From Ectothiorhodospira lacustris (GTDB lineage Bacteria; Pseudomonadota; Gammaproteobacteria; Ectothiorhodospirales; Ectothiorhodospiraceae): a DNA stretch of 64,000 nucleotides. The stretch spans positions 124,001-188,000 of the forward strand of contig NZ_JAJNQN010000001.1 in assembly GCF_022227845.1 (NCBI RefSeq), written 5' to 3'. The position numbers and the translations under genes were made by a program. Of this stretch, positions 1 through 64,000 are shown one piece after another (the first letter of the stretch is position 1; each line of letters begins with the position of its first letter). The notes under the pieces were generated by a model. It was not told where the DNA came from. It saw nothing but the letters and a program-made list of their open reading frames with translations, and ran no database searches.

Positions 1-99
1 AGGGACATGGCGGATATACCACGTGATGCGCCATTACGGCAGGTACGCGCCGATGATAACCGATTCTGCCTACAATACCCGCCCAGCCATGGTTCGACC

Positions 100-127
100 T
101 TGACTCTCTTGGCACAGAACCTACACT
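100..127 (+). promoter_or_regulatory. Candidate sigma-70 promoter for the sigma-54 activator gene
   Basis: TTGACT at 100-105 and TACACT at 122-127 are separated by 16 bp, a reasonable -35/-10 pair. They lie about 30 bp before the start codon at 157. A GAGG ribosome-binding site (147-150) follows at good spacing. Nothing else is recognisable in bases 1-99. Confidence 0.4.
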
Positions 128-156
128 CGGTAAAAGGTTGATCTCCGAGGTGGGTC

Positions 157-1194
157 ATGGCGGCTGCATGTCATGTCGATCCGGCCGACCGGTTCCGGCA
201 CCTTCATCTGGTGGGAGACTCACCCCCCTTTCGCAATTTGCTGAGGGCGATGGAGCAGGTAATGCGTTCGGACATACCGGTCCTGATCCAGGGGGAGACA
301 GGAACCGGCAAGGAACTGGTTGCCCGTGCCCTGCATTACCTTGGGCCGCGCAGGGGCGCGGGATTCATCCCCATGAATTGCGGCGCCCTGCCAACCGATC
401 TAGTGGAATCCGAACTCTTTGGTCACGAACGGGGCGCCTTCACCGGCGCACATCAACGTCAGCCGGGGCTGGTGGAACTGGCTCACCATGGAACCTTGTT
501 CCTAGACGAAGTCGACGCCCTGGACTTGCGCGCTCAGGTCAGTTTGCTGCGCTTTCTGCAAAACCAGGAATACCGCTTGGTGGGTGGACGGGAATTTCGC
601 CACGCGGACGTCAGGATCATCGCCGCCGGCAATCGCTCTCTGAGTGGCCAGATCCAGGCTCATCAGTTCAGGGAAGACCTGTACTACCGGCTCAACCTGC
701 TCACCCTATGCGTTCCTCCCCTGCGCGAGCGGGGTGACGACATCCTGCTTCTGGCAAATTATTTCCTCACCCATTTTGACGCCCAATACGAGCGACCCAG
801 CCGCGGCATTACCCCTGAGGGCATCGAGTGGCTCAAGGGTCATACATGGCCCGGCAACGTGCGGGAACTGGAAAACGCCATGCATCGGGCCAGCCTGCTG
901 TGCCATGAGGGTCCGATTCATATTGAAGCCTTGTGCTTCAGCAACCCGACGGCACCACCCGCCGGAGCCGCAATGCTGAGCACAAGCAATGGCAACCTGA
1001 TGTCCTTCACCCAAGCCAAAAAACAGGCAATCGATCGCTTTGAAAAAGGCTATCTGCGGGACATGCTGCAGCAGGCGGGGGGCAACGTCACCCTGGCGGC
1101 GAGAATGGCAGGCAAGGAGCGACGAGCGTTTGGCAAACTGCTCAAGAAACACGGCATCTGCGGTGACCGGGTCAAGATTGCCCCAGTGGGTTAA
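157..1194 (+). CDS. Orphan sigma-54-dependent transcriptional activator (AAA+ enhancer-binding protein)
   Basis: This 345-residue protein is a bacterial enhancer-binding protein that uses ATP hydrolysis to open sigma-54 RNA polymerase promoters. Seen in sequence: Walker A GETGTGKE (46-53), the sigma-54-contacting GAFTGA loop (93-98), Walker B TLFLDEVD (113-120), the sensor II/arginine region REDLYYRLN (about 172-180), and a C-terminal Fis-type helix-turn-helix (about 305-335). The AAA+ domain begins almost at the N-terminus, so there is no receiver, GAF or PAS input domain. Activity is therefore probably set by expression level or a partner protein. GAGG lies 6 bases before the ATG. A candidate sigma-54 promoter about 520 bp downstream of its stop codon, in front of the oxygenase operon, is the obvious target (inference). 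Confidence 0.9.
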   Translation: MAAACHVDPADRFRHLHLVGDSPPFRNLLRAMEQVMRSDIPVLIQGETGTGKELVARALHYLGPRRGAGFIPMNCGALPTDLVESELFGHERGAFTGAHQRQPGLVELAHHGTLFLDEVDALDLRAQVSLLRFLQNQEYRLVGGREFRHADVRIIAAGNRSLSGQIQAHQFREDLYYRLNLLTLCVPPLRERGDDILLLANYFLTHFDAQYERPSRGITPEGIEWLKGHTWPGNVRELENAMHRASLLCHEGPIHIEALCFSNPTAPPAGAAMLSTSNGNLMSFTQAKKQAIDRFEKGYLRDMLQQAGGNVTLAARMAGKERRAFGKLLKKHGICGDRVKIAPVG

Positions 1195-1323
1195 GTTCGA
1201 CCCGAGGGCTGACCGACCTGCGCGCTTCCTGGCACCCAGCTCTCCCACAGGATCAAGGCCAGGCGGAAGCTGGTGTGGCTGTTGCTTGATATCAAAGCCC
1301 ATGCCCCCGAGAGGACTGCCCCC

Positions 1324-1587
1324 TTGAACTCATCAAGCCGTCTCTCACCCCAACTCATTGCAAAAGTCATAGAAAACTACCTGGCAGCCCATCCGGGGGC
1401 CGCCGACAACCTCCAGGGCATCATCAGCTGCTGGCTGCCACCGGAGTATCGTCATGTCTCTCCGGAGGTGGCGGAACAAGCCGTGGACATGCTCTGCAAC
1501 CGGGGCATTCTCAGGGCCGAGCCACACCTCGCCGGACAAGTGGTGTTTCGCAGACCCCCGCGGGACCCGACAGACGATACCTCCTGA
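1324..1587 (+). CDS. Small uncharacterised protein (87 aa)
   Basis: I do not recognise the family. The reading frame is open from a GTG at 1273, but the best start is TTG at 1324, which follows GAGAGG by 9 bases. The predicted protein looks like one small helical, perhaps winged-helix, domain: an N-terminal helix (LSPQLIAKVIENYLAAH), a short central segment containing SCWLPPEYR, a second helix (EVAEQAVDMLCNRGIL), and a basic, polar tail. It sits between the sigma-54 activator and the oxygenase operon on the same strand. It could be a small regulator or accessory protein, but nothing in the sequence proves a role. Confidence 0.55.
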   Translation: MNSSSRLSPQLIAKVIENYLAAHPGAADNLQGIISCWLPPEYRHVSPEVAEQAVDMLCNRGILRAEPHLAGQVVFRRPPRDPTDDTS

Positions 1588-1628
1588 TGGATCAAAACCC
1601 TCCTGCCCTCCCTCTCCGCATCCATTGT

Positions 1629-1647
1629 GCAACCGGGACAAAGTTGC
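1629..1647. promoter_or_regulatory. Inverted repeat, possible upstream activating sequence
   Basis: GCAAC (1629-1633) and GTTGC (1643-1647) are inverted around 9 bases. They lie about 70-85 bp upstream of the -24/-12 element, where enhancer sites for sigma-54 activators normally occur. The arms are short, so chance is possible. Confidence 0.25.
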
Positions 1648-1713
1648 CCCACCCCCCTGAACATCGATCCCATACCCAAACCAACCACATGATCTAAAAA
1701 GGTTTAAAAATTC

Positions 1714-1729
1714 CGGCCTGAAATTTGCT
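1714..1729 (+). promoter_or_regulatory. Candidate sigma-54 (-24/-12) promoter of the oxygenase operon
   Basis: The sequence CGGCCTGAAATTTGCT has GG at 1715-1716 and GC at 1727-1728, exactly 10 bases apart. It matches the TTGCW half of the -12 element fully and part of the -24 element. It precedes the fatty-acid oxygenase gene and lies downstream of an orphan sigma-54 activator gene, which makes the match more credible. Confidence 0.5.
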
Positions 1730-1786
1730 TTTCCCCTTTGGACGCGGCACCAGGGTCATCGACCAACTCCGGATCGGTCCGACTGG

Positions 1787-1806
1787 ATTCCCGCATTCGC
1801 GGGAAT
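1787..1806. repeat. REP-like inverted repeat
   Basis: ATTCCCGC and GCGGGAAT (8-bp perfect arms) flank a 4-base loop. This is the dRS3/REP-type hairpin that recurs at 36.3-36.46 kb and 51.87-51.94 kb. Here it lies in the untranslated leader of the oxygenase operon. Confidence 0.7.
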
Positions 1807-1911
1807 GACGAGGGAGTGACGCGGGAATAACGCGGGAATAACTTGTTCAGAACATCCTTGACTAAGCCGCACACTTGGATCAACCGTCATCCCCCACATG
1901 GAGGGCGAGCG

Positions 1912-3783
1912 ATGCGCCGAGGATCATCATTTGAAGCTCCCTGGTACGACCGATTGCTGGGTAAGTTGACCACCCGCCTGGCCCGCCGTCGACCCTGGTT
2001 TCGCTGGCCGTTCTTCATCGCCATGGCGATGATCGTGGGCCACCGGGTCAATCTCCGGCAGCACAACCTCACCGACACGCAGACTGTCCCGTCCCCGGCG
2101 CCCCCCAACCAGGATTTCGATGTGCGTGGAATGCGAACGGCAGATGGCAGCTACAACGACATGAGCGAGCCGTGGATGGGCATGGCCGGCACCCGATTCG
2201 GACGCAACATGCCCCCCGAAGCCGCCTTTGGTGAAGTCCCTCCCCGGCTCTACGAACCCAGCCCGCGACTGATCAGCAACAAGCTGCTGGCGCGGCGCGA
2301 GTTCATCCCGGTCCCCCACCTCAATGTGCTGGCCGCCGCCTGGATTCAGTTCATGGTCCACGACTGGCTCAGCCACGGCCCCAACAACAAGGACGAACCC
2401 CCTCACGACATCCCCCTTCCCGAGGGGGATGACTGGCCGGAGGGGAAGATGACGGTGCTGCGCGCCCACGCCGATGACCGAAACCCCCAGGACCAGGGAC
2501 TCCCGGACGCCTATACCAACGTGGAGACAAGCTGGTGGGATGCCTCCCAGATCTACGGCTCTTCGCTGGAGCGCCAGCGAGAGGTACGCACCGATCCCAC
2601 CACCGGCGCCGTCCTGGAAGACGGCAAGCTGGGCGTGCAAGCCAACGGCGCCCTGCCCATCGAAGGCAAGACCCAGCACGGCAAGCCCAGCAAGGATCTG
2701 GAACTGGCCGGCGTCAACGGTAACTGGTGGGTCGGTTTGTCGGTCCTGCACCGTCTGTTTGTCCACGAACACAATGCCATCGTGGACCGACTGCGCATCG
2801 ATCACCCGGACGCCACCGGAGAATGGCTGTTCCAGAAGGCCCGCCTGGTCAATGCCGCCCTGCTGGCCAAGATCCACACCGTAGAATGGACAACGGCGTT
2901 GATGAATTCCCCGGAAGGCCGCATGGCCATGCGGGGCAACTTCTGGGGTCTGCTGGGCGAACAGTACCATCGCGCCTTCGGTCGCGTCGGGCGGGGCGAA
3001 GTCCTGTCCGGGATCCCCGGCTCCCCTGCCGACCACCACGGCGCCGCCTACGCCATGACCGAGGAATTCGCCGCCGTCTACCGACTTCACTCGCTGATGC
3101 CGGATGAGTACTCGTTTCGCAGACGTGAAGACGACCAGGAACTGCTCCACGCGGACCTGACAGGTGTTTCCGGCGGCGAGGTCACGCAGATCTACCGGCA
3201 GGTGGGCTTTGACGACGTGGTGTATTCCCTATGCACCAGTCACCCCGGCGCCCTGGTCCTGCACAATTACCCCAACGGGCTGCGCCGCATCGCCCACACA
3301 GGGACCAAGGGCGTGTTTCTGGACCTGGCGGCCATCGACGTGCTGCGGGACCGGGAACACGGGGTACCGCGTTACTGCGAATTCCGGCGCCACATCGAAT
3401 GCCATGCCCCTCGCAGCTTTCAGGAACTGACAGACAACCCCCATTGGCAGCGGGAGCTTCAGGAAGTCTATCCCAGCGTGGAAGACGTGGATCTGCTGGT
3501 GGGTACACTGGCGGAGAGTCAATGCCAGGCACACGGCACACCACCGGGCTTCGGCTTCTCCGACACCGCCTTTCGCATTTTCATCCTCATGGCCTCGCGG
3601 CGGCTCAAGAGTGACCGGTTCTTCACCGACGATTTTCGCCCGGAGGTTTATACGCCCGCAGGCTTCGACTGGATCAGGGACAACTCCCTGCGCACCGTCA
3701 TCGCCCGCCACTGTCCGCAACTCAGGGGGCATTTTGCCGATGTACGCAACGTGTTCTTTCCCTGGGCCAAGACGGGGGATTAG
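1912..3783 (+). CDS. Alpha-dioxygenase-type heme fatty-acid oxygenase (animal heme peroxidase superfamily)
   Basis: This family, which includes plant alpha-dioxygenases, cyclooxygenases and linoleate diol synthases, uses a tyrosyl radical to oxygenate fatty acids. Alpha-dioxygenases make 2-hydroperoxy fatty acids that decay to the aldehyde one carbon shorter. With the ATG at 1912 (623 aa; GGAGG 7 bases upstream), the distal heme motif is WIQFMVHDW with His150. The segments LFVHEHNAIVDRL and LLAKIHTVEWT follow. EEFAAVYRLHSLMPD then carries the catalytic Tyr390 and proximal His393, laid out as in cyclooxygenase Tyr385/His388. The segment between them resembles plant alpha-dioxygenase more than mammalian peroxidases. 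A longer TTG-started form (1843) is less likely. It is the first gene of a tightly spaced five-gene operon. The exact product is inferred. Confidence 0.85.
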   Translation: MRRGSSFEAPWYDRLLGKLTTRLARRRPWFRWPFFIAMAMIVGHRVNLRQHNLTDTQTVPSPAPPNQDFDVRGMRTADGSYNDMSEPWMGMAGTRFGRNMPPEAAFGEVPPRLYEPSPRLISNKLLARREFIPVPHLNVLAAAWIQFMVHDWLSHGPNNKDEPPHDIPLPEGDDWPEGKMTVLRAHADDRNPQDQGLPDAYTNVETSWWDASQIYGSSLERQREVRTDPTTGAVLEDGKLGVQANGALPIEGKTQHGKPSKDLELAGVNGNWWVGLSVLHRLFVHEHNAIVDRLRIDHPDATGEWLFQKARLVNAALLAKIHTVEWTTALMNSPEGRMAMRGNFWGLLGEQYHRAFGRVGRGEVLSGIPGSPADHHGAAYAMTEEFAAVYRLHSLMPDEYSFRRREDDQELLHADLTGVSGGEVTQIYRQVGFDDVVYSLCTSHPGALVLHNYPNGLRRIAHTGTKGVFLDLAAIDVLRDREHGVPRYCEFRRHIECHAPRSFQELTDNPHWQRELQEVYPSVEDVDLLVGTLAESQCQAHGTPPGFGFSDTAFRIFILMASRRLKSDRFFTDDFRPEVYTPAGFDWIRDNSLRTVIARHCPQLRGHFADVRNVFFPWAKTGD

Positions 3784-3786
3784 ACC

Positions 3787-4680
3787 ATGGCCCGCCGCCT
3801 GAAGCTGGCTGGTCTGATCGACCTGCTCTGGGTGGAGCAACCCCGGGAAATCCTGGAACTGGCTCAGGATCGCCGGCTGGACCGTGAATTCCTGCCCCAG
3901 GGTCCCTGGCTCAATCGACTGCTTGCTCGAGGGATTCGCCGGCATCTGCAACTGGACGGCCAGCCCTTGCCCCCGCTGGCTCCCATCGGCGACGAACGCC
4001 CCAATGCCGCCCAGATCACACTGGCCCAAAGCCTGGAAGGGCCGCCCTGTTCCCAGGCAGACCTGGAGGCACTGGCCGCCTATGTTGCCCGGGGCAACAC
4101 CCTGGATGGACCCGGAGTACTGGTGCAGGGGATCGTTGGAAGGCTATTCAACGGCGACTACCGGGCAGACCCGCAAAGCTACCGGGATGCCTGTCTGCTG
4201 GACACGGCGGCTCGCACCCTCAACCCCTGGCGCCAATGGCGCTGGCGGCGTAGCGGCGACGTGGATCAGGCACGCGCCCGACTGGCGGAAAAGGTAGACA
4301 GGGACCCCGTGGCCCTGCATGCCACCGCCATCGCGGTACATAACCTGGTCGCGGCCCTGGAACGGATGCGGCGACTCGCCATGGAACGCCCCCGCACCCT
4401 CGCGCACATCACGCCCGCCGCCGCAGCCTCCCGCTGCCTGGCGGCACCGGGGACGGTGCTGCGCCAGGCCAGAACTCACGGCAACCACGCGGTAGGGTCG
4501 TTCGCCCCCGGCACCCTGATACTGTTTCGGCTTGAGACGGCCAGGGCACGCAGCCTACGCCATGACGTGGCCTTCCTTACCCACACCTGGAGCCGCTGTC
4601 CCGCAGCGGCCTGGGCGCCCCGGCTGCTGTCCGAAGCCTGGCGCAAGGCGGGGAAAATGATGCCCGCGCAAGGAGGATGA
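3787..4680 (+). CDS. Unknown protein, possibly a short cytochrome P450-like partner of the oxygenase
   Basis: This 297-residue soluble protein starts 3 bp after the oxygenase stop, so the two are surely co-expressed. I cannot assign a family with confidence. The N-terminal 60 residues (a helix with EQPREILELAQDRRL) and a C-terminal stretch (VLRQARTHGNHAVGSFAPGT) resemble parts of cytochrome P450 sheets and helices. SRCPAAAWAPRLL (Cys271-Pro) resembles the heme-thiolate segment CPG-A-LA. The protein is about 100 residues shorter than a normal P450 and lacks the FGxGxHxC glycine pattern. It may be a reduced P450, as in fungal Ppo enzymes that fuse a heme oxygenase to a P450, or something unrelated. 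The gene is real by position and codon use; the function is open. Confidence 0.6.
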   Translation: MARRLKLAGLIDLLWVEQPREILELAQDRRLDREFLPQGPWLNRLLARGIRRHLQLDGQPLPPLAPIGDERPNAAQITLAQSLEGPPCSQADLEALAAYVARGNTLDGPGVLVQGIVGRLFNGDYRADPQSYRDACLLDTAARTLNPWRQWRWRRSGDVDQARARLAEKVDRDPVALHATAIAVHNLVAALERMRRLAMERPRTLAHITPAAAASRCLAAPGTVLRQARTHGNHAVGSFAPGTLILFRLETARARSLRHDVAFLTHTWSRCPAAAWAPRLLSEAWRKAGKMMPAQGG

Positions 4681-4684
4681 AGAC

Positions 4685-6049
4685 ATGACCACGGACCCGA
4701 CACCGCCCGAGCAGGATCCGATCTTCACCCCGCTGGTCTTTCGTAACCTGACACTGAAAAACCGGATTCTACGTTCCAACATCTCGGGACGCTTCGACAA
4801 TGAAGACGGCTCCCTGACCCAGACCCGGATCAACTGGGAATGCCGCTTCGCCCAGGGCGGCGTGGGCGCGATCCTCTCATCCTATGTACCGGTGGCCATG
4901 CACGGCAGGATCATCGCCGGCTATGCCACCATCCACCGCAACGACTTCATCCCCCTGTGGACCCGCCTGGGGGAAGCGGTGCATCGCCACGACTGCCGGT
5001 TCATTCTCCAGCTGAGTCATTCGGGGCGACAGATGGACCTCCCCGGCATCCACAACCAGCACCGCCCTGCCCCCAGCCCCACCCACCGCAAGGAACCCCT
5101 GCACGGATTTCTCTGCCGCGCCATGGGCGAGGGTGAGATCCAACGCCTGGTGGACGCCTTCGCCCAGGGGGCCTGGCGCGCCCGGGAGGCGGGACTGGAC
5201 GGTGTCGAACTGCATGCCGCCAACGGCTACCTGTTCACCCAGTTCCTCAGCTCGGCCATCAACGATCGCACCGATCGGTACGGTGGCTCGCTCACCAACC
5301 GGGCAAGATTCCTGCTCGAGGTGATCGAGGCCATCCGTCAGCGTGTGGGGCGCGACTTCCATCTTCAGGTCAAATTGAGCGCCATCGACCACAACCAGGT
5401 GCTGCCCTGGGAGAAACCCGGCAATACCCTGGCCGACACGATCCAGGTGGCCCGATGGTGCGAGGCCACCGGCGCCGACGCCATTCACGTGTCCACCGGC
5501 GCCATGTTCCCGCACCCGCTGAACCCACCCGGCGAACTCCCCCTGGAGACCCTGGCGGTGACCTACGACGCCATGATTTCCGCCGGGGTCAACGGCTTTC
5601 GCAACTACCTGCTGTTCCGCTACCCGCTGCTGCGGCCCCTGTTCCGCTGGTTATGGCACCGCATGCAGCGGGGCCTGCCCATCGAAGGCGTGAGTCTGGA
5701 CGAAGCCCGGGCCATCAAGCGGGCCGTGAGTATCCCCGTCATCACCACCGGGGGTTACCAGAGCGCCGACTTCGTGCGCGCCGCCCTGAGCGAGGGCGCC
5801 TGTGACGGCGTCGCCATCGCCCGCTCCCTGGTGGCCAATCCCGACCTGGTGCAGCAATGGCGAGCCGGCCGGAATCTCCCGGAACGCCCCTGCACCTACT
5901 GCAACAAATGCCTCACCAACGCCCCCAAGAACCCCATGGGCTGCTACGAGCAGGCACGGTATCCCAGCCGCGAGGCCATGATCGAAGAGATCATGAGCAT
6001 CTATCGCACCCGGGCCGAGTTGCGCATCCCCGAAGCGGAGGGTCACTGA
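4685..6049 (+). CDS. Old Yellow Enzyme / 2,4-dienoyl-CoA reductase-family NADH:flavin oxidoreductase
   Basis: This 454-residue FMN TIM-barrel enzyme would reduce activated C=C bonds. FMN-binding features include LILQLSHSGRQ-like strand 107-116 and the HAANGYLFTQF motif at 177-187 with the substrate-site His177. The family signature NDRTDRYGGSLTNRARF (193-209) and PVITTGGY (351-358) follow. C-terminal cysteines 403, 406, 409 and 420 resemble the [4Fe-4S] ligands of the dienoyl-CoA reductase branch, but the separate C-terminal FAD/NADPH domain is missing. It starts 4 bp after the preceding stop. In plants this superfamily reduces oxylipin enones, so a role acting on oxygenase products is attractive but inferred. 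Confidence 0.85.
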   Translation: MTTDPTPPEQDPIFTPLVFRNLTLKNRILRSNISGRFDNEDGSLTQTRINWECRFAQGGVGAILSSYVPVAMHGRIIAGYATIHRNDFIPLWTRLGEAVHRHDCRFILQLSHSGRQMDLPGIHNQHRPAPSPTHRKEPLHGFLCRAMGEGEIQRLVDAFAQGAWRAREAGLDGVELHAANGYLFTQFLSSAINDRTDRYGGSLTNRARFLLEVIEAIRQRVGRDFHLQVKLSAIDHNQVLPWEKPGNTLADTIQVARWCEATGADAIHVSTGAMFPHPLNPPGELPLETLAVTYDAMISAGVNGFRNYLLFRYPLLRPLFRWLWHRMQRGLPIEGVSLDEARAIKRAVSIPVITTGGYQSADFVRAALSEGACDGVAIARSLVANPDLVQQWRAGRNLPERPCTYCNKCLTNAPKNPMGCYEQARYPSREAMIEEIMSIYRTRAELRIPEAEGH

Positions 6050-6050
6050 C

Positions 6051-7661
6051 ATGGCTGCGGATACGCATCTCACGGCCGTCGAGGCGGCCCGTGCACAACG
6101 CCGCTGGTGGACCCTGCCGCTGACAGCGATACTCATCATCGCCCTGGTGATCGGGATGATCGTCCTGATGGTGGGCACCGTGGCGCTGATACGCTATACC
6201 GGCGAATCCACCCCCCACTACCGTTCGGACCTAGCACACTTTCACTATGGCTCCATCGGTGCCGAGCGCAGCAGCGGCATTCCCGTGCGGGTCTGGAAGA
6301 CCCTGCCTGTCCTGTTCCCCGACACCTTCGAACCGGCCCTATCCCAAGGAGACGGGGCCTATGCCGCGTTCGGCTTCCTCTACGAATACGATCGGCGTGG
6401 CCGCCCGGCGGACCTGCCCATCGGCCTCTCCCAACGTCGCGTCAACGGCGTGAATCTGGTCTGGTTCAACTGCTCGGTCTGCCACACCGGCACCTGGCGT
6501 GCCCCCGGACCCGGCACCCCGGACATCTTCACACCCACCGGGGAAAGACACCGGGTCAGCGGCATGCCCTCCAACAACCTGGATCTGCACCGATTCATCG
6601 GCTTTCTCGGCGAAATCGCCGCCGATGAGCGCCTGGCCCCCGATCAGCTGCTACCCGCGCTGGAAGAGACCACCGGGCCACTGGGCAGGCTGGAGCAACT
6701 GATATGGCGCCTGGTGGTCCTGCCCCGTTTACGGGAAGGGCTCCTCATGCAGGCCGAGCGGCTTGGCCCCATGATGGCCGGGCAACCCGCCTGGGGACCG
6801 GGCCGGGTCGATACCTTCAACCCCTACAAGCTCATTCAACTGAACCAGACCTGGGCTGAACTGAGCCCCGAAGAGCGCATCGGCATGGCCGACTTCCCCT
6901 CCATCTTTCTTCAAGGTCCCCGGGAAGGCATGCACCTGCACTGGGATGGCAACAATCCCAGTCTGCGTGAACGCAACCTCTCCGCTGCGGTGGGCGCCGG
7001 TCTTGATCTGACCATCGCCACGGACGCAGACCACCGGGCCATCCGGCGCGTGGCCCACTGGCTCAAAGACCTGGAACCACCCCCAAGCCCACTCCCCGGG
7101 CTGATGCCCGAGCCTGCATCCTCGCAGTTGCTGGAACACGGCAAGTCGCTGTACATGGCGCACTGCGCCGCCTGTCATGGCCATCAGGGCGACCGGGGCT
7201 ATGTCTTTGAAGGGGATCGTCTGGGACAAGTGGAACCCATTGAGGTGGTGGGGACCGATCGCGCCCGTCTGGACTCCTACACGGAATCCTTCCGGCAGGC
7301 CCAGCGCAAATACCTGGGATTTCAGGATTTCGTGAAGACCCAGGGATACGCGAATCACCCCCTGGATGGCCTCTGGCTGCGCGGACCGTTTCTGCATAAC
7401 GGCTCGGTCCCCACCCTGTATCACCTGCTGCTGCCCCCGGAACAGCGCCCTACCACCTTCCTGCGGGGCAGCGACATCATGGACCCGGAGCGGGTGGGAT
7501 TCGTCTCCCCCCCCTGTGATCCGGGTGAACCGGACCCGCCCGGGTTTTTCTGCTTCGATACACGCCTGCCGGGTAACGGCAACGGCGGTCATGACTATGC
7601 CACCGCCAGTCTCACTGCCGCCCAGCGGGCGGCGCTGCTGGCCTACCTGAGAACTTTCTGA
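6051..7661 (+). CDS. Membrane-anchored diheme cytochrome c (peroxidase/RoxA-like superfamily)
   Basis: The 536-residue protein has one N-terminal membrane segment (about 22-48) and a periplasmic body with two c-type heme motifs, CSVCH at 141-145 and CAACH at 372-376. The motif LRGPFLHNGSVPTLYHLL near residue 440 and the following RPTTFLRG-x-DPERVGF are typical of the cytochrome c peroxidase/MauG/RoxA diheme superfamily. Such enzymes either reduce peroxides or use a high-valent heme for oxidations such as rubber cleavage. It begins 1 bp after the flavin enzyme stop. In this operon it could reduce or further oxidise lipid hydroperoxides, or carry electrons; which of these is unknown. Confidence 0.85.
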   Translation: MAADTHLTAVEAARAQRRWWTLPLTAILIIALVIGMIVLMVGTVALIRYTGESTPHYRSDLAHFHYGSIGAERSSGIPVRVWKTLPVLFPDTFEPALSQGDGAYAAFGFLYEYDRRGRPADLPIGLSQRRVNGVNLVWFNCSVCHTGTWRAPGPGTPDIFTPTGERHRVSGMPSNNLDLHRFIGFLGEIAADERLAPDQLLPALEETTGPLGRLEQLIWRLVVLPRLREGLLMQAERLGPMMAGQPAWGPGRVDTFNPYKLIQLNQTWAELSPEERIGMADFPSIFLQGPREGMHLHWDGNNPSLRERNLSAAVGAGLDLTIATDADHRAIRRVAHWLKDLEPPPSPLPGLMPEPASSQLLEHGKSLYMAHCAACHGHQGDRGYVFEGDRLGQVEPIEVVGTDRARLDSYTESFRQAQRKYLGFQDFVKTQGYANHPLDGLWLRGPFLHNGSVPTLYHLLLPPEQRPTTFLRGSDIMDPERVGFVSPPCDPGEPDPPGFFCFDTRLPGNGNGGHDYATASLTAAQRAALLAYLRTF

Positions 7662-7678
7662 CGCGGAGGGCTGCGATC

Positions 7679-8122
7679 ATGGATCACACCTTGAATCTGG
7701 GCTGGACACAGGCACGGACCCATTCCCTGGAAAAGCGCTACCGGCAGATACTGGGCATTAACCTGCTCCTGCTGGTCCTGGTCGGTCTGTGGGCGATTCT
7801 GGCCCCTGCCTCCCTGGCACAGGCCGCCGGCCTGCCACTGGAAGAGACGATGCACATGTTTCGTGCCTGGGGCGGCATGGTGCTGCTGGCAGTGCTGCTC
7901 TACCTGCCCGGCTGGCTGCAACCGCTGAGAACTCGGTGGCCCAACATGATGGGTATACTGGGGCGATTCGGCATGGGGACACTGTTCCTTCTCATGGCCC
8001 TGTTCGGCGGTGCCGCCCTGCGCGGGTTGCTATGGTTTGCGCTGTTCGACCTGATCTTCGCCACGGCCCTGGCAATCCTCTATTTCCGCCTTGCCGAAGC
8101 GGAACTGATGTCCCGACCTTGA
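7679..8122 (+). CDS. Small four-helix membrane protein
   Basis: This 147-residue protein has about four hydrophobic segments: ILGINLLLLVLVGLWAIL (about 24-41), GGMVLLAVLLYLPGWL (about 64-79), FGMGTLFLLMALFGGAAL (about 97-114) and LLWFALFDLIFATALAILYF (about 116-135). I do not recognise a family beyond a general likeness to small DUF/DoxX-type inner-membrane proteins. It is the last gene of the oxygenase operon, 17 bp after the cytochrome gene, so it may help anchor or serve that redox system. Its stop faces the converging diguanylate cyclase gene 20 bp away. Confidence 0.7.
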   Translation: MDHTLNLGWTQARTHSLEKRYRQILGINLLLLVLVGLWAILAPASLAQAAGLPLEETMHMFRAWGGMVLLAVLLYLPGWLQPLRTRWPNMMGILGRFGMGTLFLLMALFGGAALRGLLWFALFDLIFATALAILYFRLAEAELMSRP

Positions 8123-8141
8123 GGGCTTAGACTGTTTTCTC

Positions 8142-9056
8142 TCACGCCGTGAATGGCGGCGGTCCGCGGCGCTGGATCTTCTCTGCATACATGGCCTTGT
8201 CCGCTCGATGCAGCAAGGCTTCGACGCTCTCGTCCGACTCCCAGATCACCGTGCCGATGCTGGGTCCCATGTAGTCGATGACCGCACCGTCCAAGTCGAA
8301 TGTTCCCATAAGGGCAAGACCGATACGGTCCGCAAATTGCCTCGCTTGAAGTTGAGATTCCATGTCGTCGCCTGATCCCGGGGTTACCGCCAAGACGACG
8401 AACTCATCACCTCCATAGCGGGCGGCAAAGTCACCCTCCCGCAGGGCCGCGCTCAGACGCCGGCCAAACTGCACCAGAAAATGATCGCCGCTACGGTGCC
8501 CGAAGCGATCATTGATCTGCTTGAAACCGTCCAGATCGATGAATAGCACCACCACCGACTCCCCCAGTCGAGCAGTCTGCGACACCAGGCGCTGGGCCGT
8601 CTCGAACAGATAGCGGCGATTGGGCAGTCCCGTCAGAGGGTCATTCAACGCAAAACGGGTCAGTTCACGATTGGCGGCCTGGAGCTGTTCGTAGTCCCGT
8701 AGCCGGATTGCCAATAGGGAAAGGTAGTTGGACACGGCAATCAGTAACTGACCATCCCCACCGATCGGGGCCACCGGCTCATCAGCAAGGATCAGATTGA
8801 CCAACAGGCGCTCATCAGCCAGGGCACGGCTGCAGAGCGTGTCTTCCCAGGGAGGCGACATACCTGCAAGGATCTGCAGCTGGTCGGTGTTATGAGAGAA
8901 CAGGACCGTCTGAGTGCCCTTGGAAATCCGGGTGAGGAACACAGACTCCAGACCGGTAACTCGCTGCAGGATGCCCAGCAGGGGTTGAATGGTCGCCTTC
9001 ACACCGGGCACCGTGGTGGCCCCGGCCGCAAACTGTTGGATCTCTTGCAGCCACAT
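8142..9056 (-). CDS. GGDEF diguanylate cyclase with a short GAF-like N-terminus
   Basis: This 304-residue protein makes c-di-GMP from GTP. The C-terminal half carries DPLTGLPNRR, then DLDGFKQIN and the intact active-site motif GGDEF within AARYGGDEFVVL. REGD five residues before it is a consensus RxxD inhibitory I-site, so product inhibition is expected. The first roughly 100 residues resemble the start and end of a GAF sensor domain (WEDTLCSRALADERLL) but lack the usual central strand with the GTLCA pattern, as if about 50 residues were deleted. It lacks membrane segments. It stands alone between the oxygenase operon and the CRISPR array. Confidence 0.88.
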   Translation of the reverse strand: MWLQEIQQFAAGATTVPGVKATIQPLLGILQRVTGLESVFLTRISKGTQTVLFSHNTDQLQILAGMSPPWEDTLCSRALADERLLVNLILADEPVAPIGGDGQLLIAVSNYLSLLAIRLRDYEQLQAANRELTRFALNDPLTGLPNRRYLFETAQRLVSQTARLGESVVVLFIDLDGFKQINDRFGHRSGDHFLVQFGRRLSAALREGDFAARYGGDEFVVLAVTPGSGDDMESQLQARQFADRIGLALMGTFDLDGAVIDYMGPSIGTVIWESDESVEALLHRADKAMYAEKIQRRGPPPFTA

Positions 9057-9117
9057 TCCGCAAGTATAGGCCGAAATTTATTATCTGATCGAGGGTGCGT
9101 TCCGGGTCATTCAAGGA

Positions 9118-9145
9118 ACGGAGTCGATCCTGTGAGTTTCAGGAC
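9118..9145. repeat. Degenerate terminal CRISPR repeat
   Basis: Only the last 11-12 bases match the array repeat (GTTTCAGGAC, ending at 9145), and 38 bases separate it from the first intact repeat. Decayed repeats normally mark the leader-distal end. This one therefore argues that the leader is at the other end, next to cas2. Confidence 0.6.
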
Positions 9146-9183
9146 GCTTCACGCGTCATAGCCGGTCACGAGCACTTCGGTGT

Positions 9184-12100
9184 CTCCCAACCCCTCATGG
9201 GGTTTCAGGACGGGGATGACAAAGATGACCCGACTCAATCCGTGCTGCTCCCAACCCCTCATGGGGTTTCAGGACGCTGTCCAGCAGCTCGCCCAGTCTG
9301 AACCGGATACCCTCCCAACCCCTCATGGGGTTTCAGGACTGACCGCCCAAGGAAATCGACTCGTCTGCATGCTGCTCTCCCAACCCCTCATGGGGTTTCA
9401 GGACTGTCGTCTCCCTGGGGTACGACAAGCAGCGGGCGACGCTCCCAACCCCTCATGGGGTTTCAGGACCCGCTTCGTCACCTTCGCCGAAACCACCAAA
9501 GACGTCTCCCAACCCCTCATGGGGTTTCAGGACCGTCCAGGTTTCAAACAGGTCGGGCAGCACTTCCTTCTCCCAACCCCTCATGGGGTTTCAGGACATA
9601 ACGAGAGGGCCAGATCTCCTTGGGAGAGACGCCCTCCCAACCCCTCATGGGGTTTCAGGACTGGTATCGCAGGCCCAGAGCCTGGACTTTACTCCTCTCC
9701 CAACCCCTCATGGGGTTTCAGGACGCCTTCGGCCCCCGGCCTAGAACCGGGGACAGTGTTCTCCCAACCCCTCATGGGGTTTCAGGACACCTGCAGACCG
9801 GCAAGACCAGGCTGCGCCGGATTCTCCCAACCCCTCATGGGGTTTCAGGACGCTGACCGTGACGTACAAGCGCAACCCGCAGCACCTCTCCCAACCCCTC
9901 ATGGGGTTTCAGGACACCAGCGAGCAGTGGGACGCCTACCGACAGGCAAAGCTCCCAACCCCTCATGGGGTTTCAGGACCTGTCCTGCCCCCACTGCAAC
10001 ACGCCGCTATCCCTGCTCCCAACCCCTCATGGGGTTTCAGGACTGCCGCTGCGCTCATGGCCGCCGTGGCCCGGCTCAACTCCCAACCCCTCATGGGGTT
10101 TCAGGACGCTGAAATGCGCCGTGGCTACGCCATCCGCCACACTCTCCCAACCCCTCATGGGGTTTCAGGACGGTCGGGCACCTGGTCGGGAACCTGGTCG
10201 GGAACCTCTCCCAACCCCTCATGGGGTTTCAGGACCGGCGGCCTCACGTTCCGGGAGTACCGGGCCACCGTCCTCCCAACCCCTCATGGGGTTTCAGGAC
10301 GCCGTCTGACGTCTGGCCGAAGGCTCGCCCCGCATGCTCCCAACCCCTCATGGGGTTTCAGGACGATGAGAGCCAGTTTTGATCAATAATGAGCCACCCT
10401 CTCCCAACCCCTCATGGGGTTTCAGGACTTCCGACGCCGTGCTGGTCATGGTCCGAAACCACGGTCTCCCAACCCCTCATGGGGTTTCAGGACGCATCAC
10501 GCAATGCATCGCCAGCTCGCCGGAGTGATCTCCCAACCCCTCATGGGGTTTCAGGACAATCTTGATCAGCTGATCTTCGTACTCTTCTGCGCTCTCCCAA
10601 CCCCTCATGGGGTTTCAGGACCGGATCTCGCCATGCGGATCTCCGCCCTGGAGCGTGACTCCCAACCCCTCATGGGGTTTCAGGACGGCATCACTCTGCC
10701 GCGCAGCGACGACGTGGTGGAACTCCCAACCCCTCATGGGGTTTCAGGACCCATGAGGTCGTCTTGGGAGGCGGTGCGTCCGGCAGGCTCCCAACCCCTC
10801 ATGGGGTTTCAGGACCGGGCAGCGGGTGTGCACGTTGGCGGGCAAGGAGGCTCCCAACCCCTCATGGGGTTTCAGGACAACACCCTCTCCTTCGTCACCC
10901 CCGTCTTCCGTGACGACTCCCAACCCCTCATGGGGTTTCAGGACCCCCACCCGGATACCGGCGCCGGTGGCCTCGTCGGTCTCCCAACCCCTCATGGGGT
11001 TTCAGGACTCGGTGAGGGTGTCGGCGCCCTTGTAGACGCCGGTCTCCCAACCCCTCATGGGGTTTCAGGACGGTGTAGCCGTCGGTGACGGTGTCGCCCT
11101 GGGCGTCCTCCCAACCCCTCATGGGGTTTCAGGACGGCCGGGCCGCCATCGACGTGCCCGAGTCCCAGGCGCTCCCAACCCCTCATGGGGTTTCAGGACT
11201 GAAGTTTGGGACACGCCGGAGGCGTTGTACTTCTGCTCCCAACCCCTCATGGGGTTTCAGGACACGAGATGAGTATGACGGCCAACAAGTGAACGAATGT
11301 CTCCCAACCCCTCATGGGGTTTCAGGACCCTTTCAAAGGTCCCACGAAATACGGTGTCCTCTCTCTCCCAACCCCTCATGGGGTTTCAGGACGTGCGCGC
11401 GCTTCACGGCCTCCAGCTCCTATTCCAGCTCCCAACCCCTCATGGGGTTTCAGGACGCGTCACCGCCATCCAGGGCGACGCCAACCTGGACCACTCCCAA
11501 CCCCTCATGGGGTTTCAGGACCACGCCGCCCACCTGCTCGCTCACCGCTTGCAGGATCTCCCAACCCCTCATGGGGTTTCAGGACGATGGTGGCGCAGCA
11601 GAGGCGAGGCTTAAGCGCTTCCTCCCAACCCCTCATGGGGTTTCAGGACTCGGCACGGATGATCACTTCGTCATCCTCCGGCTGCACTCCCAACCCCTCA
11701 TGGGGTTTCAGGACGAACTGCTCCACCAGCAGGCGCAGGGTCTGGCCGTTCTCCCAACCCCTCATGGGGTTTCAGGACCTTGGAGCATGGGCGGGACAAA
11801 AAAAATCTGTCGGTGCTCCCAACCCCTCATGGGGTTTCAGGACTAGGACCTGTGGGGCCGGCGGGGCCGAAGGGGGACCTCCCAACCCCTCATGGGGTTT
11901 CAGGACTAGGACCTGTGGGGCCGGCGGGGCCGAAGGGGGACCTCCCAACCCCTCATGGGGTTTCAGGACGAAGTTCGATACGCCAGAGGCGGCCATCATG
12001 GCGTTCTCCCAACCCCTCATGGGGTTTCAGGACCGCCGTCATCCGTCAGGCCCACCACTTCCCCGGCTTCCTCCCAACCCCTCATGGGGTTTCAGGACTT

Positions 12101-15100
12101 GGGCGGTGAGGCCGGCGGCGCCGCCGGTGGACTCCTCCCAACCCCTCATGGGGTTTCAGGACTGAACTGCTCCACCAGCAGGCGCAGGGTCTGGCCGTTC
12201 TCCCAACCCCTCATGGGGTTTCAGGACGCCTGCTGTTCACCCTGGCTCTGGAGACCGCGATGCGCTCCCAACCCCTCATGGGGTTTCAGGACGAAGGTGC
12301 CGGAGGTCAGGCGCACGAAGGCGCCCTGCTCCCAACCCCTCATGGGGTTTCAGGACTGCGACGTGACCCGCGAGCCTATCGACTGGTGGCACTCCCAACC
12401 CCTCATGGGGTTTCAGGACTATCACCGGCAGGCCCGGCTGGGCCTGCGGGGCCCGCTCCCAACCCCTCATGGGGTTTCAGGACAAGAGCCCGGTGACTCT
12501 CCCTCGTTCGGCTGTCATTCTCCCAACCCCTCATGGGGTTTCAGGACGATCTGGCTTTCGACAAACTGGATGTTCTGTTCCTGCTCCCAACCCCTCATGG
12601 GGTTTCAGGACTGGTGAATGGTCTGGTCTCCGTGCCGATGGAGGAGCCTCCCAACCCCTCATGGGGTTTCAGGACAATGGAGGGGGTTCAGAACTACGGA
12701 CCCGGGGTGAGCTCCCAACCCCTCATGGGGTTTCAGGACACCACCGGCGAACGCCAGCCCTTCGTCACCGTCAACCTCCCAACCCCTCATGGGGTTTCAG
12801 GACACGGAGACCAAGGCTGACCGGGAACCGTGGGTGAACTCCCAACCCCTCATGGGGTTTCAGGACCATCGCCTTGAGCCTGCAGAATGCTGAGAAGCTG
12901 CTCTCTCCCAACCCCTCATGGGGTTTCAGGACGGGGGAGAGTCAAATTATCCAGTTTGTCGAGAATCCCTCCCAACCCCTCATGGGGTTTCAGGACCGGC
13001 AATCCGTCAAGGTGGGGCCGCATGGACAACCTCTCCCAACCCCTCATGGGGTTTCAGGACTACGTACTGGGCCATTCTTGGCGACTCGAAAGTTGGCTCC
13101 CAACCCCTCATGGGGTTTCAGGACCGCCTGGCGACAACTGGGCGCGCGGATCCACATCCTGCTCCCAACCCCTCATGGGGTTTCAGGACCTCTGTGCCTG
13201 GTCCAGCAGGAGGGCCAGCCCGCAGACTCCCAACCCCTCATGGGGTTTCAGGACGCTGGCGGCCACATCCTGAGCCTGCTTGGAAGGCGCCTCCCAACCC
13301 CTCATGGGGTTTCAGGACTGGCGGCGGTGAGGTCGCCACCGTCCACGTTGGCCATCTCCCAACCCCTCATGGGGTTTCAGGACGCCCAGGAGCAGGGCGC
13401 CAATGTGGGTGAGGATCAGCTCCCAACCCCTCATGGGGTTTCAGGACCGGAGACCCCACCGTCTCCATGCTGGGCCTGGCCAACTCCCAACCCCTCATGG
13501 GGTTTCAGGACGATGACTTGGAAGTAGTTCAGGTTAAGTATGACGCCCTCCCAACCCCTCATGGGGTTTCAGGACAAATTATGGGCGGTAATCTGATCGC
13601 AAAAAAGCAATCTCCCAACCCCTCATGGGGTTTCAGGACGCGAACGGGATGTCGTCGTCGAAGTCGCTATGCGGTCTCCCAACCCCTCATGGGGTTTCAG
13701 GACCCTCCGCACCCGCGCCGTGACGCTCTCCAGTGCCGTCTCCCAACCCCTCATGGGGTTTCAGGACTCAGGGTCCAGTCATCGCAAGGTGGCAACGGAA
13801 AATGTCCTGCTCCCAACCCCTCATGGGGTTTCAGGACCAGTCGGACGGGTCGGGAAACTACCGTGTTGAACTCCTCCCAACCCCTCATGGGGTTTCAGGA
13901 CCCATGACATGAGCGGCCAGGACCACGACAAGAAGAATCTCCCAACCCCTCATGGGGTTTCAGGACCGCCTAATTGATGTAGTGCATTAGTGACACCAAA
14001 AACTCCCAACCCCTCATGGGGTTTCAGGACCCTCCGGCTTTGTGGGTGTCGCCCTGTTCACGCATGCCTCCCAACCCCTCATGGGGTTTCAGGACCTCCT
14101 CAGTGCCAGCAGAAACAGCAAAAAGAACCTCCCAACCCCTCATGGGGTTTCAGGACCGGCCTGTGCCGCATCTGTTACATTCACTTCGGCGCCCTCCCAA
14201 CCCCTCATGGGGTTTCAGGACAGTCGATCAGCCCCACCAGATTACCCAGCACGATGCCTCCCAACCCCTCATGGGGTTTCAGGACGGCCTCTTGCTGAAT
14301 GTCCGCCGCTACTGCTTTGCACTCCCAACCCCTCATGGGGTTTCAGGACGCCTGGCGACAACTGGGCGCGCGGATCCACATCCTGCTCCCAACCCCTCAT
14401 GGGGTTTCAGGACGGCAAAACCGGCCCGCATCCGGGCGGCGGGGTCGGTCTCCCAACCCCTCATGGGGTTTCAGGACCCTTGCGGGGCTTGGGCCCCACC
14501 AAGATCCGGCCAACCTCCCAACCCCTCATGGGGTTTCAGGACGGTGTTGGCGGCGCATCCAGGCGCCACCGCCCCACTCTCCCAACCCCTCATGGGGTTT
14601 CAGGACCTCAGGGTGGGTCATGACGGATTTTGACCAAATGTCCTCCCAACCCCTCATGGGGTTTCAGGACGACTTCTTCTCGGGCTGCTGGAACTCGTCC
14701 GGGATCTCCCAACCCCTCATGGGGTTTCAGGACGGCGAACCCCGGCATGCCCAACCTCTCCTCCGGCGTCTCCCAACCCCTCATGGGGTTTCAGGACGTG
14801 CAACCCCAAATGGATTACCCAGCACCCTTTTCTCTCCCAACCCCTCATGGGGTTTCAGGACCATGCAACGTCTTGGCGCTCTGGCTAAATCCTGCGGCTC
14901 CCAACCCCTCATGGGGTTTCAGGACGCCGTGGCGAACTCGACAGACAGGGGGAGGTACTTCCTCCCAACCCCTCATGGGGTTTCAGGACTCACTTTGTCT
15001 ATAGCTTTACGAAGGGTTTTCGCCTCTCCCAACCCCTCATGGGGTTTCAGGACGCCTCATCACGGTAGGCGCGAGGGAGGTAGGGCATGCTCCCAACCCC

Positions 15101-16016
15101 TCATGGGGTTTCAGGACACGACTGCGGCTGCATTGCCCTGGAAGGGCATGGTCTCCCAACCCCTCATGGGGTTTCAGGACAAGGACTACAGCGCCCAGAA
15201 GCTTCAGTTTGAGCGGCTCCCAACCCCTCATGGGGTTTCAGGACCCATGAGGTCGTCTTGGGAGGCGGTGCGTCCGGCAGGCTCCCAACCCCTCATGGGG
15301 TTTCAGGACGGCGGACACAAAAACCTGATCCCTGAAGTCGGAGTCCTCCCAACCCCTCATGGGGTTTCAGGACCACAAGCCGCCGGGCGGGCCGCCCCCC
15401 GCTCACCGTCTCCCAACCCCTCATGGGGTTTCAGGACGCCGACCCGAAGGCGCGTCAGAGTCGGGCCGGGCAATCTCCCAACCCCTCATGGGGTTTCAGG
15501 ACTTCGACGCCGGGTCATCCTGAGTGAGGGGGTGGAAATCTCCCAACCCCTCATGGGGTTTCAGGACAAGCCAGCCCAACATCGTCCGCCCAGCCGCGCA
15601 GAGCCTCCCAACCCCTCATGGGGTTTCAGGACGATCACGCGAGGCAGCCCGTCACGGGTGAACGCCGGCTCCCAACCCCTCATGGGGTTTCAGGACGGGA
15701 AAAATGATTGACCCGGATTTCACCACGGGCGTCTCCCAACCCCTCATGGGGTTTCAGGACAATGAAGTCCGGCGCGCTCGTCGAGACACTGGACGACTCC
15801 CAACCCCTCATGGGGTTTCAGGACTATGGGCACTGGCAAGACTCGGGTCACTATCGAGCTCTCCCAACCCCTCATGGGGTTTCAGGACGTCATCACCAGC
15901 GGCCTCCAGTTGCTCCAGGGCATCCTCCCAACCCCTCATGGGGTTTCAGGACACATACAGGAAGGTCCGGGCACGCAACGAGGCGATTCTCCCAACCCCT
16001 CATGGGGTTTCAGGAC
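9184..16016 (-). CRISPR. CRISPR array, 107 repeats of 28 bp and 106 spacers
   Basis: By direct counting there are 107 copies of a 28-bp repeat, the first at 9184-9211 and the last at 15989-16016, with no mismatch that I noticed. Read on the + strand, the repeat is CTCCC, then a stem AACCCC with loop TCAT and stem GGGGTT, then TCAGGAC. Spacers are mostly 36-37 bp. The extremes are 42 bp (13768-13809) and 33 bp (14096-14128). Several spacers occur twice: 10751-10787 and 15245-15281; 13125-13161 and 14350-14385; 11715-11750 and 12163-12199; 11844-11878 and 11907-11941. The decayed repeat at the low-coordinate end, and the A/T-rich leader beside cas2, suggest minus-strand transcription, giving crRNA repeats that begin GTCCTGA and end GTTGGGAG. 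Confidence 0.99.
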
Positions 16017-16134
16017 CCCTTTTTCCATCAACGTTTTTTGCCTTAAAGAACCCAGAAAAGACTTGAAAACAGATGAAAAACACATGATTTCTACTACGCA
16101 CCTCCCCGTTTCAGACACGATCATGGACAGTAGC
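16017..16134 (-). promoter_or_regulatory. Putative CRISPR leader
   Basis: This is the 118-bp gap between the last intact repeat and the cas2 stop codon. It is clearly richer in A/T than its surroundings, with runs such as CCTTTTTCC, CGTTTTTTGCC and GAAAAACACATGA. It should hold the array promoter (reading towards lower coordinates) and the signals for new-spacer insertion. I see no convincing -35/-10 pair. Confidence 0.6.
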
Positions 16135-16434
16135 TCAGATAATGGTAGCGTTCATTGAGTGGTGGATAAGTGATTTCTCCTCCAGTGCGCCGTTTCCGGC
16201 ATTTTTCGACAGGATGGCAGCCTCGATGTTGTGACGGTTTCTAGCCTTGAACTGCAGAATACGATCTTCTGGTATGGCTATTTTTAATAGCCCTGCGACA
16301 AGCTTTCGATACTCGGACTCCGTGAGATCCCCGGCAAAAACTGAATTTTGCTCGTGAGTTAAATATCTCAATAGAAAACGCTTATAGAGCTCCGTTCGAT
16401 CAGCCCGAACATCGTAAGTAATGAGAAGGAACAT
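16135..16434 (-). CDS. cas2: Cas2, adaptation endonuclease-like subunit
   Basis: Cas2 dimers bridge two Cas1 dimers in the spacer-integration complex. The 99-residue protein begins MFLLITYDV, with the conserved Asp8 at the end of the first strand of the ferredoxin-like fold. It continues with YKRFLLRYL and QNSVFAGDL, the usual second-strand region. The start is fixed by a TGATG overlap in which the Cas1 stop and the Cas2 ATG share one base; a longer upstream start is not needed. It is the last gene of the cas operon, followed by the leader and array. Confidence 0.92.
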   Translation of the reverse strand: MFLLITYDVRADRTELYKRFLLRYLTHEQNSVFAGDLTESEYRKLVAGLLKIAIPEDRILQFKARNRHNIEAAILSKNAGNGALEEKSLIHHSMNATII

Positions 16435-17408
16435 CAGATTTTCCTCCGCCAAGGGCGGTACTCGGAAAGGCCGAGTAGATCTCTTTCAATCGCCAGAGCC
16501 TCCTGTCTCACGATTTCACGGAAAGAGCATTCTCCCTGGACGCGCTCTTCTGTCTTGCGTACCCATAGTTGCAATGTCTCAGCCCGGCCTTTTTCGGCAA
16601 GCCGGCACACCCCTTCTTCCTGATGGAACCAATCCGGTTTCATCTGGTTACGCAGGACGGCTTCGAAAATAATCGTGTCACAGATGGCCGGCTTGAAGAT
16701 TTCCGCAAGATCCAATGCGAGTGATGAACGTGCTTCTCGGGTGGCATGCAAGAAAGAGATGCAATCATCGAGATGTGTCTTTGCGATTTCATTTCTGACC
16801 ATGGAGTAGGCTAGGCCATTGAACCATGAAATCAGACAATTCAATGGGTTATTGGGTGGTCGGCGACGACGTGCCCCAAAATCCAGTCTGGAATCGATCC
16901 GTGCCCAAGCTTCGTAGTAATAGGCCCGGATCTGACCTTCGATTCCCATGAGGCTTTCGACGCAGCCCGCAGTGGGAATCTGCCCCATCAACAATTCGAT
17001 CGCCGAAAGCTGGAGCTCGATATCGTGATTCCCGCGGTAGGTGCGATATTTCAAATTTGCCCGGATATTGCGGGCCGCACCGAGTACGAAGGCTCGGGCA
17101 AATCCCAGCCTACGTTCGGGATCAAGAAATGCGGCTGCCTGTAACACACGTACCTTTCCAGCCGCTGGCGAGCCTTTGGGTTCGAACGTGCCGGTGACAT
17201 TGCCATGCCAATCCAGAATCGTGACTCGAACTTCGCTACGCCCACATAGGCCCAGTACAGCCGTTGTGAGCTGAGCCTCACCAGCGACAATGACATGCTT
17301 GAGCCCTGAGATCGGCACGCGTCTGCGTGGTCCTGCGGCGGGTATCACGACGAGCGTGGAATGCTCACGCGCGATCTTGACATCCTTCGTGAGATAAAGG
17401 GTTTCCAT
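16434..17408 (-). CDS. cas1: Cas1, spacer integrase
   Basis: The 324-residue Cas1 carries out spacer integration. METLYLTKDV opens the N-terminal beta domain. The helical catalytic domain carries the metal ligands Glu157 (LMGIEGQI), His221 (SFLHATREAR) and Asp233/Glu236 (LALDLAEIFKP). The region NNPLNCLISWFNGLAY is also typical of the family. The start chosen is the ATG that overlaps the Cas4 stop by one base (TGATG). Its stop overlaps the Cas2 start in the same way. All catalytic residues are intact, so adaptation should be functional. Confidence 0.95.
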   Translation of the reverse strand: METLYLTKDVKIAREHSTLVVIPAAGPRRRVPISGLKHVIVAGEAQLTTAVLGLCGRSEVRVTILDWHGNVTGTFEPKGSPAAGKVRVLQAAAFLDPERRLGFARAFVLGAARNIRANLKYRTYRGNHDIELQLSAIELLMGQIPTAGCVESLMGIEGQIRAYYYEAWARIDSRLDFGARRRRPPNNPLNCLISWFNGLAYSMVRNEIAKTHLDDCISFLHATREARSSLALDLAEIFKPAICDTIIFEAVLRNQMKPDWFHQEEGVCRLAEKGRAETLQLWVRKTEERVQGECSFREIVRQEALAIERDLLGLSEYRPWRRKI

Positions 17409-17974
17409 CACTCGAATCCGCACAAATAACGGTAAGAGCAGCTCTTGCAGACAGCCTTTTTTGAAGCTGGGGGAGCAAGGTTGCTCTCGGCAAGAACCGC
17501 GAGCTGTTCTGCCATGTCCACCATGTCCTGGATGTGGTGACGTTCAATGGCAACAGGGAGTTGTTTGCGGCCACCAATGATTTCATTCGCTGCAGACCAG
17601 CGCTGTCCGGTCGCAGCCATGAGGAGCAGGGCATAGAAACGGGTTTGCATGGATACAGCCTCCCGCGCACCCGCTGAACCCTTGGCCTCAATGACTTTCC
17701 TGTACTCCCAGTCAATCCGATCCGGAGCAACGCCGATCAGTCCAGTGACGGAATGATCTCGTGGTCGATGGATTTCGTGGGATACCGCGCCCAGCCGCAT
17801 GCGTTCATCGAGATGGGCGTAGTCGATCCGGTTCATGTGAAACCAGGCGCGGCGCTCACATAGTTCGAGGTGCTGAAACAGCAGCCCATGCAGATGGAAA
17901 TTCTCGGCAAGATCACGAAAGCGGTAGACCAACTCTTCCCAGTCGCCGAGCTCAGTCGATGAGAGTGGCGCCAT
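17408..17974 (-). CDS. cas4: Cas4, RecB-like nuclease of the adaptation module
   Basis: Cas4 trims prespacers and selects those with a correct PAM. The 188-residue form starting at 17974 is preceded by GAGGGGG. It has four iron-sulfur cysteines, Cys39 in ELCERRAW and Cys176, Cys179 and Cys185 in CKSCSYRYLC. The RecB-family nuclease features are VIEAKGS with Glu96/Lys98, an upstream Asp (PDRIDWE) and the QxxxY motif at Gln110-Tyr114 (MQTRFYALL). It overlaps the end of cas3 by 23 bp. Presence of Cas4 predicts PAM-selected spacers with a consistent flanking motif. Confidence 0.92.
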   Translation of the reverse strand: MAPLSSTELGDWEELVYRFRDLAENFHLHGLLFQHLELCERRAWFHMNRIDYAHLDERMRLGAVSHEIHRPRDHSVTGLIGVAPDRIDWEYRKVIEAKGSAGAREAVSMQTRFYALLLMAATGQRWSAANEIIGGRKQLPVAIERHHIQDMVDMAEQLAVLAESNLAPPASKKAVCKSCSYRYLCGFE

Positions 17975-19949
17975 CGGCCATAGCCCCCTCGGAGGCGGTG
18001 GGTACAATGCCTGTCAGTCGGACCAGTGTCTGTGCCGCCTGCAGTACCCGTTCCTGTTCATCAGAAAGTCCGGGGTCCTTCAATTCATTTTCCGCTGCAC
18101 GATTCCAGGCATCCCGTATTCCCTTCAGACTGAGGGTGTGGGTACGACCGGAATGGGGAAACAGGGTCTCCTCGAAACGCTCAACCCAGAGCGTGCCTAT
18201 TTCGGTTTGAATGGTGCTGAGGGGGCGAGAGACATGAATCAGGATTGAACCATCGTCGGCGACCGTGGATGGCGAACGCACCAGTTCATCGGTTGAGGCA
18301 TACAGATGCCAAGACAAGGATCTCTTTCGGCCCGATGGGTCCATGAGGGCCACTTTGGGCAGGATCATTCGCAGTCGCTTGGCTTCATGAAGGAATGTCC
18401 TTGCCCAGTCCTTAGCTGTGTCGAGTCGGCTACAACAAAGGATTTTCACCTTTGCCTCAATGAGAGAAACCTGACTCGGACGGAAATGAAACAAGGTATC
18501 GCGCATGCCCTTGTAGCGGGCCGAGCGTTCCAGTGCGACCCAGAATAGCCTGGCCGCCCAGATCGCCGACTGGGGCATTCTGCGGAACATGCCTTCCTCG
18601 ACCTCCAATTCCTTTTCGCTCACATGGAAACGCTCACGCACAGCGGCCAGCACGGATTCGGTAAATTGATCCACCGGTATGCACTGGCCCCGGGCAGGCA
18701 GATCTCTCAGAAGCTGACGCAACCAGGCATGTCGATCCAGTGCGGCCGTTGTGACATGTACGATCACTTGACCGGGCAGATCACCTCGCGCAGCACGCCC
18801 GATCCTCTGGACGAAGGAAGTCGCGTCATGGCCGGGTTCCATCAAGATCAGGCCCGCCTTGAAAGTGACCCCCATTTCAACGCTGGATGTAGCCACCAGC
18901 ACCCGAAAGTTTCGGGGATCGTATTTGCGCCCCGTGGTGAAAAAGCCGTCCATTTCCTGATCGACACTGTCATCCCATGAATTGATGGCTAGGCGCTCAT
19001 CAGATCCGATACCGATGCCGTCCAGCCAGGCCGAAAGGGCAGGTTTGTCCTTGAGGAGTTGCCGGACGGAATCGTAGATCAATACCACCTGGCGGCCATC
19101 ATCCTGACGGTCCAGGGTTTCAAGGATCTGGGCTCGGTGGGGTTCCAGCGCCTGCAGCAATCCCTCTCCCTGCTCGATGACGATCTCCACATCGCCATGG
19201 ATGGCCCGCATCCCCGTGGTTTCCTCAGCGGAGCCGGTGATCACGGCTTCCTGGGCCACTTCGATCCGGTCTGCGGGGATGCCAAAGCCGACCAAGGTGG
19301 TTTTCAGATCAATGGGAGTTGCCGACAGGAAGGTGATTTTGGCGGTTTGCATGACCTGCCAGGCCAGGGTGGCCAGAGCACAGGACATGCCCATGCCCCG
19401 GGCCTCAATGGTATGGAATTCGTCAAACACCACATGGGTCAGCCGCAAGATGTCGAGAAGATTTTCCGGGTCCATGCCGTCTTGGCGCAGGGCAGGATTG
19501 AGCAAATACCATGCGACACTCTCGGGAGTAGCCACGATCATGAAACCCCCACTGCCGGTTCCATTCTCAGCCCGGACCTGACGAATACGCCGATCCCGAG
19601 TGCGAATCTCCGGCTCCACCTCTTCCTGGCGCTTGCGCTCATCCGATGTCCACATGAAAACCTGACCGAGGGCTTCTTCCTCGCTTACCCCCTCTTGCAT
19701 CAGATCTGAAACAAGACCTTCCGCAAGGTTCTGGGCCAGGCGACGGGTTGGCACGATAAAGAGGACACGATCACCCCTGTCGCGCACGCCCCTCTGGAAG
19801 GCATAGCTCTTCCCCGCCCCTGTCGGGGCGGAAAAGATGCGGATCGGCAAATCACTTTGGAGCATCCGGGCTTGGAGAGGGGAAAGTCCGGTGTCACGAT
19901 CCGAAGGAACGGCATGACGGGGAATGGTAAAGCGAATGAGCTCGGTCAT
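17952..19949 (-). CDS. cas3: Cas3 helicase without an HD nuclease domain (Cas3')
   Basis: This 665-residue superfamily-2 helicase should unwind and translocate on target DNA after Cascade binding. Motifs seen: Walker A APTGAGKS (41-48), IVPTRR (65-70), the DEAD-like box DEFH (176-179), SATP (209-212) and motif VI QRIGRAARG (381-389). There is no HD domain at either end, unlike Cas3 of types I-B, I-C, I-E and I-F. In type I-D the HD nuclease lies in Cas10d, as it does here. It begins 16 bp after csc1 and overlaps cas4 at its end. Confidence 0.93.
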   Translation of the reverse strand: MTELIRFTIPRHAVPSDRDTGLSPLQARMLQSDLPIRIFSAPTGAGKSYAFQRGVRDRGDRVLFIVPTRRLAQNLAEGLVSDLMQEGVSEEEALGQVFMWTSDERKRQEEVEPEIRTRDRRIRQVRAENGTGSGGFMIVATPESVAWYLLNPALRQDGMDPENLLDILRLTHVVFDEFHTIEARGMGMSCALATLAWQVMQTAKITFLSATPIDLKTTLVGFGIPADRIEVAQEAVITGSAEETTGMRAIHGDVEIVIEQGEGLLQALEPHRAQILETLDRQDDGRQVVLIYDSVRQLLKDKPALSAWLDGIGIGSDERLAINSWDDSVDQEMDGFFTTGRKYDPRNFRVLVATSSVEMGVTFKAGLILMEPGHDATSFVQRIGRAARGDLPGQVIVHVTTAALDRHAWLRQLLRDLPARGQCIPVDQFTESVLAAVRERFHVSEKELEVEEGMFRRMPQSAIWAARLFWVALERSARYKGMRDTLFHFRPSQVSLIEAKVKILCCSRLDTAKDWARTFLHEAKRLRMILPKVALMDPSGRKRSLSWHLYASTDELVRSPSTVADDGSILIHVSRPLSTIQTEIGTLWVERFEETLFPHSGRTHTLSLKGIRDAWNRAAENELKDPGLSDEQERVLQAAQTLVRLTGIVPTASEGAMADGATLID

Positions 19950-19965
19950 TTCAGGTTCCCTTTGA

Positions 19966-20646
19966 TCAAAATGTACGCCAACGACTGACGATATCGGCAG
20001 CTTTCAGAGGCTCCATGGCGTGTGTGAGCTGAATGTCGTAAAGGGCAAACACATCAACACGCATATCCGGGTCTTGTGCCGGATCGGCACCGAAAAGATG
20101 TGCCGTATGAGCATTGAGGCGGACACGAATCGGTTCATCCGTACGAGTAAGGGAAACGATACCGCCGAGATGGCGGCCGGTTCGCACGATGATTTCATCC
20201 ACTTCGCGCCCTTCGATCTCTGAGGCCATGCGGAAGGGATCAGGACCGAAGATTGCACCGTCATACCGAATGCCGGGAGGCACTTCTTGTATGTAGAACC
20301 AGGTTTTCAGGTTTCCGGTGCCGGTGGCATCCATGATTTTTTTGGGGTATCCCCCCTCAGTATCCAGATTGAGTCGTTTGCCAATGGCGGGCATAAGACG
20401 AGGGTTTCGTGCCTCAAAGGCTGAGCAGAGCCAGGGCAGTGCTTCAAGATCACGCCGATAGTCCTTCTTCTGTGGCAATGCCGCAGATGGTGCAAGGGCA
20501 CCCATGGCCCCCGCCAATGCATAGGACATCGAACGATCCGCAAGGAATGCAGCCAGGGTGGCGGTCCCCGAAGGGACCGCAAGACTGTGGTAGTGCAAAG
20601 GGGTCAGGGTGAGTGCCCGGACCAGAGTGACGTCCGGGGTACCCAT
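19966..20646 (-). CDS. csc1: Csc1, Cas5-type subunit of a type I-D-like Cascade
   Basis: Csc1 caps the 5' end of the crRNA in type I-D Cascade. The 226-residue protein shows a Csc1-like pattern. RSMSYALAGAMGAL matches the YAL-yAlG segment. It is followed by DYRRDLEALPWL, a GNLKTWFYIQEVPPG stretch and VRTGRHLGGIVSL, which matches the position of the usual IRLGK segment. It is diverged, so I assign it on pattern and position rather than close likeness. Its ATG shares a base with the csc2 stop (TGATG), which implies translational coupling. Confidence 0.8.
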   Translation of the reverse strand: MGTPDVTLVRALTLTPLHYHSLAVPSGTATLAAFLADRSMSYALAGAMGALAPSAALPQKKDYRRDLEALPWLCSAFEARNPRLMPAIGKRLNLDTEGGYPKKIMDATGTGNLKTWFYIQEVPPGIRYDGAIFGPDPFRMASEIEGREVDEIIVRTGRHLGGIVSLTRTDEPIRVRLNAHTAHLFGADPAQDPDMRVDVFALYDIQLTHAMEPLKAADIVSRWRTF

Positions 20647-21653
20647 CAGCCAATCCCCTCAAACCAGGCATCGAAATACTGGCCTACCTGGGTGGCAGTT
20701 TTCCTGTAGGCTTCACGCAATGCGGGGTCCTCAGCCTCCAGGCGGGTGATCAGGTCCTGTTGCAGGCTCACCAGGGTTTCTCCTGATATCTCAACCGGCC
20801 ATGCGGCGCGATAGCTGGCCTGTAATGCTTCGCGGACGGCCGCCAGATTCATCGTATCCGTGTCGGTTTGACGAACCTGATCGATAGCGACATAGGGGCT
20901 AGCCAGATCCCGTTCCAGGTGGCCCGCATAAAACCCCACCAGATGATTACGCACGTTGACACCGTAGATGGACGTTGCGCCGCCATAGGCCCCTGCCAAC
21001 CCGATGCTCAGCAACAGATGTTCGACGGCTTCCATCGGCGCCACCTTGCCGTTGAAGGCGATGGTCTGGAGGAGCAAGGCGCCCGGCTTGACGAAGTGGC
21101 GTTCAAACAGATTGCTTGAGTTTTCCTTGCGCTGCGCATCCCAGAGGGAGCCATCTTCCGATGCCCGGTTATGGAAAGTGGTATCCACCACATCCGCGTA
21201 GTCCTGTATTGAAACGGCATCGGAATACTGGGCCGCCGCCTTGACCGACAGGACCTTATTAGCGGCCGTATTGGCACTGTCGCCAAATACCAGGGTATTC
21301 AGATCGTACTTGTCAGAAGGTTTTTCACCCTTGTAAAAGGTGGTCTTGTTCTGTGCGGCGGCACCACCTGCATTGAAAAATCGCAGAACCTGAAGGCCGC
21401 GGGCACGTTCGCCGAACTTGAACTTGTTGGCCACAGCGCGGACGTGACGCCGGCCGTTGACGTCGATGTCCGTGATTTCAGACTCCGCGTTCCGGAATGA
21501 GGCCGGGGAGATGACCTCACGCAGGACCACCAGTACCGCCGAGCCCAGATTTTTCAGTGCGGGCTGGGCGTAGGATTTCGTTTCATCAGTCTGCGTGATG
21601 GTGAGCATACTGCCGATATCACCGACGTAGGGTTTGATCGCTTCAATGGTCAT
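20646..21653 (-). CDS. csc2: Csc2, Cas7-type backbone subunit of a type I-D-like Cascade
   Basis: Multiple Csc2 copies form the crRNA-binding backbone. The 335-residue length is normal for Csc2. The segment LVFGDSANTAANKVLSVKAAAQYSDA resembles the Csc2 IGDS-x-R-S-K-V-Y-SD region, and YGVNVRNHLVGFYAG resembles its G-x-M-K-N-H-V-V-G-I strand, preceded by AGAYGGATS. An AAGGAG lies 9 bases before the ATG. It follows cas10d after 29 bp. These matches are the strongest single reason for calling the locus type I-D-like. Confidence 0.85.
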   Translation of the reverse strand: MTIEAIKPYVGDIGSMLTITQTDETKSYAQPALKNLGSAVLVVLREVISPASFRNAESEITDIDVNGRRHVRAVANKFKFGERARGLQVLRFFNAGGAAAQNKTTFYKGEKPSDKYDLNTLVFGDSANTAANKVLSVKAAAQYSDAVSIQDYADVVDTTFHNRASEDGSLWDAQRKENSSNLFERHFVKPGALLLQTIAFNGKVAPMEAVEHLLLSIGLAGAYGGATSIYGVNVRNHLVGFYAGHLERDLASPYVAIDQVRQTDTDTMNLAAVREALQASYRAAWPVEISGETLVSLQQDLITRLEAEDPALREAYRKTATQVGQYFDAWFEGIG

Positions 21654-21682
21654 GGGATTTTTCTCCTTGTACTGGAATTGAG

Positions 21683-22135
21683 TCAGAGCTCGGCTTGCTC
21701 GGGGGTGGTCGCATCGGGAGCCTGCTCACGTTTGCGGTAAGACTCGTTTTCAAAAGCAACCTGATAGACGGCCAAAGCGATACGGCGTGCCTTCGAGGCT
21801 GGGGGACGACTTTGAAATGCGATCGGCCAGACCTTCTCCACAAAGAGGGTGGCGGCTTCAAATGCGGCCTTGCGCGGAAAATGAAGTCCTTTATCCTTGC
21901 CACGCCACGCTAAACGGGATGAACGCTCGAATTCGTTTTCCAGCCCGCCAGCGATGGCGGCAATCAGTGTTTCGGTGCCCGTTTGGTGGATCTCACCGGC
22001 GCAGCTCTCAATGGCGTCAAGGGCGACCTTTAGCCCCAGGGTACGCTCCGAATTGCTTGCATTGCGCGAGGGGGCGGCCTGAACGCGGGTCATGGCCCGT
22101 GCAAAATCAATCAACACATTGTCGGTGGAGGTCAT
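21683..22135 (-). CDS. cas11d: Candidate internal Cas11d small subunit within cas10d
   Basis: In characterised type I-D systems, Cas11d is produced by internal translation of cas10d. Here a TAAGGAG sequence (22149-22155, minus strand) lies 13 bases before an in-frame ATG at residue 811 of Cas10d. The product would be 150 residues, starting MTSTDNVLIDFARAM and rich in helices with Arg/Lys patches, the right size for Cas11. The spacing is longer than ideal, and no other in-frame start lies closer. No separate small-subunit gene exists in the operon. Confidence 0.6.
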   Translation of the reverse strand: MTSTDNVLIDFARAMTRVQAAPSRNASNSERTLGLKVALDAIESCAGEIHQTGTETLIAAIAGGLENEFERSSRLAWRGKDKGLHFPRKAAFEAATLFVEKVWPIAFQSRPPASKARRIALAVYQVAFENESYRKREQAPDATTPEQAEL

Positions 22136-24565
22136 GGGCGTATCCGGGCTCCTTACGATGGATTTGAGGGTCATTTTCAGGTGGGCAAGCTGTTTCTGCT
22201 TGTCTTCTGGCAGCCTGTTGATCACGGCCAATGCTTCGCAGGCGGCGGCGAAACGGGTAGCGGGATCGGCGTAGCGCAGGGTGACTTCCAGACCCAGGTT
22301 GGGTATTGCGATCATCTGTTCGAGGATACGAAGACGATCAATGGCGTCGGGTATCTGCTCAAGACGCAGTGAGCGCCCCCCAATGCCACGCTCCACGGCA
22401 CCTGGCAGGAAATCAAAATGCACATAGGCGTTCTCGGGTGTCGGTAATCCCTTGAAGACATGCACCGGACGCGATAGACGTAACGCGGATTGCATCATCA
22501 TCCGGGCCAGTGCGATGACTTCCTCCGTTTTAGCAGGGATCGTTACATGCCGGGCAAACATGATGCGTTGCCCGTATGTTTGCGCTTCCGGCCAGACGGT
22601 CTTCCCGGGTTTGATTTCCTGTCGCATCAGGTCGTAATGATTGATCTGGAGAAAATCTGCATCCGCCTTCATATTCAGACTGGCGAACAGCCCCATCATG
22701 GTCGGTGACGAGATATAGGCGGGCACCTCGCCACTGCGTCCCTCGCCCATGAGCGTTCGTAGACGATGTTCCGCAGCTGCCGCAGGCGAAACCAGGGTCT
22801 GGGATCTGGAGCTTTCGTATGACTCTGGTCTGCCTTCACGTCCCGAGAATGCGCTGGTCTTGATGCCGTCCAGCCCGGACTTGGTATCAATGCGTCGTTC
22901 AAGCCCCACGGGTATGTTGGTGAAATGGCAGCGACCTCCCGCCGTCTCATCCGCTGAAAGGAACTGCCCTTTCATACAACCCCGTAGCCATGTCATGGCC
23001 GCATCGATGAAGGCGGCCCCCGGATCTCCGAGCTTGGCAAGCAATCCCGCTCTTTCTTCGCCATCACCACATAACCAGAGATGGAGTAATCCTTCGAAGC
23101 CAAACACCCGTTCCCGCAAGTCCTCATCCCGTTCTGCCAGCCCTGCAGCAAGAGCAGACAACAGGGTTTGACGGCTCAGTTTGTGGCCCACATCCAGCAG
23201 CCATTCGGGCACTTCCTGCCCGGACTGCCTGATGACTTCCAGCAGCTCCGACTCACGGCAAGTCGAATCAGGAACCTTGGACGCAAGCTTCTTATCGTCG
23301 GGCTCGGCACACCCGAGACCGACAGCAATCGCAGCAGCGTCACGACGCAATGCGGCCACCAGGATCTCATTGTCATCACCCCGGCAGGGCCAGGCCTGAT
23401 AATGCTTGCCACCAAATTTATTCAAGCCTGCATAGTCGGGTGGAAGACCCATTGGGGTCAGGAGTGTGTCGATTTGCTCACGAAGTGATCCCTGACCTGT
23501 CAGAAGATCCACATGCAAGAACAGGGCTTTGGATGCTTCACCAGGATCTCTGGCCAGTAGGTCCAGAAGGTCTTCCGGGCCAGAGCCACCATCAAGGATA
23601 TTTCGCGTTCCTTTCGGGTTGGTCATGACCCGCATACCAAGCCTGAGGGGACGGGTTGCCCTGGCAAGGGCAGCATCAATGATCTGATCGGCAGCCGATT
23701 CAGGAATGACGGCTAAAAACTCCCCGTCATGATGAACTTCAATCAGCGGCGGCATGCTTGTCAGATTCTGGGTTGCCGCCGAAAGACCGCGCTGGAGGGC
23801 ATTGAGCAGAAAGGGGGTATGTGCCGAACGCACGGTTACCGCCCGCCAGCCATGAGAAAAGACCTGGCTACGAAACCCGCCAAATTTTTCCAGCTCTTTG
23901 ATCAGTGCCTCAAGTCCGGCCTCGGAGTTGAGAAACAGTCCCTCAAGCCGGTCAGCAAGCCGAGCATAATGGCAATCCCCGGCTTCCTCGGCAGAGAGCA
24001 GACGCATGCCAGAACGTAGGGATCCGGATCGGCTCACTTCAACACCATGGATCATCGATAGCAGATCTTCGGGACTGATCTCGACACCTGATGCCTTCAG
24101 AAACTCGTCGATCCGATAACGCTGCAGAAGCTGTGCAATATCATCAGACGTAATTTCTTCGACTCGCTCCCTGCCAAGAATCTTGTCCGCATCATGCAGG
24201 AACCCGACCGCTATCAGTATGGCGAGACGTGGGCGAATCCTGTCTTCTGAAACACCCATGGCGCGCAAATCAAGTTCCGCAAAGACGCAGGCACCACGGG
24301 CAACGGAGACCAGATGATCGAGCAGGCTGACGTTTCGGAACTGCAGGCGTTTGATGACTGAGGGACCTTCCACATGCCCGCCTTTCCCGGACACCCGGCA
24401 CAGATAAGGTGTGCGGTGGTCGATACGTTTGCCGCTGGTGATGTCCTTTTGGGTCTTTTCGGCCAGTGGCCCGGTACCCAGCGTACGTTCTTCGTTGGAG
24501 AAAGCACCGCCGATGACAGCGGTGCGCATGAAACTCTCGAACAGGTCTCGTGAGATGTTCAGCAT
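21683..24565 (-). CDS. cas10d: Cas10d (Csc3), large subunit with HD nuclease domain
   Basis: Cas10d combines the large Cascade subunit with the nuclease that cuts target DNA in type I-D. The chosen start (960 aa, MLNISRDLF) follows GAGG by 5 bases and leaves a 7-bp gap after cas6; a 988-residue form would overlap cas6. The N-terminal HD domain is complete by eye: His84 (SLLDHL), His124-Asp125 (FLHDADK), His173 (MIHGVE) and Asp205 (ARLADRLEG). I found no cyclase-type GGDD, consistent with Cas10d rather than type III Cas10. The last 150 residues are helix-rich and may also be made separately as Cas11d. Confidence 0.88.
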   Translation of the reverse strand: MLNISRDLFESFMRTAVIGGAFSNEERTLGTGPLAEKTQKDITSGKRIDHRTPYLCRVSGKGGHVEGPSVIKRLQFRNVSLLDHLVSVARGACVFAELDLRAMGVSEDRIRPRLAILIAVGFLHDADKILGRERVEEITSDDIAQLLQRYRIDEFLKASGVEISPEDLLSMIHGVEVSRSGSLRSGMRLLSAEEAGDCHYARLADRLEGLFLNSEAGLEALIKELEKFGGFRSQVFSHGWRAVTVRSAHTPFLLNALQRGLSAATQNLTSMPPLIEVHHDGEFLAVIPESAADQIIDAALARATRPLRLGMRVMTNPKGTRNILDGGSGPEDLLDLLARDPGEASKALFLHVDLLTGQGSLREQIDTLLTPMGLPPDYAGLNKFGGKHYQAWPCRGDDNEILVAALRRDAAAIAVGLGCAEPDDKKLASKVPDSTCRESELLEVIRQSGQEVPEWLLDVGHKLSRQTLLSALAAGLAERDEDLRERVFGFEGLLHLWLCGDGEERAGLLAKLGDPGAAFIDAAMTWLRGCMKGQFLSADETAGGRCHFTNIPVGLERRIDTKSGLDGIKTSAFSGREGRPESYESSRSQTLVSPAAAAEHRLRTLMGEGRSGEVPAYISSPTMMGLFASLNMKADADFLQINHYDLMRQEIKPGKTVWPEAQTYGQRIMFARHVTIPAKTEEVIALARMMMQSALRLSRPVHVFKGLPTPENAYVHFDFLPGAVERGIGGRSLRLEQIPDAIDRLRILEQMIAIPNLGLEVTLRYADPATRFAAACEALAVINRLPEDKQKQLAHLKMTLKSIVRSPDTPMTSTDNVLIDFARAMTRVQAAPSRNASNSERTLGLKVALDAIESCAGEIHQTGTETLIAAIAGGLENEFERSSRLAWRGKDKGLHFPRKAAFEAATLFVEKVWPIAFQSRPPASKARRIALAVYQVAFENESYRKREQAPDATTPEQAEL

Positions 24566-24572
24566 TTTGACC

Positions 24573-25283
24573 TCACTGCATGAGGGTGGGGCAGCCGTTT
24601 CCATTGCGGGTCTTAGCCCCCAGTCCGGCCAAGTAGGCAAAACGGACATCTTCAGGCGTTCCGCGTAGCGTCATGGGGACGATAAACCCCGGCAGAATCA
24701 TCTTCTTGCCCGACGGAAATCTGCGGATATGCACGAGGTGCTTGCGGCGCCCATCGGTTGCAGCACTCAGCGGATCAATGGCAATGCTGAGATCAAGCGT
24801 GCGCTTTGCGCGTCGGTCGAGCCCCATCTTGAGTGCGGTCGGGACTTCAGAGATGGGGAGTTCTTCATGGAAGCGTGTCTTGGTGCGTCCATCCTTCTTC
24901 ACGGGCAGTAAAAAGGGACTGATGAAACCGATCATGATTTCGGATGCACCCGGTGGGAGGTCATCACATGTCAGCAGGCGCGCGCTGGCGCCATTGATGA
25001 CGTCGCCGTTGCAGGAGGTCACGCTAATATCGGCAGGATTGATGCGATTTGCCGCTTCAGCGAAGCGTTTGGAGGGCGACGAGAGCACAACGGAGTGAAC
25101 TCGCCGTTTCCGGCCAGGACGTGAATAGGCTTCCATGCCGAATGTCCAGGGCTCAGCGGTTTCACCCACAACCTCTTCCGGGCGCAGACCTGCTGCCACT
25201 AAGGCCGAGACCAGCGCCGCGTTCATGCTGTCGGTGAACTGGACCATCTGGGGGGTATTCCCGAAATCAATCCTGAAACGCAT
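24573..25283 (-). CDS. cas6: Cas6, pre-crRNA processing endoribonuclease
   Basis: Cas6 cuts the long array transcript in each repeat. The 236-residue protein is predicted to be a two-ferredoxin-fold RAMP and ends with the glycine-rich loop LAGLGAKTRNGNGC, the Cas6 hallmark. AGGAG stands 5 bases before the ATG. I cannot pick the catalytic histidine safely; His62 (RRVHSVVL) is one candidate. It is the first gene of the cas operon, whereas cyanobacterial I-D loci usually place cas6 after csc1. The repeat forms a 6-bp stem with a 4-base loop, suitable for Cas6 recognition. Confidence 0.82.
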   Translation of the reverse strand: MRFRIDFGNTPQMVQFTDSMNAALVSALVAAGLRPEEVVGETAEPWTFGMEAYSRPGRKRRVHSVVLSSPSKRFAEAANRINPADISVTSCNGDVINGASARLLTCDDLPPGASEIMIGFISPFLLPVKKDGRTKTRFHEELPISEVPTALKMGLDRRAKRTLDLSIAIDPLSAATDGRRKHLVHIRRFPSGKKMILPGFIVPMTLRGTPEDVRFAYLAGLGAKTRNGNGCPTLMQ

Positions 25284-25307
25284 GGTGGCTCCTGCTTGTT
25301 GTGTTAA

Positions 25308-25366
25308 TTGAAGTGTTCACCAGAATACTGCATCATTCAAGACAAATACATGTGAGAAATTATCAC
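25308..25366. promoter_or_regulatory. Divergent promoter/operator region between cas6 and the WYL regulator
   Basis: Within the short gap between the divergent starts are two symmetric elements: TGAA-gtg-TTCA (25309-25319, perfect) and GTGA-gaaatta-TCAC (25352-25366, near-perfect). A weak plus-strand promoter, TTGAAG at 25308-25313 and CATCAT at 25331-25336 with 17-bp spacing, overlaps the first palindrome. This arrangement fits autorepression plus control of the cas operon by the regulator. No clear minus-strand promoter was found. Confidence 0.4.
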
Positions 25367-25369
25367 CTC

Positions 25370-26212
25370 ATGAAAAAAAGCATGATGAGATATTCCTGGC
25401 TAGAGTACCTGGCCTACTGGGAGGGCCGGCTGTCGGCATCAAAACTTGGTCGGATTCTTGGGCAATCCCGTGAGCATGTGCAGCGAGACGTCATTTCTGC
25501 ATACAGGCACGAGTTTCCCGGGGTGCTTGCGGGGGGACCGGGCAGAAGTCAGTCGATTGATCGGCATGAAGACCTGCATTTCGCCCCAAGTGGCGCGCAT
25601 AGGCTGGTCGATCTCCTGCGTGGAGAAGCAACCCTTTCCGAGGCCCTGGGAGAGCCGGCCCGTTTTGGTATTCCGGTTGAGGATGTTGGGACTATCGCCT
25701 TCCGAGAGACGGAGCCGGAGATCTTCAGGTCACTCTATCGTGGATGCGTGCAGCGACGTTGCGTGCTTGTTGAGTACCTGTCCAAGAATCGGGTCGCTGT
25801 CATGAGGTTCAGCCCGCACGCGCTCGTTCGCGATGTGGCACGCCTCCATTTTCGTGGCTATGCCTCCTGGACTCAGGACCACAGAGGCTATTACATCGAC
25901 CTGGTGCCGTCGCGAGTTCGGCGGATTTACGATGATGTGGATCGTTGGAACTATGTGCCGGACACTGATGATCGGGAGTGGCACGAGCGGGTAAACCTGA
26001 CTTTTCGATTAAACCCGGATCTTCCCAAGAATATCCGCCAGATCCTCATCCTTGAATATGAAGGAGAAAAAGCGCGAGAAGATTTTACTCAACTCGTCAT
26101 TCCCGATGTCCGTCTCGCCATGACGAGATATGTCGAGAGAACAATGAAGTACCGTTTTTTTGGTGAAGAAATGCACCATGTATGGATGCTTGGGGAAAGA
26201 AAAAAATCATGA
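25370..26212 (+). CDS. WYL-domain transcriptional regulator divergent from the cas operon
   Basis: The 280-residue protein has an N-terminal winged helix (WLEYLAYWEGRLSASKLGRILGQSREHVQRDV) and a central WYL domain with VLVEYLSKNRVAVMRFSPHALV, then LHFRGYA and YYIDLVPSRV. A C-terminal WCX-like extension (LPKNIRQILILEYEG onwards) completes it. This layout matches the BrxR/CapW class of phage-defence regulators, and WYL proteins regulate type I-D CRISPR in Synechocystis. The ATG at 25370 is chosen; one at 25382 is also possible, and an upstream GTG at 25301 would cover the palindromic region. It probably senses a nucleotide or nucleic-acid ligand and controls the cas promoter (inference). Confidence 0.82.
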   Translation: MKKSMMRYSWLEYLAYWEGRLSASKLGRILGQSREHVQRDVISAYRHEFPGVLAGGPGRSQSIDRHEDLHFAPSGAHRLVDLLRGEATLSEALGEPARFGIPVEDVGTIAFRETEPEIFRSLYRGCVQRRCVLVEYLSKNRVAVMRFSPHALVRDVARLHFRGYASWTQDHRGYYIDLVPSRVRRIYDDVDRWNYVPDTDDREWHERVNLTFRLNPDLPKNIRQILILEYEGEKAREDFTQLVIPDVRLAMTRYVERTMKYRFFGEEMHHVWMLGERKKS

Positions 26213-26252
26213 CCTTTCGAGTGCCCGTCGAGGCCCACCCCAAACCGCTGAT

Positions 26253-26304
26253 CACCACCTGATTCTGAGCGGATTACCCCCCGTTGAAAGGGGTCGAAGT
26301 GGTG
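26253..26304. terminator. Nested hairpin between convergent genes
   Basis: CACCAC (26253-26258) pairs with GTGGTG (26299-26304), and inside it ACCCC (26276-26280) pairs with GGGGT (26290-26294). It lies between the regulator and the converging GGDEF-EAL gene, so it could end both transcripts. There is no T-run, so the call is tentative. Confidence 0.3.
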
Positions 26305-26390
26305 GTCGAGTGTGGCGTGGGTCTGGGAGCAAGTGATCAGATTGATCGGAACTGGTAGGTAGAAAGAGAAACCCCAAGTCGCCCCCCCCG

Positions 26391-28940
26391 TCACGCCCTT
26401 CCCCCACCGACAACCCCCACCCTCAACAACGGTTCCATCTCCTCGGCCGGCACGGGACGACTGAACAGATATCCCTGCCCCTGACAACAGCCATGCTCGA
26501 TCAAAAAATCCCGCTGCACGTGATTTTCAACCCCTTCCGCGATCACTGCCATGCCTAATGTCCGGCCCAGCCCGATGATGGCCCGGATGATGGCGGCGTC
26601 CTCCGGATGGGCTGCCGGGTCGTCCCGCATGTCGGAAACGAAGGATTGATCGATCTTGATGGCATGCACCGGCAGGCGCTTGAGATAGTTCAGGGACGAA
26701 TAGGCGGTGCCGAAATCATCAATGGAGACGCGCACGCCCTGATCGTTGAGTTGGGTCAGCGTGCGGATGGTCTGGTCGATGGAACTCATGGCGGCGCTTT
26801 CGGTGATTTCGAGCTCCAGATCGCTGGTTTCGAGTCCTGCCGCGGCCAGTGCTCCCATGATGCGCTCGAAAATATCCGGCTGTCGGAACTCGTGCGCCGA
26901 CAGGTTGACCGCCACGGGCACGATGGGGATGCCACGGGCTTTCCAGGCACGTATCTGCTCGCAGGCCTGTCGCAGGATCTCCGGCCCCAGCGCCTGAATG
27001 AATCCGGTCTGCTCCGCCAGGGGAATGAAGCGGCCCGGCGATATCATGCCCCACTGAGGATGTCGCCAGCGCACCAGCGCCTCAAGACTGAGCACGCGAC
27101 CACTGACCAGATCCACGCGGGGCTGATAAACAAGGTGGAATTCGCCCTGTTCCAGCGCCTGCCGCATGGCCTGGTCCAGTTCCATTCGCTCCTGCAGGGC
27201 TGTGTCCAGTTCTCGGGTATAGAAGTGATAACAGCGGCGTCCCTCGGCCTTGGCACGGTACATGGCCGCATCGGCGTGACGCACCAATTCCTCGGGGCGA
27301 TCACTGTCGGCAGGATAAAGGGCGATGCCGATACTGACAGTGACACATACCCGCAGGGAGTCCAGAGTCACCGGCCTGCTCAGTGCCTCCTGGAGTTTTT
27401 CGATGACGGAAATGACACCCTCCACATGGGTCAGCTTGGATAGCAGGAGGATGAATTCATCCCCCCCGAACCGGGCCACCGTATCCCCCTCGCGCAGCAG
27501 GGCGCACAGGCGCTGGCTGATCTGTATCAGCAACTGATCGCCCTGGGCATGTCCCAGTGAATCATTGACCACCTTGAAATCATCCAGGTCGATGAACACC
27601 ACGGCCAGGGTATGGCAATCCCGCCGCGCCTGAGCCAGGGCCTGGCCGATGCGATCCAGCATGAGGGTACGATTGGGCAGTCCGGTCAACGGATCATGGA
27701 AGGCGAGATATTCCAGACGCTCGGTCAAGGCCCGCTTATCGGAAATGTCCTCCGCCAGCTTGATATAGTGCGTCACTTCTCCCCGGGCGTTACGAATCGG
27801 TGAGATTCTCGCCATTTCCCAGTAAGACTCCCCTGAGCGTTTGCGATTGTTGAATTCCCCCTCCCAGGTCCCACCGTTCCTGATCGTCTCCCAGAGCTGT
27901 CTGTATTTGTCTGCGTTTTTCCCTTTGAAGCTCAGCATCCCCGCTCGCTGTCCCTGCACTTCATCCCGGGAGAAACCCGTGATGTCGCAGAAATGCTGGT
28001 TCACATATTCGATCACTGCATCGGTATTGGTGATCACCACCACACTGGGGCTTTGTTCCACCGCAAACGCCAGCCGCTCACTCATTTCCTCGGCCCGCTT
28101 GCGCTCACTGATGTCCAGACTCGAACCCAGGATCTTGATGAGTTGCCCGTCCGGGCCATACACGGGGGAAGCCTGATACAGAATCCAGCGCCAGCCATCC
28201 GTCTTGTGACGCATCCGGATTTCCACACGAAACCGCCCTTCGGGCTGATGCGTGTATTGCTCGAACAGCCGAATCCCGGCATCCCGTTCATCGGGGTGGA
28301 TCAGTGAGCGCCAGACTTCCATGTCACTGTCCATTTCATCATCCTGATAACCCATCTGCGCCTTGAGTTCCGGGGTCAGGTAGACCTCTCCATTGGGTCG
28401 CCACTCGAAAAGGCCCACGTTGCCGCCACGCACTGCCTCCCAAAGCCGCTCCCGGTCCCGACTACCTGTCGTGATGTCCACATCTATGCAGTACAGGCGC
28501 AGGTCGCCTTCGGCATGCTGAACCATGACATGAGAGGAGTGCACCGTGATCAGGTGACCCTGCCGATGACGCAAATTGAGAATCTCGGACGGCGGGAGCC
28601 GCCCCCCGTTGTCCCGCAGTTGCTGCATGCGCCGGGAAAAGGCTTCCCGGTCATGCTCGGGGATGATGAGATCCTCCAGATTGGCGCCCAATGCCTCACG
28701 GGCAGGATAGCCATAGAGCCGTTCACTGGCCTCGTTCCAGTAGAATGCAGTGCCGTCCAGACGATATCCCTGGATGGCGACATCCGGTATGTTATCCAGT
28801 AACCGGGTGAGGGCCGACTCGTTGCGCCTCGATACCTCCTCCGCCTCTCGGCGCGCCGTGATATCCCGGTCGTCTCCCGCCACGGCGGCGTTATCCCGCA
28901 GGAAGGCCCTGGCCTTCTCGCGTAGACGCTTCATATCCAT
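26391..28940 (-). CDS. PAS-GGDEF-EAL protein, bifunctional c-di-GMP enzyme
   Basis: This 849-residue soluble protein has about three PAS sensor domains (roughly 45-165, 170-290 and 300-420), then a GGDEF domain with intact ARFGGDEFILL and an RxxD I-site (REGD), then an EAL domain. The EAL domain keeps LSLEALVRWRHP, NLSAHEF, EITES, DDFGTAYSSL and AEGVE, so both synthesis and hydrolysis of c-di-GMP are possible. It is the last gene of the sia operon. A TTG start at 28964 would overlap the siaD stop (TTGA), while ATG at 28940 is the conventional choice. It would balance or counteract SiaD output. Confidence 0.88.
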   Translation of the reverse strand: MDMKRLREKARAFLRDNAAVAGDDRDITARREAEEVSRRNESALTRLLDNIPDVAIQGYRLDGTAFYWNEASERLYGYPAREALGANLEDLIIPEHDREAFSRRMQQLRDNGGRLPPSEILNLRHRQGHLITVHSSHVMVQHAEGDLRLYCIDVDITTGSRDRERLWEAVRGGNVGLFEWRPNGEVYLTPELKAQMGYQDDEMDSDMEVWRSLIHPDERDAGIRLFEQYTHQPEGRFRVEIRMRHKTDGWRWILYQASPVYGPDGQLIKILGSSLDISERKRAEEMSERLAFAVEQSPSVVVITNTDAVIEYVNQHFCDITGFSRDEVQGQRAGMLSFKGKNADKYRQLWETIRNGGTWEGEFNNRKRSGESYWEMARISPIRNARGEVTHYIKLAEDISDKRALTERLEYLAFHDPLTGLPNRTLMLDRIGQALAQARRDCHTLAVVFIDLDDFKVVNDSLGHAQGDQLLIQISQRLCALLREGDTVARFGGDEFILLLSKLTHVEGVISVIEKLQEALSRPVTLDSLRVCVTVSIGIALYPADSDRPEELVRHADAAMYRAKAEGRRCYHFYTRELDTALQERMELDQAMRQALEQGEFHLVYQPRVDLVSGRVLSLEALVRWRHPQWGMISPGRFIPLAEQTGFIQALGPEILRQACEQIRAWKARGIPIVPVAVNLSAHEFRQPDIFERIMGALAAAGLETSDLELEITESAAMSSIDQTIRTLTQLNDQGVRVSIDDFGTAYSSLNYLKRLPVHAIKIDQSFVSDMRDDPAAHPEDAAIIRAIIGLGRTLGMAVIAEGVENHVQRDFLIEHGCCQGQGYLFSRPVPAEEMEPLLRVGVVGGGRA

Positions 28941-28960
28941 GCTGACTGTCCGGTCAAGAA

Positions 28961-29767
28961 TCAATCCCCCAATACCACCCGGTCCCGCCCCTCTCTCTTG
29001 GCCTTGAACAAGGCATCATCAGCCCGCTTGAGGGCGTCGTCCACGTCCTCCCCCGAACGCAGCAGGGTAACGCCGAAACTGGCGGAAAGCCGGATGGCGG
29101 GGTCATCGCCGCCCACGGTGAGGGCGGTGATGGTCTGTCGAATACGCTCCAACACCATGACCGCTTCCTCCGGGTCGGCATCGGGCAGCACGAGCAGAAA
29201 CTCCTCCCCACCCCAACGGCCGTACACATCGTAACGCCGCACTTCCTGACGGACCGCGCCGGCGATCTCGCACAGGGCCACATCGCCCACCTCATGGCCG
29301 AATCGGTCGTTGACCTGTTTGAAATGATCCACGTCCATCAGGGCAATGGCGAGGCGACTGCCCTTGCGGGCGGCACGTTGGGTCTCTTCCTTGAGGCGCT
29401 CCATCAGAAACCGTCGGTTGGCCAAGCCGGTCAGGGGATCCTGGTTGGCCGCCTGGCGCAGGGTTTCGGTGACTTCCCACAGGTTGCGCTGGTACTGGTC
29501 CGAAATGCGGGCGAGCCTTTCCATACGCTTGATCTGTTTGTCGCAGCGCTCGGACAGGGTCAGAGCCTCGTTGTGTTCAAGCAACTGGTAGCCGTCCGAT
29601 ATCCTCAACAGCCGTTCCATGCGCTGATTCTGGCTTTGGATGTGATCGTTCACTTCCTGCAGCACAGCTCTGAGGGGATTATCGATGTGGGCGGGGTCAT
29701 CCAGCAGAGCCTGGATGCGCTCCAGCAGGACCTTGCCGTTCTTGATGACCCCGGACTCCCTAGTCAT
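28961..29767 (-). CDS. siaD: SiaD-like diguanylate cyclase
   Basis: The 268-residue SiaD homologue makes c-di-GMP when bound by unphosphorylated SiaC. It has a helical, coiled-coil N-terminal part (about 1-110), containing the repeated segments RMERLLRISDGYQLL and RMERLARISDQYQRN, and then a GGDEF domain with DPLTGLANRRF, DVDHFKQVN and the active variant GGEEF (GRWGGEEFLLVL). RRYD five residues upstream is a consensus I-site. The ATG at 29767 overlaps the siaC end by 8 bp, implying coupling. The N-terminal duplication is a useful family mark. Confidence 0.88.
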   Translation of the reverse strand: MTRESGVIKNGKVLLERIQALLDDPAHIDNPLRAVLQEVNDHIQSQNQRMERLLRISDGYQLLEHNEALTLSERCDKQIKRMERLARISDQYQRNLWEVTETLRQAANQDPLTGLANRRFLMERLKEETQRAARKGSRLAIALMDVDHFKQVNDRFGHEVGDVALCEIAGAVRQEVRRYDVYGRWGGEEFLLVLPDADPEEAVMVLERIRQTITALTVGGDDPAIRLSASFGVTLLRSGEDVDDALKRADDALFKAKREGRDRVVLGD

Positions 29768-30155
29768 CGGCGGTGGGGAGGATGTGGAACGGGAAGGTAT
29801 AGTCCTCGCGGAATTCCTCCGCCATTTCCATGACCCGTTCATTGCGGGGGTCGTAGTACCAGTTCACCCGGACTTCCCGGGATTGGGCATGGGCCTCTTC
29901 GAGCATGTCGAAGACGTCCATCATGGCCTTCACACTGCTGGTGTTCATGTAGATGAGACCCAACTCCAGGTGCAGGGCGGCATCCGTCCCATCCAGGTAC
30001 TGCTGAATCCAGGCAAAGACCTGCGCAAAGAATTCAAAGGAATTCTCGGGATAGGAATTGCCCGTCATGTGCAGACGTCCCCGCGCCCAATCGGTGGTGA
30101 TGGTGGGGGTGGACTGGCTACCGGGTATTTCCAGTTCGTTGATCACTGAGGACAT
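29760..30155 (-). CDS. siaC: SiaC-like phosphorylatable partner-switch protein (DUF1987)
   Basis: The 131-residue SiaC homologue switches between SiaB (kinase) and SiaD (cyclase). It is phosphorylated by SiaB and dephosphorylated by SiaA in Pseudomonas. The small alpha/beta fold shows LELGLIYMNTSSVKAMMDVF, the region around the phospho-acceptor, where a Thr/Ser pair is present, followed by VRVNWYYDPRNERVMEM. Its place between siaB and siaD matches the known operon order, 30 bp after siaB. The precise acceptor residue is inferred from the family. Confidence 0.88.
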   Translation of the reverse strand: MSSVINELEIPGSQSTPTITTDWARGRLHMTGNSYPENSFEFFAQVFAWIQQYLDGTDAALHLELGLIYMNTSSVKAMMDVFDMLEEAHAQSREVRVNWYYDPRNERVMEMAEEFREDYTFPFHILPTADD

Positions 30156-30185
30156 GAGTAAGAATCTTTTTCAGAAAATAATAGT

Positions 30186-30734
30186 TCAGATGACGGCGCG
30201 CAGGCTGAAGAACACCCGATCGTTTCCATCATTGACCGGCGAAATCCTGGCGCACACCGGCTCCAGCGATTTGCGCGCCACATCCACCAGCCCCAGGCCC
30301 GCGCCACTGAGCACGCTTTCATCACGGGGTTTACGCAACTGGGCCTTGTAGGCCGCCTTGAGCTCCACCTTGTCCATGGCCGCCAGTTCCTCCACCCGGT
30401 TTCGCAGCAGTTCGCCGTCTTCCCGTTCCACCAGGTTGCCGGCCATGATGACGTAACGCCCGGTCTCATTACGGGCGACGATGACGGTGGCGGAGCCGTC
30501 GCGTTCGTCGTAACCCATGCGGGTGACGTAGTGGCGGATGTTCTGGGTCAATTCAATATAGATGCCGAAGACATCCATCGCCGCGCCGGGGAGTGCATTG
30601 TCCGCCTCCAGGTAGTTTCTCAGTGCGTTGCCGATCTCTTCGATCAGACTGCGGGAGATGGGACCGTTGAAGCACAGGAGGATCTGATCCTCATTGAACT
30701 GGCGGCGCAGGCTGAACAGATCGATATCGGACAT
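30186..30734 (-). CDS. siaB: SiaB-like protein kinase (DUF6272)
   Basis: The 182-residue SiaB homologue is a GHKL-type kinase that phosphorylates SiaC. The N-box-like helix IYIELTQNIRHYV, with Glu and Asn for ATP/Mg binding, and the C-terminal glycine loop GAGLGLVDVAR are visible. The rest matches the family layout (SRSLIEEIGNALRNYL at the N-terminus). It lies 48 bp after siaA. By analogy, phosphorylation of SiaC would release SiaD and lower c-di-GMP. Confidence 0.87.
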   Translation of the reverse strand: MSDIDLFSLRRQFNEDQILLCFNGPISRSLIEEIGNALRNYLEADNALPGAAMDVFGIYIELTQNIRHYVTRMGYDERDGSATVIVARNETGRYVIMAGNLVEREDGELLRNRVEELAAMDKVELKAAYKAQLRKPRDESVLSGAGLGLVDVARKSLEPVCARISPVNDGNDRVFFSLRAVI

Positions 30735-30782
30735 AACGTGTATTTACCCCATTGCGTGTTGTCTTGCCGGCATTGCACTGAG

Positions 30783-32783
30783 TCAAGGCTGGTCAACGCG
30801 AAAGGCCAGCACCGTGACGTCATCCCGCTGATCATGCTCACCACGGTAGTCATCCAGGGCCTGATCCAAGGCCGCGGCCTGCTCGGCCATGGGGCGGCGG
30901 GCGTGTTCCATGAGCAGGGCCTTGAAGCGGCTCTGCCCCAGCCCGAAGCCGAGATCGCCCCCGGATTGGTCCAGGTACCCATCGGTCACCAGGTAGTAGG
31001 TAGCAGTCGGGTCCAACCTGAGCTCGGTGTCTTCATACTGCCCCACCCGACGGTCCCCCAGAGCCCGACGCCCGCCCTTGACGGCCGCCACGTCGTGGCC
31101 GTCGCTATGGTAAAGGCTGATGCGAGCCCCCGCATACCGCAGGATACCCCGTTCCCGGTCCACAAACACCATTCCCACATCCATGTGGGTGGCAATGGCC
31201 TGGGTGGTCTCCGCATCTTTGAGCATCTCGCGCACGATGCCGTCCGCGTGACGCAGCACGACCGCCGGGGACGCCATGCCCAAGGTATTGATGGCCTGAT
31301 CCAGGGCGGCCCGGGCCAGCATGGTCATCAGGGCCCCGGGCACGCCGTGTCCGGCACAGTCCACCACACCGATCAGGTAGCGTTCGCCGTCGTTGTGGAA
31401 CAGGTAGAAGTCTCCTCCCACCACATCCCGGGGACGCCAGAGCACGAAGTGATGCAGCCCCAGTAGATCGGCCATGCGGTTGTCCGGCAGGATGGCCCGC
31501 TGGATGAGGCTGGCGTAGTCGATGGATGCCTGGATCTGGCGCTGGGCGGTGGCCATTTCCTGGTTGGCCTGCCGCAGTTTTGCGGTGCGTTCCTCTACTC
31601 GCCCCTCCAGTTCATCGGTATGGGTCTTCACCTGCTCGGCCATGCGCCCGAAGGCCCGGCTCAGATCCCCGAGTTCGTCCTTGCCGGGCCTGGGCAACTG
31701 GATGTCGTAGCGCCCCTGGGACATGGCGGTGGCGGATTGCTGCAGCTCACGCAGGGGGCGCAGCACGATCCGGTCCACGACCAGACCGAAACTGATCAAC
31801 AAAATCAGCAACAGCAGGACAACCATCAGCAAACCAACCCGCAGCCAGTTCTCCTGAATCACCCCGGCCGCCGCCAAGTCCACGGCGGTGACCACGTACC
31901 ACTGGAGTTCGGGGAGGTAGGCCAGGGCCAGCAACTGTTCCCGACCATCCAGGGTCAGCGACAGCAGGGGCACGGTATCGGTCAGCTCCCGGGCCTGTTT
32001 CATGGCCTGGGCCAGTTGGGTGCGCTGCAGGGCGTCCGGCAGGCGCTGGGCCAGGGTGTATCCATTCACGGCATGGGTGGTGGTGGAGGCGAAGCTGATC
32101 AGTGTCGGGTCCGGATGGGCCTGGATGGCGCCACCGTGATCCAGGATCATCGGCGTCACGCCCACGGGTCGGGTCTGGATGAAATCCTGCAGGAACCCGC
32201 TCAGGTCGAGGCCCGTTCCAGCCAGGCCGATGCGGCGTTCGCCGTCCGTCACCAGCACATTGAGCCAGACCCGGGTAGTGCCCAGCGCCACATCCGGATT
32301 GACGTTGATGTTGTAGGTGGCTGCCTGCTCCAGGGTATTGAAAAACCAGGCGTCGCTGGGCTTGTCCGGGTCCAGGGTGTAACGGGGCTGATCACTGAAA
32401 GGCTGGCCGGCACTGTTGAAATAGTAGTGACCGGTCAGAGCACTGATCAGGAAATAGGAGCTGTCGCGGAAGTCACGGCGATACCCTTCCGCCTCAAGGA
32501 AGAACATCGCCCGTTTTTCGCCATCGTCTTCATCCAGCAGCCACCGACGAGACAGTTCCGAGTCAGCCAGACGCGTGGACAGGGCCAGGTCGCGGGAAAC
32601 GGGGGCCAGAATCTGCTCGCGGTTCAGACGCGTGTAGTGTTCGGCAAAGGCCTCGCCGAAGTACTGACGCACCCCCTCCAGCAGATGCCAGCCGATGATA
32701 CCGGCCGGGACCAGGGCCATCAGGCAGGCCAGCGCCAGGGCCAGGATGGACTTGGCCCTGAGGCCGAGGGGGTGTTTCAGCAT
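30783..32783 (-). CDS. siaA: SiaA-like membrane PP2C phosphatase with HAMP domain
   Basis: The 666-residue protein has a membrane segment near residues 12-34, a periplasmic Cache-like sensor domain, a second membrane segment (about 335-357, GLLMVVLLLLILLISFGLVV), a HAMP linker and a C-terminal SpoIIE/PP2C phosphatase domain. Metal-binding motifs are visible: DVVGGDFYLF, VVDCAGHGVPGAL, YLVTDGYLD and RDDVTVLAF. It would dephosphorylate SiaC on an external signal and so activate SiaD. It starts 21 bp after the NIT-domain gene, so it belongs to the same operon. Confidence 0.9.
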   Translation of the reverse strand: MLKHPLGLRAKSILALALACLMALVPAGIIGWHLLEGVRQYFGEAFAEHYTRLNREQILAPVSRDLALSTRLADSELSRRWLLDEDDGEKRAMFFLEAEGYRRDFRDSSYFLISALTGHYYFNSAGQPFSDQPRYTLDPDKPSDAWFFNTLEQAATYNINVNPDVALGTTRVWLNVLVTDGERRIGLAGTGLDLSGFLQDFIQTRPVGVTPMILDHGGAIQAHPDPTLISFASTTTHAVNGYTLAQRLPDALQRTQLAQAMKQARELTDTVPLLSLTLDGREQLLALAYLPELQWYVVTAVDLAAAGVIQENWLRVGLLMVVLLLLILLISFGLVVDRIVLRPLRELQQSATAMSQGRYDIQLPRPGKDELGDLSRAFGRMAEQVKTHTDELEGRVEERTAKLRQANQEMATAQRQIQASIDYASLIQRAILPDNRMADLLGLHHFVLWRPRDVVGGDFYLFHNDGERYLIGVVDCAGHGVPGALMTMLARAALDQAINTLGMASPAVVLRHADGIVREMLKDAETTQAIATHMDVGMVFVDRERGILRYAGARISLYHSDGHDVAAVKGGRRALGDRRVGQYEDTELRLDPTATYYLVTDGYLDQSGGDLGFGLGQSRFKALLMEHARRPMAEQAAALDQALDDYRGEHDQRDDVTVLAFRVDQP

Positions 32784-32804
32784 ACGGTATCTGCTCCGAA
32801 GACT

Positions 32805-35192
32805 TCAGGGCACATCAAAACCTCCCCGTTTCTGCATCAGGGACAGGCACTCGGCAGCCGGCATGGGGCGGGCGTAGAGATAGCCCTGGGCCTGGAGACA
32901 GCCCCGTTCACGCAACCACTTGGCCTGGTAGTGGTTCTCCACGCCTTCCGCCACGGTGGTCAATGACAGACTGCGGGCCAGGGCCAGCACGGCCCCGGCG
33001 ATCAACTCGGCCTCCCCGCCCATTTCCAGCTCCTTGACGAAACGCTGGTCGAGCTTGAGGCAGCTCACCGGGAAACGGCGCAGGTAGGCCAGCGAGGAGT
33101 AACCGGTGCCGAAATCATCCACCGACAGGCTCACGCCCAGCGCACACAGGGACCGCAGTATCCGCTCCGCTACCTCCATGTCTTCCATGAGGCAACTCTC
33201 CGTCAACTCCAGCTCCAGAGCGTCGGCGGGCAGTCCGGAGTCAGCCAGGGCCCGCTCCACCTGCTCGATGAAATTGGCCTGGTAAAGCTGGACGGCAGAG
33301 AGGTTCACGGCCATGGTGAGGTCTTCAAATCCCCGCTCGCGCCATGCCTGACATTGCAGGCAGGCCTTGCGCAGCACTTGCTCACCCAGAGGGATGATAC
33401 TGCCGTTGGCCTCTGCGCGGGGGATGAAGACGTTCGGCGGGATCGCCCCCCGATCAGGATGGTGCCAGCGCAGCAGGGCCTCGACGCTGACGATCGCGCC
33501 GGTGGCCAGATCCACCTTGGGCTGGTAGTACAGCTCGAATTCGTCATGCTCCAAGGCCCATTCCAGGTCGCGATCCATCTGCAGCAGTTCGCTGTGGCGG
33601 GACATGATCACGGGCTCGAAGATGCTGTGGCGATGCAGCCGGTCGTCCTTGGCGTTCTGCACGGAAAAGGCCAGATAGGCCAGCAGTTCGGAGGCATCAT
33701 GGGGATAAGGCGGGCACAGGACGATGCCGATGTTGCCCTTGACCTCGATGCGCCGGGGACCGATCTCCACCGCGGGCCTGAGGGCCCCCAGCAGATCCGC
33801 CGCCAGGCGTTCAGGGTTATCCAGGCGGGAGGAATCGAAAAACACCACGCCGAACTGATCACCGTAGATGCGGGCCATGAGGGCGTCCGGTCCCATCAGT
33901 TTGCAGAGGCGCGCCGATATCCGGCACAGCAGCTCATCCGCCACCGACTCGCCCCAAATGCGGTTGATGTCGGTAAAACCTTCCAGGTCCAGGAGGAAGA
34001 CCCCCAGGGTCCGCTTTTCCGATCTGGCCAGAAACAGTAACTGGTTCAGGTGTTCCTTGAAGTGGTCCCGGTTGGGGAGGCCCGTGAGGGCGTCGTGAGA
34101 GGCCAGAAACTGAATGCGATGCATGGCCTCCGCATGCTGGCGATGACGCAGCAACAGGCTTCTGGCAACGGTCATGGACAGCAGGAGGGTGAGTATCAGC
34201 AGGGCCACGGTGATGCCGAGCAGATTCAGCCATTGACGCTGGCTGTCGGCCTTGATTTCGGTGCCGGTATCGAGGATGTCCCGCACCAGCGCACGTTCCA
34301 GTTGATGCAGCCCGTCAATCCGCTCCGACGTCATCTGAAACCAGCGCAATCCACTCAGACCGGCCGGTTTTTGCGTCTCACCCTGCAGGGTGATGGTGGC
34401 ACGGGCAATCATCACTTCCTGATGGGCCGGCTGTTGCTCCAGGCCCCGGAGCCTGTCCACATAGATCTCGGGCGCAAGCTTGAGAAACTGGCTGCGCTGC
34501 AGTTCCTGGATGGCCACCCGCTGCAGATAATTGCGAAAGATGACCGGATCCGGGGTCCGGGCGACCAGCCAGGCGCTGCCCAGGGAACGCTCCCGGGCGG
34601 CCTGCTCCTTGAGCATGAGCAAGGATCGGTAGGCGGCCAGAAGACTCAACATGCCCGGGGTGGCGCCGGCATCGGGCGTGGAAGAAGCGATCAGGATCAG
34701 GGGGTCAATCAGACGACCATAGGACTCGGTACTCTCGAGGGGATGAAGCGCGTGCCGATCAACCCGCTCGCGGTGGGTCTCCAGACGGGCGGCCCCTTCT
34801 TCCAGTTGCCGTCGGAATGCACTCAGGTCGGCACCGGTCACCAGCTGATAGATGGCTTCATCCCGTTGATAGCGACGCAATGCCTGATCCGTGGCGTCCC
34901 GGTGATCATCCAGGATCGCACGAAAGTCATTGTCCAAGGCGCTAAGATAGCCGACCGTGCTGCCCCGTTCCGCCTGCAGCGCATGGATCAGGGCCTTGCC
35001 GTCCAGGGCCAGTTGCGCCACCTGCACCATACGGGCCCGCTCCTCGTGGCGCTGATGATGCTCTCCGAGGGCAATGGTCGCCATGATCATGAACGCCGTC
35101 ATGGGTATTGCCACAGTGGCAGCGATGCGTAGCCACAGTCTGTCCATGCCTCCCCCGAATAGTGATAAAACCGCTTGATTCACATGGTACAT
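32805..35192 (-). CDS. NIT-domain membrane protein with degenerate GGDEF and intact EAL
   Basis: This 795-residue protein has an N-terminal membrane segment, a periplasmic NIT (nitrate/nitrite-sensing type) domain that contains the mark ALQAERGSTVGYL, and a second membrane segment (about 325-345). A GGDEF domain follows whose active site is degraded to YGDQF. The EAL domain is complete: SVEALLRWHHP, NLSAVQLYQ, ELTESCLM, DDFGTGYSSLAYL and AEGVE. It is therefore most likely a c-di-GMP phosphodiesterase, with GTP at most an allosteric ligand. It is the first gene of the sia operon and could couple an anionic or redox signal to biofilm dispersal. The ligand is unknown. Confidence 0.88.
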   Translation of the reverse strand: MYHVNQAVLSLFGGGMDRLWLRIAATVAIPMTAFMIMATIALGEHHQRHEERARMVQVAQLALDGKALIHALQAERGSTVGYLSALDNDFRAILDDHRDATDQALRRYQRDEAIYQLVTGADLSAFRRQLEEGAARLETHRERVDRHALHPLESTESYGRLIDPLILIASSTPDAGATPGMLSLLAAYRSLLMLKEQAARERSLGSAWLVARTPDPVIFRNYLQRVAIQELQRSQFLKLAPEIYVDRLRGLEQQPAHQEVMIARATITLQGETQKPAGLSGLRWFQMTSERIDGLHQLERALVRDILDTGTEIKADSQRQWLNLLGITVALLILTLLLSMTVARSLLLRHRQHAEAMHRIQFLASHDALTGLPNRDHFKEHLNQLLFLARSEKRTLGVFLLDLEGFTDINRIWGESVADELLCRISARLCKLMGPDALMARIYGDQFGVVFFDSSRLDNPERLAADLLGALRPAVEIGPRRIEVKGNIGIVLCPPYPHDASELLAYLAFSVQNAKDDRLHRHSIFEPVIMSRHSELLQMDRDLEWALEHDEFELYYQPKVDLATGAIVSVEALLRWHHPDRGAIPPNVFIPRAEANGSIIPLGEQVLRKACLQCQAWRERGFEDLTMAVNLSAVQLYQANFIEQVERALADSGLPADALELELTESCLMEDMEVAERILRSLCALGVSLSVDDFGTGYSSLAYLRRFPVSCLKLDQRFVKELEMGGEAELIAGAVLALARSLSLTTVAEGVENHYQAKWLRERGCLQAQGYLYARPMPAAECLSLMQKRGGFDVP

Positions 35193-35212
35193 AATCGCAG
35201 CATATCCGAACT

Positions 35213-36157
35213 ATGAATTCACCTTTTCACAACCGTTTATCGAAGAACCTTCGCCACTGGTCAAAATGGGCACGGCGACGGGGCATTGAGTGCTTTCGAA
35301 TTTATGATCGGGATATCCCGGAGTTTCCCGTGGCGGTGGATGTGTATGCGGGAATCCCCCATGTGCAGGTCTACGAGACCCGCTGGGAGGCGGATGACGC
35401 GGCCTATGACACTTGGCTGGACGAGGTCCGTGAGACGGTCGGGGGCGTTTTCGGGCTGTCGCCGCAGGCGCCGGCGATCAAGGTCCGGCGGCGTCAGAAA
35501 GGCGCCGATCAGTACGAGAAGACCGGCCTTGAGGGCGAGGAACTGATCGTGCGGGAGGACGGGCTGAAGTTCTCGGTGAACCTGTATGCCTATCTGGATA
35601 CGGGGCTGTTTCTGGATCATCGTCAAACCCGGGCGATGGTGCGGCAGCGCAGCCAGGGCAAGCGGTTCCTGAACCTGTTTGCCTATACCGGTAGCTTTTC
35701 CGTACATGCGGCGGCGGGTGGCGCCTCGGAGAGCCTGACTCTGGATCTGTCGCGCACCTATCAGGAATGGTCATTGCGGAATTTCCAACTCAACGGACTG
35801 GATCAGGATCGTCACCGGCTGGAGCGGGTGGATGTGATGCAGTGGCTGGAGGAGGCGCCCCGGCTGGGCCGGCGTTATGACCTGATCGTGATGGACCCGC
35901 CCTCTTTTTCCAATTCCAAGAAGATGACGGCCACGCTGGACGTGCAGCGGGATCATGCCTGGATGATCAACCGCTGCCTGGGCCTGCTTTCGGCCCGGGG
36001 GGAGTTGTTCTTTTCCAACAACCGACGCGGCTTCAAGCTCTACGAGGACGAACTGGCGCCCTGCCGGGTAGAAGAGATCACCCGGCAGACCGTGCCCGAG
36101 GATTTCGGCCGCGGACGCCCCCACCGATGCTGGATCATCCGGCGGTTGGAGGGCTGA
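35213..36157 (+). CDS. RlmK-like class I SAM-dependent rRNA methyltransferase
   Basis: The 314-residue protein corresponds to the C-terminal (RlmK) half of E. coli RlmL, which forms m7G2069 in 23S rRNA. It begins NRLSKNLRHWSKWARR, has the segment YAYLDTGLFLDHRQTR, the SAM-binding loop LNLFAYTGSFSVHAA (motif I), and the catalytic-site motif DPPSFSNSKKM. It ends with PHRCWIIRRL. Many bacteria encode this half as a separate gene. It is transcribed divergently from the NIT-EAL gene only 20 bp away, so the two share a promoter region. The exact nucleotide modified is inferred. Confidence 0.85.
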   Translation: MNSPFHNRLSKNLRHWSKWARRRGIECFRIYDRDIPEFPVAVDVYAGIPHVQVYETRWEADDAAYDTWLDEVRETVGGVFGLSPQAPAIKVRRRQKGADQYEKTGLEGEELIVREDGLKFSVNLYAYLDTGLFLDHRQTRAMVRQRSQGKRFLNLFAYTGSFSVHAAAGGASESLTLDLSRTYQEWSLRNFQLNGLDQDRHRLERVDVMQWLEEAPRLGRRYDLIVMDPPSFSNSKKMTATLDVQRDHAWMINRCLGLLSARGELFFSNNRRGFKLYEDELAPCRVEEITRQTVPEDFGRGRPHRCWIIRRLEG

Positions 36158-36177
36158 AGTTCTGCCCCTCCCCCCTA

Positions 36178-36463
36178 CCGTCACTCCCGCGCCCTCTTTA
36201 CCGTCACTCCCGTCCCCCCTCTACCGTCGCTCCCGCTCCTCATCTACCGTCGCTCCCGCTCCTCATCTACCGTCACTCCCGCGAAAGCGGGAGCCCAGGG
36301 CTCTGAGCCCCTCACTGGATTCCCGCTTGCGCGGGAATGACGGAACGGGTCACAACAAGGAAGTTGGCAGCACCGCTGGATTCCCGCTTGCGCGGGAATG
36401 ACGGAACGGGTCACAACAAGGAAGTTGGCTGCACCGCTGGATTCCCGCTTGCGCGGGAATGAC
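36178..36463. repeat. Tandem repeats and REP-like hairpins
   Basis: This gene-free stretch holds four 23-bp units (36178-36269), each starting CCGTC(A/G)CTCCCG. REP-like hairpins follow, with CTCCCGC/GCGGGAG and ATTCCCGC/GCGGGAAT arms. Next come two nearly identical 61-bp units (36342-36402, 36403-36463) that each include one such hairpin and differ by a single base. It lies between convergent genes and may stabilise or end transcripts. Confidence 0.85.
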
Positions 36464-36491
36464 GTGATCAATCGCTGAGAGGCTCTGCAAA

Positions 36492-37976
36492 TCAGCGCCG
36501 TTTTCCCGTCAGGGAACCCAGCAGCCCCCGCACGATCTGGCGCCCGATCTGAGTGCCCACCGCCCGGGCGGTGCTCTTGGCAGTGGCCGCGAGCACGCTG
36601 TCACCTCGCCGGGATGCACCACCGCCACCGCTGCGACGACTGCGCGCCGCCTGCTGGGTGCTGACCGTCGCGGTGGGTTCGCTCAGGGCCGTCTCCGCCT
36701 GACGCTGCAGGATCTCGTAGGCGGACTCCCGGTCCACCGGGGCGTCGTAGACACCCGCCAACGGCGAGGCCTGGATCAGCGCACGGCGCTCGGCCTCGTT
36801 CAGCGGCCCCATGCGGCTGGCGGGGGGACGGATCAGGGTAAGCTCCACCGGCGTGGGCTGACCCCGCTCGTCCAGCACCGAGACCAGGGCCGAACCAGTG
36901 CTCAGCTCCATGATCATCGCTTCCGTATCCAGGCCCGGCTTGGCCCGGAAGGTCTGGGCTGCTGCACGCACCGCCTTCTGGTCCCGGGGGGTGAAGGCCC
37001 GCAGGGCATGCTGGATGCGGTTGCCCAGCTGGCCCAGCACCGGCTCGGGCAGGTCCAGGGGGTTCTGGGTGACGAAATATACCCCGACCCCCTTGGAACG
37101 GATCAGGCGCACCACCTGTTCGATCCGGTCGGTCAGGGACTTGGGCGCATCCTTGAACAGCAGATGGGCCTCGTCGAAGAACAGGACAAAACGGGGCTTG
37201 TCCGCATCCCCCACCTCCGGCAACTGCTCGAACAGCTCCGACAACAGCCACAGCAGCAGGGTGGAATACACCAGGGGACTGGCCCGGTACAGACGCTCCG
37301 CGTGCAGGATGTTGACCACCCCCCGCCCCTGCGCGTCGGTCTGCAGGAAGTCCTCCAGGGTCACCGCCGGCTCACCAAAGAACTGCTCCGCACCCTGGGA
37401 CTCCAGGGTGAGCAGGCTGCGCTGGATGGCGCCCAGACTGGCAGGGGCAATGTTGCCGTAGGTGCGGCTCAGGGCCTGACGCTGCTCCCCCACCCAGTTC
37501 ACCATGGCCCGCAGGTCCTTCAGGTCCAGCAGCAACCAGCCGTTGTCGTCGGCCACCCGGAACACAAGCTGCATCAGCCCGCTCTGGGTCTCGTTGAGAT
37601 TCATCAGCCGGCTGAGCAGGGTCGGCCCCAGATCGGCGATGGTCAGGCGCAGGGGATGGCCCTGTTCGCCGAAGACATCCCAGAACACGGTGGGGGCACC
37701 GTGCATCTCCAGGTCGTCCAGACCCACCTGCCCTGCCCGTTCCCGTACCCGGTCGTTCATCACTCCGGGGGCGGCGATACCGGAAAAGTCACCCTTGATG
37801 TCCGGCACGAACACCGGCACTCCCAGGTCCGAAAAGGACTGGGCCAGCACCTGCAGGGTGATGGTCTTGCCGGTACCGGTGGCGCCGGCGATGAGGCCGT
37901 GGCGATTGGCCATGCGCGGGGTGATGGCCACCGGGTGGCCGTCTGCGGCACCGATCAGCAGGGGGTGTGCGTTCAA
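36492..37976 (-). CDS. HerA-like ATPase/helicase (DUF853, YjgR family)
   Basis: The 494-residue protein is a FtsK/HerA-type P-loop ATPase of unknown cellular role. Walker A GATGTGKT is at 31-38 and Walker B is FVLFFDEAHLLF. Other family segments are VPDIKGDFSGIA and GVYFVTQNPLDLPEPVLGQLGNR. The lysine/arginine- and serine-rich C-terminal region (RSRRSGGGGASRR) ends the protein. The start is a TTG that overlaps the lipocalin stop as TTGA. AAGGAG lies 7 bases upstream, which makes this start convincing. No NurA nuclease partner is next to it. Confidence 0.88.
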   Translation of the reverse strand: MNAHPLLIGAADGHPVAITPRMANRHGLIAGATGTGKTITLQVLAQSFSDLGVPVFVPDIKGDFSGIAAPGVMNDRVRERAGQVGLDDLEMHGAPTVFWDVFGEQGHPLRLTIADLGPTLLSRLMNLNETQSGLMQLVFRVADDNGWLLLDLKDLRAMVNWVGEQRQALSRTYGNIAPASLGAIQRSLLTLESQGAEQFFGEPAVTLEDFLQTDAQGRGVVNILHAERLYRASPLVYSTLLLWLLSELFEQLPEVGDADKPRFVLFFDEAHLLFKDAPKSLTDRIEQVVRLIRSKGVGVYFVTQNPLDLPEPVLGQLGNRIQHALRAFTPRDQKAVRAAAQTFRAKPGLDTEAMIMELSTGSALVSVLDERGQPTPVELTLIRPPASRMGPLNEAERRALIQASPLAGVYDAPVDRESAYEILQRQAETALSEPTATVSTQQAARSRRSGGGGASRRGDSVLAATAKSTARAVGTQIGRQIVRGLLGSLTGKRR

Positions 37977-38542
37977 GAGCGGTCTCCTTGTTCATGGGTC
38001 ACGTAGATCAGTCCGTCCACGTCGTAATCCAGTTCCCGGGCCAGCTCGACCAGCCGCCGGACCACATCGGGGTCCAGCTCGGGGCTGCGTGCCAGGATCC
38101 AGAGATAAGAACGGGTGGGACCGGTCACCATGGCGTACTGGTAGTCGTCCTTGTCCAGGGCAACGATGTTGTAAGCGCCATGAAACGGTCCGAAGAAGGA
38201 TACCTTGAGGCGGCCCACGGTGGGAGACTCGATGAAGCGGGCGACCCCCCGGGCCTCCCGCCAGACCTCCCGATCCGGGTGATAGCCCCGGTTGAGCACG
38301 CTGATGGCCCCGTCTTCACGCAGTTCGTAATGGGCTGTGACATCGGTCAGGCGACGCTCAAAGGAGTGGTCCAGCCGGGCGATGGAATACCAGGTGCCCA
38401 GATAGCGCTCGGCCTCCAGGCCCTGGACCGGCTCCACGCCCTTGGGGATGCCGGTACAGCCGGTCAGCAGGAACAGAAGCGCCAGGAACAGGCACAGACG
38501 TGCCCACGCAGACAGGGGGATTCGGGAATGCCCGGGATTCAT
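37973..38542 (-). CDS. blc: Outer-membrane lipocalin (Blc family lipoprotein)
   Basis: The 189-residue lipoprotein has a signal peptide with hydrophobic core LCLFLALLFLL and lipobox LTGC, then a lipocalin barrel. The signature segment is RYLGTWYSIARLDHSFE (GxW motif), followed by VTAHYELREDGAISVLNRGY and a C-terminal SYLWILARSPEL. Blc proteins bind fatty acids or lysophospholipids in the outer membrane. The start is set by TGATG overlap with the upstream gene's stop. It lies upstream of the HerA-like gene, which it overlaps. Confidence 0.88.
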   Translation of the reverse strand: MNPGHSRIPLSAWARLCLFLALLFLLTGCTGIPKGVEPVQGLEAERYLGTWYSIARLDHSFERRLTDVTAHYELREDGAISVLNRGYHPDREVWREARGVARFIESPTVGRLKVSFFGPFHGAYNIVALDKDDYQYAMVTGPTRSYLWILARSPELDPDVVRRLVELARELDYDVDGLIYVTHEQGDRS

Positions 38543-38931
38543 CAGTTTGCCTCGCTTTCGAACAGGATGCGGTAGGGATGGGCATCGAACAGGGCCTCGA
38601 TCCTTGCAATGCGCCCTTCCCTGACCTGCGCCCACTGAACCACGTCGACCTTCATCTTTTCGGAGATCTGGACATGGAACACCATGAAATGGCACACGTC
38701 GGGGCCATCGACGAACTGCTTGCGGATCTCGATGCGCTGCAGGATACCGCCGGTGAGGGACATGTGTTCGATGAAACGTTCGGTATCATTGAAGCGACTG
38801 ATGGGGCTGATGTAGCAGAACCCCGGTTCGACCAGACAGTGGCGCGCACGCTCATAGTCATGCCCTTCAATGGCCTGCAGATAGCGACTGACCACCGTTT
38901 CCGGGGCCTGATGTTCGGTGGATACCGTCAT
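38542..38931 (-). CDS. SnoaL-like (NTF2-fold) protein
   Basis: The 129-residue single-domain protein matches the SnoaL/NTF2-like cone fold: a first helix VVSRYLQAIEGHDYERARHCL, a central FCYISPISRF turn, and C-terminal strands VDVVQWAQVREGRIARIEALFDAHPYR. Such proteins are small hydrolases, isomerases or simply ligand-binding domains, so the substrate is unknown. It is translationally coupled to the lipocalin (TGATG), so a shared lipid-related role is possible. Confidence 0.75.
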   Translation of the reverse strand: MTVSTEHQAPETVVSRYLQAIEGHDYERARHCLVEPGFCYISPISRFNDTERFIEHMSLTGGILQRIEIRKQFVDGPDVCHFMVFHVQISEKMKVDVVQWAQVREGRIARIEALFDAHPYRILFESEAN

Positions 38932-38936
38932 TGGGT

Positions 38937-39626
38937 TCAGGCGACCTCAAGCAGTACCGGGGGACGGGACGGCTGGTCCACCTCGGCCAGGTGCCGGGCT
39001 AGGCGATCCCGGGCCGCCATAGGGTCATCATCGGCGTCATCGCGGGCCGACCGACGTTTCTCGACGACGGCCTCGGCGGCAACCCGGGCCTCTTCCTGAC
39101 GCTGGGTCCGTGCGTCGCTACGGGCCTGGGATTCCATCACCCTGGCCTGGGCGGCAACCCGATGATCCTGGGGTGATGGGTCGGCCGGGGCCATGGCGGC
39201 GGCGAAGATCACCCGCGCCTTCTGGATCGCCTCTTGCGGGTCGGCAGGACGGGATGTATCAATGGAAACCTCACCACCCACCGCATAGCGGCGACCGTCC
39301 GGTCCGGTCTGATAGTCATAGCTGGCGCCGCTGGTCACATAGCGGCCACCGGCAGCCACATGGGCCTGCTCATGGGCGCGGACGTCGCGATCCCGCTGCT
39401 GCAGCTCCCGGACCATCTGCTCCTCTTCCGGGGTGAGTTCCGTCACGCCCCGGGGGCGCTCACGCTCGGTCCCGGCTTCTTCGGTGTCCCGGGTCTCTTC
39501 CACCGGGCCATCGGGGCCTGCCCGTTCCTCCACCGCATCGAACGCCTCCGGCGGACGTTGGACATCCGGCCGGGTACTGACCCCGGTGGGGACCATGGCG
39601 GCGCTGAGGGCGTTGTTGACGTACAT
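38937..39626 (-). CDS. SprA-related putative metalloprotease-like protein
   Basis: The 229-residue protein has a Glu/Arg-rich, probably disordered N-terminal third, then VRELQQRDRDVRAHEQAHVAAGGRYV, whose HExxH-like HEQAH motif and following glycine loop define the SprA-related family. SGASYDYQTGPDGRRYAVGGEVSID completes the conserved core. The tail (about 165-229) is charged and helical. Proteolytic activity has not been settled for this family. It lies 5 bp upstream of the SnoaL-like gene on the same strand. Confidence 0.75.
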   Translation of the reverse strand: MYVNNALSAAMVPTGVSTRPDVQRPPEAFDAVEERAGPDGPVEETRDTEEAGTERERPRGVTELTPEEEQMVRELQQRDRDVRAHEQAHVAAGGRYVTSGASYDYQTGPDGRRYAVGGEVSIDTSRPADPQEAIQKARVIFAAAMAPADPSPQDHRVAAQARVMESQARSDARTQRQEEARVAAEAVVEKRRSARDDADDDPMAARDRLARHLAEVDQPSRPPVLLEVA

Positions 39627-39846
39627 GTGAAAAGTCCGGGTACCGGTCTATATAGGGACGCTATCCCGGGCACCCGGGGGTGTCAAGGAAGCAAGGCCCG
39701 ACCCGCGTGTCGGGCCCGACATGCGGTCTTTGTCTCGTTCATGTTGTGTTCAGGCATTCAGGAGGAAACTGTGCCCGAGGCTGGAGGAAAGATCAGCATC
39801 TCCCCGGCCGGTACTTCCGAAACTTGTAGCGAGAAGGAGAATAATC

Positions 39847-40176
39847 ATGAAGACCCTGAACAACAACGTGAGCCGCCGCCGTTTTCTGCAGTTCGGGGCC
39901 TATGGTCTGGTGGCCGTCCCCCTGGCAGGCGCCCTGGGCTGGGCCACCGCCGCGCAGGCCGCCGACAAGGTGGATGAGAGCTCGGACACCGCGCAGGCCC
40001 TGGGCTATCGCCATGATGCCGCCGGTGTGGACCATCCGGCCTTCGTGGAAGGCAGCAACTGCGCCAACTGTCTGCTGTACACCGATACCGGTGGCGACTG
40101 GGGTCCCTGTGCCGTGTTCCCCGGCCAGCAGGTGGCCGCCAAAGGCTGGTGCACGGCCTGGGTGGCGCGGTCGTAG
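39847..40176 (+). CDS. hip: High-potential iron-sulfur protein (HiPIP)
   Basis: HiPIPs carry electrons in the periplasm through one [4Fe-4S] cluster. The 109-residue precursor has a Tat signal (VSRRRFLQF, hydrophobic AYGLVAVPLAGALGW, cleavage near AQAAD) and mature cysteines 72, 75, 88 and 102 in the C-x2-C...C...C order typical of HiPIP, with WCTAWV at the end. GAGAAGGAG precedes the ATG. The longer open frame upstream (from 39721) is not needed. HiPIP is common in purple sulfur and related gammaproteobacteria, supporting the taxonomic guess. Confidence 0.93.
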   Translation: MKTLNNNVSRRRFLQFGAYGLVAVPLAGALGWATAAQAADKVDESSDTAQALGYRHDAAGVDHPAFVEGSNCANCLLYTDTGGDWGPCAVFPGQQVAAKGWCTAWVARS

Positions 40177-40201
40177 TCGGCCCGTCTCCCCTCATCTCCA
40201 A

Positions 40202-40225
40202 CCCTTCTCCCCAAGGGGAGAAGGG
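40202..40225. terminator. Strong hairpin downstream of the HiPIP gene
   Basis: Two perfect 11-base arms, CCCTTCTCCCC (40202-40212) and GGGGAGAAGGG (40215-40225), flank AA. A second, weaker stem (CCTCTCC/GGGAGAG) follows at about 40243-40262. There is no T-run, so it may be a REP-like or RNA-stabilising element rather than a true intrinsic terminator. Confidence 0.5.
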
Positions 40226-40426
40226 AACTCACCATCAAGCCCCTCTCCGCTCGTGGGAGAGAGGCTGGGGTGAGGGGGAGAGAAAAGGATTTGAGGACAA
40301 ACCGATATTGACCCACCCAAGGGTGGCTCCACACGCTGAATCATGTAGACTTCCGGGCTGTCTGCCCGCCTTTCCGGCCTGCCGGACACGGGGTGGGGCC
40401 CCAATGTCTACATAGAGCAGCTAACC

Positions 40427-42058
40427 ATGGCATCAACCGAACGTCTTTTGTTGAGCGGCAACGAGGCAGTCGCCCTGGCCTCCCTGCACGCCGGTGTGCG
40501 CCTCGGCACCGGATACCCGGGCACCCCCTCCACCGAGATCCTGGAAGCCTTCTCCCTGATCGGCGGACCTGCCCAGTGGTCCCCCAATGAGAAGGTGGCC
40601 CTGGAAGTGGCCCTGGGCGTCTCCTTCGGCGGCGGCCGCACCCTGGTCACCATGAAGCACGTGGGCGTGAATGTGGCCGCCGACCCCCTGTTCACCGCCG
40701 CCTACATCGATCTGACCGGCGGCCTGGTGCTGATCTCCGCCGATGATCCGGGCATGGCCTCCAGCCAGAACGAGCAGGACAACCGCCACTATGCCCGCGC
40801 CGCCATCGTGCCGATGCTGGAACCTGCCGACTCCCAGCAGGCCTACGACTTCACCCTGGCCGCCTTCGAACTCTCCGAGCGCTGGCGCATCCCGGTGATC
40901 CTGCGCATGACCACCCGCATCTGCCACGCCAAGACCGAAGTGATTCCGGGTGAACCCCGGCCGTCCGCCATGGAACCCCATTTCGAGCGTGACATCCCCG
41001 GCCGGGTGATGATCCCCGCCTATGCCCGTCCAGCGCACCACAAGATCCGCGCCAAGATGGAAGAAATCGCCCGCTGGAACGAAGAGAGCGGTCTGAACCG
41101 CATCCATCCCGGCGACAAGTCCCTGGGCATCATCGCCTCGGGCATCTCGGTAATGCATGCCCGCGAGGCCGCGCCCGACGCCACCTTGCTGGCCCTGGGA
41201 CTGACCTGGCCGCTGCCCATGCAGATGATCACCGACTTCGTCAACAGCGTGGATCGCTGCATCGTCATCGAGGAAGGGGATCACCTGCTGTACGAAGCCC
41301 TCACGGTGGCCGGCCTGAAGGTGGAAGGCAAGCCGGAGATGTACCGCTTCAGTGAGCTGAACGTGTCCCGGGTCCGCCGCATCATTGCGGGTGACGTGAC
41401 CCCCGAGGCGCCCCGTCCCCGCGGCAAGCCCCCGGAACTGTGCCAGGGCTGCTCCCACCGGGAGGTGTTCGAGGCCCTGAGCCGCCTGAACTGCATCGTC
41501 GCCGGCGACATCGGCTGCTACACCCTGGGCGTGCTGCCCCCGTTCGAGGCCATGGACACCTGCGTATGCATGGGCGCCGCCATCGGCGTGGGCCTTGGCC
41601 TGCGTCATGTGCTGCCCGAGGCCGAGGCCCGGCGGGTGGTCAGCGTCATCGGTGACTCCACCTTCGTGCACTCCGGCCTGACCGGCATCGCCGAAATGGT
41701 GTACAACCCGCCGCCCACCGGCCATGTGGTCCTGATCGTGGACAACAGCACCACGGCCATGACCGGACGCCAGGAACACCCGGGCACCGGCCGCAGCCTG
41801 AACCATGAGCCCACCAACCGGATGGATTTCGTGGCCGTGTGCAAGGCCATGGGCGTGAAGAATGTCGAGGTAGTGGACCCGCAGAAGGACGAGGCAAAGT
41901 TCGAAGAGATCCTCAAGGACATGATGGCCCGGGACGAGCTGTCCGTGCTGATCGCCGAGCGGCCCTGCATCCTGGCGGCACCGCTGATCCGCAAGCTGGA
42001 GAAGGCCGAGGAAGAGAAGCGCTGCGCCGCCGGCTGCGCGGCGGCACCGGTGGAATGA
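40427..42058 (+). CDS. iorA: Indolepyruvate ferredoxin oxidoreductase alpha subunit, lacking the ferredoxin domain
   Basis: IorA carries thiamine diphosphate and decarboxylates arylpyruvates to aryl-acetyl-CoA. The 543-residue protein starts RLLLSGNEAVALASLHAGV and GTGYPGTPSTEIL, the pyrimidine domain. Later come PPELCQGCSHREVF and the pyrophosphate-binding GDIGCYTLGVLPP followed by VIGDSTFVHSGLTGIAEM. Typical IorA proteins end with two [4Fe-4S] ferredoxin motifs. Here the chain stops soon after a lone CAAGC, so electrons must leave by another route or carrier. It is the first gene of the iorA-iorB-paaK-ACT operon. Confidence 0.9.
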   Translation: MASTERLLLSGNEAVALASLHAGVRLGTGYPGTPSTEILEAFSLIGGPAQWSPNEKVALEVALGVSFGGGRTLVTMKHVGVNVAADPLFTAAYIDLTGGLVLISADDPGMASSQNEQDNRHYARAAIVPMLEPADSQQAYDFTLAAFELSERWRIPVILRMTTRICHAKTEVIPGEPRPSAMEPHFERDIPGRVMIPAYARPAHHKIRAKMEEIARWNEESGLNRIHPGDKSLGIIASGISVMHAREAAPDATLLALGLTWPLPMQMITDFVNSVDRCIVIEEGDHLLYEALTVAGLKVEGKPEMYRFSELNVSRVRRIIAGDVTPEAPRPRGKPPELCQGCSHREVFEALSRLNCIVAGDIGCYTLGVLPPFEAMDTCVCMGAAIGVGLGLRHVLPEAEARRVVSVIGDSTFVHSGLTGIAEMVYNPPPTGHVVLIVDNSTTAMTGRQEHPGTGRSLNHEPTNRMDFVAVCKAMGVKNVEVVDPQKDEAKFEEILKDMMARDELSVLIAERPCILAAPLIRKLEKAEEEKRCAAGCAAAPVE

Positions 42059-42088
42059 CGTATCAACCGATTCTGTAGGGGATCATCA

Positions 42089-42595
42089 ATGGCAGTTACC
42101 AACGTAGTGCTGGCCGGCCTGGGCGGACAGGGCGTGGTCAAGGCATCCGACCTGCTCTCCACCACGGCCTTCGCCGGCGGGTTGCAGGTCAAGAAGAGCG
42201 AAGTCCACGGCATGAGTCAGCGGGGCGGCTCCGTCACCACCGACGTGCGCTTCGGCGAACAGGTCCTGAGCCCCATGGTGCCCATGGGCGAGGCGGACTT
42301 TCTGATGGTGTTCGAATCCAGTCAGGTGGACCTCAACCTGGGCTGGCTGCGTCCCGGCGGCGTCCTGATCACTCCGGCGCTGATCCCGGAAGGCGCGCTG
42401 AAGAACCGCAAGAGCCTCAACGTGGCCCTGCTGGGCGCCGCCTCCATGGTGATGGATTTCGATGAACAGGCCTGGATCGACGCCATCCATCGGTGCCTGC
42501 CGGAAAAACTTCATGCCGTCAATGAACAGGCCTTCGCCCTGGGGCGCAGGCTGGGGGCGGAGCTGTCCCGCCCGGAAGTGATCGAGGGGGTTTGA
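42089..42595 (+). CDS. iorB: Indolepyruvate ferredoxin oxidoreductase beta subunit
   Basis: The 168-residue IorB is the gamma-type domain that completes the enzyme with IorA. The N-terminal glycine loop VLAGLGGQGVVKASDLL and KSEVHGMSQRGGSVTTDVRFG, which binds CoA in relatives, are intact. A GGGGATC ribosome site precedes the ATG. It follows iorA after 30 bp, and its stop directly abuts the paaK ATG. Confidence 0.92.
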   Translation: MAVTNVVLAGLGGQGVVKASDLLSTTAFAGGLQVKKSEVHGMSQRGGSVTTDVRFGEQVLSPMVPMGEADFLMVFESSQVDLNLGWLRPGGVLITPALIPEGALKNRKSLNVALLGAASMVMDFDEQAWIDAIHRCLPEKLHAVNEQAFALGRRLGAELSRPEVIEGV

Positions 42596-43930
42596 ATGCT
42601 GAGCGAACGCTGGAACGACGTGGAGGGTGGCTTCCACCCCGCGAGCGCACCCGATTATCTGCCCGTGGAACGCCTGCGGGAAGTACAGCTTAGGCGCCTG
42701 CGCGCCGTGGTGACCCGTGCCTATGACAACGTGGCACTGTTCCGCTCCCGCATGCAGGAGCGGGGCCTGACCCCTGCGGACATCAGGACCCTGGAGGACA
42801 TCGGCCAGTTGCCCTTCACCGTCAAGGTGGACCTGCGGGATACCTATCCCTTCGGCCTGTTCGCCAGCCCCATGAGCGAGATCGTGCGCCTGCACGCCTC
42901 CTCCGGCACCACCGGCAAGCCCATCGTGGTGGCCTATACCCGAGAGGACCTGAACGTCTGGGCCGAAGTGATGACCCGCACCTTTGCGTCCTGCGGCCTG
43001 CACCGGGGCGACATCGTGCAGAACGCCTTCGGCTACGGCCTGTTCACCGGCGGCCTGGGCGCCCACTACGGCGCCGAGGCCCTGGGGGCGACGGTGATCC
43101 CTGTTTCCGGCGGCAACACCGAGCGCCAGTTGATGGTGATGAAGGACTTCAACGTCAGCGCCGTCTGCGCCACTCCCAGCTATTTCATCCATGTGATTGA
43201 ACGGGCCCTGGACATGGGTCTGGACCTGCGGGAACTGCCTCTGCACACCGGCATCTTCGGTGCCGAGCCCTGGAGCGAGGAAATGCGCCGGCGCATCCAG
43301 GAAGGGGCCGGCATCAGAGCCTACGACATCTACGGCCTGTCGGAGATCATCGGCCCCGGGGTGGGCAGCGAGTGCGAACACCAGGACGGCCTGCACATCT
43401 TCGAGGATCACTTTTATCCCGAGATCATCGACCCGGAGACCGGTGCGGTACTGCCCGACGGGGAGGAAGGCGAACTGGTGCTCACCACTCTGAGCAAGCA
43501 GGCCATGCCCATCATCCGCTACCGCACCCGCGACATCACCCGCATCATCACCGAGACCTGCGCCTGCGGCCGCAGCCTACGCCGCATCCGCCGCGTGGGG
43601 CGCCGCTCGGATGACATGTTCATCATCCGCGGCGTCAACGTCTTCCCATCCCAGGTGGAAGCGGCACTGCTGGCGGTGGAAGGCACCCTGCCCCACTACC
43701 AGATCATCCTCACCCGCGACCACGGCCTGGACCAGATGGCGGTGGAAGTGGAGGTGACCCCCGAGGTCTTCAGCGACAAGGTCCGTGCCCTGGAGGATGT
43801 CCGCGCCGAACTGGCCAAGGCCATCGAGCAGATCATCGGCATCCGCGTGGCCCTGCGCCTGGTGGAGCCCCGCACCATCGCCCGCAGCGAAGGCAAGGCC
43901 AAGCGGGTGATCGACAAGCGTGCCATCTAG
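42596..43930 (+). CDS. paaK: Phenylacetate-CoA ligase
   Basis: The 444-residue PaaK activates phenylacetate or similar aryl-acetates with ATP and CoA. The P-loop is ASSGTTGKPIVVAYT (about 100-114); YDIYGLSEIIGPGV, RTRDITRI and the C-terminal hinge RRVGRRSDDMFIIRGVNVFP are all family marks. The ATG directly follows the iorB stop. IorAB releases aryl-acetyl-CoA from arylpyruvate, while PaaK makes the same CoA ester from the free acid, so they are two entries to one pool, or run in opposite directions for ATP gain. Confidence 0.94.
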   Translation: MLSERWNDVEGGFHPASAPDYLPVERLREVQLRRLRAVVTRAYDNVALFRSRMQERGLTPADIRTLEDIGQLPFTVKVDLRDTYPFGLFASPMSEIVRLHASSGTTGKPIVVAYTREDLNVWAEVMTRTFASCGLHRGDIVQNAFGYGLFTGGLGAHYGAEALGATVIPVSGGNTERQLMVMKDFNVSAVCATPSYFIHVIERALDMGLDLRELPLHTGIFGAEPWSEEMRRRIQEGAGIRAYDIYGLSEIIGPGVGSECEHQDGLHIFEDHFYPEIIDPETGAVLPDGEEGELVLTTLSKQAMPIIRYRTRDITRIITETCACGRSLRRIRRVGRRSDDMFIIRGVNVFPSQVEAALLAVEGTLPHYQIILTRDHGLDQMAVEVEVTPEVFSDKVRALEDVRAELAKAIEQIIGIRVALRLVEPRTIARSEGKAKRVIDKRAI

Positions 43931-43957
43931 CCGGTCCGCATCAAGGAGTATCGTTAC

Positions 43958-44395
43958 ATGAAGCTGCAACAGCTTTCCGTGTTTCTGGAGAATCGTCCCG
44001 GACATCTGGCCGAACCCCTGGCCCTGCTGTCCCGGAAGGGTATCAACATCCTGAGCCTGTCCCTGGCGGATACCGCGGACTTCGGCATCCTGCGCATGAT
44101 CGTGCGCGACTGGGAACAGGCCGCACAGGCGCTCAAGGCCGACGGCTGGGTGGTCAAGCTCACCGAGGTGGTGGCGGTGGACGTGGAAGATCGCCCGGGC
44201 GGCTTGGCCGAGGTGCTGCAGGCGGCAGGCAAGGCGGAGCTCAAGATCGAGTATATGTACGCCTTCTCCCTGCGACGCAACAACCGGGCCGCCCTGATCT
44301 TCCGCTTCGAAGAACCGGATCGGGCCATCGACGCCCTGTCGGCCGCCGGCTGCCATGTGATCGAGGCCGAAGCACTCTTCGCCGCAGTGGAATAA
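43958..44395 (+). CDS. Tandem ACT-domain regulatory protein
   Basis: The 145-residue protein is made of two ACT-like folds: LQQLSVFLENRPGHLAEPLALL at the start and EVVAVDVEDRPGGLAEVLQAA in the middle, each with the N/DRPG(H/G)LAE loop that binds amino acids. Such proteins follow paaK and iorAB in many anaerobes and probably sense aromatic amino acids. AAGGAG precedes the ATG. It is the fourth gene of the operon. Confidence 0.9.
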   Translation: MKLQQLSVFLENRPGHLAEPLALLSRKGINILSLSLADTADFGILRMIVRDWEQAAQALKADGWVVKLTEVVAVDVEDRPGGLAEVLQAAGKAELKIEYMYAFSLRRNNRAALIFRFEEPDRAIDALSAAGCHVIEAEALFAAVE

Positions 44396-44412
44396 ACAGG
44401 ACGCTCACGGCC

Positions 44413-45717
44413 ATGCCGCTGCCCTTCAAGGAACACCCGCTACGTCATGCACTCACCACCGAACTGCATGCCCGTACCTTTGAGCCCATCAAGGCACCGG
44501 CCAGAGTCTCGCACCTGGCCTTCATCTGCGGGGAACGGGGCAGCGGCCGCAACACCGAGCATCTGATCAAGCTGCTGGAACATTTCCGCGCCCCGGTACC
44601 GGAGTCCGTGGGCCAATACCATGTGGCGGATCTGGGGGGCATCCGGCTGCACTGGGAACGCCACACCGAGTTCGTCACCTATACCTTCACCGAACCCGGC
44701 CCCTACCGTCATCCCTTCGGGAATCCGGTCATCGAGCGCCTGCCGGCGGAATGGCTGGCGGCCTCGCCTGGGGAACTGGTCAGCGCCGTTTCCGTGGCGC
44801 TGGAGTCGAAGGACATGCCCGAGCGCAGCCTGCCCGAGCTGTACGAACTGTTCGAAGACAACATCGTCATCGGCTCCGAGGTGGTGGGAGGCCTGGGAAG
44901 GGCCTGGTCGGACCTGCGCATTCACAACGATGGTTACGCCCGCATCCTGCTGCGCAACGAAGGCCTCACCGATGCCCAGGCCGGGCGCATGGTCAAGCGG
45001 GTGCTGGAACTCAATGCCTACCGCGCCATGACGCTGCTGGCCCTGCCCATGGCCCGCAAGATCAGCCGTACCCTGGACATGGCGGATCGTCGTCTGGCGG
45101 AGCTGGCCGCCGGCATGGTGGAACAACCGACCCAGACCCCGGGCCAGCCGGTGGAAAGCCGACTGCTGGCGGAACTGACCGGCCTGGCGGCGGAAATCGA
45201 GTCGGCGGCGGCCCAGACCACCTTCCGCTTCGAGGCCTCCAAGGCCTATTACCGGGTGGTCAAGCAACGTTTGGAACAATTGCGTCAGCGGCGTATCGTC
45301 GGCCTGCAGACCTTCACCGAGTTTCTGGATGCCCGGCTGGCGCCGGCAGTGGCCACCTGCGAATCCGTGGGCAGCCGGCAACGGGACCTGGCGGAGCGGG
45401 CGGCCCGTCTCACCGCCCTGCTGCGGGCCCGGGTGGAGGTGAGCCTGCAGGCCCAGAACCGCAACCTGCTCGAATCCATGGACCGCCGCGCCAAGCTGCA
45501 GCTACGGCTGCAGGAGACGGTGGAGGGCCTGTCGGTGATCGCCATCGGCTATTACGGCGTGGGCCTGGTGGGGTACCTGCTCAAGGGCCTGGAATCCCAG
45601 GGCCTGCCCATCAATGCCAACCTGGGCATGGGGATTGCCATGCCCATCGTGGTGCTCAGCGCCTGGTTCTTCCTCAAGCGGGTGAAGAAGCGCCTGATGC
45701 AGGGTCACGGTGAATAG
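44413..45717 (+). CDS. DUF3422 family inner-membrane protein
   Basis: The 434-residue protein begins FKEHPLRHALTTELHARTFEPI, the start mark of DUF3422, and has a long soluble, helical body. Two membrane segments follow near the C-terminus (GLSVIAIGYYGVGLVGYLL, and GMGIAMPIVVLSAWFFLKRV with a basic tail). The function is unknown. A magnesium-transporter-like topology has been noted for C-terminal parts of such proteins, but no GMN motif is present. It starts 17 bp after the ACT gene and may share its transcript. Confidence 0.82.
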   Translation: MPLPFKEHPLRHALTTELHARTFEPIKAPARVSHLAFICGERGSGRNTEHLIKLLEHFRAPVPESVGQYHVADLGGIRLHWERHTEFVTYTFTEPGPYRHPFGNPVIERLPAEWLAASPGELVSAVSVALESKDMPERSLPELYELFEDNIVIGSEVVGGLGRAWSDLRIHNDGYARILLRNEGLTDAQAGRMVKRVLELNAYRAMTLLALPMARKISRTLDMADRRLAELAAGMVEQPTQTPGQPVESRLLAELTGLAAEIESAAAQTTFRFEASKAYYRVVKQRLEQLRQRRIVGLQTFTEFLDARLAPAVATCESVGSRQRDLAERAARLTALLRARVEVSLQAQNRNLLESMDRRAKLQLRLQETVEGLSVIAIGYYGVGLVGYLLKGLESQGLPINANLGMGIAMPIVVLSAWFFLKRVKKRLMQGHGE

Positions 45718-45718
45718 A

Positions 45719-45751
45719 ACCTGACCGTTCAGTCTTCCTGAGCGGTCAGGT
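45719..45751. terminator. Bidirectional hairpin between convergent genes
   Basis: Perfect 9-bp arms ACCTGACCG (45719-45727) and CGGTCAGGT (45743-45751) surround 15 bases. The plus-strand side is followed by TATTTCT. It begins just after the DUF3422 stop and overlaps the 3' end of the converging ligase gene, so it probably ends the plus-strand transcript. Confidence 0.55.
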
Positions 45752-47378
45752 ATTTCTCCCGCAGGGCCACCTTGTTGGTCTTGCCCACGGAGGTCTTGTC
45801 CACCTGCTCCACGAAGCGCACCTTCAGCAGGATGGACTCCTTGGGCAGCATGCCCTTGTCCACGAATTCGCGCACATGGTGGCTCAGATCGCGCTCACCC
45901 GGCTCGCTGCCGGCGCGGGGCACCACCAGGGCCAGGGGGATCTCGCCCCAACGCACCGCCGGCTGCCCGATGACCGCCACCTCGGAGACATCCGGGTGCT
46001 GCATGAGCACATCTTCCAACTCCAGGGAGCTGAGCCATTCCCCGCCCACTTTGATCACGTCCTTGGTGCGATCCGTGATGCGGATGCTGCCGGTATGGTC
46101 GCGACAGGCCACGTCGTGGGTATGCAGCCAGCCCCCGGCCCAGAGCCGCTCAGACTGTTTCTCGTCCTTCAGATAGCCCTGGGTCAACCAGGGTGCCCGG
46201 ACCTGCACCTCGCCCGGCGCATGATCATCGCTCGTCACTTCCCTGCCCTCGGCATCCACCACGCGCAAGGCCACCAGCGGCAGGGGCTGACCGGTGCGTA
46301 CCCTGCGGTCGATCTGGTCATCCATCTCCAATGCCAGTTCGGCATCACGCAACTGGGATATGGTGAGGATGGGGCAAGTCTCGGACATGCCATAGCCGGT
46401 ATAGATATCCACGCCACGGTCTATGGCCTGACGGCATAAAGCCTTGGGCAGACTGGCGCCGCCGATCAGCACCTTCCAGCGCGACAGATCACGGTCCGCA
46501 TTCTTCGGATCGTTGAGCAGCATGTGCAGGATGGTGGGCACGCAGTGGCTGAAGGTGACCGCTTCCGTATCGATGAGCCGGGCAAGCTGGTGGGGGATGT
46601 ACTTGCCCGGATAGACCTGCTTCACCCCCAGCATGGTGGCCATGTAGGGGATGCCCCAGGCATGCACGTGAAACATAGGCGTGATGGGCATGTAGACGTC
46701 TTCCCGGTGGAAACGCCCCTGGGTGCCGTTGGAAGCCAGGGTCAGCAGGCCGGCCAGCGCATGCAGCACCAGCTGGCGATGGCTGAAATACACCCCCTTG
46801 GGCAGACCCGTGGTACCGGTGGTGTAGAAGCAGGTGGCCCGGGTGTTCTCGTCCAGGTCCGGGAAGGTCTCCAGGGGCTCTGTCGTCTGCAGCAACTGCT
46901 CGTACTCACCCACGAAATTCAGGCCCGCGGGATCGATACGGTCGACCACCTCATCAGACGGTTCATCCGTTAGCCGGATGAACTTCTGCACCGACTCGAT
47001 CCGGCCACGAATCGGGGCCAGCAAGGGGATGAACTCATCGTGGATCAGGATCAGATCATCTTCGGCATGACTGATGGTATAGACCAGTTGCTCACTGGAC
47101 AGGCGCACATTAACGGTGTGCAACACGGCCCCGATCATGGGCACGGCAAAGTAGCATTCCAGATAGCGGTGGCTGTCGTAGTCCATCACCGCCACGGTAT
47201 CCCCCGGCCCGATGCCCTGGGCCTTGAGCATTGCCGCCAGTCTTGCGACCCGCTGCCGGAACTCGGCGTAACTGACACGACGATCCCCCCTGTAGACGAT
47301 CTCTTGTGCCGGATCGTAATGAACGGGAGAAAACAGCAGGTGCTTGATCAACAGGGCAGGCAAGGAACCCATGGGCAT
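45729..47378 (-). CDS. Medium/long-chain acyl-CoA ligase (AMP-dependent synthetase)
   Basis: The 549-residue enzyme activates fatty acids with ATP and CoA. P-loop FYTTGTTGLPKGVYFSHRQ, the motif GYGMSETCPILT, and the hinge/lysine region ITDRTKDVIKVGGEWLSSLEL are intact, and the C-terminal KTSVGKTNKVAL holds the catalytic lysine. It is closest in pattern to AlkK-type medium-chain ligases. The start is the ATG following AAAGGAGAG; an upstream in-frame ATG would place that site inside the gene. It is divergent from the chemoreceptor gene. Confidence 0.9.
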   Translation of the reverse strand: MPMGSLPALLIKHLLFSPVHYDPAQEIVYRGDRRVSYAEFRQRVARLAAMLKAQGIGPGDTVAVMDYDSHRYLECYFAVPMIGAVLHTVNVRLSSEQLVYTISHAEDDLILIHDEFIPLLAPIRGRIESVQKFIRLTDEPSDEVVDRIDPAGLNFVGEYEQLLQTTEPLETFPDLDENTRATCFYTTGTTGLPKGVYFSHRQLVLHALAGLLTLASNGTQGRFHREDVYMPITPMFHVHAWGIPYMATMLGVKQVYPGKYIPHQLARLIDTEAVTFSHCVPTILHMLLNDPKNADRDLSRWKVLIGGASLPKALCRQAIDRGVDIYTGYGMSETCPILTISQLRDAELALEMDDQIDRRVRTGQPLPLVALRVVDAEGREVTSDDHAPGEVQVRAPWLTQGYLKDEKQSERLWAGGWLHTHDVACRDHTGSIRITDRTKDVIKVGGEWLSSLELEDVLMQHPDVSEVAVIGQPAVRWGEIPLALVVPRAGSEPGERDLSHHVREFVDKGMLPKESILLKVRFVEQVDKTSVGKTNKVALREKYLTAQED

Positions 47379-47642
47379 GACATAAACTCTCCTTTTGGGC
47401 AACATTGTCTGGGAATATACAGGATGAATCCACGCCGGTTGTCGGACGTTCACTGCCGATAATGGGGCTCAATGACAAAACTCAAAGCCTGAACGTTCGA
47501 TCCGGCGCACAATGCGCCGTCGTACAGTCCACATTGCCTCCCCAACAGGATGCTTCCAAGGATCGGCCCGGCTCATTACCACGGGGCGAGTACTGTCGAT
47601 CCGGAAAATGCCTTGTCGTGCGGCTCTGCTAGCATCAGGCCA
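47379..47642. other. Intergenic region with no clear gene
   Basis: This is most of the 356-bp divergent gap between the acyl-CoA ligase and the chemoreceptor gene. Short open frames run through it, but none has a ribosome site or a recognisable protein. Apart from the sigma-28-like promoter at its right edge I see no further element. Confidence 0.5.
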
Positions 47643-47669
47643 TCAACTTCTTGCCAACGCGGCCGATAT
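47643..47669 (+). promoter_or_regulatory. Sigma-28 (FliA)-like promoter of the chemoreceptor gene
   Basis: GCCGATAT (47662-47669) matches seven of eight bases of the FliA -10 element GCCGATAA. TCAACTTC (47643-47650), exactly 11 bases upstream, matches five of eight -35 bases (TAAAGTTT). It lies 65 bp before the chemoreceptor ATG, a class of gene normally driven by FliA. Confidence 0.6.
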
Positions 47670-47734
47670 CTACCCCATGCAGGGGCTGGTCAGGACAGTG
47701 CCGCAACGACCAATGGGTATCCTGGGGAACCAAC

Positions 47735-49351
47735 ATGCAACGTATCAACAACCTGCCGATATGGGTCCGCCTGGTGGGGGCCATGTGGCTCATCCTGGTG
47801 CTGGCCTGGGGCGGCATGACCGTTTGGACAGTACAGGAGCAGCGAAAAACGGCGCTCCATCAGGCGGAGACCTTCGCGGAAACGATCCATGAGATCACCA
47901 TGGCCGGCCTGACCACGCTGATGATCACCGGCACCATCAACCGCCGCGCCGAATTTCTGGATCAGATCATCGAACTCCAGAACGTCAGTGACCTACGCGT
48001 CCTGCGAGGAGACAATGTCTCCCGACAATATGGTCCCGGCACTGAACATGAAAGGCCTCAGGACGCCGTTGAGCGATCCGTGCTTGAAACCGGCGAACCC
48101 TACATGAGCCTGTCGGAGGACCGGTCCGCCCTGCGGGCCGTGATGCCCGTCTTCAACTCTCGCCAGTATCTGGGCAAGAACTGCACCCTGTGCCATGCCG
48201 TGGCCCCGGAGGGCGCGGTGCTGGGCGGTGTGAGCCTGCAAATCAGTCTTGCGGACGTGAATACCGCTTCGCGCCGGTTCGGCTTCAACTTTCTTGCCGT
48301 CGCCACCCTGATCAGCGTGCCGGTACTGCTGTTCCTGTTCCTGTTTACCCGCCGTTTTGTCACGAATCCCCTGAAGGAAATGACCCGTGGGCTCAAGGGC
48401 ATCGCCGAGGGCGACGGTGACCTTTCCCACCGCCTGCCCATCCACGGCAAGGATGAGATCGGCCAGGCCTCTGTGGCCTTCAACGCCATGATGGATAACT
48501 TCCGCGACCTGATCAGCCGTGTGCTGCAGTCCACCAGCCAGTTGGCCAGGGCCGCCGGCGATCTGGCCTCGGTCACCGAACGCACCAATGACGGCGTCTC
48601 CCGCCAGCGTAGCGAGATCGACCAACTGGCCACCGCCATGAACGAGATGAACAGCACCGCTCATGAGGTGGCGCGCAACGCCCAGCAGAGTTCGGATTCC
48701 ACCCGGCAGGCGGAAGAAGCCGCGCAGGAAGGCAAGCAGATTGTCTCCGGCACCATGAGGCGCATCGAACAGTTAGCCAAGGAGGTCCAGAAGGCGGCCG
48801 ATGTCATCCGTGAACTGGACAACGGCAGTGAAGAGATCGGCAAGGTGCTGGACGTGATCCGGGGCATTGCCGAACAAACCAACCTGCTGGCCCTCAATGC
48901 CGCCATCGAGGCGGCCCGTGCCGGTGAGGCCGGTCGCGGCTTTGCCGTGGTGGCTGACGAGGTACGCTCCCTGGCCAACCGCACCCAGAGCTCGACCCAG
49001 GAAATTCAGGCCATGATCGAGCGCCTGCAGCAGGCCAGTCGCCGGGCGGTGACGGCCATGGACGAGAGCCGACAGTCAGCCCAGGCCAGCCGCGACAGTG
49101 CCGCACAGGCGGACACCTCACTGGACGCCATCACCCAGGCGGTCACCACCATCAGTGATGTGAATGCCCAGGTGGCCAGTGCGGCCGAGGAACAAAGCGC
49201 CGTGGCCGAGGAGATGAACCGCAATGTAACCAGCATCTCCGATGCAGCCGAGCAGAATGCCCAAGGCGCGGGAGAAACCACCCTCGCTTCCGAGCAGCTG
49301 GCACGACTGGCGGACGAGCTCCAGGAACTGGTCGGACGGTTCAAGGTCTGA
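47735..49351 (+). CDS. Methyl-accepting chemotaxis protein with c-type heme motif in the sensor
   Basis: The 538-residue chemoreceptor has membrane segments at about 12-32 and 185-206, a periplasmic sensor between them, a HAMP linker and a long cytoplasmic signalling coiled coil. The signalling hairpin is intact: [24 protein letters not shown] with [15 protein letters not shown]. The sensor contains CTLCH (Cys150, Cys153, His154), the covalent c-heme motif, so it probably senses redox state or a gaseous ligand, as DcrA of Desulfovibrio does. The ATG at 47735 is chosen; an earlier ATG (47651) lies inside the predicted promoter. No C-terminal methylation-enzyme pentapeptide is seen. Confidence 0.9.
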
Positions 49352-49360
49352 AAACAGCAC

Positions 49361-49384
49361 AGGGCGGACCCATGGGTCCGCCCT
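49361..49384. terminator. Perfect 24-bp palindrome after the chemoreceptor gene
   Basis: AGGGCGGACC and GGTCCGCCCT are perfect 10-base arms around CATG. It lies 10 bp after the stop codon and before the converging CBS gene, so it may terminate or protect the mRNA. No T-run follows. Confidence 0.5.
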
Positions 49385-49436
49385 GCAGGCAGAGGGCTCA
49401 AGTCCGGCCCCACACAAAGTAAAGGGCCGTCACCAC

Positions 49437-49835
49437 TCACACCGGGGCATCCTCCGAGATCTCCAGGATGGACGACACGATGTCATTCATCGTCACCAGT
49501 CCCACCAGGGTGTTGTCCCTGAGCACGACGATCCGGCGAATCCCCTGATTCACCATCAGCTTGGCCACATGCTTGACCTCCAGCACCTCCGGCACGCTGA
49601 TCACCGGCTTGGAGCAGACGTCGTAGACATTGATCAGGTCGATGTCCCCCTCTTCCGCCACGATGGTACGCAGGATGGTGGTGTAGGTGATGATGCCGTA
49701 GGCATCGTGCTCATAGCGCTTATCCACCACCAAGGACTTGACCTTGTGCCTGCGCATCTCGCGCATGGCCTCGCGAACGGTGGCGAGAGAGGAAATCATC
49801 GCCACGTCCTTCACCATGATATCTTTGACCAGCAT
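49437..49835 (-). CDS. Two-CBS-domain protein
   Basis: The 132-residue protein is a CBS pair: VKDIMVKDVAMISSLATVREAM starts the first and CSKPVISVPEVLEVKHVAKLMVNQGIRRIVVL the second, ending VGLVTMNDIVSSILEI. CBS pairs bind adenine nucleotides. It follows the PII-like gene after 14 bp and ends a three-gene operon with the DUF1538 membrane protein. It may add energy sensing to that transporter-like protein (inference). Confidence 0.85.
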   Translation of the reverse strand: MLVKDIMVKDVAMISSLATVREAMREMRRHKVKSLVVDKRYEHDAYGIITYTTILRTIVAEEGDIDLINVYDVCSKPVISVPEVLEVKHVAKLMVNQGIRRIVVLRDNTLVGLVTMNDIVSSILEISEDAPV

Positions 49836-49849
49836 GAATTACCTCAGGC

Positions 49850-50197
49850 TCACAGCTCGTCCTTGAGACGATCTTCGAACTGTTCGATCTGGCGCATGTC
49901 GATGCCCGCAATATGCTCCAGAGGGACGGTGAATACTACGCCGTGGCTATGGGACTTCAAATCCAGCTCATCCCGCAGGGCCTTCATCACCGCCAGGGAT
50001 AGCTTCTTTTCCAGCACCATCAGCAAGACCGACTGGCTGCCCTCGTAGGTCAGACCGAAGAAGGTCTTCTTCTCCTTGGCACCGATCCCCCGGGCATCCA
50101 CGATGGTGACTCCACCGGCCCCCGCCTGCTTGGCGACATCGATGGCCTTCTCTTCCAGACTATCGGCCAGAATGGCCACCAGAACGGCAAACTTCAT
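49850..50197 (-). CDS. PII-like nucleotide-binding regulator
   Basis: The 115-residue protein has the ferredoxin-like PII fold. MKFAVLVAILADSLEEKAIDVAKQAGAGGVTIVDARGIG corresponds to the first half up to the T-loop base, and VLLMVLEKKLSLAVMKALRDELDL to the second. A short T-loop-like segment (KEKKTFFGLTYEGSQ) lies between. The typical uridylylation site YRG is absent. It overlaps the end of the DUF1538 gene by 4 bp, and such pairs suggest PII-like control of a membrane transporter. Confidence 0.82.
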   Translation of the reverse strand: MKFAVLVAILADSLEEKAIDVAKQAGAGGVTIVDARGIGAKEKKTFFGLTYEGSQSVLLMVLEKKLSLAVMKALRDELDLKSHSHGVVFTVPLEHIAGIDMRQIEQFEDRLKDEL

Positions 50198-51711
50198 GAC
50201 TGCGCTTCCCTCCACCGGGTGGTGAGTTCAACAGCGATAGCATAGAGCATCACGCTGATGATCGGAAATATGGACGCAAAGGCGATCAGGCCGAAGCCAT
50301 CGATCAGGACGTTACGCCCCTCGATATGGGTGGCCAGACCAATCCCCAGCGCGGTCACCAGCGGCACCGTCACTTCCGAGGTGGTCACACCACCCAGATC
50401 ATAGGCCAGCGCCACGATGTATTTTGGGGCCAACCAGGTCAGCAGGATGACCAGGGCATAGCCACCCATGATGTAATGGTGGATGGAATCCCCGGCGATG
50501 ATCCGGTGCACCCCCACGGTAATCCCCACTGCCACACCGATGGCCACCAGGATGCGGATGGTATTGCCGTTGAGACGTCCCTTGCCCGCCTCCTCCGCCT
50601 TCTGACCGATGGCGATCAGGGCCGGCTCCGCCATGGTGGTGGCAAAACCGATGGTGAAGGCAAACAGGTAGATGAAAAAGATCCGATCCAGGGCAATGAG
50701 CTGCTCGGCCATGCTCTGACCGATGGGAAACAACCCCAGTTTGAGCCCCACCACGAAGGCGTAAAGCCCGAAGATCACCAGCACGAAACCACCGAAGACC
50801 TTATGAACGTGAGCAATGTGCTTGCGAATCACCAGGTACTGGAAGATCAGCACCACGGCGATGATGGGCAGCACGTCACGGAACATGACCAACAGATCCT
50901 TGAGCATGCCCAGCAGTACGCTGCCGGCCACCGGTGCCGCCACCTCGTCCAACGTAGCGGTATCCGCCATGGGCGCCACGGCCCCGTTGAGCAGATCAGG
51001 GTCGGCAAAGCTGAACACCAGAATGCCGTAGATCTGGACCACGATCATGGGCACCATCACCGCCAGGGCCACCAGGCCGAAACCGTGGGTCAGGGCATTG
51101 CGGCCACGCAGGGACACAGCCAGACCGATCCCCAGAGCCGCGATCAGAGGCACGGTGACGATGTTGGTGGTCACCCCACCGGAATCGTAGGCCAGGCCGA
51201 CGATCTCTTCCGGCGCGAAGAAGGTCACGGCGACCACCAGCAGATAGCCGATGATCATGTACCAGTGCAGGCTGTGGCCCAAAACAATCCGTACCACGCC
51301 GAGGGCCACCACAAAGCCCACCGAGGTGGCCACCAGGACCCGGAGCGTGAAGGCCTGGATCCGTCCCTCGCTGATGAATTCAGCCTGGGAGGCCACGGCA
51401 ATCAGGGCCGGCTCGGCGATCACGGCGGCAAAGCCCAGACAGAACCCGAACACCATGAGCCAGAGTAGCGAACCCTTCTTGGCAAACTCGTTGGAGAGAT
51501 TCTTGCCGATGGGAAAGATGCCCATCTCCAGCCCCTGCAGGAACAGGGCCACCCCCACCACCACGATGAGCAGCCCCATGATCATGGAGCCGAGCCCCTC
51601 GGGGACCTGCTGCATGACCGCGAACTGGAAAAACCCCACCACCAGAATGATCGGCAACAGATTCCGGAAGGAATGGGTGAGTAGTCGGTAGAATTCCTTG
51701 AGCTGGTTCAA
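50194..51711 (-). CDS. DUF1538 family integral membrane protein (internally duplicated)
   Basis: The 505-residue protein has about 12-14 membrane segments arranged as two homologous halves. Each half repeats the same marks: GxFPIG (EMGIFPIGK and LGLFPIGQ), AEPALIA, HRII/VRIV with H..YxxxGY, and AYDxGGVTTxxVTVPL. The inverted or tandem duplication and the conserved acidic and polar residues in membrane segments suggest a transporter, but the substrate is unknown. It heads an operon with a PII-like protein (4-bp overlap) and a CBS-domain protein. Confidence 0.87.
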   Translation of the reverse strand: MNQLKEFYRLLTHSFRNLLPIILVVGFFQFAVMQQVPEGLGSMIMGLLIVVVGVALFLQGLEMGIFPIGKNLSNEFAKKGSLLWLMVFGFCLGFAAVIAEPALIAVASQAEFISEGRIQAFTLRVLVATSVGFVVALGVVRIVLGHSLHWYMIIGYLLVVAVTFFAPEEIVGLAYDSGGVTTNIVTVPLIAALGIGLAVSLRGRNALTHGFGLVALAVMVPMIVVQIYGILVFSFADPDLLNGAVAPMADTATLDEVAAPVAGSVLLGMLKDLLVMFRDVLPIIAVVLIFQYLVIRKHIAHVHKVFGGFVLVIFGLYAFVVGLKLGLFPIGQSMAEQLIALDRIFFIYLFAFTIGFATTMAEPALIAIGQKAEEAGKGRLNGNTIRILVAIGVAVGITVGVHRIIAGDSIHHYIMGGYALVILLTWLAPKYIVALAYDLGGVTTSEVTVPLVTALGIGLATHIEGRNVLIDGFGLIAFASIFPIISVMLYAIAVELTTRWREAQS

Positions 51712-51752
51712 GAGCGCTTATACTGGTTGTGATGAGATCAGAGGACGCCTTG

Positions 51753-52004
51753 GCCGTCATTCTCCCAGGGGTGCCCCGGCATTAGCCGTCACTTGCGCAG
51801 GGGCGCTCTGGCCGTCACTCCCCCAGGGGTGCCCCGGCATTAGCCGTCACTTGCGCAGGGGTGCTCCGGCCGTCACTCCCGCGAAAGCGGGAGTCCAGGG
51901 TTTTCAGTCCGTAACTGGATTCCCGCTTTCGCGGGAATGACGTGTTAAGACCCGGGAATGACGCGTTAAGACCCGGCAACGACGTGCCAAGACCCGGCAA
52001 TGAC
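51753..52004. repeat. Tandem repeats and REP-like hairpins upstream of nadC
   Basis: The gene-free region 51712-52215 holds two 58-bp units (51753-51810, 51811-51868) starting GCCGTCA. Two REP-like hairpins follow (CTCCCGC/GCGGGAG near 51874-51893, and TTCCCGC/GCGGGAA near 51920-51937). Three 21-bp units around AAGACCCGG come next (51942-51962, 51963-51983, 51984-52004). From 52005 to 52215 I see only A/T-richer sequence that should hold the nadC promoter. Confidence 0.85.
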
Positions 52005-52215
52005 TTTTATTCAGGCTCGGGAAGGCTGTTAAGGCCTGGAAATATCTGGTTAAGACTCAGCAATAATCTGTTCGGAATGCCCCTAGCATACTGCAATCCG
52101 GACAATCTGTGATGCTATTAGAACACCGCCGCGCCACTCCGTTATCTCCTCATGCAATCGGGCATTTGCGGTATGCTTGCCCCCTGACCGGAGCATCCAG
52201 GATCAAACGGCGACC

Positions 52216-53055
52216 ATGTCCCTTAATCTGCCCCACGAAATCATTCGCGAATCCGTCAAGCTAGCCCTGATCGAAGACATCGGTACCGGTGATCTCACGG
52301 CCGAATTGATCCCTGCCCGAACCCACTCCCGGGCATATGTCGTCTGTAAGGAACAGGCCATCGTCTGCGGGCAGGCCTGGTTCAACGAGACCTTCAGGCA
52401 ACTGGACCCGGCAGTGGAGATCACCTGGCATTGCCGGGAAGGCGCGGCGGTGGAACCCGACACCCGGCTGTGCAGTCTGAGCGGACCGGCCCGGCCCATT
52501 CTCACGGGCGAACGCACGGCGCTGAATTTCCTGCAGACCCTGTCGGCCACGGCCACCCGGACCCGTCGCTATGTGGATGCCGTGGACGGAACCCCAGCCA
52601 ATATCCTCGACACCCGCAAGACCTTGCCCGGCCTGCGCCTGGCACAGAAATACGCCGTCAGCTGCGGCGGCGGCATGAACCATCGCCTGGGCCTCTACGA
52701 TGCCATTCTGATCAAGGAGAATCACATCATGGCCGCCGGCTCCATCGCCCGGGCCGTGACCCAGGCCCGCGCCCAGCCGGGTAACGTACAGGTGGAAGTG
52801 GAGACGGAAACCCTGGACGAGGTCCGTCAGGCTCTGGAGGCGGGCGCCGATGTAATCATGCTGGATGAGTTCAATCTGGAAGGCATGCGGGAAGCCGTGG
52901 CCCTGGTGGCCGGGCGCTGCAAGCTGGAAGCCTCCGGTGGCGTGGACCTCTCCAGGATTCGTGAAATCGCCAAGACCGGCGTGAATTTCATCTCCGTGGG
53001 TGCCCTGACCAAGCATATCCAGGCAGTGGATCTGTCCCTGCGGCTGGAGGCCTGA
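52216..53055 (+). CDS. nadC: Nicotinate-nucleotide pyrophosphorylase (quinolinate phosphoribosyltransferase)
   Basis: The 279-residue NadC converts quinolinate and PRPP to nicotinate mononucleotide, CO2 and PPi in de novo NAD synthesis. Marks seen: [15 protein letters not shown] at the start, [47 protein letters not shown] (quinolinate-binding Arg/Lys/His), [10 protein letters not shown] and [20 protein letters not shown] near the end closes the barrel. The ATG at 52216 is the conserved start; an upstream frame to 52177 lacks support. nadA and nadB are not in the window. Confidence 0.96.
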
Positions 53056-53056
53056 T

Positions 53057-53890
53057 CTAGCCCACCCGGGCCTTGGCCATCTGCCAGAGGGCTTCCAGGG
53101 CCTCCAGGGATTCATCCTCCATGCGGCGGTCTTCCCGGGCCAGGATCTCTTCCATAAAGCGGAAACGGCGCTCGAACTTGGCATTGGTGCGCCGCAGGGC
53201 CGCCTCCGGATCCACTTTCAGGTGCCGGGCCAAATTGGACACGGCAAACAGGACATCCCCCAGCTCATCCTCCAGGCGGGCATGGGGCGCACCGGCACCC
53301 ATCTCCGCCCTGACTTCGTCCAGTTCCTCATGGATCTTGTCCAGGATGGGGGCGGCATCGGCCCAGTCAAACCCCACCCGGGCGGCACGTTTCTGGATCT
53401 TGGCCGCCCGGACCAGGGCCGGGAGCGTCAGCGCGATGCCGTCCAGGATGCCCGGCACCGGCTCATTCCCGCTGCGGTCGCCCACCCCTGCCCCCTGACG
53501 GTCGGCCCGTTCCCGGGCCTTCTCCGTCTCCCAGGCCGCGTGCTGGGCGTCTTCCGAATCAAACCGGACACCGGCAAAGACATGGGGATGACGACGAATG
53601 AGCTTCTCCGCCAGGGTGCGGGCCACGTCGTCGAAATCGAAGCGCCCCTCCTCTTCCGCCATCCGGGCATGGAACACCACCTGCAGCAGCAGATCCCCCA
53701 GTTCCGAGCGCAGCTCATCAAAGTCGCGCCGAGCAACGGCATCGGCCACTTCATAGGCCTCTTCCAGGGTGTGGGGCACGATACTGTCGTAGGTCTGCTT
53801 CAGATCCCAGGCACAGCCACGCTCCGGATCCCGGAGCCGTGCCATGATCTTGAGGACTTCGTCCAATGCGGCGGAAGATGAGGGTTTCAT
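53057..53890 (-). CDS. mazG: Nucleoside triphosphate pyrophosphohydrolase MazG
   Basis: The 277-residue MazG hydrolyses NTPs and dNTPs to monophosphates, helping to lower damaged nucleotides or alarmones. Two tandem MazG domains are present. The first has RDPERGCAWDLKQTYDSIVPHTLEEAYEVADAV and ELGDLLLQVVFHARMAEEEG; the second has RVGFDWADAAPILDKIHEELDEVRAEM and LEDELGDVLFAVSNLARHL, each with the EExxD/ExxD metal ligands. It converges on nadC with only 1 bp between them. Confidence 0.95.
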   Translation of the reverse strand: MKPSSSAALDEVLKIMARLRDPERGCAWDLKQTYDSIVPHTLEEAYEVADAVARRDFDELRSELGDLLLQVVFHARMAEEEGRFDFDDVARTLAEKLIRRHPHVFAGVRFDSEDAQHAAWETEKARERADRQGAGVGDRSGNEPVPGILDGIALTLPALVRAAKIQKRAARVGFDWADAAPILDKIHEELDEVRAEMGAGAPHARLEDELGDVLFAVSNLARHLKVDPEAALRRTNAKFERRFRFMEEILAREDRRMEDESLEALEALWQMAKARVG

Positions 53891-53892
53891 GA

Positions 53893-54459
53893 CTAGAAAT
53901 TAAAACGGATGCCGAAATGGATGTTGTCATCCAGCTTGTAGTTTTTCTTGCTGTCCAGATCCGTCGCGATCCGGCGATAGCCGATGAAGCCGGCGGCTCC
54001 CGGGGTCACTTCCAGTTCATAGCGGAGGGCGATATCCCACAGATCATCCGCGTCGCCGAAGCTGGTGACGGGCGGGGCGTAATAAGCCTCCAGAGCGAAA
54101 TACATGGGGGTGTTGGCCGGAATCGTATACCTCACCTCGCCCCCCAGACCCAAAGACTGGAATGTCTCATCCGGCTCATCAACAAATCCCAGATACAGCT
54201 TGCCGCCCACGCCGAAGGTCAGCGGCTGTTCTCCGGCGGGCACGCCCCGCACATTCATGCCGGTGGTCAGCATGTAATCACTGTCGTCATTGAAAAAGAG
54301 ACCGAAAAACAGATCGGCGCCGCCGAATCCAATGGCGCTGGAGTCGGTGATGAAGTTGAACTGAGCCGTTTCCTTGCTCAGGTAGATGTCCAGGGTATGG
54401 GCCGAGGCCACGGGGGCCATCCCCATCAGACAGGCCGCCGCCAGCAGTTTTACGCGCAT
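53893..54459 (-). CDS. YfaZ-like outer-membrane beta-barrel protein
   Basis: The 188-residue protein has a signal peptide (KLLAAACLMGMAPVASAHT) and then alternating amphipathic strands ending in a terminal Phe (HFGIRFNF), as in outer-membrane barrels. The pattern (AQFNFITDSSAIGFGGADLFFGLFFNDDSDYMLTTGM) is like the YfaZ family, whose role is unknown. It lies 2 bp upstream of mazG on the same strand. Confidence 0.75.
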   Translation of the reverse strand: MRVKLLAAACLMGMAPVASAHTLDIYLSKETAQFNFITDSSAIGFGGADLFFGLFFNDDSDYMLTTGMNVRGVPAGEQPLTFGVGGKLYLGFVDEPDETFQSLGLGGEVRYTIPANTPMYFALEAYYAPPVTSFGDADDLWDIALRYELEVTPGAAGFIGYRRIATDLDSKKNYKLDDNIHFGIRFNF

Positions 54460-54520
54460 AGAGATGTTCCAGTGAGTGTTTTAAAAAGTCAGGACGGATC
54501 TGAAAATCTTCACGTCGATA

Positions 54521-54928
54521 TCAGCCCTTGGGCTGTTCATCCCGGGTCTTGCTCAGCCCCGGGGGAGACATCAGTGTCTGGGTCTTGTGGTCGTAACGCC
54601 CCTTGAGTTCGTCCTTGATGGTACCCGACCACATGGGCACACCGATGAAATAACCGGCACGCCCGATCAGATGCGCCGCCACCGGCCCGGTGAGCACCAG
54701 GAACACGATGATGGCGGCGGCCTTGGCCGCCACCGTCACATCGCCGAAGAATTCCAATCCCACGGCGATCATCAAAAGTCCTCCGCCCAGGGCGCCGGCC
54801 TTGGTGGTGGCATGCAGCCGGATGGGCAGATCCGGCATGCGCAAAAGGCCCAGCGCCGCCACGAACATGAAGCCGACCCCGGCGAGCAGGAACAGGCTGA
54901 TCAGGATCTCCACCAGAAGCTCAGTCAT
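54521..54928 (-). CDS. mrpG: Mrp Na+/H+ antiporter subunit G
   Basis: The 135-residue MrpG has three membrane helices (ISLFLLAGVGFMFVAALGLL, AGALGGGLLMIAVGLEFF and AAAIIVFLVLTGPVAAHLIGRA) with the family segment RMPDLPIRLHATTKAGALG. The start at 54928 overlaps mrpF by 8 bp. The C-terminal tail is longer and more polar than usual. It is the last gene of the mrp operon. Confidence 0.92.
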   Translation of the reverse strand: MTELLVEILISLFLLAGVGFMFVAALGLLRMPDLPIRLHATTKAGALGGGLLMIAVGLEFFGDVTVAAKAAAIIVFLVLTGPVAAHLIGRAGYFIGVPMWSGTIKDELKGRYDHKTQTLMSPPGLSKTRDEQPKG

Positions 54929-55196
54929 CATCGCGGCTGCCTCCCTTGGCAATCAGGCGGGCAAAGCCCACCGCGGCCAGAAACGCGGTCAAGGCCAGCA
55001 CCATGGCCACGTCCAGGAAGGCCGTCACCCCGCTGGACAGGGTATAGACCGCGATGAAACCCACGGTCAGGGTCGCCAGCATCTCCAGGGCCACCACCCG
55101 ATCCGGCAGGCTGGGACCCAGCACCAAACGGAAAAAAATCAGTACCAGGGAAATCCCCAGCACCACGTAGGCAATGAAAATGGAGAACTCAAGCAT
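54921..55196 (-). CDS. mrpF: Mrp Na+/H+ antiporter subunit F
   Basis: The 91-residue MrpF has three membrane helices and the conserved GPSLPDRVVALEML between the first two. FLDVAMVLALTAFLAAVGFARLI forms the third. The shorter start (55196) gives the usual length; an ATG at 55232 is possible. It lies between mrpE (48-bp gap) and mrpG (8-bp overlap). Confidence 0.9.
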   Translation of the reverse strand: MLEFSIFIAYVVLGISLVLIFFRLVLGPSLPDRVVALEMLATLTVGFIAVYTLSSGVTAFLDVAMVLALTAFLAAVGFARLIAKGGSRDDD

Positions 55197-55244
55197 GGTT
55201 GCCCCCGCTGCAGATACTTGAACGCCTGTCACGCCCCGGGCGGC

Positions 55245-55721
55245 TCATCGCAGCACCTCCAGGGCCCGATATTCCATGTAGCGGATACTCTCGATGACCG
55301 CCTCTTCATTTTCCAGATACATCACATGGATATACAGCACCTTACGGTCACTGGACACGTCCAGGCTCAGGGTACCCGGGGTCAGGGAGATGAGATTGGC
55401 GACCACGGTGATCTCCGCATCCGTCTTTGCCTCCAGCGGAAACGCGATCACGCCCGGCTTCATGTAGTACGTCGGCGTGAGTACATCATAAGCCACCTTG
55501 AGATTGGAGAGGATCAATTCCTTGATGAAAAAGCCGATGAAGCGGATCGCCTTGGGGATCTTGCCGGTATAGGCGGCAAAACCGGGCTGATCCCGCAGGG
55601 CCGAGGCCAGGATCAGATAACCCAGCACCAGACCGATGAACAGGTTGGTACCCGTGAAGCTGCCGGTCAGGCCCATCCAGACCAGGGCCAGCAGGATATT
55701 CGAGGCCAACGGACCGATCAT
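55245..55721 (-). CDS. mrpE: Mrp Na+/H+ antiporter subunit E
   Basis: The 158-residue MrpE has two N-terminal membrane helices (LLALVWMGLTGSF and TNLFIGLVLGYLILASAL) and a soluble domain with PGVIAFPLEAKTDAEITVVANLISLTPGTLSLDVS, the family mark. Its start overlaps the mrpD stop by one base. It is needed for full complex assembly in characterised Mrp systems. Confidence 0.92.
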   Translation of the reverse strand: MIGPLASNILLALVWMGLTGSFTGTNLFIGLVLGYLILASALRDQPGFAAYTGKIPKAIRFIGFFIKELILSNLKVAYDVLTPTYYMKPGVIAFPLEAKTDAEITVVANLISLTPGTLSLDVSSDRKVLYIHVMYLENEEAVIESIRYMEYRALEVLR

Positions 55722-57217
55722 TATCGTTCCCCCAGGACTGCATCAATATACAGGCTCGGATTGAGCAGCTGATGGGCTGCCGCATCCGCGATCCGGTAGA
55801 CGGGCTCCGCCCCCAGACCGATGAATACCGTCAGCGCCGCCATCCCGCCGATGGTCAGGTAGAGCACGCCGGAACCGGCGCTGCCGTGGGCCGGGCGGTC
55901 GGCATATTCCTCAGGCTGGGCCTTCCAGAACACCTCGGCCCAGATCTTGATCATGGAGTACAGGGTCAGCAGCCCGACCAACAGGGCTACACCCACGATC
56001 CACCAGGCCTCGGCCTCCACACCGGCGCGGATGAGGATGAACTTGGCGAAGAATCCGGACAATGGCGGTATCCCGGCCAGAGACAATGCCGGTATCAGGA
56101 ACAGGATGGCCAGCATCGGATGGGAGCGATACATGCCGCCCAGCTCCTTGAGCTCGTAGGTCCCCTTGAGCCGGTACACCAGACCGCTGACCAGGAACAG
56201 ATTCGCCTTCACGATGATGTGGTGCATGATGTAGAACACCCCGCCGACGATGGCCAGGGGCGTGAACAGCGCCAGTCCCATGATCATGTAACCGATCTGG
56301 CTGATGATGTGGAACGACAGGATGCGCCGGAACTCATACTGGGCCGCCGCCCCCAGCACCCCGGTGAGCATGGTCGCGGCGGCCACCCACAGCAGGATCT
56401 CGTGGGTGTAATCCACGTCCTGGGTGAACATGAGGGTGAACACCCGGAACAGGGCATAGACCCCCACCTTGGTCAGCAGGGCCGCGAACAGGGCCGAGAC
56501 CGCCACCTGCGGCGTGTGATACGAGGCCGGCAGCCAGAAGAAGAAGGGGAAGGCACCGGCCTTGATGCCGAAGGACACCAGGAACAGCATGGCAATGACG
56601 GTGATGATGCCCGGATCTTCCGCGTAACTGAGTTTGTCGGCAATATCCGCCATGTTCAGGGTGCCCGTCAGGCCATAGAGCAGACCGATGGCGGACAGCA
56701 GCATGGCCGAGGAGACCAGGTTCAGGGTCACGTACTTGATGGCACCTTCCATCTGTGCCCGCTCTCCCCCCAGGATCAACAGAGCGAAGGAAGCCACCAG
56801 CATCACTTCGAACCACACGTAGAGGTTGAAGATATCGCCGGTGAGAAAGGCCCCGTTCACCCCCGCCAGCAGCAGATGCAGCAGCGGATAGTAGCCAAAG
56901 GCCTCATGGCGCCGGCTCATGGACGTCAGGGAGTAGACCGCCGTGGCAAAACCGCTGATGCCCGCCAGGACCACCATGATGGCGCCGAGCAGGTCCGACA
57001 CCAGCACGATGCCGAAGGGGGCCTGCCAGTTGCCCATGTGCATCACCAGGATGCCGTCCTGCCAGGTGGCGGCCAGCAACCACAGGGCGGACAGCAGCAT
57101 GAGCCCGGTCCCGGCCACGGTGGTCACGCGCTGGGCAAGACGCCAGCGCCAGAGGATCAGCGTCAGGGCGCCGAAGAACAGGGGAATGATGACCGGCAAC
57201 GCGACTTCTAACCTCAT
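55721..57217 (-). CDS. mrpD: Mrp Na+/H+ antiporter subunit D
   Basis: The 498-residue MrpD is a proton-translocating subunit related to NuoM/NuoN of complex I, with about 14 membrane helices. Visible family marks include [17 protein letters not shown] with the conserved helix-5 Glu, [42 protein letters not shown] with the essential lysines, and [18 protein letters not shown]. It overlaps mrpC by 4 bp and mrpE by one base. Confidence 0.95.
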
Positions 57218-57561
57218 GTGTCGGTATCCTTCATCTGGTCCATGTCGTCAGCCTTCACCACCTCGTAGGCACGGTGGATCAGCACCACCGCAAAGGCCAG
57301 CACCCCGAAACCGATCACGATGGCGGTCAGGATCAGGGCCTGGGCCAGGGGATCGGCCACCGCACCCGCCGGCTGCATGGCCCCTTCAGGCACCAGGGGC
57401 GGCGCGCCGCGCAACAGGCCGGCCTGGGTGAACAGCAGCAGGTTGGCGGCGTTGGACAGCAGCACCAGTCCGATCACCAGCTTGACGATGGAGCGGCGCA
57501 GCATCATGTAGATGGCGGCAGCGAACAGGCCACCGACCGTGAACGCCATCAGGGTTTCCAT
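57214..57561 (-). CDS. mrpC: Mrp Na+/H+ antiporter subunit C
   Basis: The 115-residue MrpC is a NuoK-like protein with three membrane helices: [32 protein letters not shown] and [23 protein letters not shown]. The segment [17 protein letters not shown] is typical. The ATG at 57561 gives normal length and is preceded by GGAG. A 153-bp gap separates it from mrpB, unusual in this otherwise tight operon. Confidence 0.92.
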
Positions 57562-57714
57562 GGGCGATCTCCCGTGAAGCACCTGCCCGGCGCCGCACTC
57601 TTCAGTGCAGACCGCAGGCTCCGGCGTTCCAGACTCGTCTTGTGGGTCCGGCGTTTCGAGAACATGTGATTACCGCTTTGAATGCGTGAATGGTATGGAG
57701 CACCGGGACAGCGA

Positions 57715-58152
57715 TCAGTCTTCCGCCTCGGCCAGGGACAGCAGGATCAGCAGTACCGCGCCGATCACCACCAGATATACCCCGACATCGAACAGCAACG
57801 GGGTCCCCACCTTGAGTTCACCCAGCACCGGCAGGGTCAGTTCAAGCCACTGGGAGGTAAAAAAAGGCTGCCCCACGAAGACGGCCGGCACCCCGGAGAT
57901 CACCCCGAACAGCAGACCCCAGCCCAACAGATCCCTGGGTTCGAAGCGCAACACCCGCTTGGCGCTGCGGATATCCAGAGCGAACATGTACAGGGCAACG
58001 GCGGAGGCCGCCACCAACCCGGCAATGAAGCCGCCCCCCGGCTCGTTATGGCCGCGCAGCAGCAGGAACACGGAGAAGATCAGCAGCAGCGGCAGCAGAA
58101 AATGGGCCGCCGTGCGCAGGATCAGCGACTGCAGGGCGAATTGTGAGTTCAT
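57715..58152 (-). CDS. mrpB: Mrp Na+/H+ antiporter subunit B
   Basis: The 145-residue MrpB has four membrane helices and the conserved loop [39 protein letters not shown] forms the last helix. It is encoded as a separate protein from MrpA, the usual group 1 arrangement, and overlaps mrpA by 4 bp. Confidence 0.93.
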
Positions 58153-60455
58153 TTCCGGTCCTCCGCGCGGAACTTGATCATGGCGTAGACACCTACCGCG
58201 GCCAGGGCCAGCACCACGATCTCACCCAGGGTATCCAGCGCCCGGAAATCCACCAGAATGACGTTGACGATATTGCGGCCATAGCCGGAGGGCTGGCTTT
58301 CCTGAATGAAATACTCGGAAATGCTGTCCGCATACCGGGTGGTGCTGGCGGCCAACTTGAGCACGGCCATCATGGCCCCTACGGCCAGGGCAATGACGGC
58401 ATCCCGGATCCTCAACACCATGGGTGTCAGACCCAGGAAACCCGGCAGGCGGAACAGGACCAGCACCAGCATGATGACGGTCAGCGTCTCCACCAGCACC
58501 TGGGTGATGCCCACGTCCGCGGCGCTGAACAGCACATAGATCAGGGCCACGCAGAAACCCACCGCGCCCAGGGAGACCACCGCGCCCAGGCGGGAGCGGG
58601 TGGTCACCGACACCAGGGCCGCCATCAGCAGCACCGCGACGATGAAGGCCTCGTGCACCAGGATGCCGGACAGGTCCAGATCAATGTGCACATGGGTACG
58701 GGTGAACAGGGTCACCATGACCAGGCCTACGGTAGAGATCAGGATGGTGAGCAGGTAGTAGCGCAGATAGCCGTTTTGCAGCACCCGGGTCTGCCACTCG
58801 GACAGCCACACCATGCCGGCCATGGCCTTCTCGTAGGCGGCCTCGGGGCCGTAGCGATCGACCACCGCCATGAACCCGGTGAACCGGCGGAACCGTTCCC
58901 AGTTGAGATAGAGCAGCAGGCCCAGCGCCAGACTCACCCCGCTCAGCAACAAGGGCAGGTTGAAACCGTGCCAAAGCGACAGGTAGGGCGATACCGGCGC
59001 ACCATACACCGCCGCCGCCGCCCAGGCGATCAGGCCCTGGTCCACCAGCCCGGCGCCCAGTCCGAACAGCAGCCCCAGGGAGGCCAGAATCACGGGACCC
59101 GCCAGCAGGGCCGGCGGCGCCTCGTGGGCCGGTGTCTTGGGCGTGTCGACCCGGGGACCATACCAGGGCCGGATGCCGACGATGGCCGCCACCGCCACCA
59201 CCATGACGGCGGAGACCACAGCAAAGACACTGAGCAGTCCCGCCAGAGCCGGTGCCTCCAGCACCGCCTCGAACAGCAACTCCTTGGCCACGAAACCAAA
59301 CATGGGCAATACCCCCGCCAGGGACAGGGCCGCCAGACCGGCAAAGACCGTGGTCACCGGCAGCGCACGGCGCAACCCCCCGGTCTGCAGGAAATCCTTG
59401 CAGCCCGCCTCATGGTCCAGGATACCCGCCACCAAGAACAGCGCACCCTTGTAGAGGGAGTGGGCCAGCAGGAAGGCCATCGCCGCCAGCATGGCGGTCT
59501 CGGTACCCACACCGATGAGCATGGTGAGGGTGCCCAGGGCCATGACCGTGGAATAGGCCAGCACCTGCTTGACGCCGGTGGAACGCACCGACAGGAACAC
59601 CCCGACGAACATGGTCACGGCCCCGAACAGGCCCAGCAACAGCATCCAGTCCTCGGTGCTCCCCAGGGACGGGTTCAGACGGGCCATCAGATACACCCCG
59701 GCCTTGACCATGGTGGCAGAGTGCAGGTAGGCGGAGACGGGGGTCGGCGCCGCCATGGCGTTGGGCAGCCAGAAATGGAAGGGATACTGGGCCGACTTGG
59801 TGAAGCACCCCAGCAGCACCAGCAGCAGGATGGCCAGGTACCAGTCGTGCTCGCGGAAGATGTCGCCGGAGGTGAGCAGCTCGTGCAGTTCATAGCTGCC
59901 CCCCACCAAGGCCATCATGATCAGGCCGGTGAGCAGGGCCAGCCCGCCGGCCACGGTGACGAACAGGCCCTGCAGAGCCGACTTGCGGGCCTTGGCGTCC
60001 TCATGGTTGTAGCCGATGAGCAGATAGGACGTGATGCTGGTGAGCTCCCAGAACACGAACAGGGAGATCAGGTTACTGGACAGCACCAGTCCCAGCATGG
60101 AGGCCATGAAGGCAAGGATCAGGACGTAGAAGCGCCCCAGGTCCCGATGGCCCTCCAGATAGCGGCCCGCGTAGGCCACCACGAAGAAACCGATCCCCGA
60201 GATCAGCAGGGCAAAGAGCAGGCTGAGGCCGTCGACGAGGAAGGTGAGCTGGATGCCGAGACTGGGAATCCAGTCGTATTCCAGAATGATCCGCCCGCCG
60301 TCGGTCTCGCCCAGGGCGGGCAGGAAAGAGGCAAAGTAGATGAATAGCACCGCCGGCAGAGCGGCCAGCGCCCAGCCACTGTGGCGACCCAGGCCCCGAT
60401 GCACCCAGGGCGCAACCGCGGCAATCAGAAATCCGGACAGGACGGCAAGCAACAT
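58149..60455 (-). CDS. mrpA: Mrp Na+/H+ antiporter subunit A
   Basis: The 768-residue MrpA is the largest subunit, with an NuoL-like part and a C-terminal MrpA-specific and MbhD-like part. NuoL-like marks include [21 protein letters not shown] (conserved Glu), [41 protein letters not shown] and [18 protein letters not shown]. The C-terminal [26 protein letters not shown] matches the MrpA tail. The start [13 protein letters not shown] at 60455 is chosen because the longer frame adds a non-membrane segment. The seven-gene operon A-G supports Na+ export and pH homeostasis, common in halo- or alkaliphiles. Confidence 0.94.
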
Positions 60456-60729
60456 GGGTTGTTTGATGGGCGATTCAGCAAGGCCCGGCGCCGTCTTCGG
60501 CCCCGATATCCCCTGCCCCGCGTCAAGGATCGACCGCGGATGCCTCCCTCCTCCAAGTTGAACGTGGATGGATAGAACACCGCCCCCAAAATCGGGCAGG
60601 CGAAAGTCTTGCGGCACACGCGTCCGTGCATCCGCTCTCAGGCACGTTTTATGCTAACCAAATTTGCTTTTTATTTGCAAACCCCAGCCTGCCCCCCATT
60701 GTGGCAAGCCGGGGGAGGCACATCCGGGC
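60456..60729. other. Intergenic region upstream of mrpA
   Basis: This 274-bp stretch between mrpA and the SH3-domain gene probably holds the mrp promoter. It includes an A/T-rich block near 60650-60685. I could not pick a convincing -35/-10 pair. Confidence 0.4.
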
Positions 60730-61449
60730 TCAGTCGATCCAGCCACTCTGCCGGCGCCGCCAGCGAATGCGGGTCAGGATGATCCCCAACAGCAGGCTAC
60801 CGACGGACACACCGGCCCCCACCAGGAACCAGTCCCGGCGCACATTCTCCTGCAAGGCCCGGTTCTGATCCTGGAGCGCGCCAACCCTGGACTGTTCCTG
60901 AGACAGCGCTTGCGCCAGGGCCTCGTTGCGGCGGGCGGTCTCCAGAGGTTCGGCCGCCACCTCGCGCAGGGTTTCCAGTTCCCGCTCCAACTCGGCCACC
61001 CGTCCGGCCAGACCATCGGCCCGCTGGGTTTCGCTATCCCGCTCAGCCGTCAGACTACGAATCCGGTCTCCCTGTTCCCCACGATTTTCGTCCAGCTGTT
61101 GTATGCGACGCTCGGCCTGGACCAAACGTTCCCTGGCATGGGGGCGATTCATGAGGAAACGGCTCTCGATCCAGCCCTCGGTCCCGTTGGCCGTACGGAC
61201 CAGGGTATAGCCGTCGTCATCCACCTGCAGTACGGTCACCTCGGTGCCACTGGTGAGAAACTGCAAAATTCGATGCTGCAGCGTCTTGCCGGTGCGGATA
61301 TGGGCACTGAGCTCGTCGGAGATATAGGCCGTGCCCTGGGCCTGGACCAGACCGGGCCAGGCGGTGGCCAGCAGCAGGATGACCAGGATCAGGGACGGCA
61401 GGGGTACCAGGGGGCGTTTCACGAAAGATGTCCTTTGCTTGTCGGTCAT
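60730..61449 (-). CDS. SH3-domain, coiled-coil protein of the TIGR04211/YgiM type
   Basis: The 239-residue protein has a signal peptide (PSLILVILLLATAWPGLVQAQ), a bacterial SH3 domain (YISDELSAHIRTGKTLQHRILQFL through GWIESRFLMNRPHARERL), a long coiled coil (about 105-195, rich in Glu/Arg/Gln), and one C-terminal membrane helix followed by a basic tail (TRIRWRRRQS). This domain order is that of the TIGR04211/YgiM family. It is probably an envelope protein anchored in the inner membrane; the function is unknown. Confidence 0.85.
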   Translation of the reverse strand: MTDKQRTSFVKRPLVPLPSLILVILLLATAWPGLVQAQGTAYISDELSAHIRTGKTLQHRILQFLTSGTEVTVLQVDDDGYTLVRTANGTEGWIESRFLMNRPHARERLVQAERRIQQLDENRGEQGDRIRSLTAERDSETQRADGLAGRVAELERELETLREVAAEPLETARRNEALAQALSQEQSRVGALQDQNRALQENVRRDWFLVGAGVSVGSLLLGIILTRIRWRRRQSGWID

Positions 61450-61660
61450 GGATCAGGCGCGCCTATTCTAAGCGGACCCCCGGCAAAACCGGGGACGGCA
61501 GGGCTGCTACTTGTGCCGAAGATCACAAAAACACGGCCGATCCGCCCCCCGCACAGGGTGACGGAAGAAGGCCACTCCCCTACTCTATCAGCCTTGCAGG
61601 CCTGCAGACTGAGCGCCTGTCCCGGGATTACGTCACAGCCAACCACCGGAAGCAAATCCC

Positions 61661-62092
61661 ATGTCAGAGAAAGACCCGGCACACCTGAGTCCACAGGAAG
61701 CCCATGAGCTGCTCAAGAAAAACCCCAGAGCCCTGCTGATCGACATACGCTCCAGCATGGAGTTCCTGTTTGTCGGGCACCCGGTCGGGGCCGTGCACAT
61801 CCCCTGGATGGATGAACCGGACTGGACCCTGAACCCAAGGTTCGTGCCCGAGGTGCGCAAGTTGCTGCTGGGCAGTGTCGGCACCGAGTCAACCCGCGAA
61901 ACCTGCGCGCCGATCATCCTCATCTGCCGCAGCGGCAAGCGCTCCCTGGACGCAGGGCGGCTACTGACCAGGGAAGGTATCCCCAACGTGTACCACATCG
62001 GCGAAGGCTTTGAAGGGGAACTGGATGACCGGCACCACCGCTCCAGCCTGGGCGGCTGGCGTTTCCATGGGCTGCCCTGGGAGCAGTGCTGA
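61661..62092 (+). CDS. Rhodanese-like sulfurtransferase domain protein
   Basis: The 143-residue single-domain rhodanese begins HLSPQEAHELLKKNPRALLIDIRSSMEF. It carries the active-site loop ICRSGKRSLDAG, in which the catalytic Cys is followed by RSGKRS, and ends GFEGELDD. The intact loop suggests it can carry a persulfide. It is a free-standing gene divergent from the SH3-domain gene and convergent with the next membrane protein gene. Confidence 0.88.
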   Translation: MSEKDPAHLSPQEAHELLKKNPRALLIDIRSSMEFLFVGHPVGAVHIPWMDEPDWTLNPRFVPEVRKLLLGSVGTESTRETCAPIILICRSGKRSLDAGRLLTREGIPNVYHIGEGFEGELDDRHHRSSLGGWRFHGLPWEQC

Positions 62093-62124
62093 CCCGCTCT
62101 CGTTCCGTGCGGGGGTCCGGGACA

Positions 62125-63540
62125 TCACGCTTTCGTGGATGCCCTGGACCGCTGCCATCGCCGCACGCGATGCTCCAGCCGCAGGGGCAGGAACAGGATC
62201 AGATCGTAAAGCCGAGGCAGGAACCGGGACAGCAGCCGCATCATGCGGGCGAGATGAAAGCTCAGGAATGCCAGTAACTGCAGCACCACCACAGCCCACC
62301 AGCCCACCAGCACCCCCATGGCCTGCATGAACAGCTGCAGCGGCAGTGCGGTCAGCGCCAGCAGCAGGGTCATCAGCCCGCCCAGGGATAGCAGTGTCAG
62401 CAGTGAAAGCCATTCCAGCGACACCGGCACCAGGTCCGGTTCTCCCTCCAGAAGCCGACCCAGCGCGTCCTCATGCACGATGAACAGCTCGCGGGATGCA
62501 GCCAGCGATCCGGACAGCCAGACCAGCAGCCCCAGCAGCAGGATCCCGCCCCACATCAGACGTCTTCTCCCCGCTGCGTCCCAACTGGCCACCATGGGTA
62601 GCAGGGAGGTCACCCCCCTGGACTCCAGAATCATGGCGCCGACCACCACCGGCATCAGCAGGAACAACAGGGTTGCCAGCGCCGACAGGCCGAACCCGTC
62701 GCCCTCCGGGGGATACCAGCCCAATATCTCCGTGACGGGCATGAGCAGCAGGTTGAAATTCATAAACCCCGTCAGCAGGAGCAGTCCAAGCAACAAGAGG
62801 CTCACCGCCAATTGACCCACCGATGCCAGGGTGAGGGCGGGCGGGGGCATGCTCCGGTCCTTGAGACGCTGATACTGGGACAGCGTCACGTCCAGGTGTC
62901 GCGCCTGGTCCCGCACCGCAACCACGCCTTTTTCCAGGTCGGACAGCCGGTCACCCAGGGCTCGCCACTCCGGTAACAGGCCGCGCAATATCTTCAGGCG
63001 CTCCCGGTTGCCGTGGCGATATTCATCCAGGGTATCCCGACCCGCGCGGGCCAGGGTATCGTGGATCTCCTGCAGCACGGTGTTCACACGAGGGTCGGTT
63101 TTCGCGGGGGCCTCGCCCAGGGCCTGGGCGGTCCGTATCCAGACGGGCTCTTCGGGAACCTGATCCCGGGTCTGCCGGTAATCCTCCTCCAGCCTTTCGA
63201 TCTGCTCGGCAATACGCCGCTGCAGGATGGCATATCCGCCCAGATCCCGGTTCAAACGGTGATGGATACCCCGGCACTCCCGGTCCACCCTCAGGTGCAG
63301 GCGTTGCAGCGCCACACCGCGCAGATACGACTGATGACGATGACGCACCTTGCGGCCCGCAAACCTCAGCCCATGGGCGGCGGCACGAAACTGCCATTCC
63401 AACAGGCGAAAGGCCTGTCTCAGCGCAGGGCGCAGCCAGGGGCGGCTCAAGTAAAGGAGCAGGATCCCGATAATCATCCAGATCAGGATGGACACACCCA
63501 GGTTATCCGCCCACAGGCCCCAGAGATCTTCACTGCTCAT
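62125..63540 (-). CDS. Unknown coiled-coil membrane protein
   Basis: The 471-residue protein starts with a membrane helix (ILIWMIIGILLLYLS), then has a long arginine-rich, helical cytoplasmic region (about 35-225). About five membrane helices follow, including LAVSLLLLGLLLLTGFMNF, LATLLFLLMPVVVGAMIL, GGILLLGLLVWLSG, LTLLSLGGLMTLLLALTAL and GVLVGWWAVVVLQLLAFLSF. A basic C-terminal tail ends it. I do not recognise the family. Its topology would suit a mechanosensitive or scaffold membrane protein, but there is no direct support. Confidence 0.65.
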   Translation of the reverse strand: MSSEDLWGLWADNLGVSILIWMIIGILLLYLSRPWLRPALRQAFRLLEWQFRAAAHGLRFAGRKVRHRHQSYLRGVALQRLHLRVDRECRGIHHRLNRDLGGYAILQRRIAEQIERLEEDYRQTRDQVPEEPVWIRTAQALGEAPAKTDPRVNTVLQEIHDTLARAGRDTLDEYRHGNRERLKILRGLLPEWRALGDRLSDLEKGVVAVRDQARHLDVTLSQYQRLKDRSMPPPALTLASVGQLAVSLLLLGLLLLTGFMNFNLLLMPVTEILGWYPPEGDGFGLSALATLLFLLMPVVVGAMILESRGVTSLLPMVASWDAAGRRRLMWGGILLLGLLVWLSGSLAASRELFIVHEDALGRLLEGEPDLVPVSLEWLSLLTLLSLGGLMTLLLALTALPLQLFMQAMGVLVGWWAVVVLQLLAFLSFHLARMMRLLSRFLPRLYDLILFLPLRLEHRVRRWQRSRASTKA

Positions 63541-63786
63541 TCATCAACTCCCGGTTTTCGGTACACGTGGTCGGCGGGCGGCTTAAAGTTTTCCGGCGGA
63601 CGGCCGACAAATCTATTGAGGCCATCCTGTTCCAGGCTACCCCGTTCTACAGTACCTGGACTGATGGGCTCAAATTCCATGACAAGAAAAGGTCTGATCC
63701 GGGCTTGAAATGGGGCCCAGCGGCTGCACTACCGCACGAATATGCCGAAAGACAATCGGATCATGCAATCCAATAGAGACTGACCC

Positions 63787-64000
63787 ATGGACCGAAGCCA
63801 ACTGGAACTGAAAATAGGCGCCCAGCTCAGCCCCTACCGGGAGATGCCGGATATGACGGCCGGGGCTGCCGTGCTGGGCTTTCTCCCCGCGTTCATGGAC
63901 ATACAAACGCACGAGACGCACCTGTCCATCAACGATGATGGTTCGCTGGCGGTCATCCACCTGCTGGATGGACTACCGGATCACTGGGTGATCGAACGGG
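63787..64000 (+). CDS. Unknown protein, truncated by the window end
   Basis: An open frame begins at ATG 63787 (MDRSQLELKIGAQLSPYREM) and runs without a stop to the window edge, 71 complete codons. The visible part contains THLSINDDGSLAVIHLLDG, which looks like two beta strands. No function can be assigned from this fragment. The 246-bp gap before it (63541-63786) shows nothing else. Confidence 0.6.
   Translation, partial: MDRSQLELKIGAQLSPYREMPDMTAGAAVLGFLPAFMDIQTHETHLSINDDGSLAVIHLLDGLPDHWVIER

Follow-up and report, generated by a model that had tools for sequence, protein, structure and literature searches.

A complete and probably functional type I-D CRISPR-Cas locus of a far-diverged lineage in Ectothiorhodospira lacustris

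Introduction

Type I-D CRISPR-Cas is regarded as linking types III and I in evolution. A 2023 review of these systems draws its account of the mechanism mainly from cyanobacterial and Sulfolobus representatives (PMC10212523). The locus studied here lies in a 64,000-nucleotide stretch of the Ectothiorhodospira lacustris genome (the window) and, according to the original prediction, bears the marks of type I-D, i.e., Csc1, Csc2, an HD-bearing Cas10d and an HD-less Cas3, in an unusual gene order and with an unusual repeat. Is it a diverged type I-D system, a separate subtype that came to resemble one, or a lineage already on record? The gene content and order, the repeats and motifs, the folds predicted for Cas10d and Csc1, the conserved internal start and the protospacers lead us to hold with high confidence that the locus encodes a complete, probably functional type I-D system of a far-diverged lineage.

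Gene content and order

Gene calls and profile matches agree on the order originally claimed, cas6-cas10d-csc2-csc1-cas3'-cas4-cas1-cas2, in an operon that is intact on the minus strand of the window, with all eight genes open and their motifs preserved. The features are as follows:

25301..26212 (+): WYL-type regulator gene, divergent from the cas operon; Pfam WYL 16.4 bits, weak and below the cut-off
24573..25283 (-): cas6; Pfam Cas_Cas6_C 36.1 bits, PADLOC Cas6d 120 bits
21683..24565 (-): cas10d; PADLOC PDLC01534 (Cas10_Id) 1217 bits
21683..22135 (-): cas11d, predicted internal gene of 150 aa, in frame within cas10d and behind TAAGGAG
20646..21653 (-): csc2 (Cas7d); TIGR03157 44.7 bits (cut-off 38)
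19966..20646 (-): csc1 (Cas5d); PADLOC PDLC01565 (CAS-I-D) 315 bits
17952..19949 (-): cas3', helicase without HD domain; PADLOC Cas3d PDLC02032 495 bits
17408..18007 (-): cas4; PADLOC Cas4d PDLC02036 184 bits
16434..17423 (-): cas1; TIGR03641 (Cas1b, I-B) 253 bits vs TIGR04093 (Cas1d, I-D) 162 bits
16135..16452 (-): cas2; TIGR01573 33.8 bits, Pfam PF09827 51 bits
16017..16134 (-): leader region, 118 nt from the cas2 stop to the first repeat
9184..16016 (-): CRISPR array; 107 identical 28-nt repeats, in the cas sense GTCCTGAAACCCCATGAGGGGTTGGGAG, and 106 spacers

The four marks of type I-D are borne out by these profile matches and by the HD and helicase motifs. Cas3' shows helicase motifs only (TGAGKS at 43, DEFH at 176, SATP at 209), with no HD family among its Pfam matches, while the HD nuclease domain is found at the N-terminus of Cas10d, in non-permuted order (H112, H152-D153 and D233 in the 988-aa numbering). 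The first in-frame ATG of cas10d lies at 24649, and its homologues point to a start at about 24565.

A Pfam scan of eight flanking proteins identified no transposition proteins, and an Rfam scan of the window returned no match. A type I-D CRISPR-associated transposon was considered and rejected, the flanks consisting of regulators, redox proteins and GGDEF/EAL proteins, with no Tn7-like genes. Cyclic di-GMP genes lie beside the cas operon (26391-30155), encoding a PAS-GGDEF-EAL protein, a GGDEF protein and a SiaC-family phosphoprotein, and a cluster with an animal-type haem peroxidase, an old-yellow-enzyme-like flavoprotein and a RoxA-like cytochrome is found at 1843-7661.

The CRISPR array and its repeat

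The array sits directly downstream of cas2, just outside the interval covered by the original prediction, and the number of array matches expected by chance is 0. The predicted 28-bp repeat length holds throughout, all 107 repeats being identical over 28 nt, and the spacers are mostly 36-37 nt long. Each repeat contains a hairpin (CCCC-ATGA-GGGG). A leader in the same position and of similar length (116-154 nt) is present in 16 other loci. Within the window array, spacers 12 and 82 (counted from the leader) are identical, as are spacers 64 and 65, and a near-identical pair is found at 13125 and 14350.

Related loci and reference type I-D loci

A Cas10d alignment of eight sequences, used to scan genome contigs, yielded 31 loci, among others in Thioalkalivibrio, Thauera, Neomegalonema, Paracoccus, Thiothrix, Thiofilum, Thiorhodospira, Rhabdochromatium, Thiomargarita, Desulfonema, Desulfamplus and SAR324, and plasmids from Paracoccus, Roseomonas and Thiothrix contributed three more. 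Altogether, 35 related loci were considered from Gamma-, Beta- and Alphaproteobacteria, Desulfobacterota and SAR324, of which a few are counted twice, the same locus having been reached twice (e.g., L014, L042). Profiles of the window genes show all 36 loci (window included) to be collinear with the window operon; 17 carry all eight genes, and the others run into a contig end, are without adaptation genes or are incomplete in some other way. In 34 of the 36, a WYL-type gene is oriented away from cas6. The repeats are 28 nt long in every branch array found downstream by our script, and follow the pattern GT-N7-CCCCATG(A/C)GGGGTTATGAG or near variants. In four loci (L012, L018, L041, L031), an array accompanies effector genes without adjoining cas4, cas1 and cas2. 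In the relative G013 (L049, ~15480-16570), a 1.05-kb element lies within the CRISPR array and has a 99% identical copy elsewhere in the genome.

As a reference, we used seven plasmid-borne type I-D loci, six from cyanobacteria and one from Chloroflexota. All seven are arranged cas3-cas10d-csc2-csc1-cas6-cas4-cas1-cas2. Their repeats end in GAAAC and are 37 nt long (38 as measured in one array), so that the layout given for cyanobacterial I-D in the original prediction (cas3-cas10d first, cas6 after csc1, a repeat of about 37 bp) applies to this set. The branch and reference layouts thus differ by the exchange of cas3 and cas6, and type I-D is not defined by the cas3-first, 37-nt layout. Repeats of both kinds fold into a short hairpin with 7 nt after it, so that the predicted handle is 8 nt long in each case; most of the shortening in the 28-nt repeat is on its 5' side.

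It had been proposed that the members of a new branch would cluster outside known I-D and have a gene order in common. Besides the collinearity of all 36 loci, unrooted trees of Cas3 and of Cas1 split the branch from the seven reference loci with a support of 100. The branch is therefore distinct from these reference loci, as predicted, but not strictly proteobacterial, because Desulfobacterota and SAR324 also carry it.

Adaptation module

Profiles built from the seven reference loci do detect the Cas3, Cas4, Cas1 and Cas2 proteins of the branch. Branch members aside, the best plasmid matches of Cas1 are mostly annotated as Cas1b and are ~30-33% identical. In an unrooted tree of 22 Cas1 rows, the branch forms one group (98/96), which a 100/100 split places together with Cas1b and apart from the reference Cas1d.

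Protospacers and candidate PAM

Four spacers have protospacers, which lie in plasmids, in a phage and in genomes belonging to the same class. Two of these spacers come from Thauera and match plasmids and a phage, with best matches of 36/36 (GTC) and 35/37 (ATC), and two come from the window and match genomes of the same genus and class, one at 35/37 (CTC) and the other at 30/35 and 32/35 (both ATC). The best match of all four spacers thus reads 5'-NTC (GTC, ATC, CTC, ATC). The second Thauera spacer has an equal match on a Cupriavidus plasmid (35/37) that reads ATT, and other matches of these two Thauera spacers carry GTC, CTC, ACA and ATA. From these four spacers, we tentatively propose 5'-NTC as the PAM of the branch. 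A GTN PAM is documented for Synechocystis and is not definitional for type I-D. Set against the documented I-D PAM, GTN (PMC10212523), the NTC best matches are suggestive of a branch that shares the T at -2 and prefers C at -1 over requiring G at -3.

Several matches were excluded from the PAM set: those of a Roseomonas spacer (37/37, AAA) and a Thiothrix spacer (35/36, ACC), the flanks of which resemble repeat ends, and those to conserved chromosomal genes. The window spacer at 14222-14257 matches dut (dUTPase) genes across the class, up to 97%, while the dut gene of the host differs at several positions. This spacer was probably taken from a dut-carrying phage, and it was rejected as PAM evidence because the match may be to a phage-borne or a host gene. 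A spacer of Thiothrix singaporensis (L044, 21003) is ~98% identical to a conserved chromosomal gene of its own genome that is also present in congeners; it was left out for that reason and is possibly self-targeting. Searches of phage and plasmid records with the window spacers identified no protospacer, nor did viral contigs yield one in four scans for exact patterns.

These results bear on whether the locus is degraded or inactive, as has happened to a relative on the G333 contig (L006/L039), a degenerate locus in which the HD motif has become HE and cas3, cas4, cas1 and cas2 are missing. The window, with its eight open genes, intact motifs, uniform repeats and spacers that match genomes of the same genus, contrasts with that state, and we regard inactivity as very improbable.

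Effector proteins: remote sequences, shared folds

The reference I-D profiles miss the Cas10d, Csc2, Csc1 and Cas6 of the branch. When profiles are compared with profiles, Csc2 is recovered (hhalign 97%, E 4e-11) and Cas10d weakly so (73%, E 3e-5), while Csc1 has no similarity to its reference counterpart (3%). Moreover, no NCBIfam model recognises the window Cas10d or Csc1, and PDB profile searches with the branch Cas10d or Csc2 found no relative. Consequently, homologues of Cas10d and Csc1 on three RefSeq plasmids are annotated as hypothetical proteins, so that the branch is likely under-counted.

Predicted structures support I-D membership where sequences do not. The AlphaFold2 (AF2) model of Cas10d (mean pLDDT 85) has its best structural matches in the Cas10d of Synechocystis (7sbb_I) and Sulfolobus (6yes_A), with Z 14.9-15.7 over 525-551 residues; the next fold reaches Z 8.2 and covers the HD domain alone. 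The AF2 model of Csc1 (pLDDT 84) best matches 7sba_H, the Csc1 of the I-D Cascade (TM 0.59, 12% identity). The HD residues of Cas10d (H86, H126-D127 and D207 in the 962-aa numbering) are invariant in 27 branch sequences. The window Cas10d has no GGDD, as is the case for the inactive palm of type I-D. An HHDG motif lies in its palm region (residues 280-283 of the 962-aa model), with HxDG invariant in all 27 branch sequences.

In known type I-D systems, the small subunit Cas11d is translated from within cas10d. Residues 814-952 of the Cas10d model match Cas11d (7sba_J, Z 15.3), and the internal ATG of the window (22135) lies one residue ahead of this stretch. An ATG occupies the same codon column in 22 of the 27 branch cas10d genes, each time with a Shine-Dalgarno match, and four more genes have an ATG one codon upstream, also with a Shine-Dalgarno match; the next best ATG column is shared by only 7 of the 27. 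The internal start of Cas11d, a type I-D trait, is thus predicted in 26 of 27 genes.

Could a separate type I subtype have converged on the I-D plan? The four effector proteins that escape the reference profiles would fit such a history, as would the differences in repeat length, gene order, probable PAM and Cas1 affinity, but the models of Cas10d and Csc1 have I-D subunits as their best matches, Csc2 scores above its I-D cut-off and the Cas11d start is common to both. Furthermore, as a control, the reference cyanobacterial Cas10d profile also misses the Sulfolobus Cas10d of solved structure, an archaeal I-D protein; such divergence therefore occurs within I-D, and a missing match does not amount to non-homology. 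We consider convergence improbable and retain the reading of a far-diverged type I-D.

Proposed mode of action

Taken together, genes and models suggest the following scheme. The array would be transcribed leftward together with the cas genes, and Cas6 would cut just 3' of the repeat hairpin, at a predicted site leaving a handle of ~8 nt (GTTGGGAG). Copies of Csc2 would then coat the spacer RNA, with Csc1 capping its 5' end, and Cas10d and separately translated copies of Cas11d would complete the complex. Cas10d would read a short tag beside the target, probably 5'-NTC, after which Cas3' would be recruited and unwind the DNA, for the HD nuclease of Cas10d to cut. New spacers would be added by Cas4, Cas1 and Cas2 at the leader on the cas2 side. 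Finally, the WYL-type protein likely represses the operon.

Is the branch new?

We judge the branch to be a coherent variant of type I-D that has been under-described, and not a new type. To regard it as unknown would be wrong: PADLOC 2023 has dedicated I-D models covering its Cas10d family, which means that this family was already known and filed as I-D by then, and a review of the same year distinguishes four Cas10d lineages, one of them predominantly from other bacteria, with positions of cas3' and cas6 that vary among I-D lineages (PMC10212523). The passages on I-D found in the 2025 classification concern transposons only.

It is quite possible, if somewhat short of an even prospect, that our branch simply is the 'other bacteria' lineage of the published Cas10d trees and holds nothing new, as both the review and the PADLOC models would allow. 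Against this, the NCBI Csc3 model picks up no more than 5 of 16 branch proteins at E values up to 1, and a search of five genomes harbouring the family returned none; being mostly blind to the branch, it could have led a survey built on it to miss these loci. Searches with TIGR03174 returned no match anywhere, the controls included. Moreover, our literature search found no paper on the 28-nt repeats or the NTC PAM of the branch. That it is an undescribed I-D variant that merits a name of its own, with an NTC PAM read by Cas10d that includes a requirement, absent from GTN systems, at the protospacer-adjacent base, 28-nt repeats and an adaptation module closer to I-B, is a reading we advance tentatively and with some doubt.

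The persistence of the fold, of the HD domain on Cas10d and of the internal Cas11d start in a second bacterial branch so remote in sequence shows which features of type I-D are essential. The host range covers sulfur-oxidising and other proteobacteria as well as sulfate reducers, in which the system would provide immunity against phages and plasmids. A compact system with a different PAM, if confirmed, would widen the set of I-D genome-editing tools.

Comparison with known systems

The closest well-described counterpart is the type I-D system on pSYSA of Synechocystis 6803 (7SBA, 7SBB). It shares with the window the gene set, the HD domain on Cas10d, the helicase-only Cas3', the internal Cas11d start, the divergent WYL regulator, the array after cas2, the repeat hairpin and the 7 nt 3' of it, and the folds of Cas10d and Csc1. 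In contrast, cas3 and cas6 are swapped in the window, the repeat is 28 nt instead of 37, the PAM is probably NTC and not GTN, Cas1 is nearer to Cas1b, and the effector proteins lie beyond sequence-profile detection. The Sulfolobus islandicus I-D system, compared by protein only, has a Cas10d (6YES, 6THH) of the same fold (Z ~15) but without a sequence match to the branch Cas10d in the PDB profile search. As for type I-B, the likeness is confined to the adaptation module, where the window Cas1 shares ~30-33% identity with proteins annotated as Cas1b in several phyla; the effector module is not I-B, and the branch Cas1 proteins form their own group (98/96). Finally, two gammaproteobacterial loci of a further, I-D-like lineage with related effector genes, L047 (G370) and L048 (G145), resemble the branch in having cas6 before cas10d, 28-nt repeats and effectors detected by the branch profiles, but differ from it by a GTTTCA...AAG-type repeat and a Cas10d identity of ~20%, with cas3 inverted upstream in L048.
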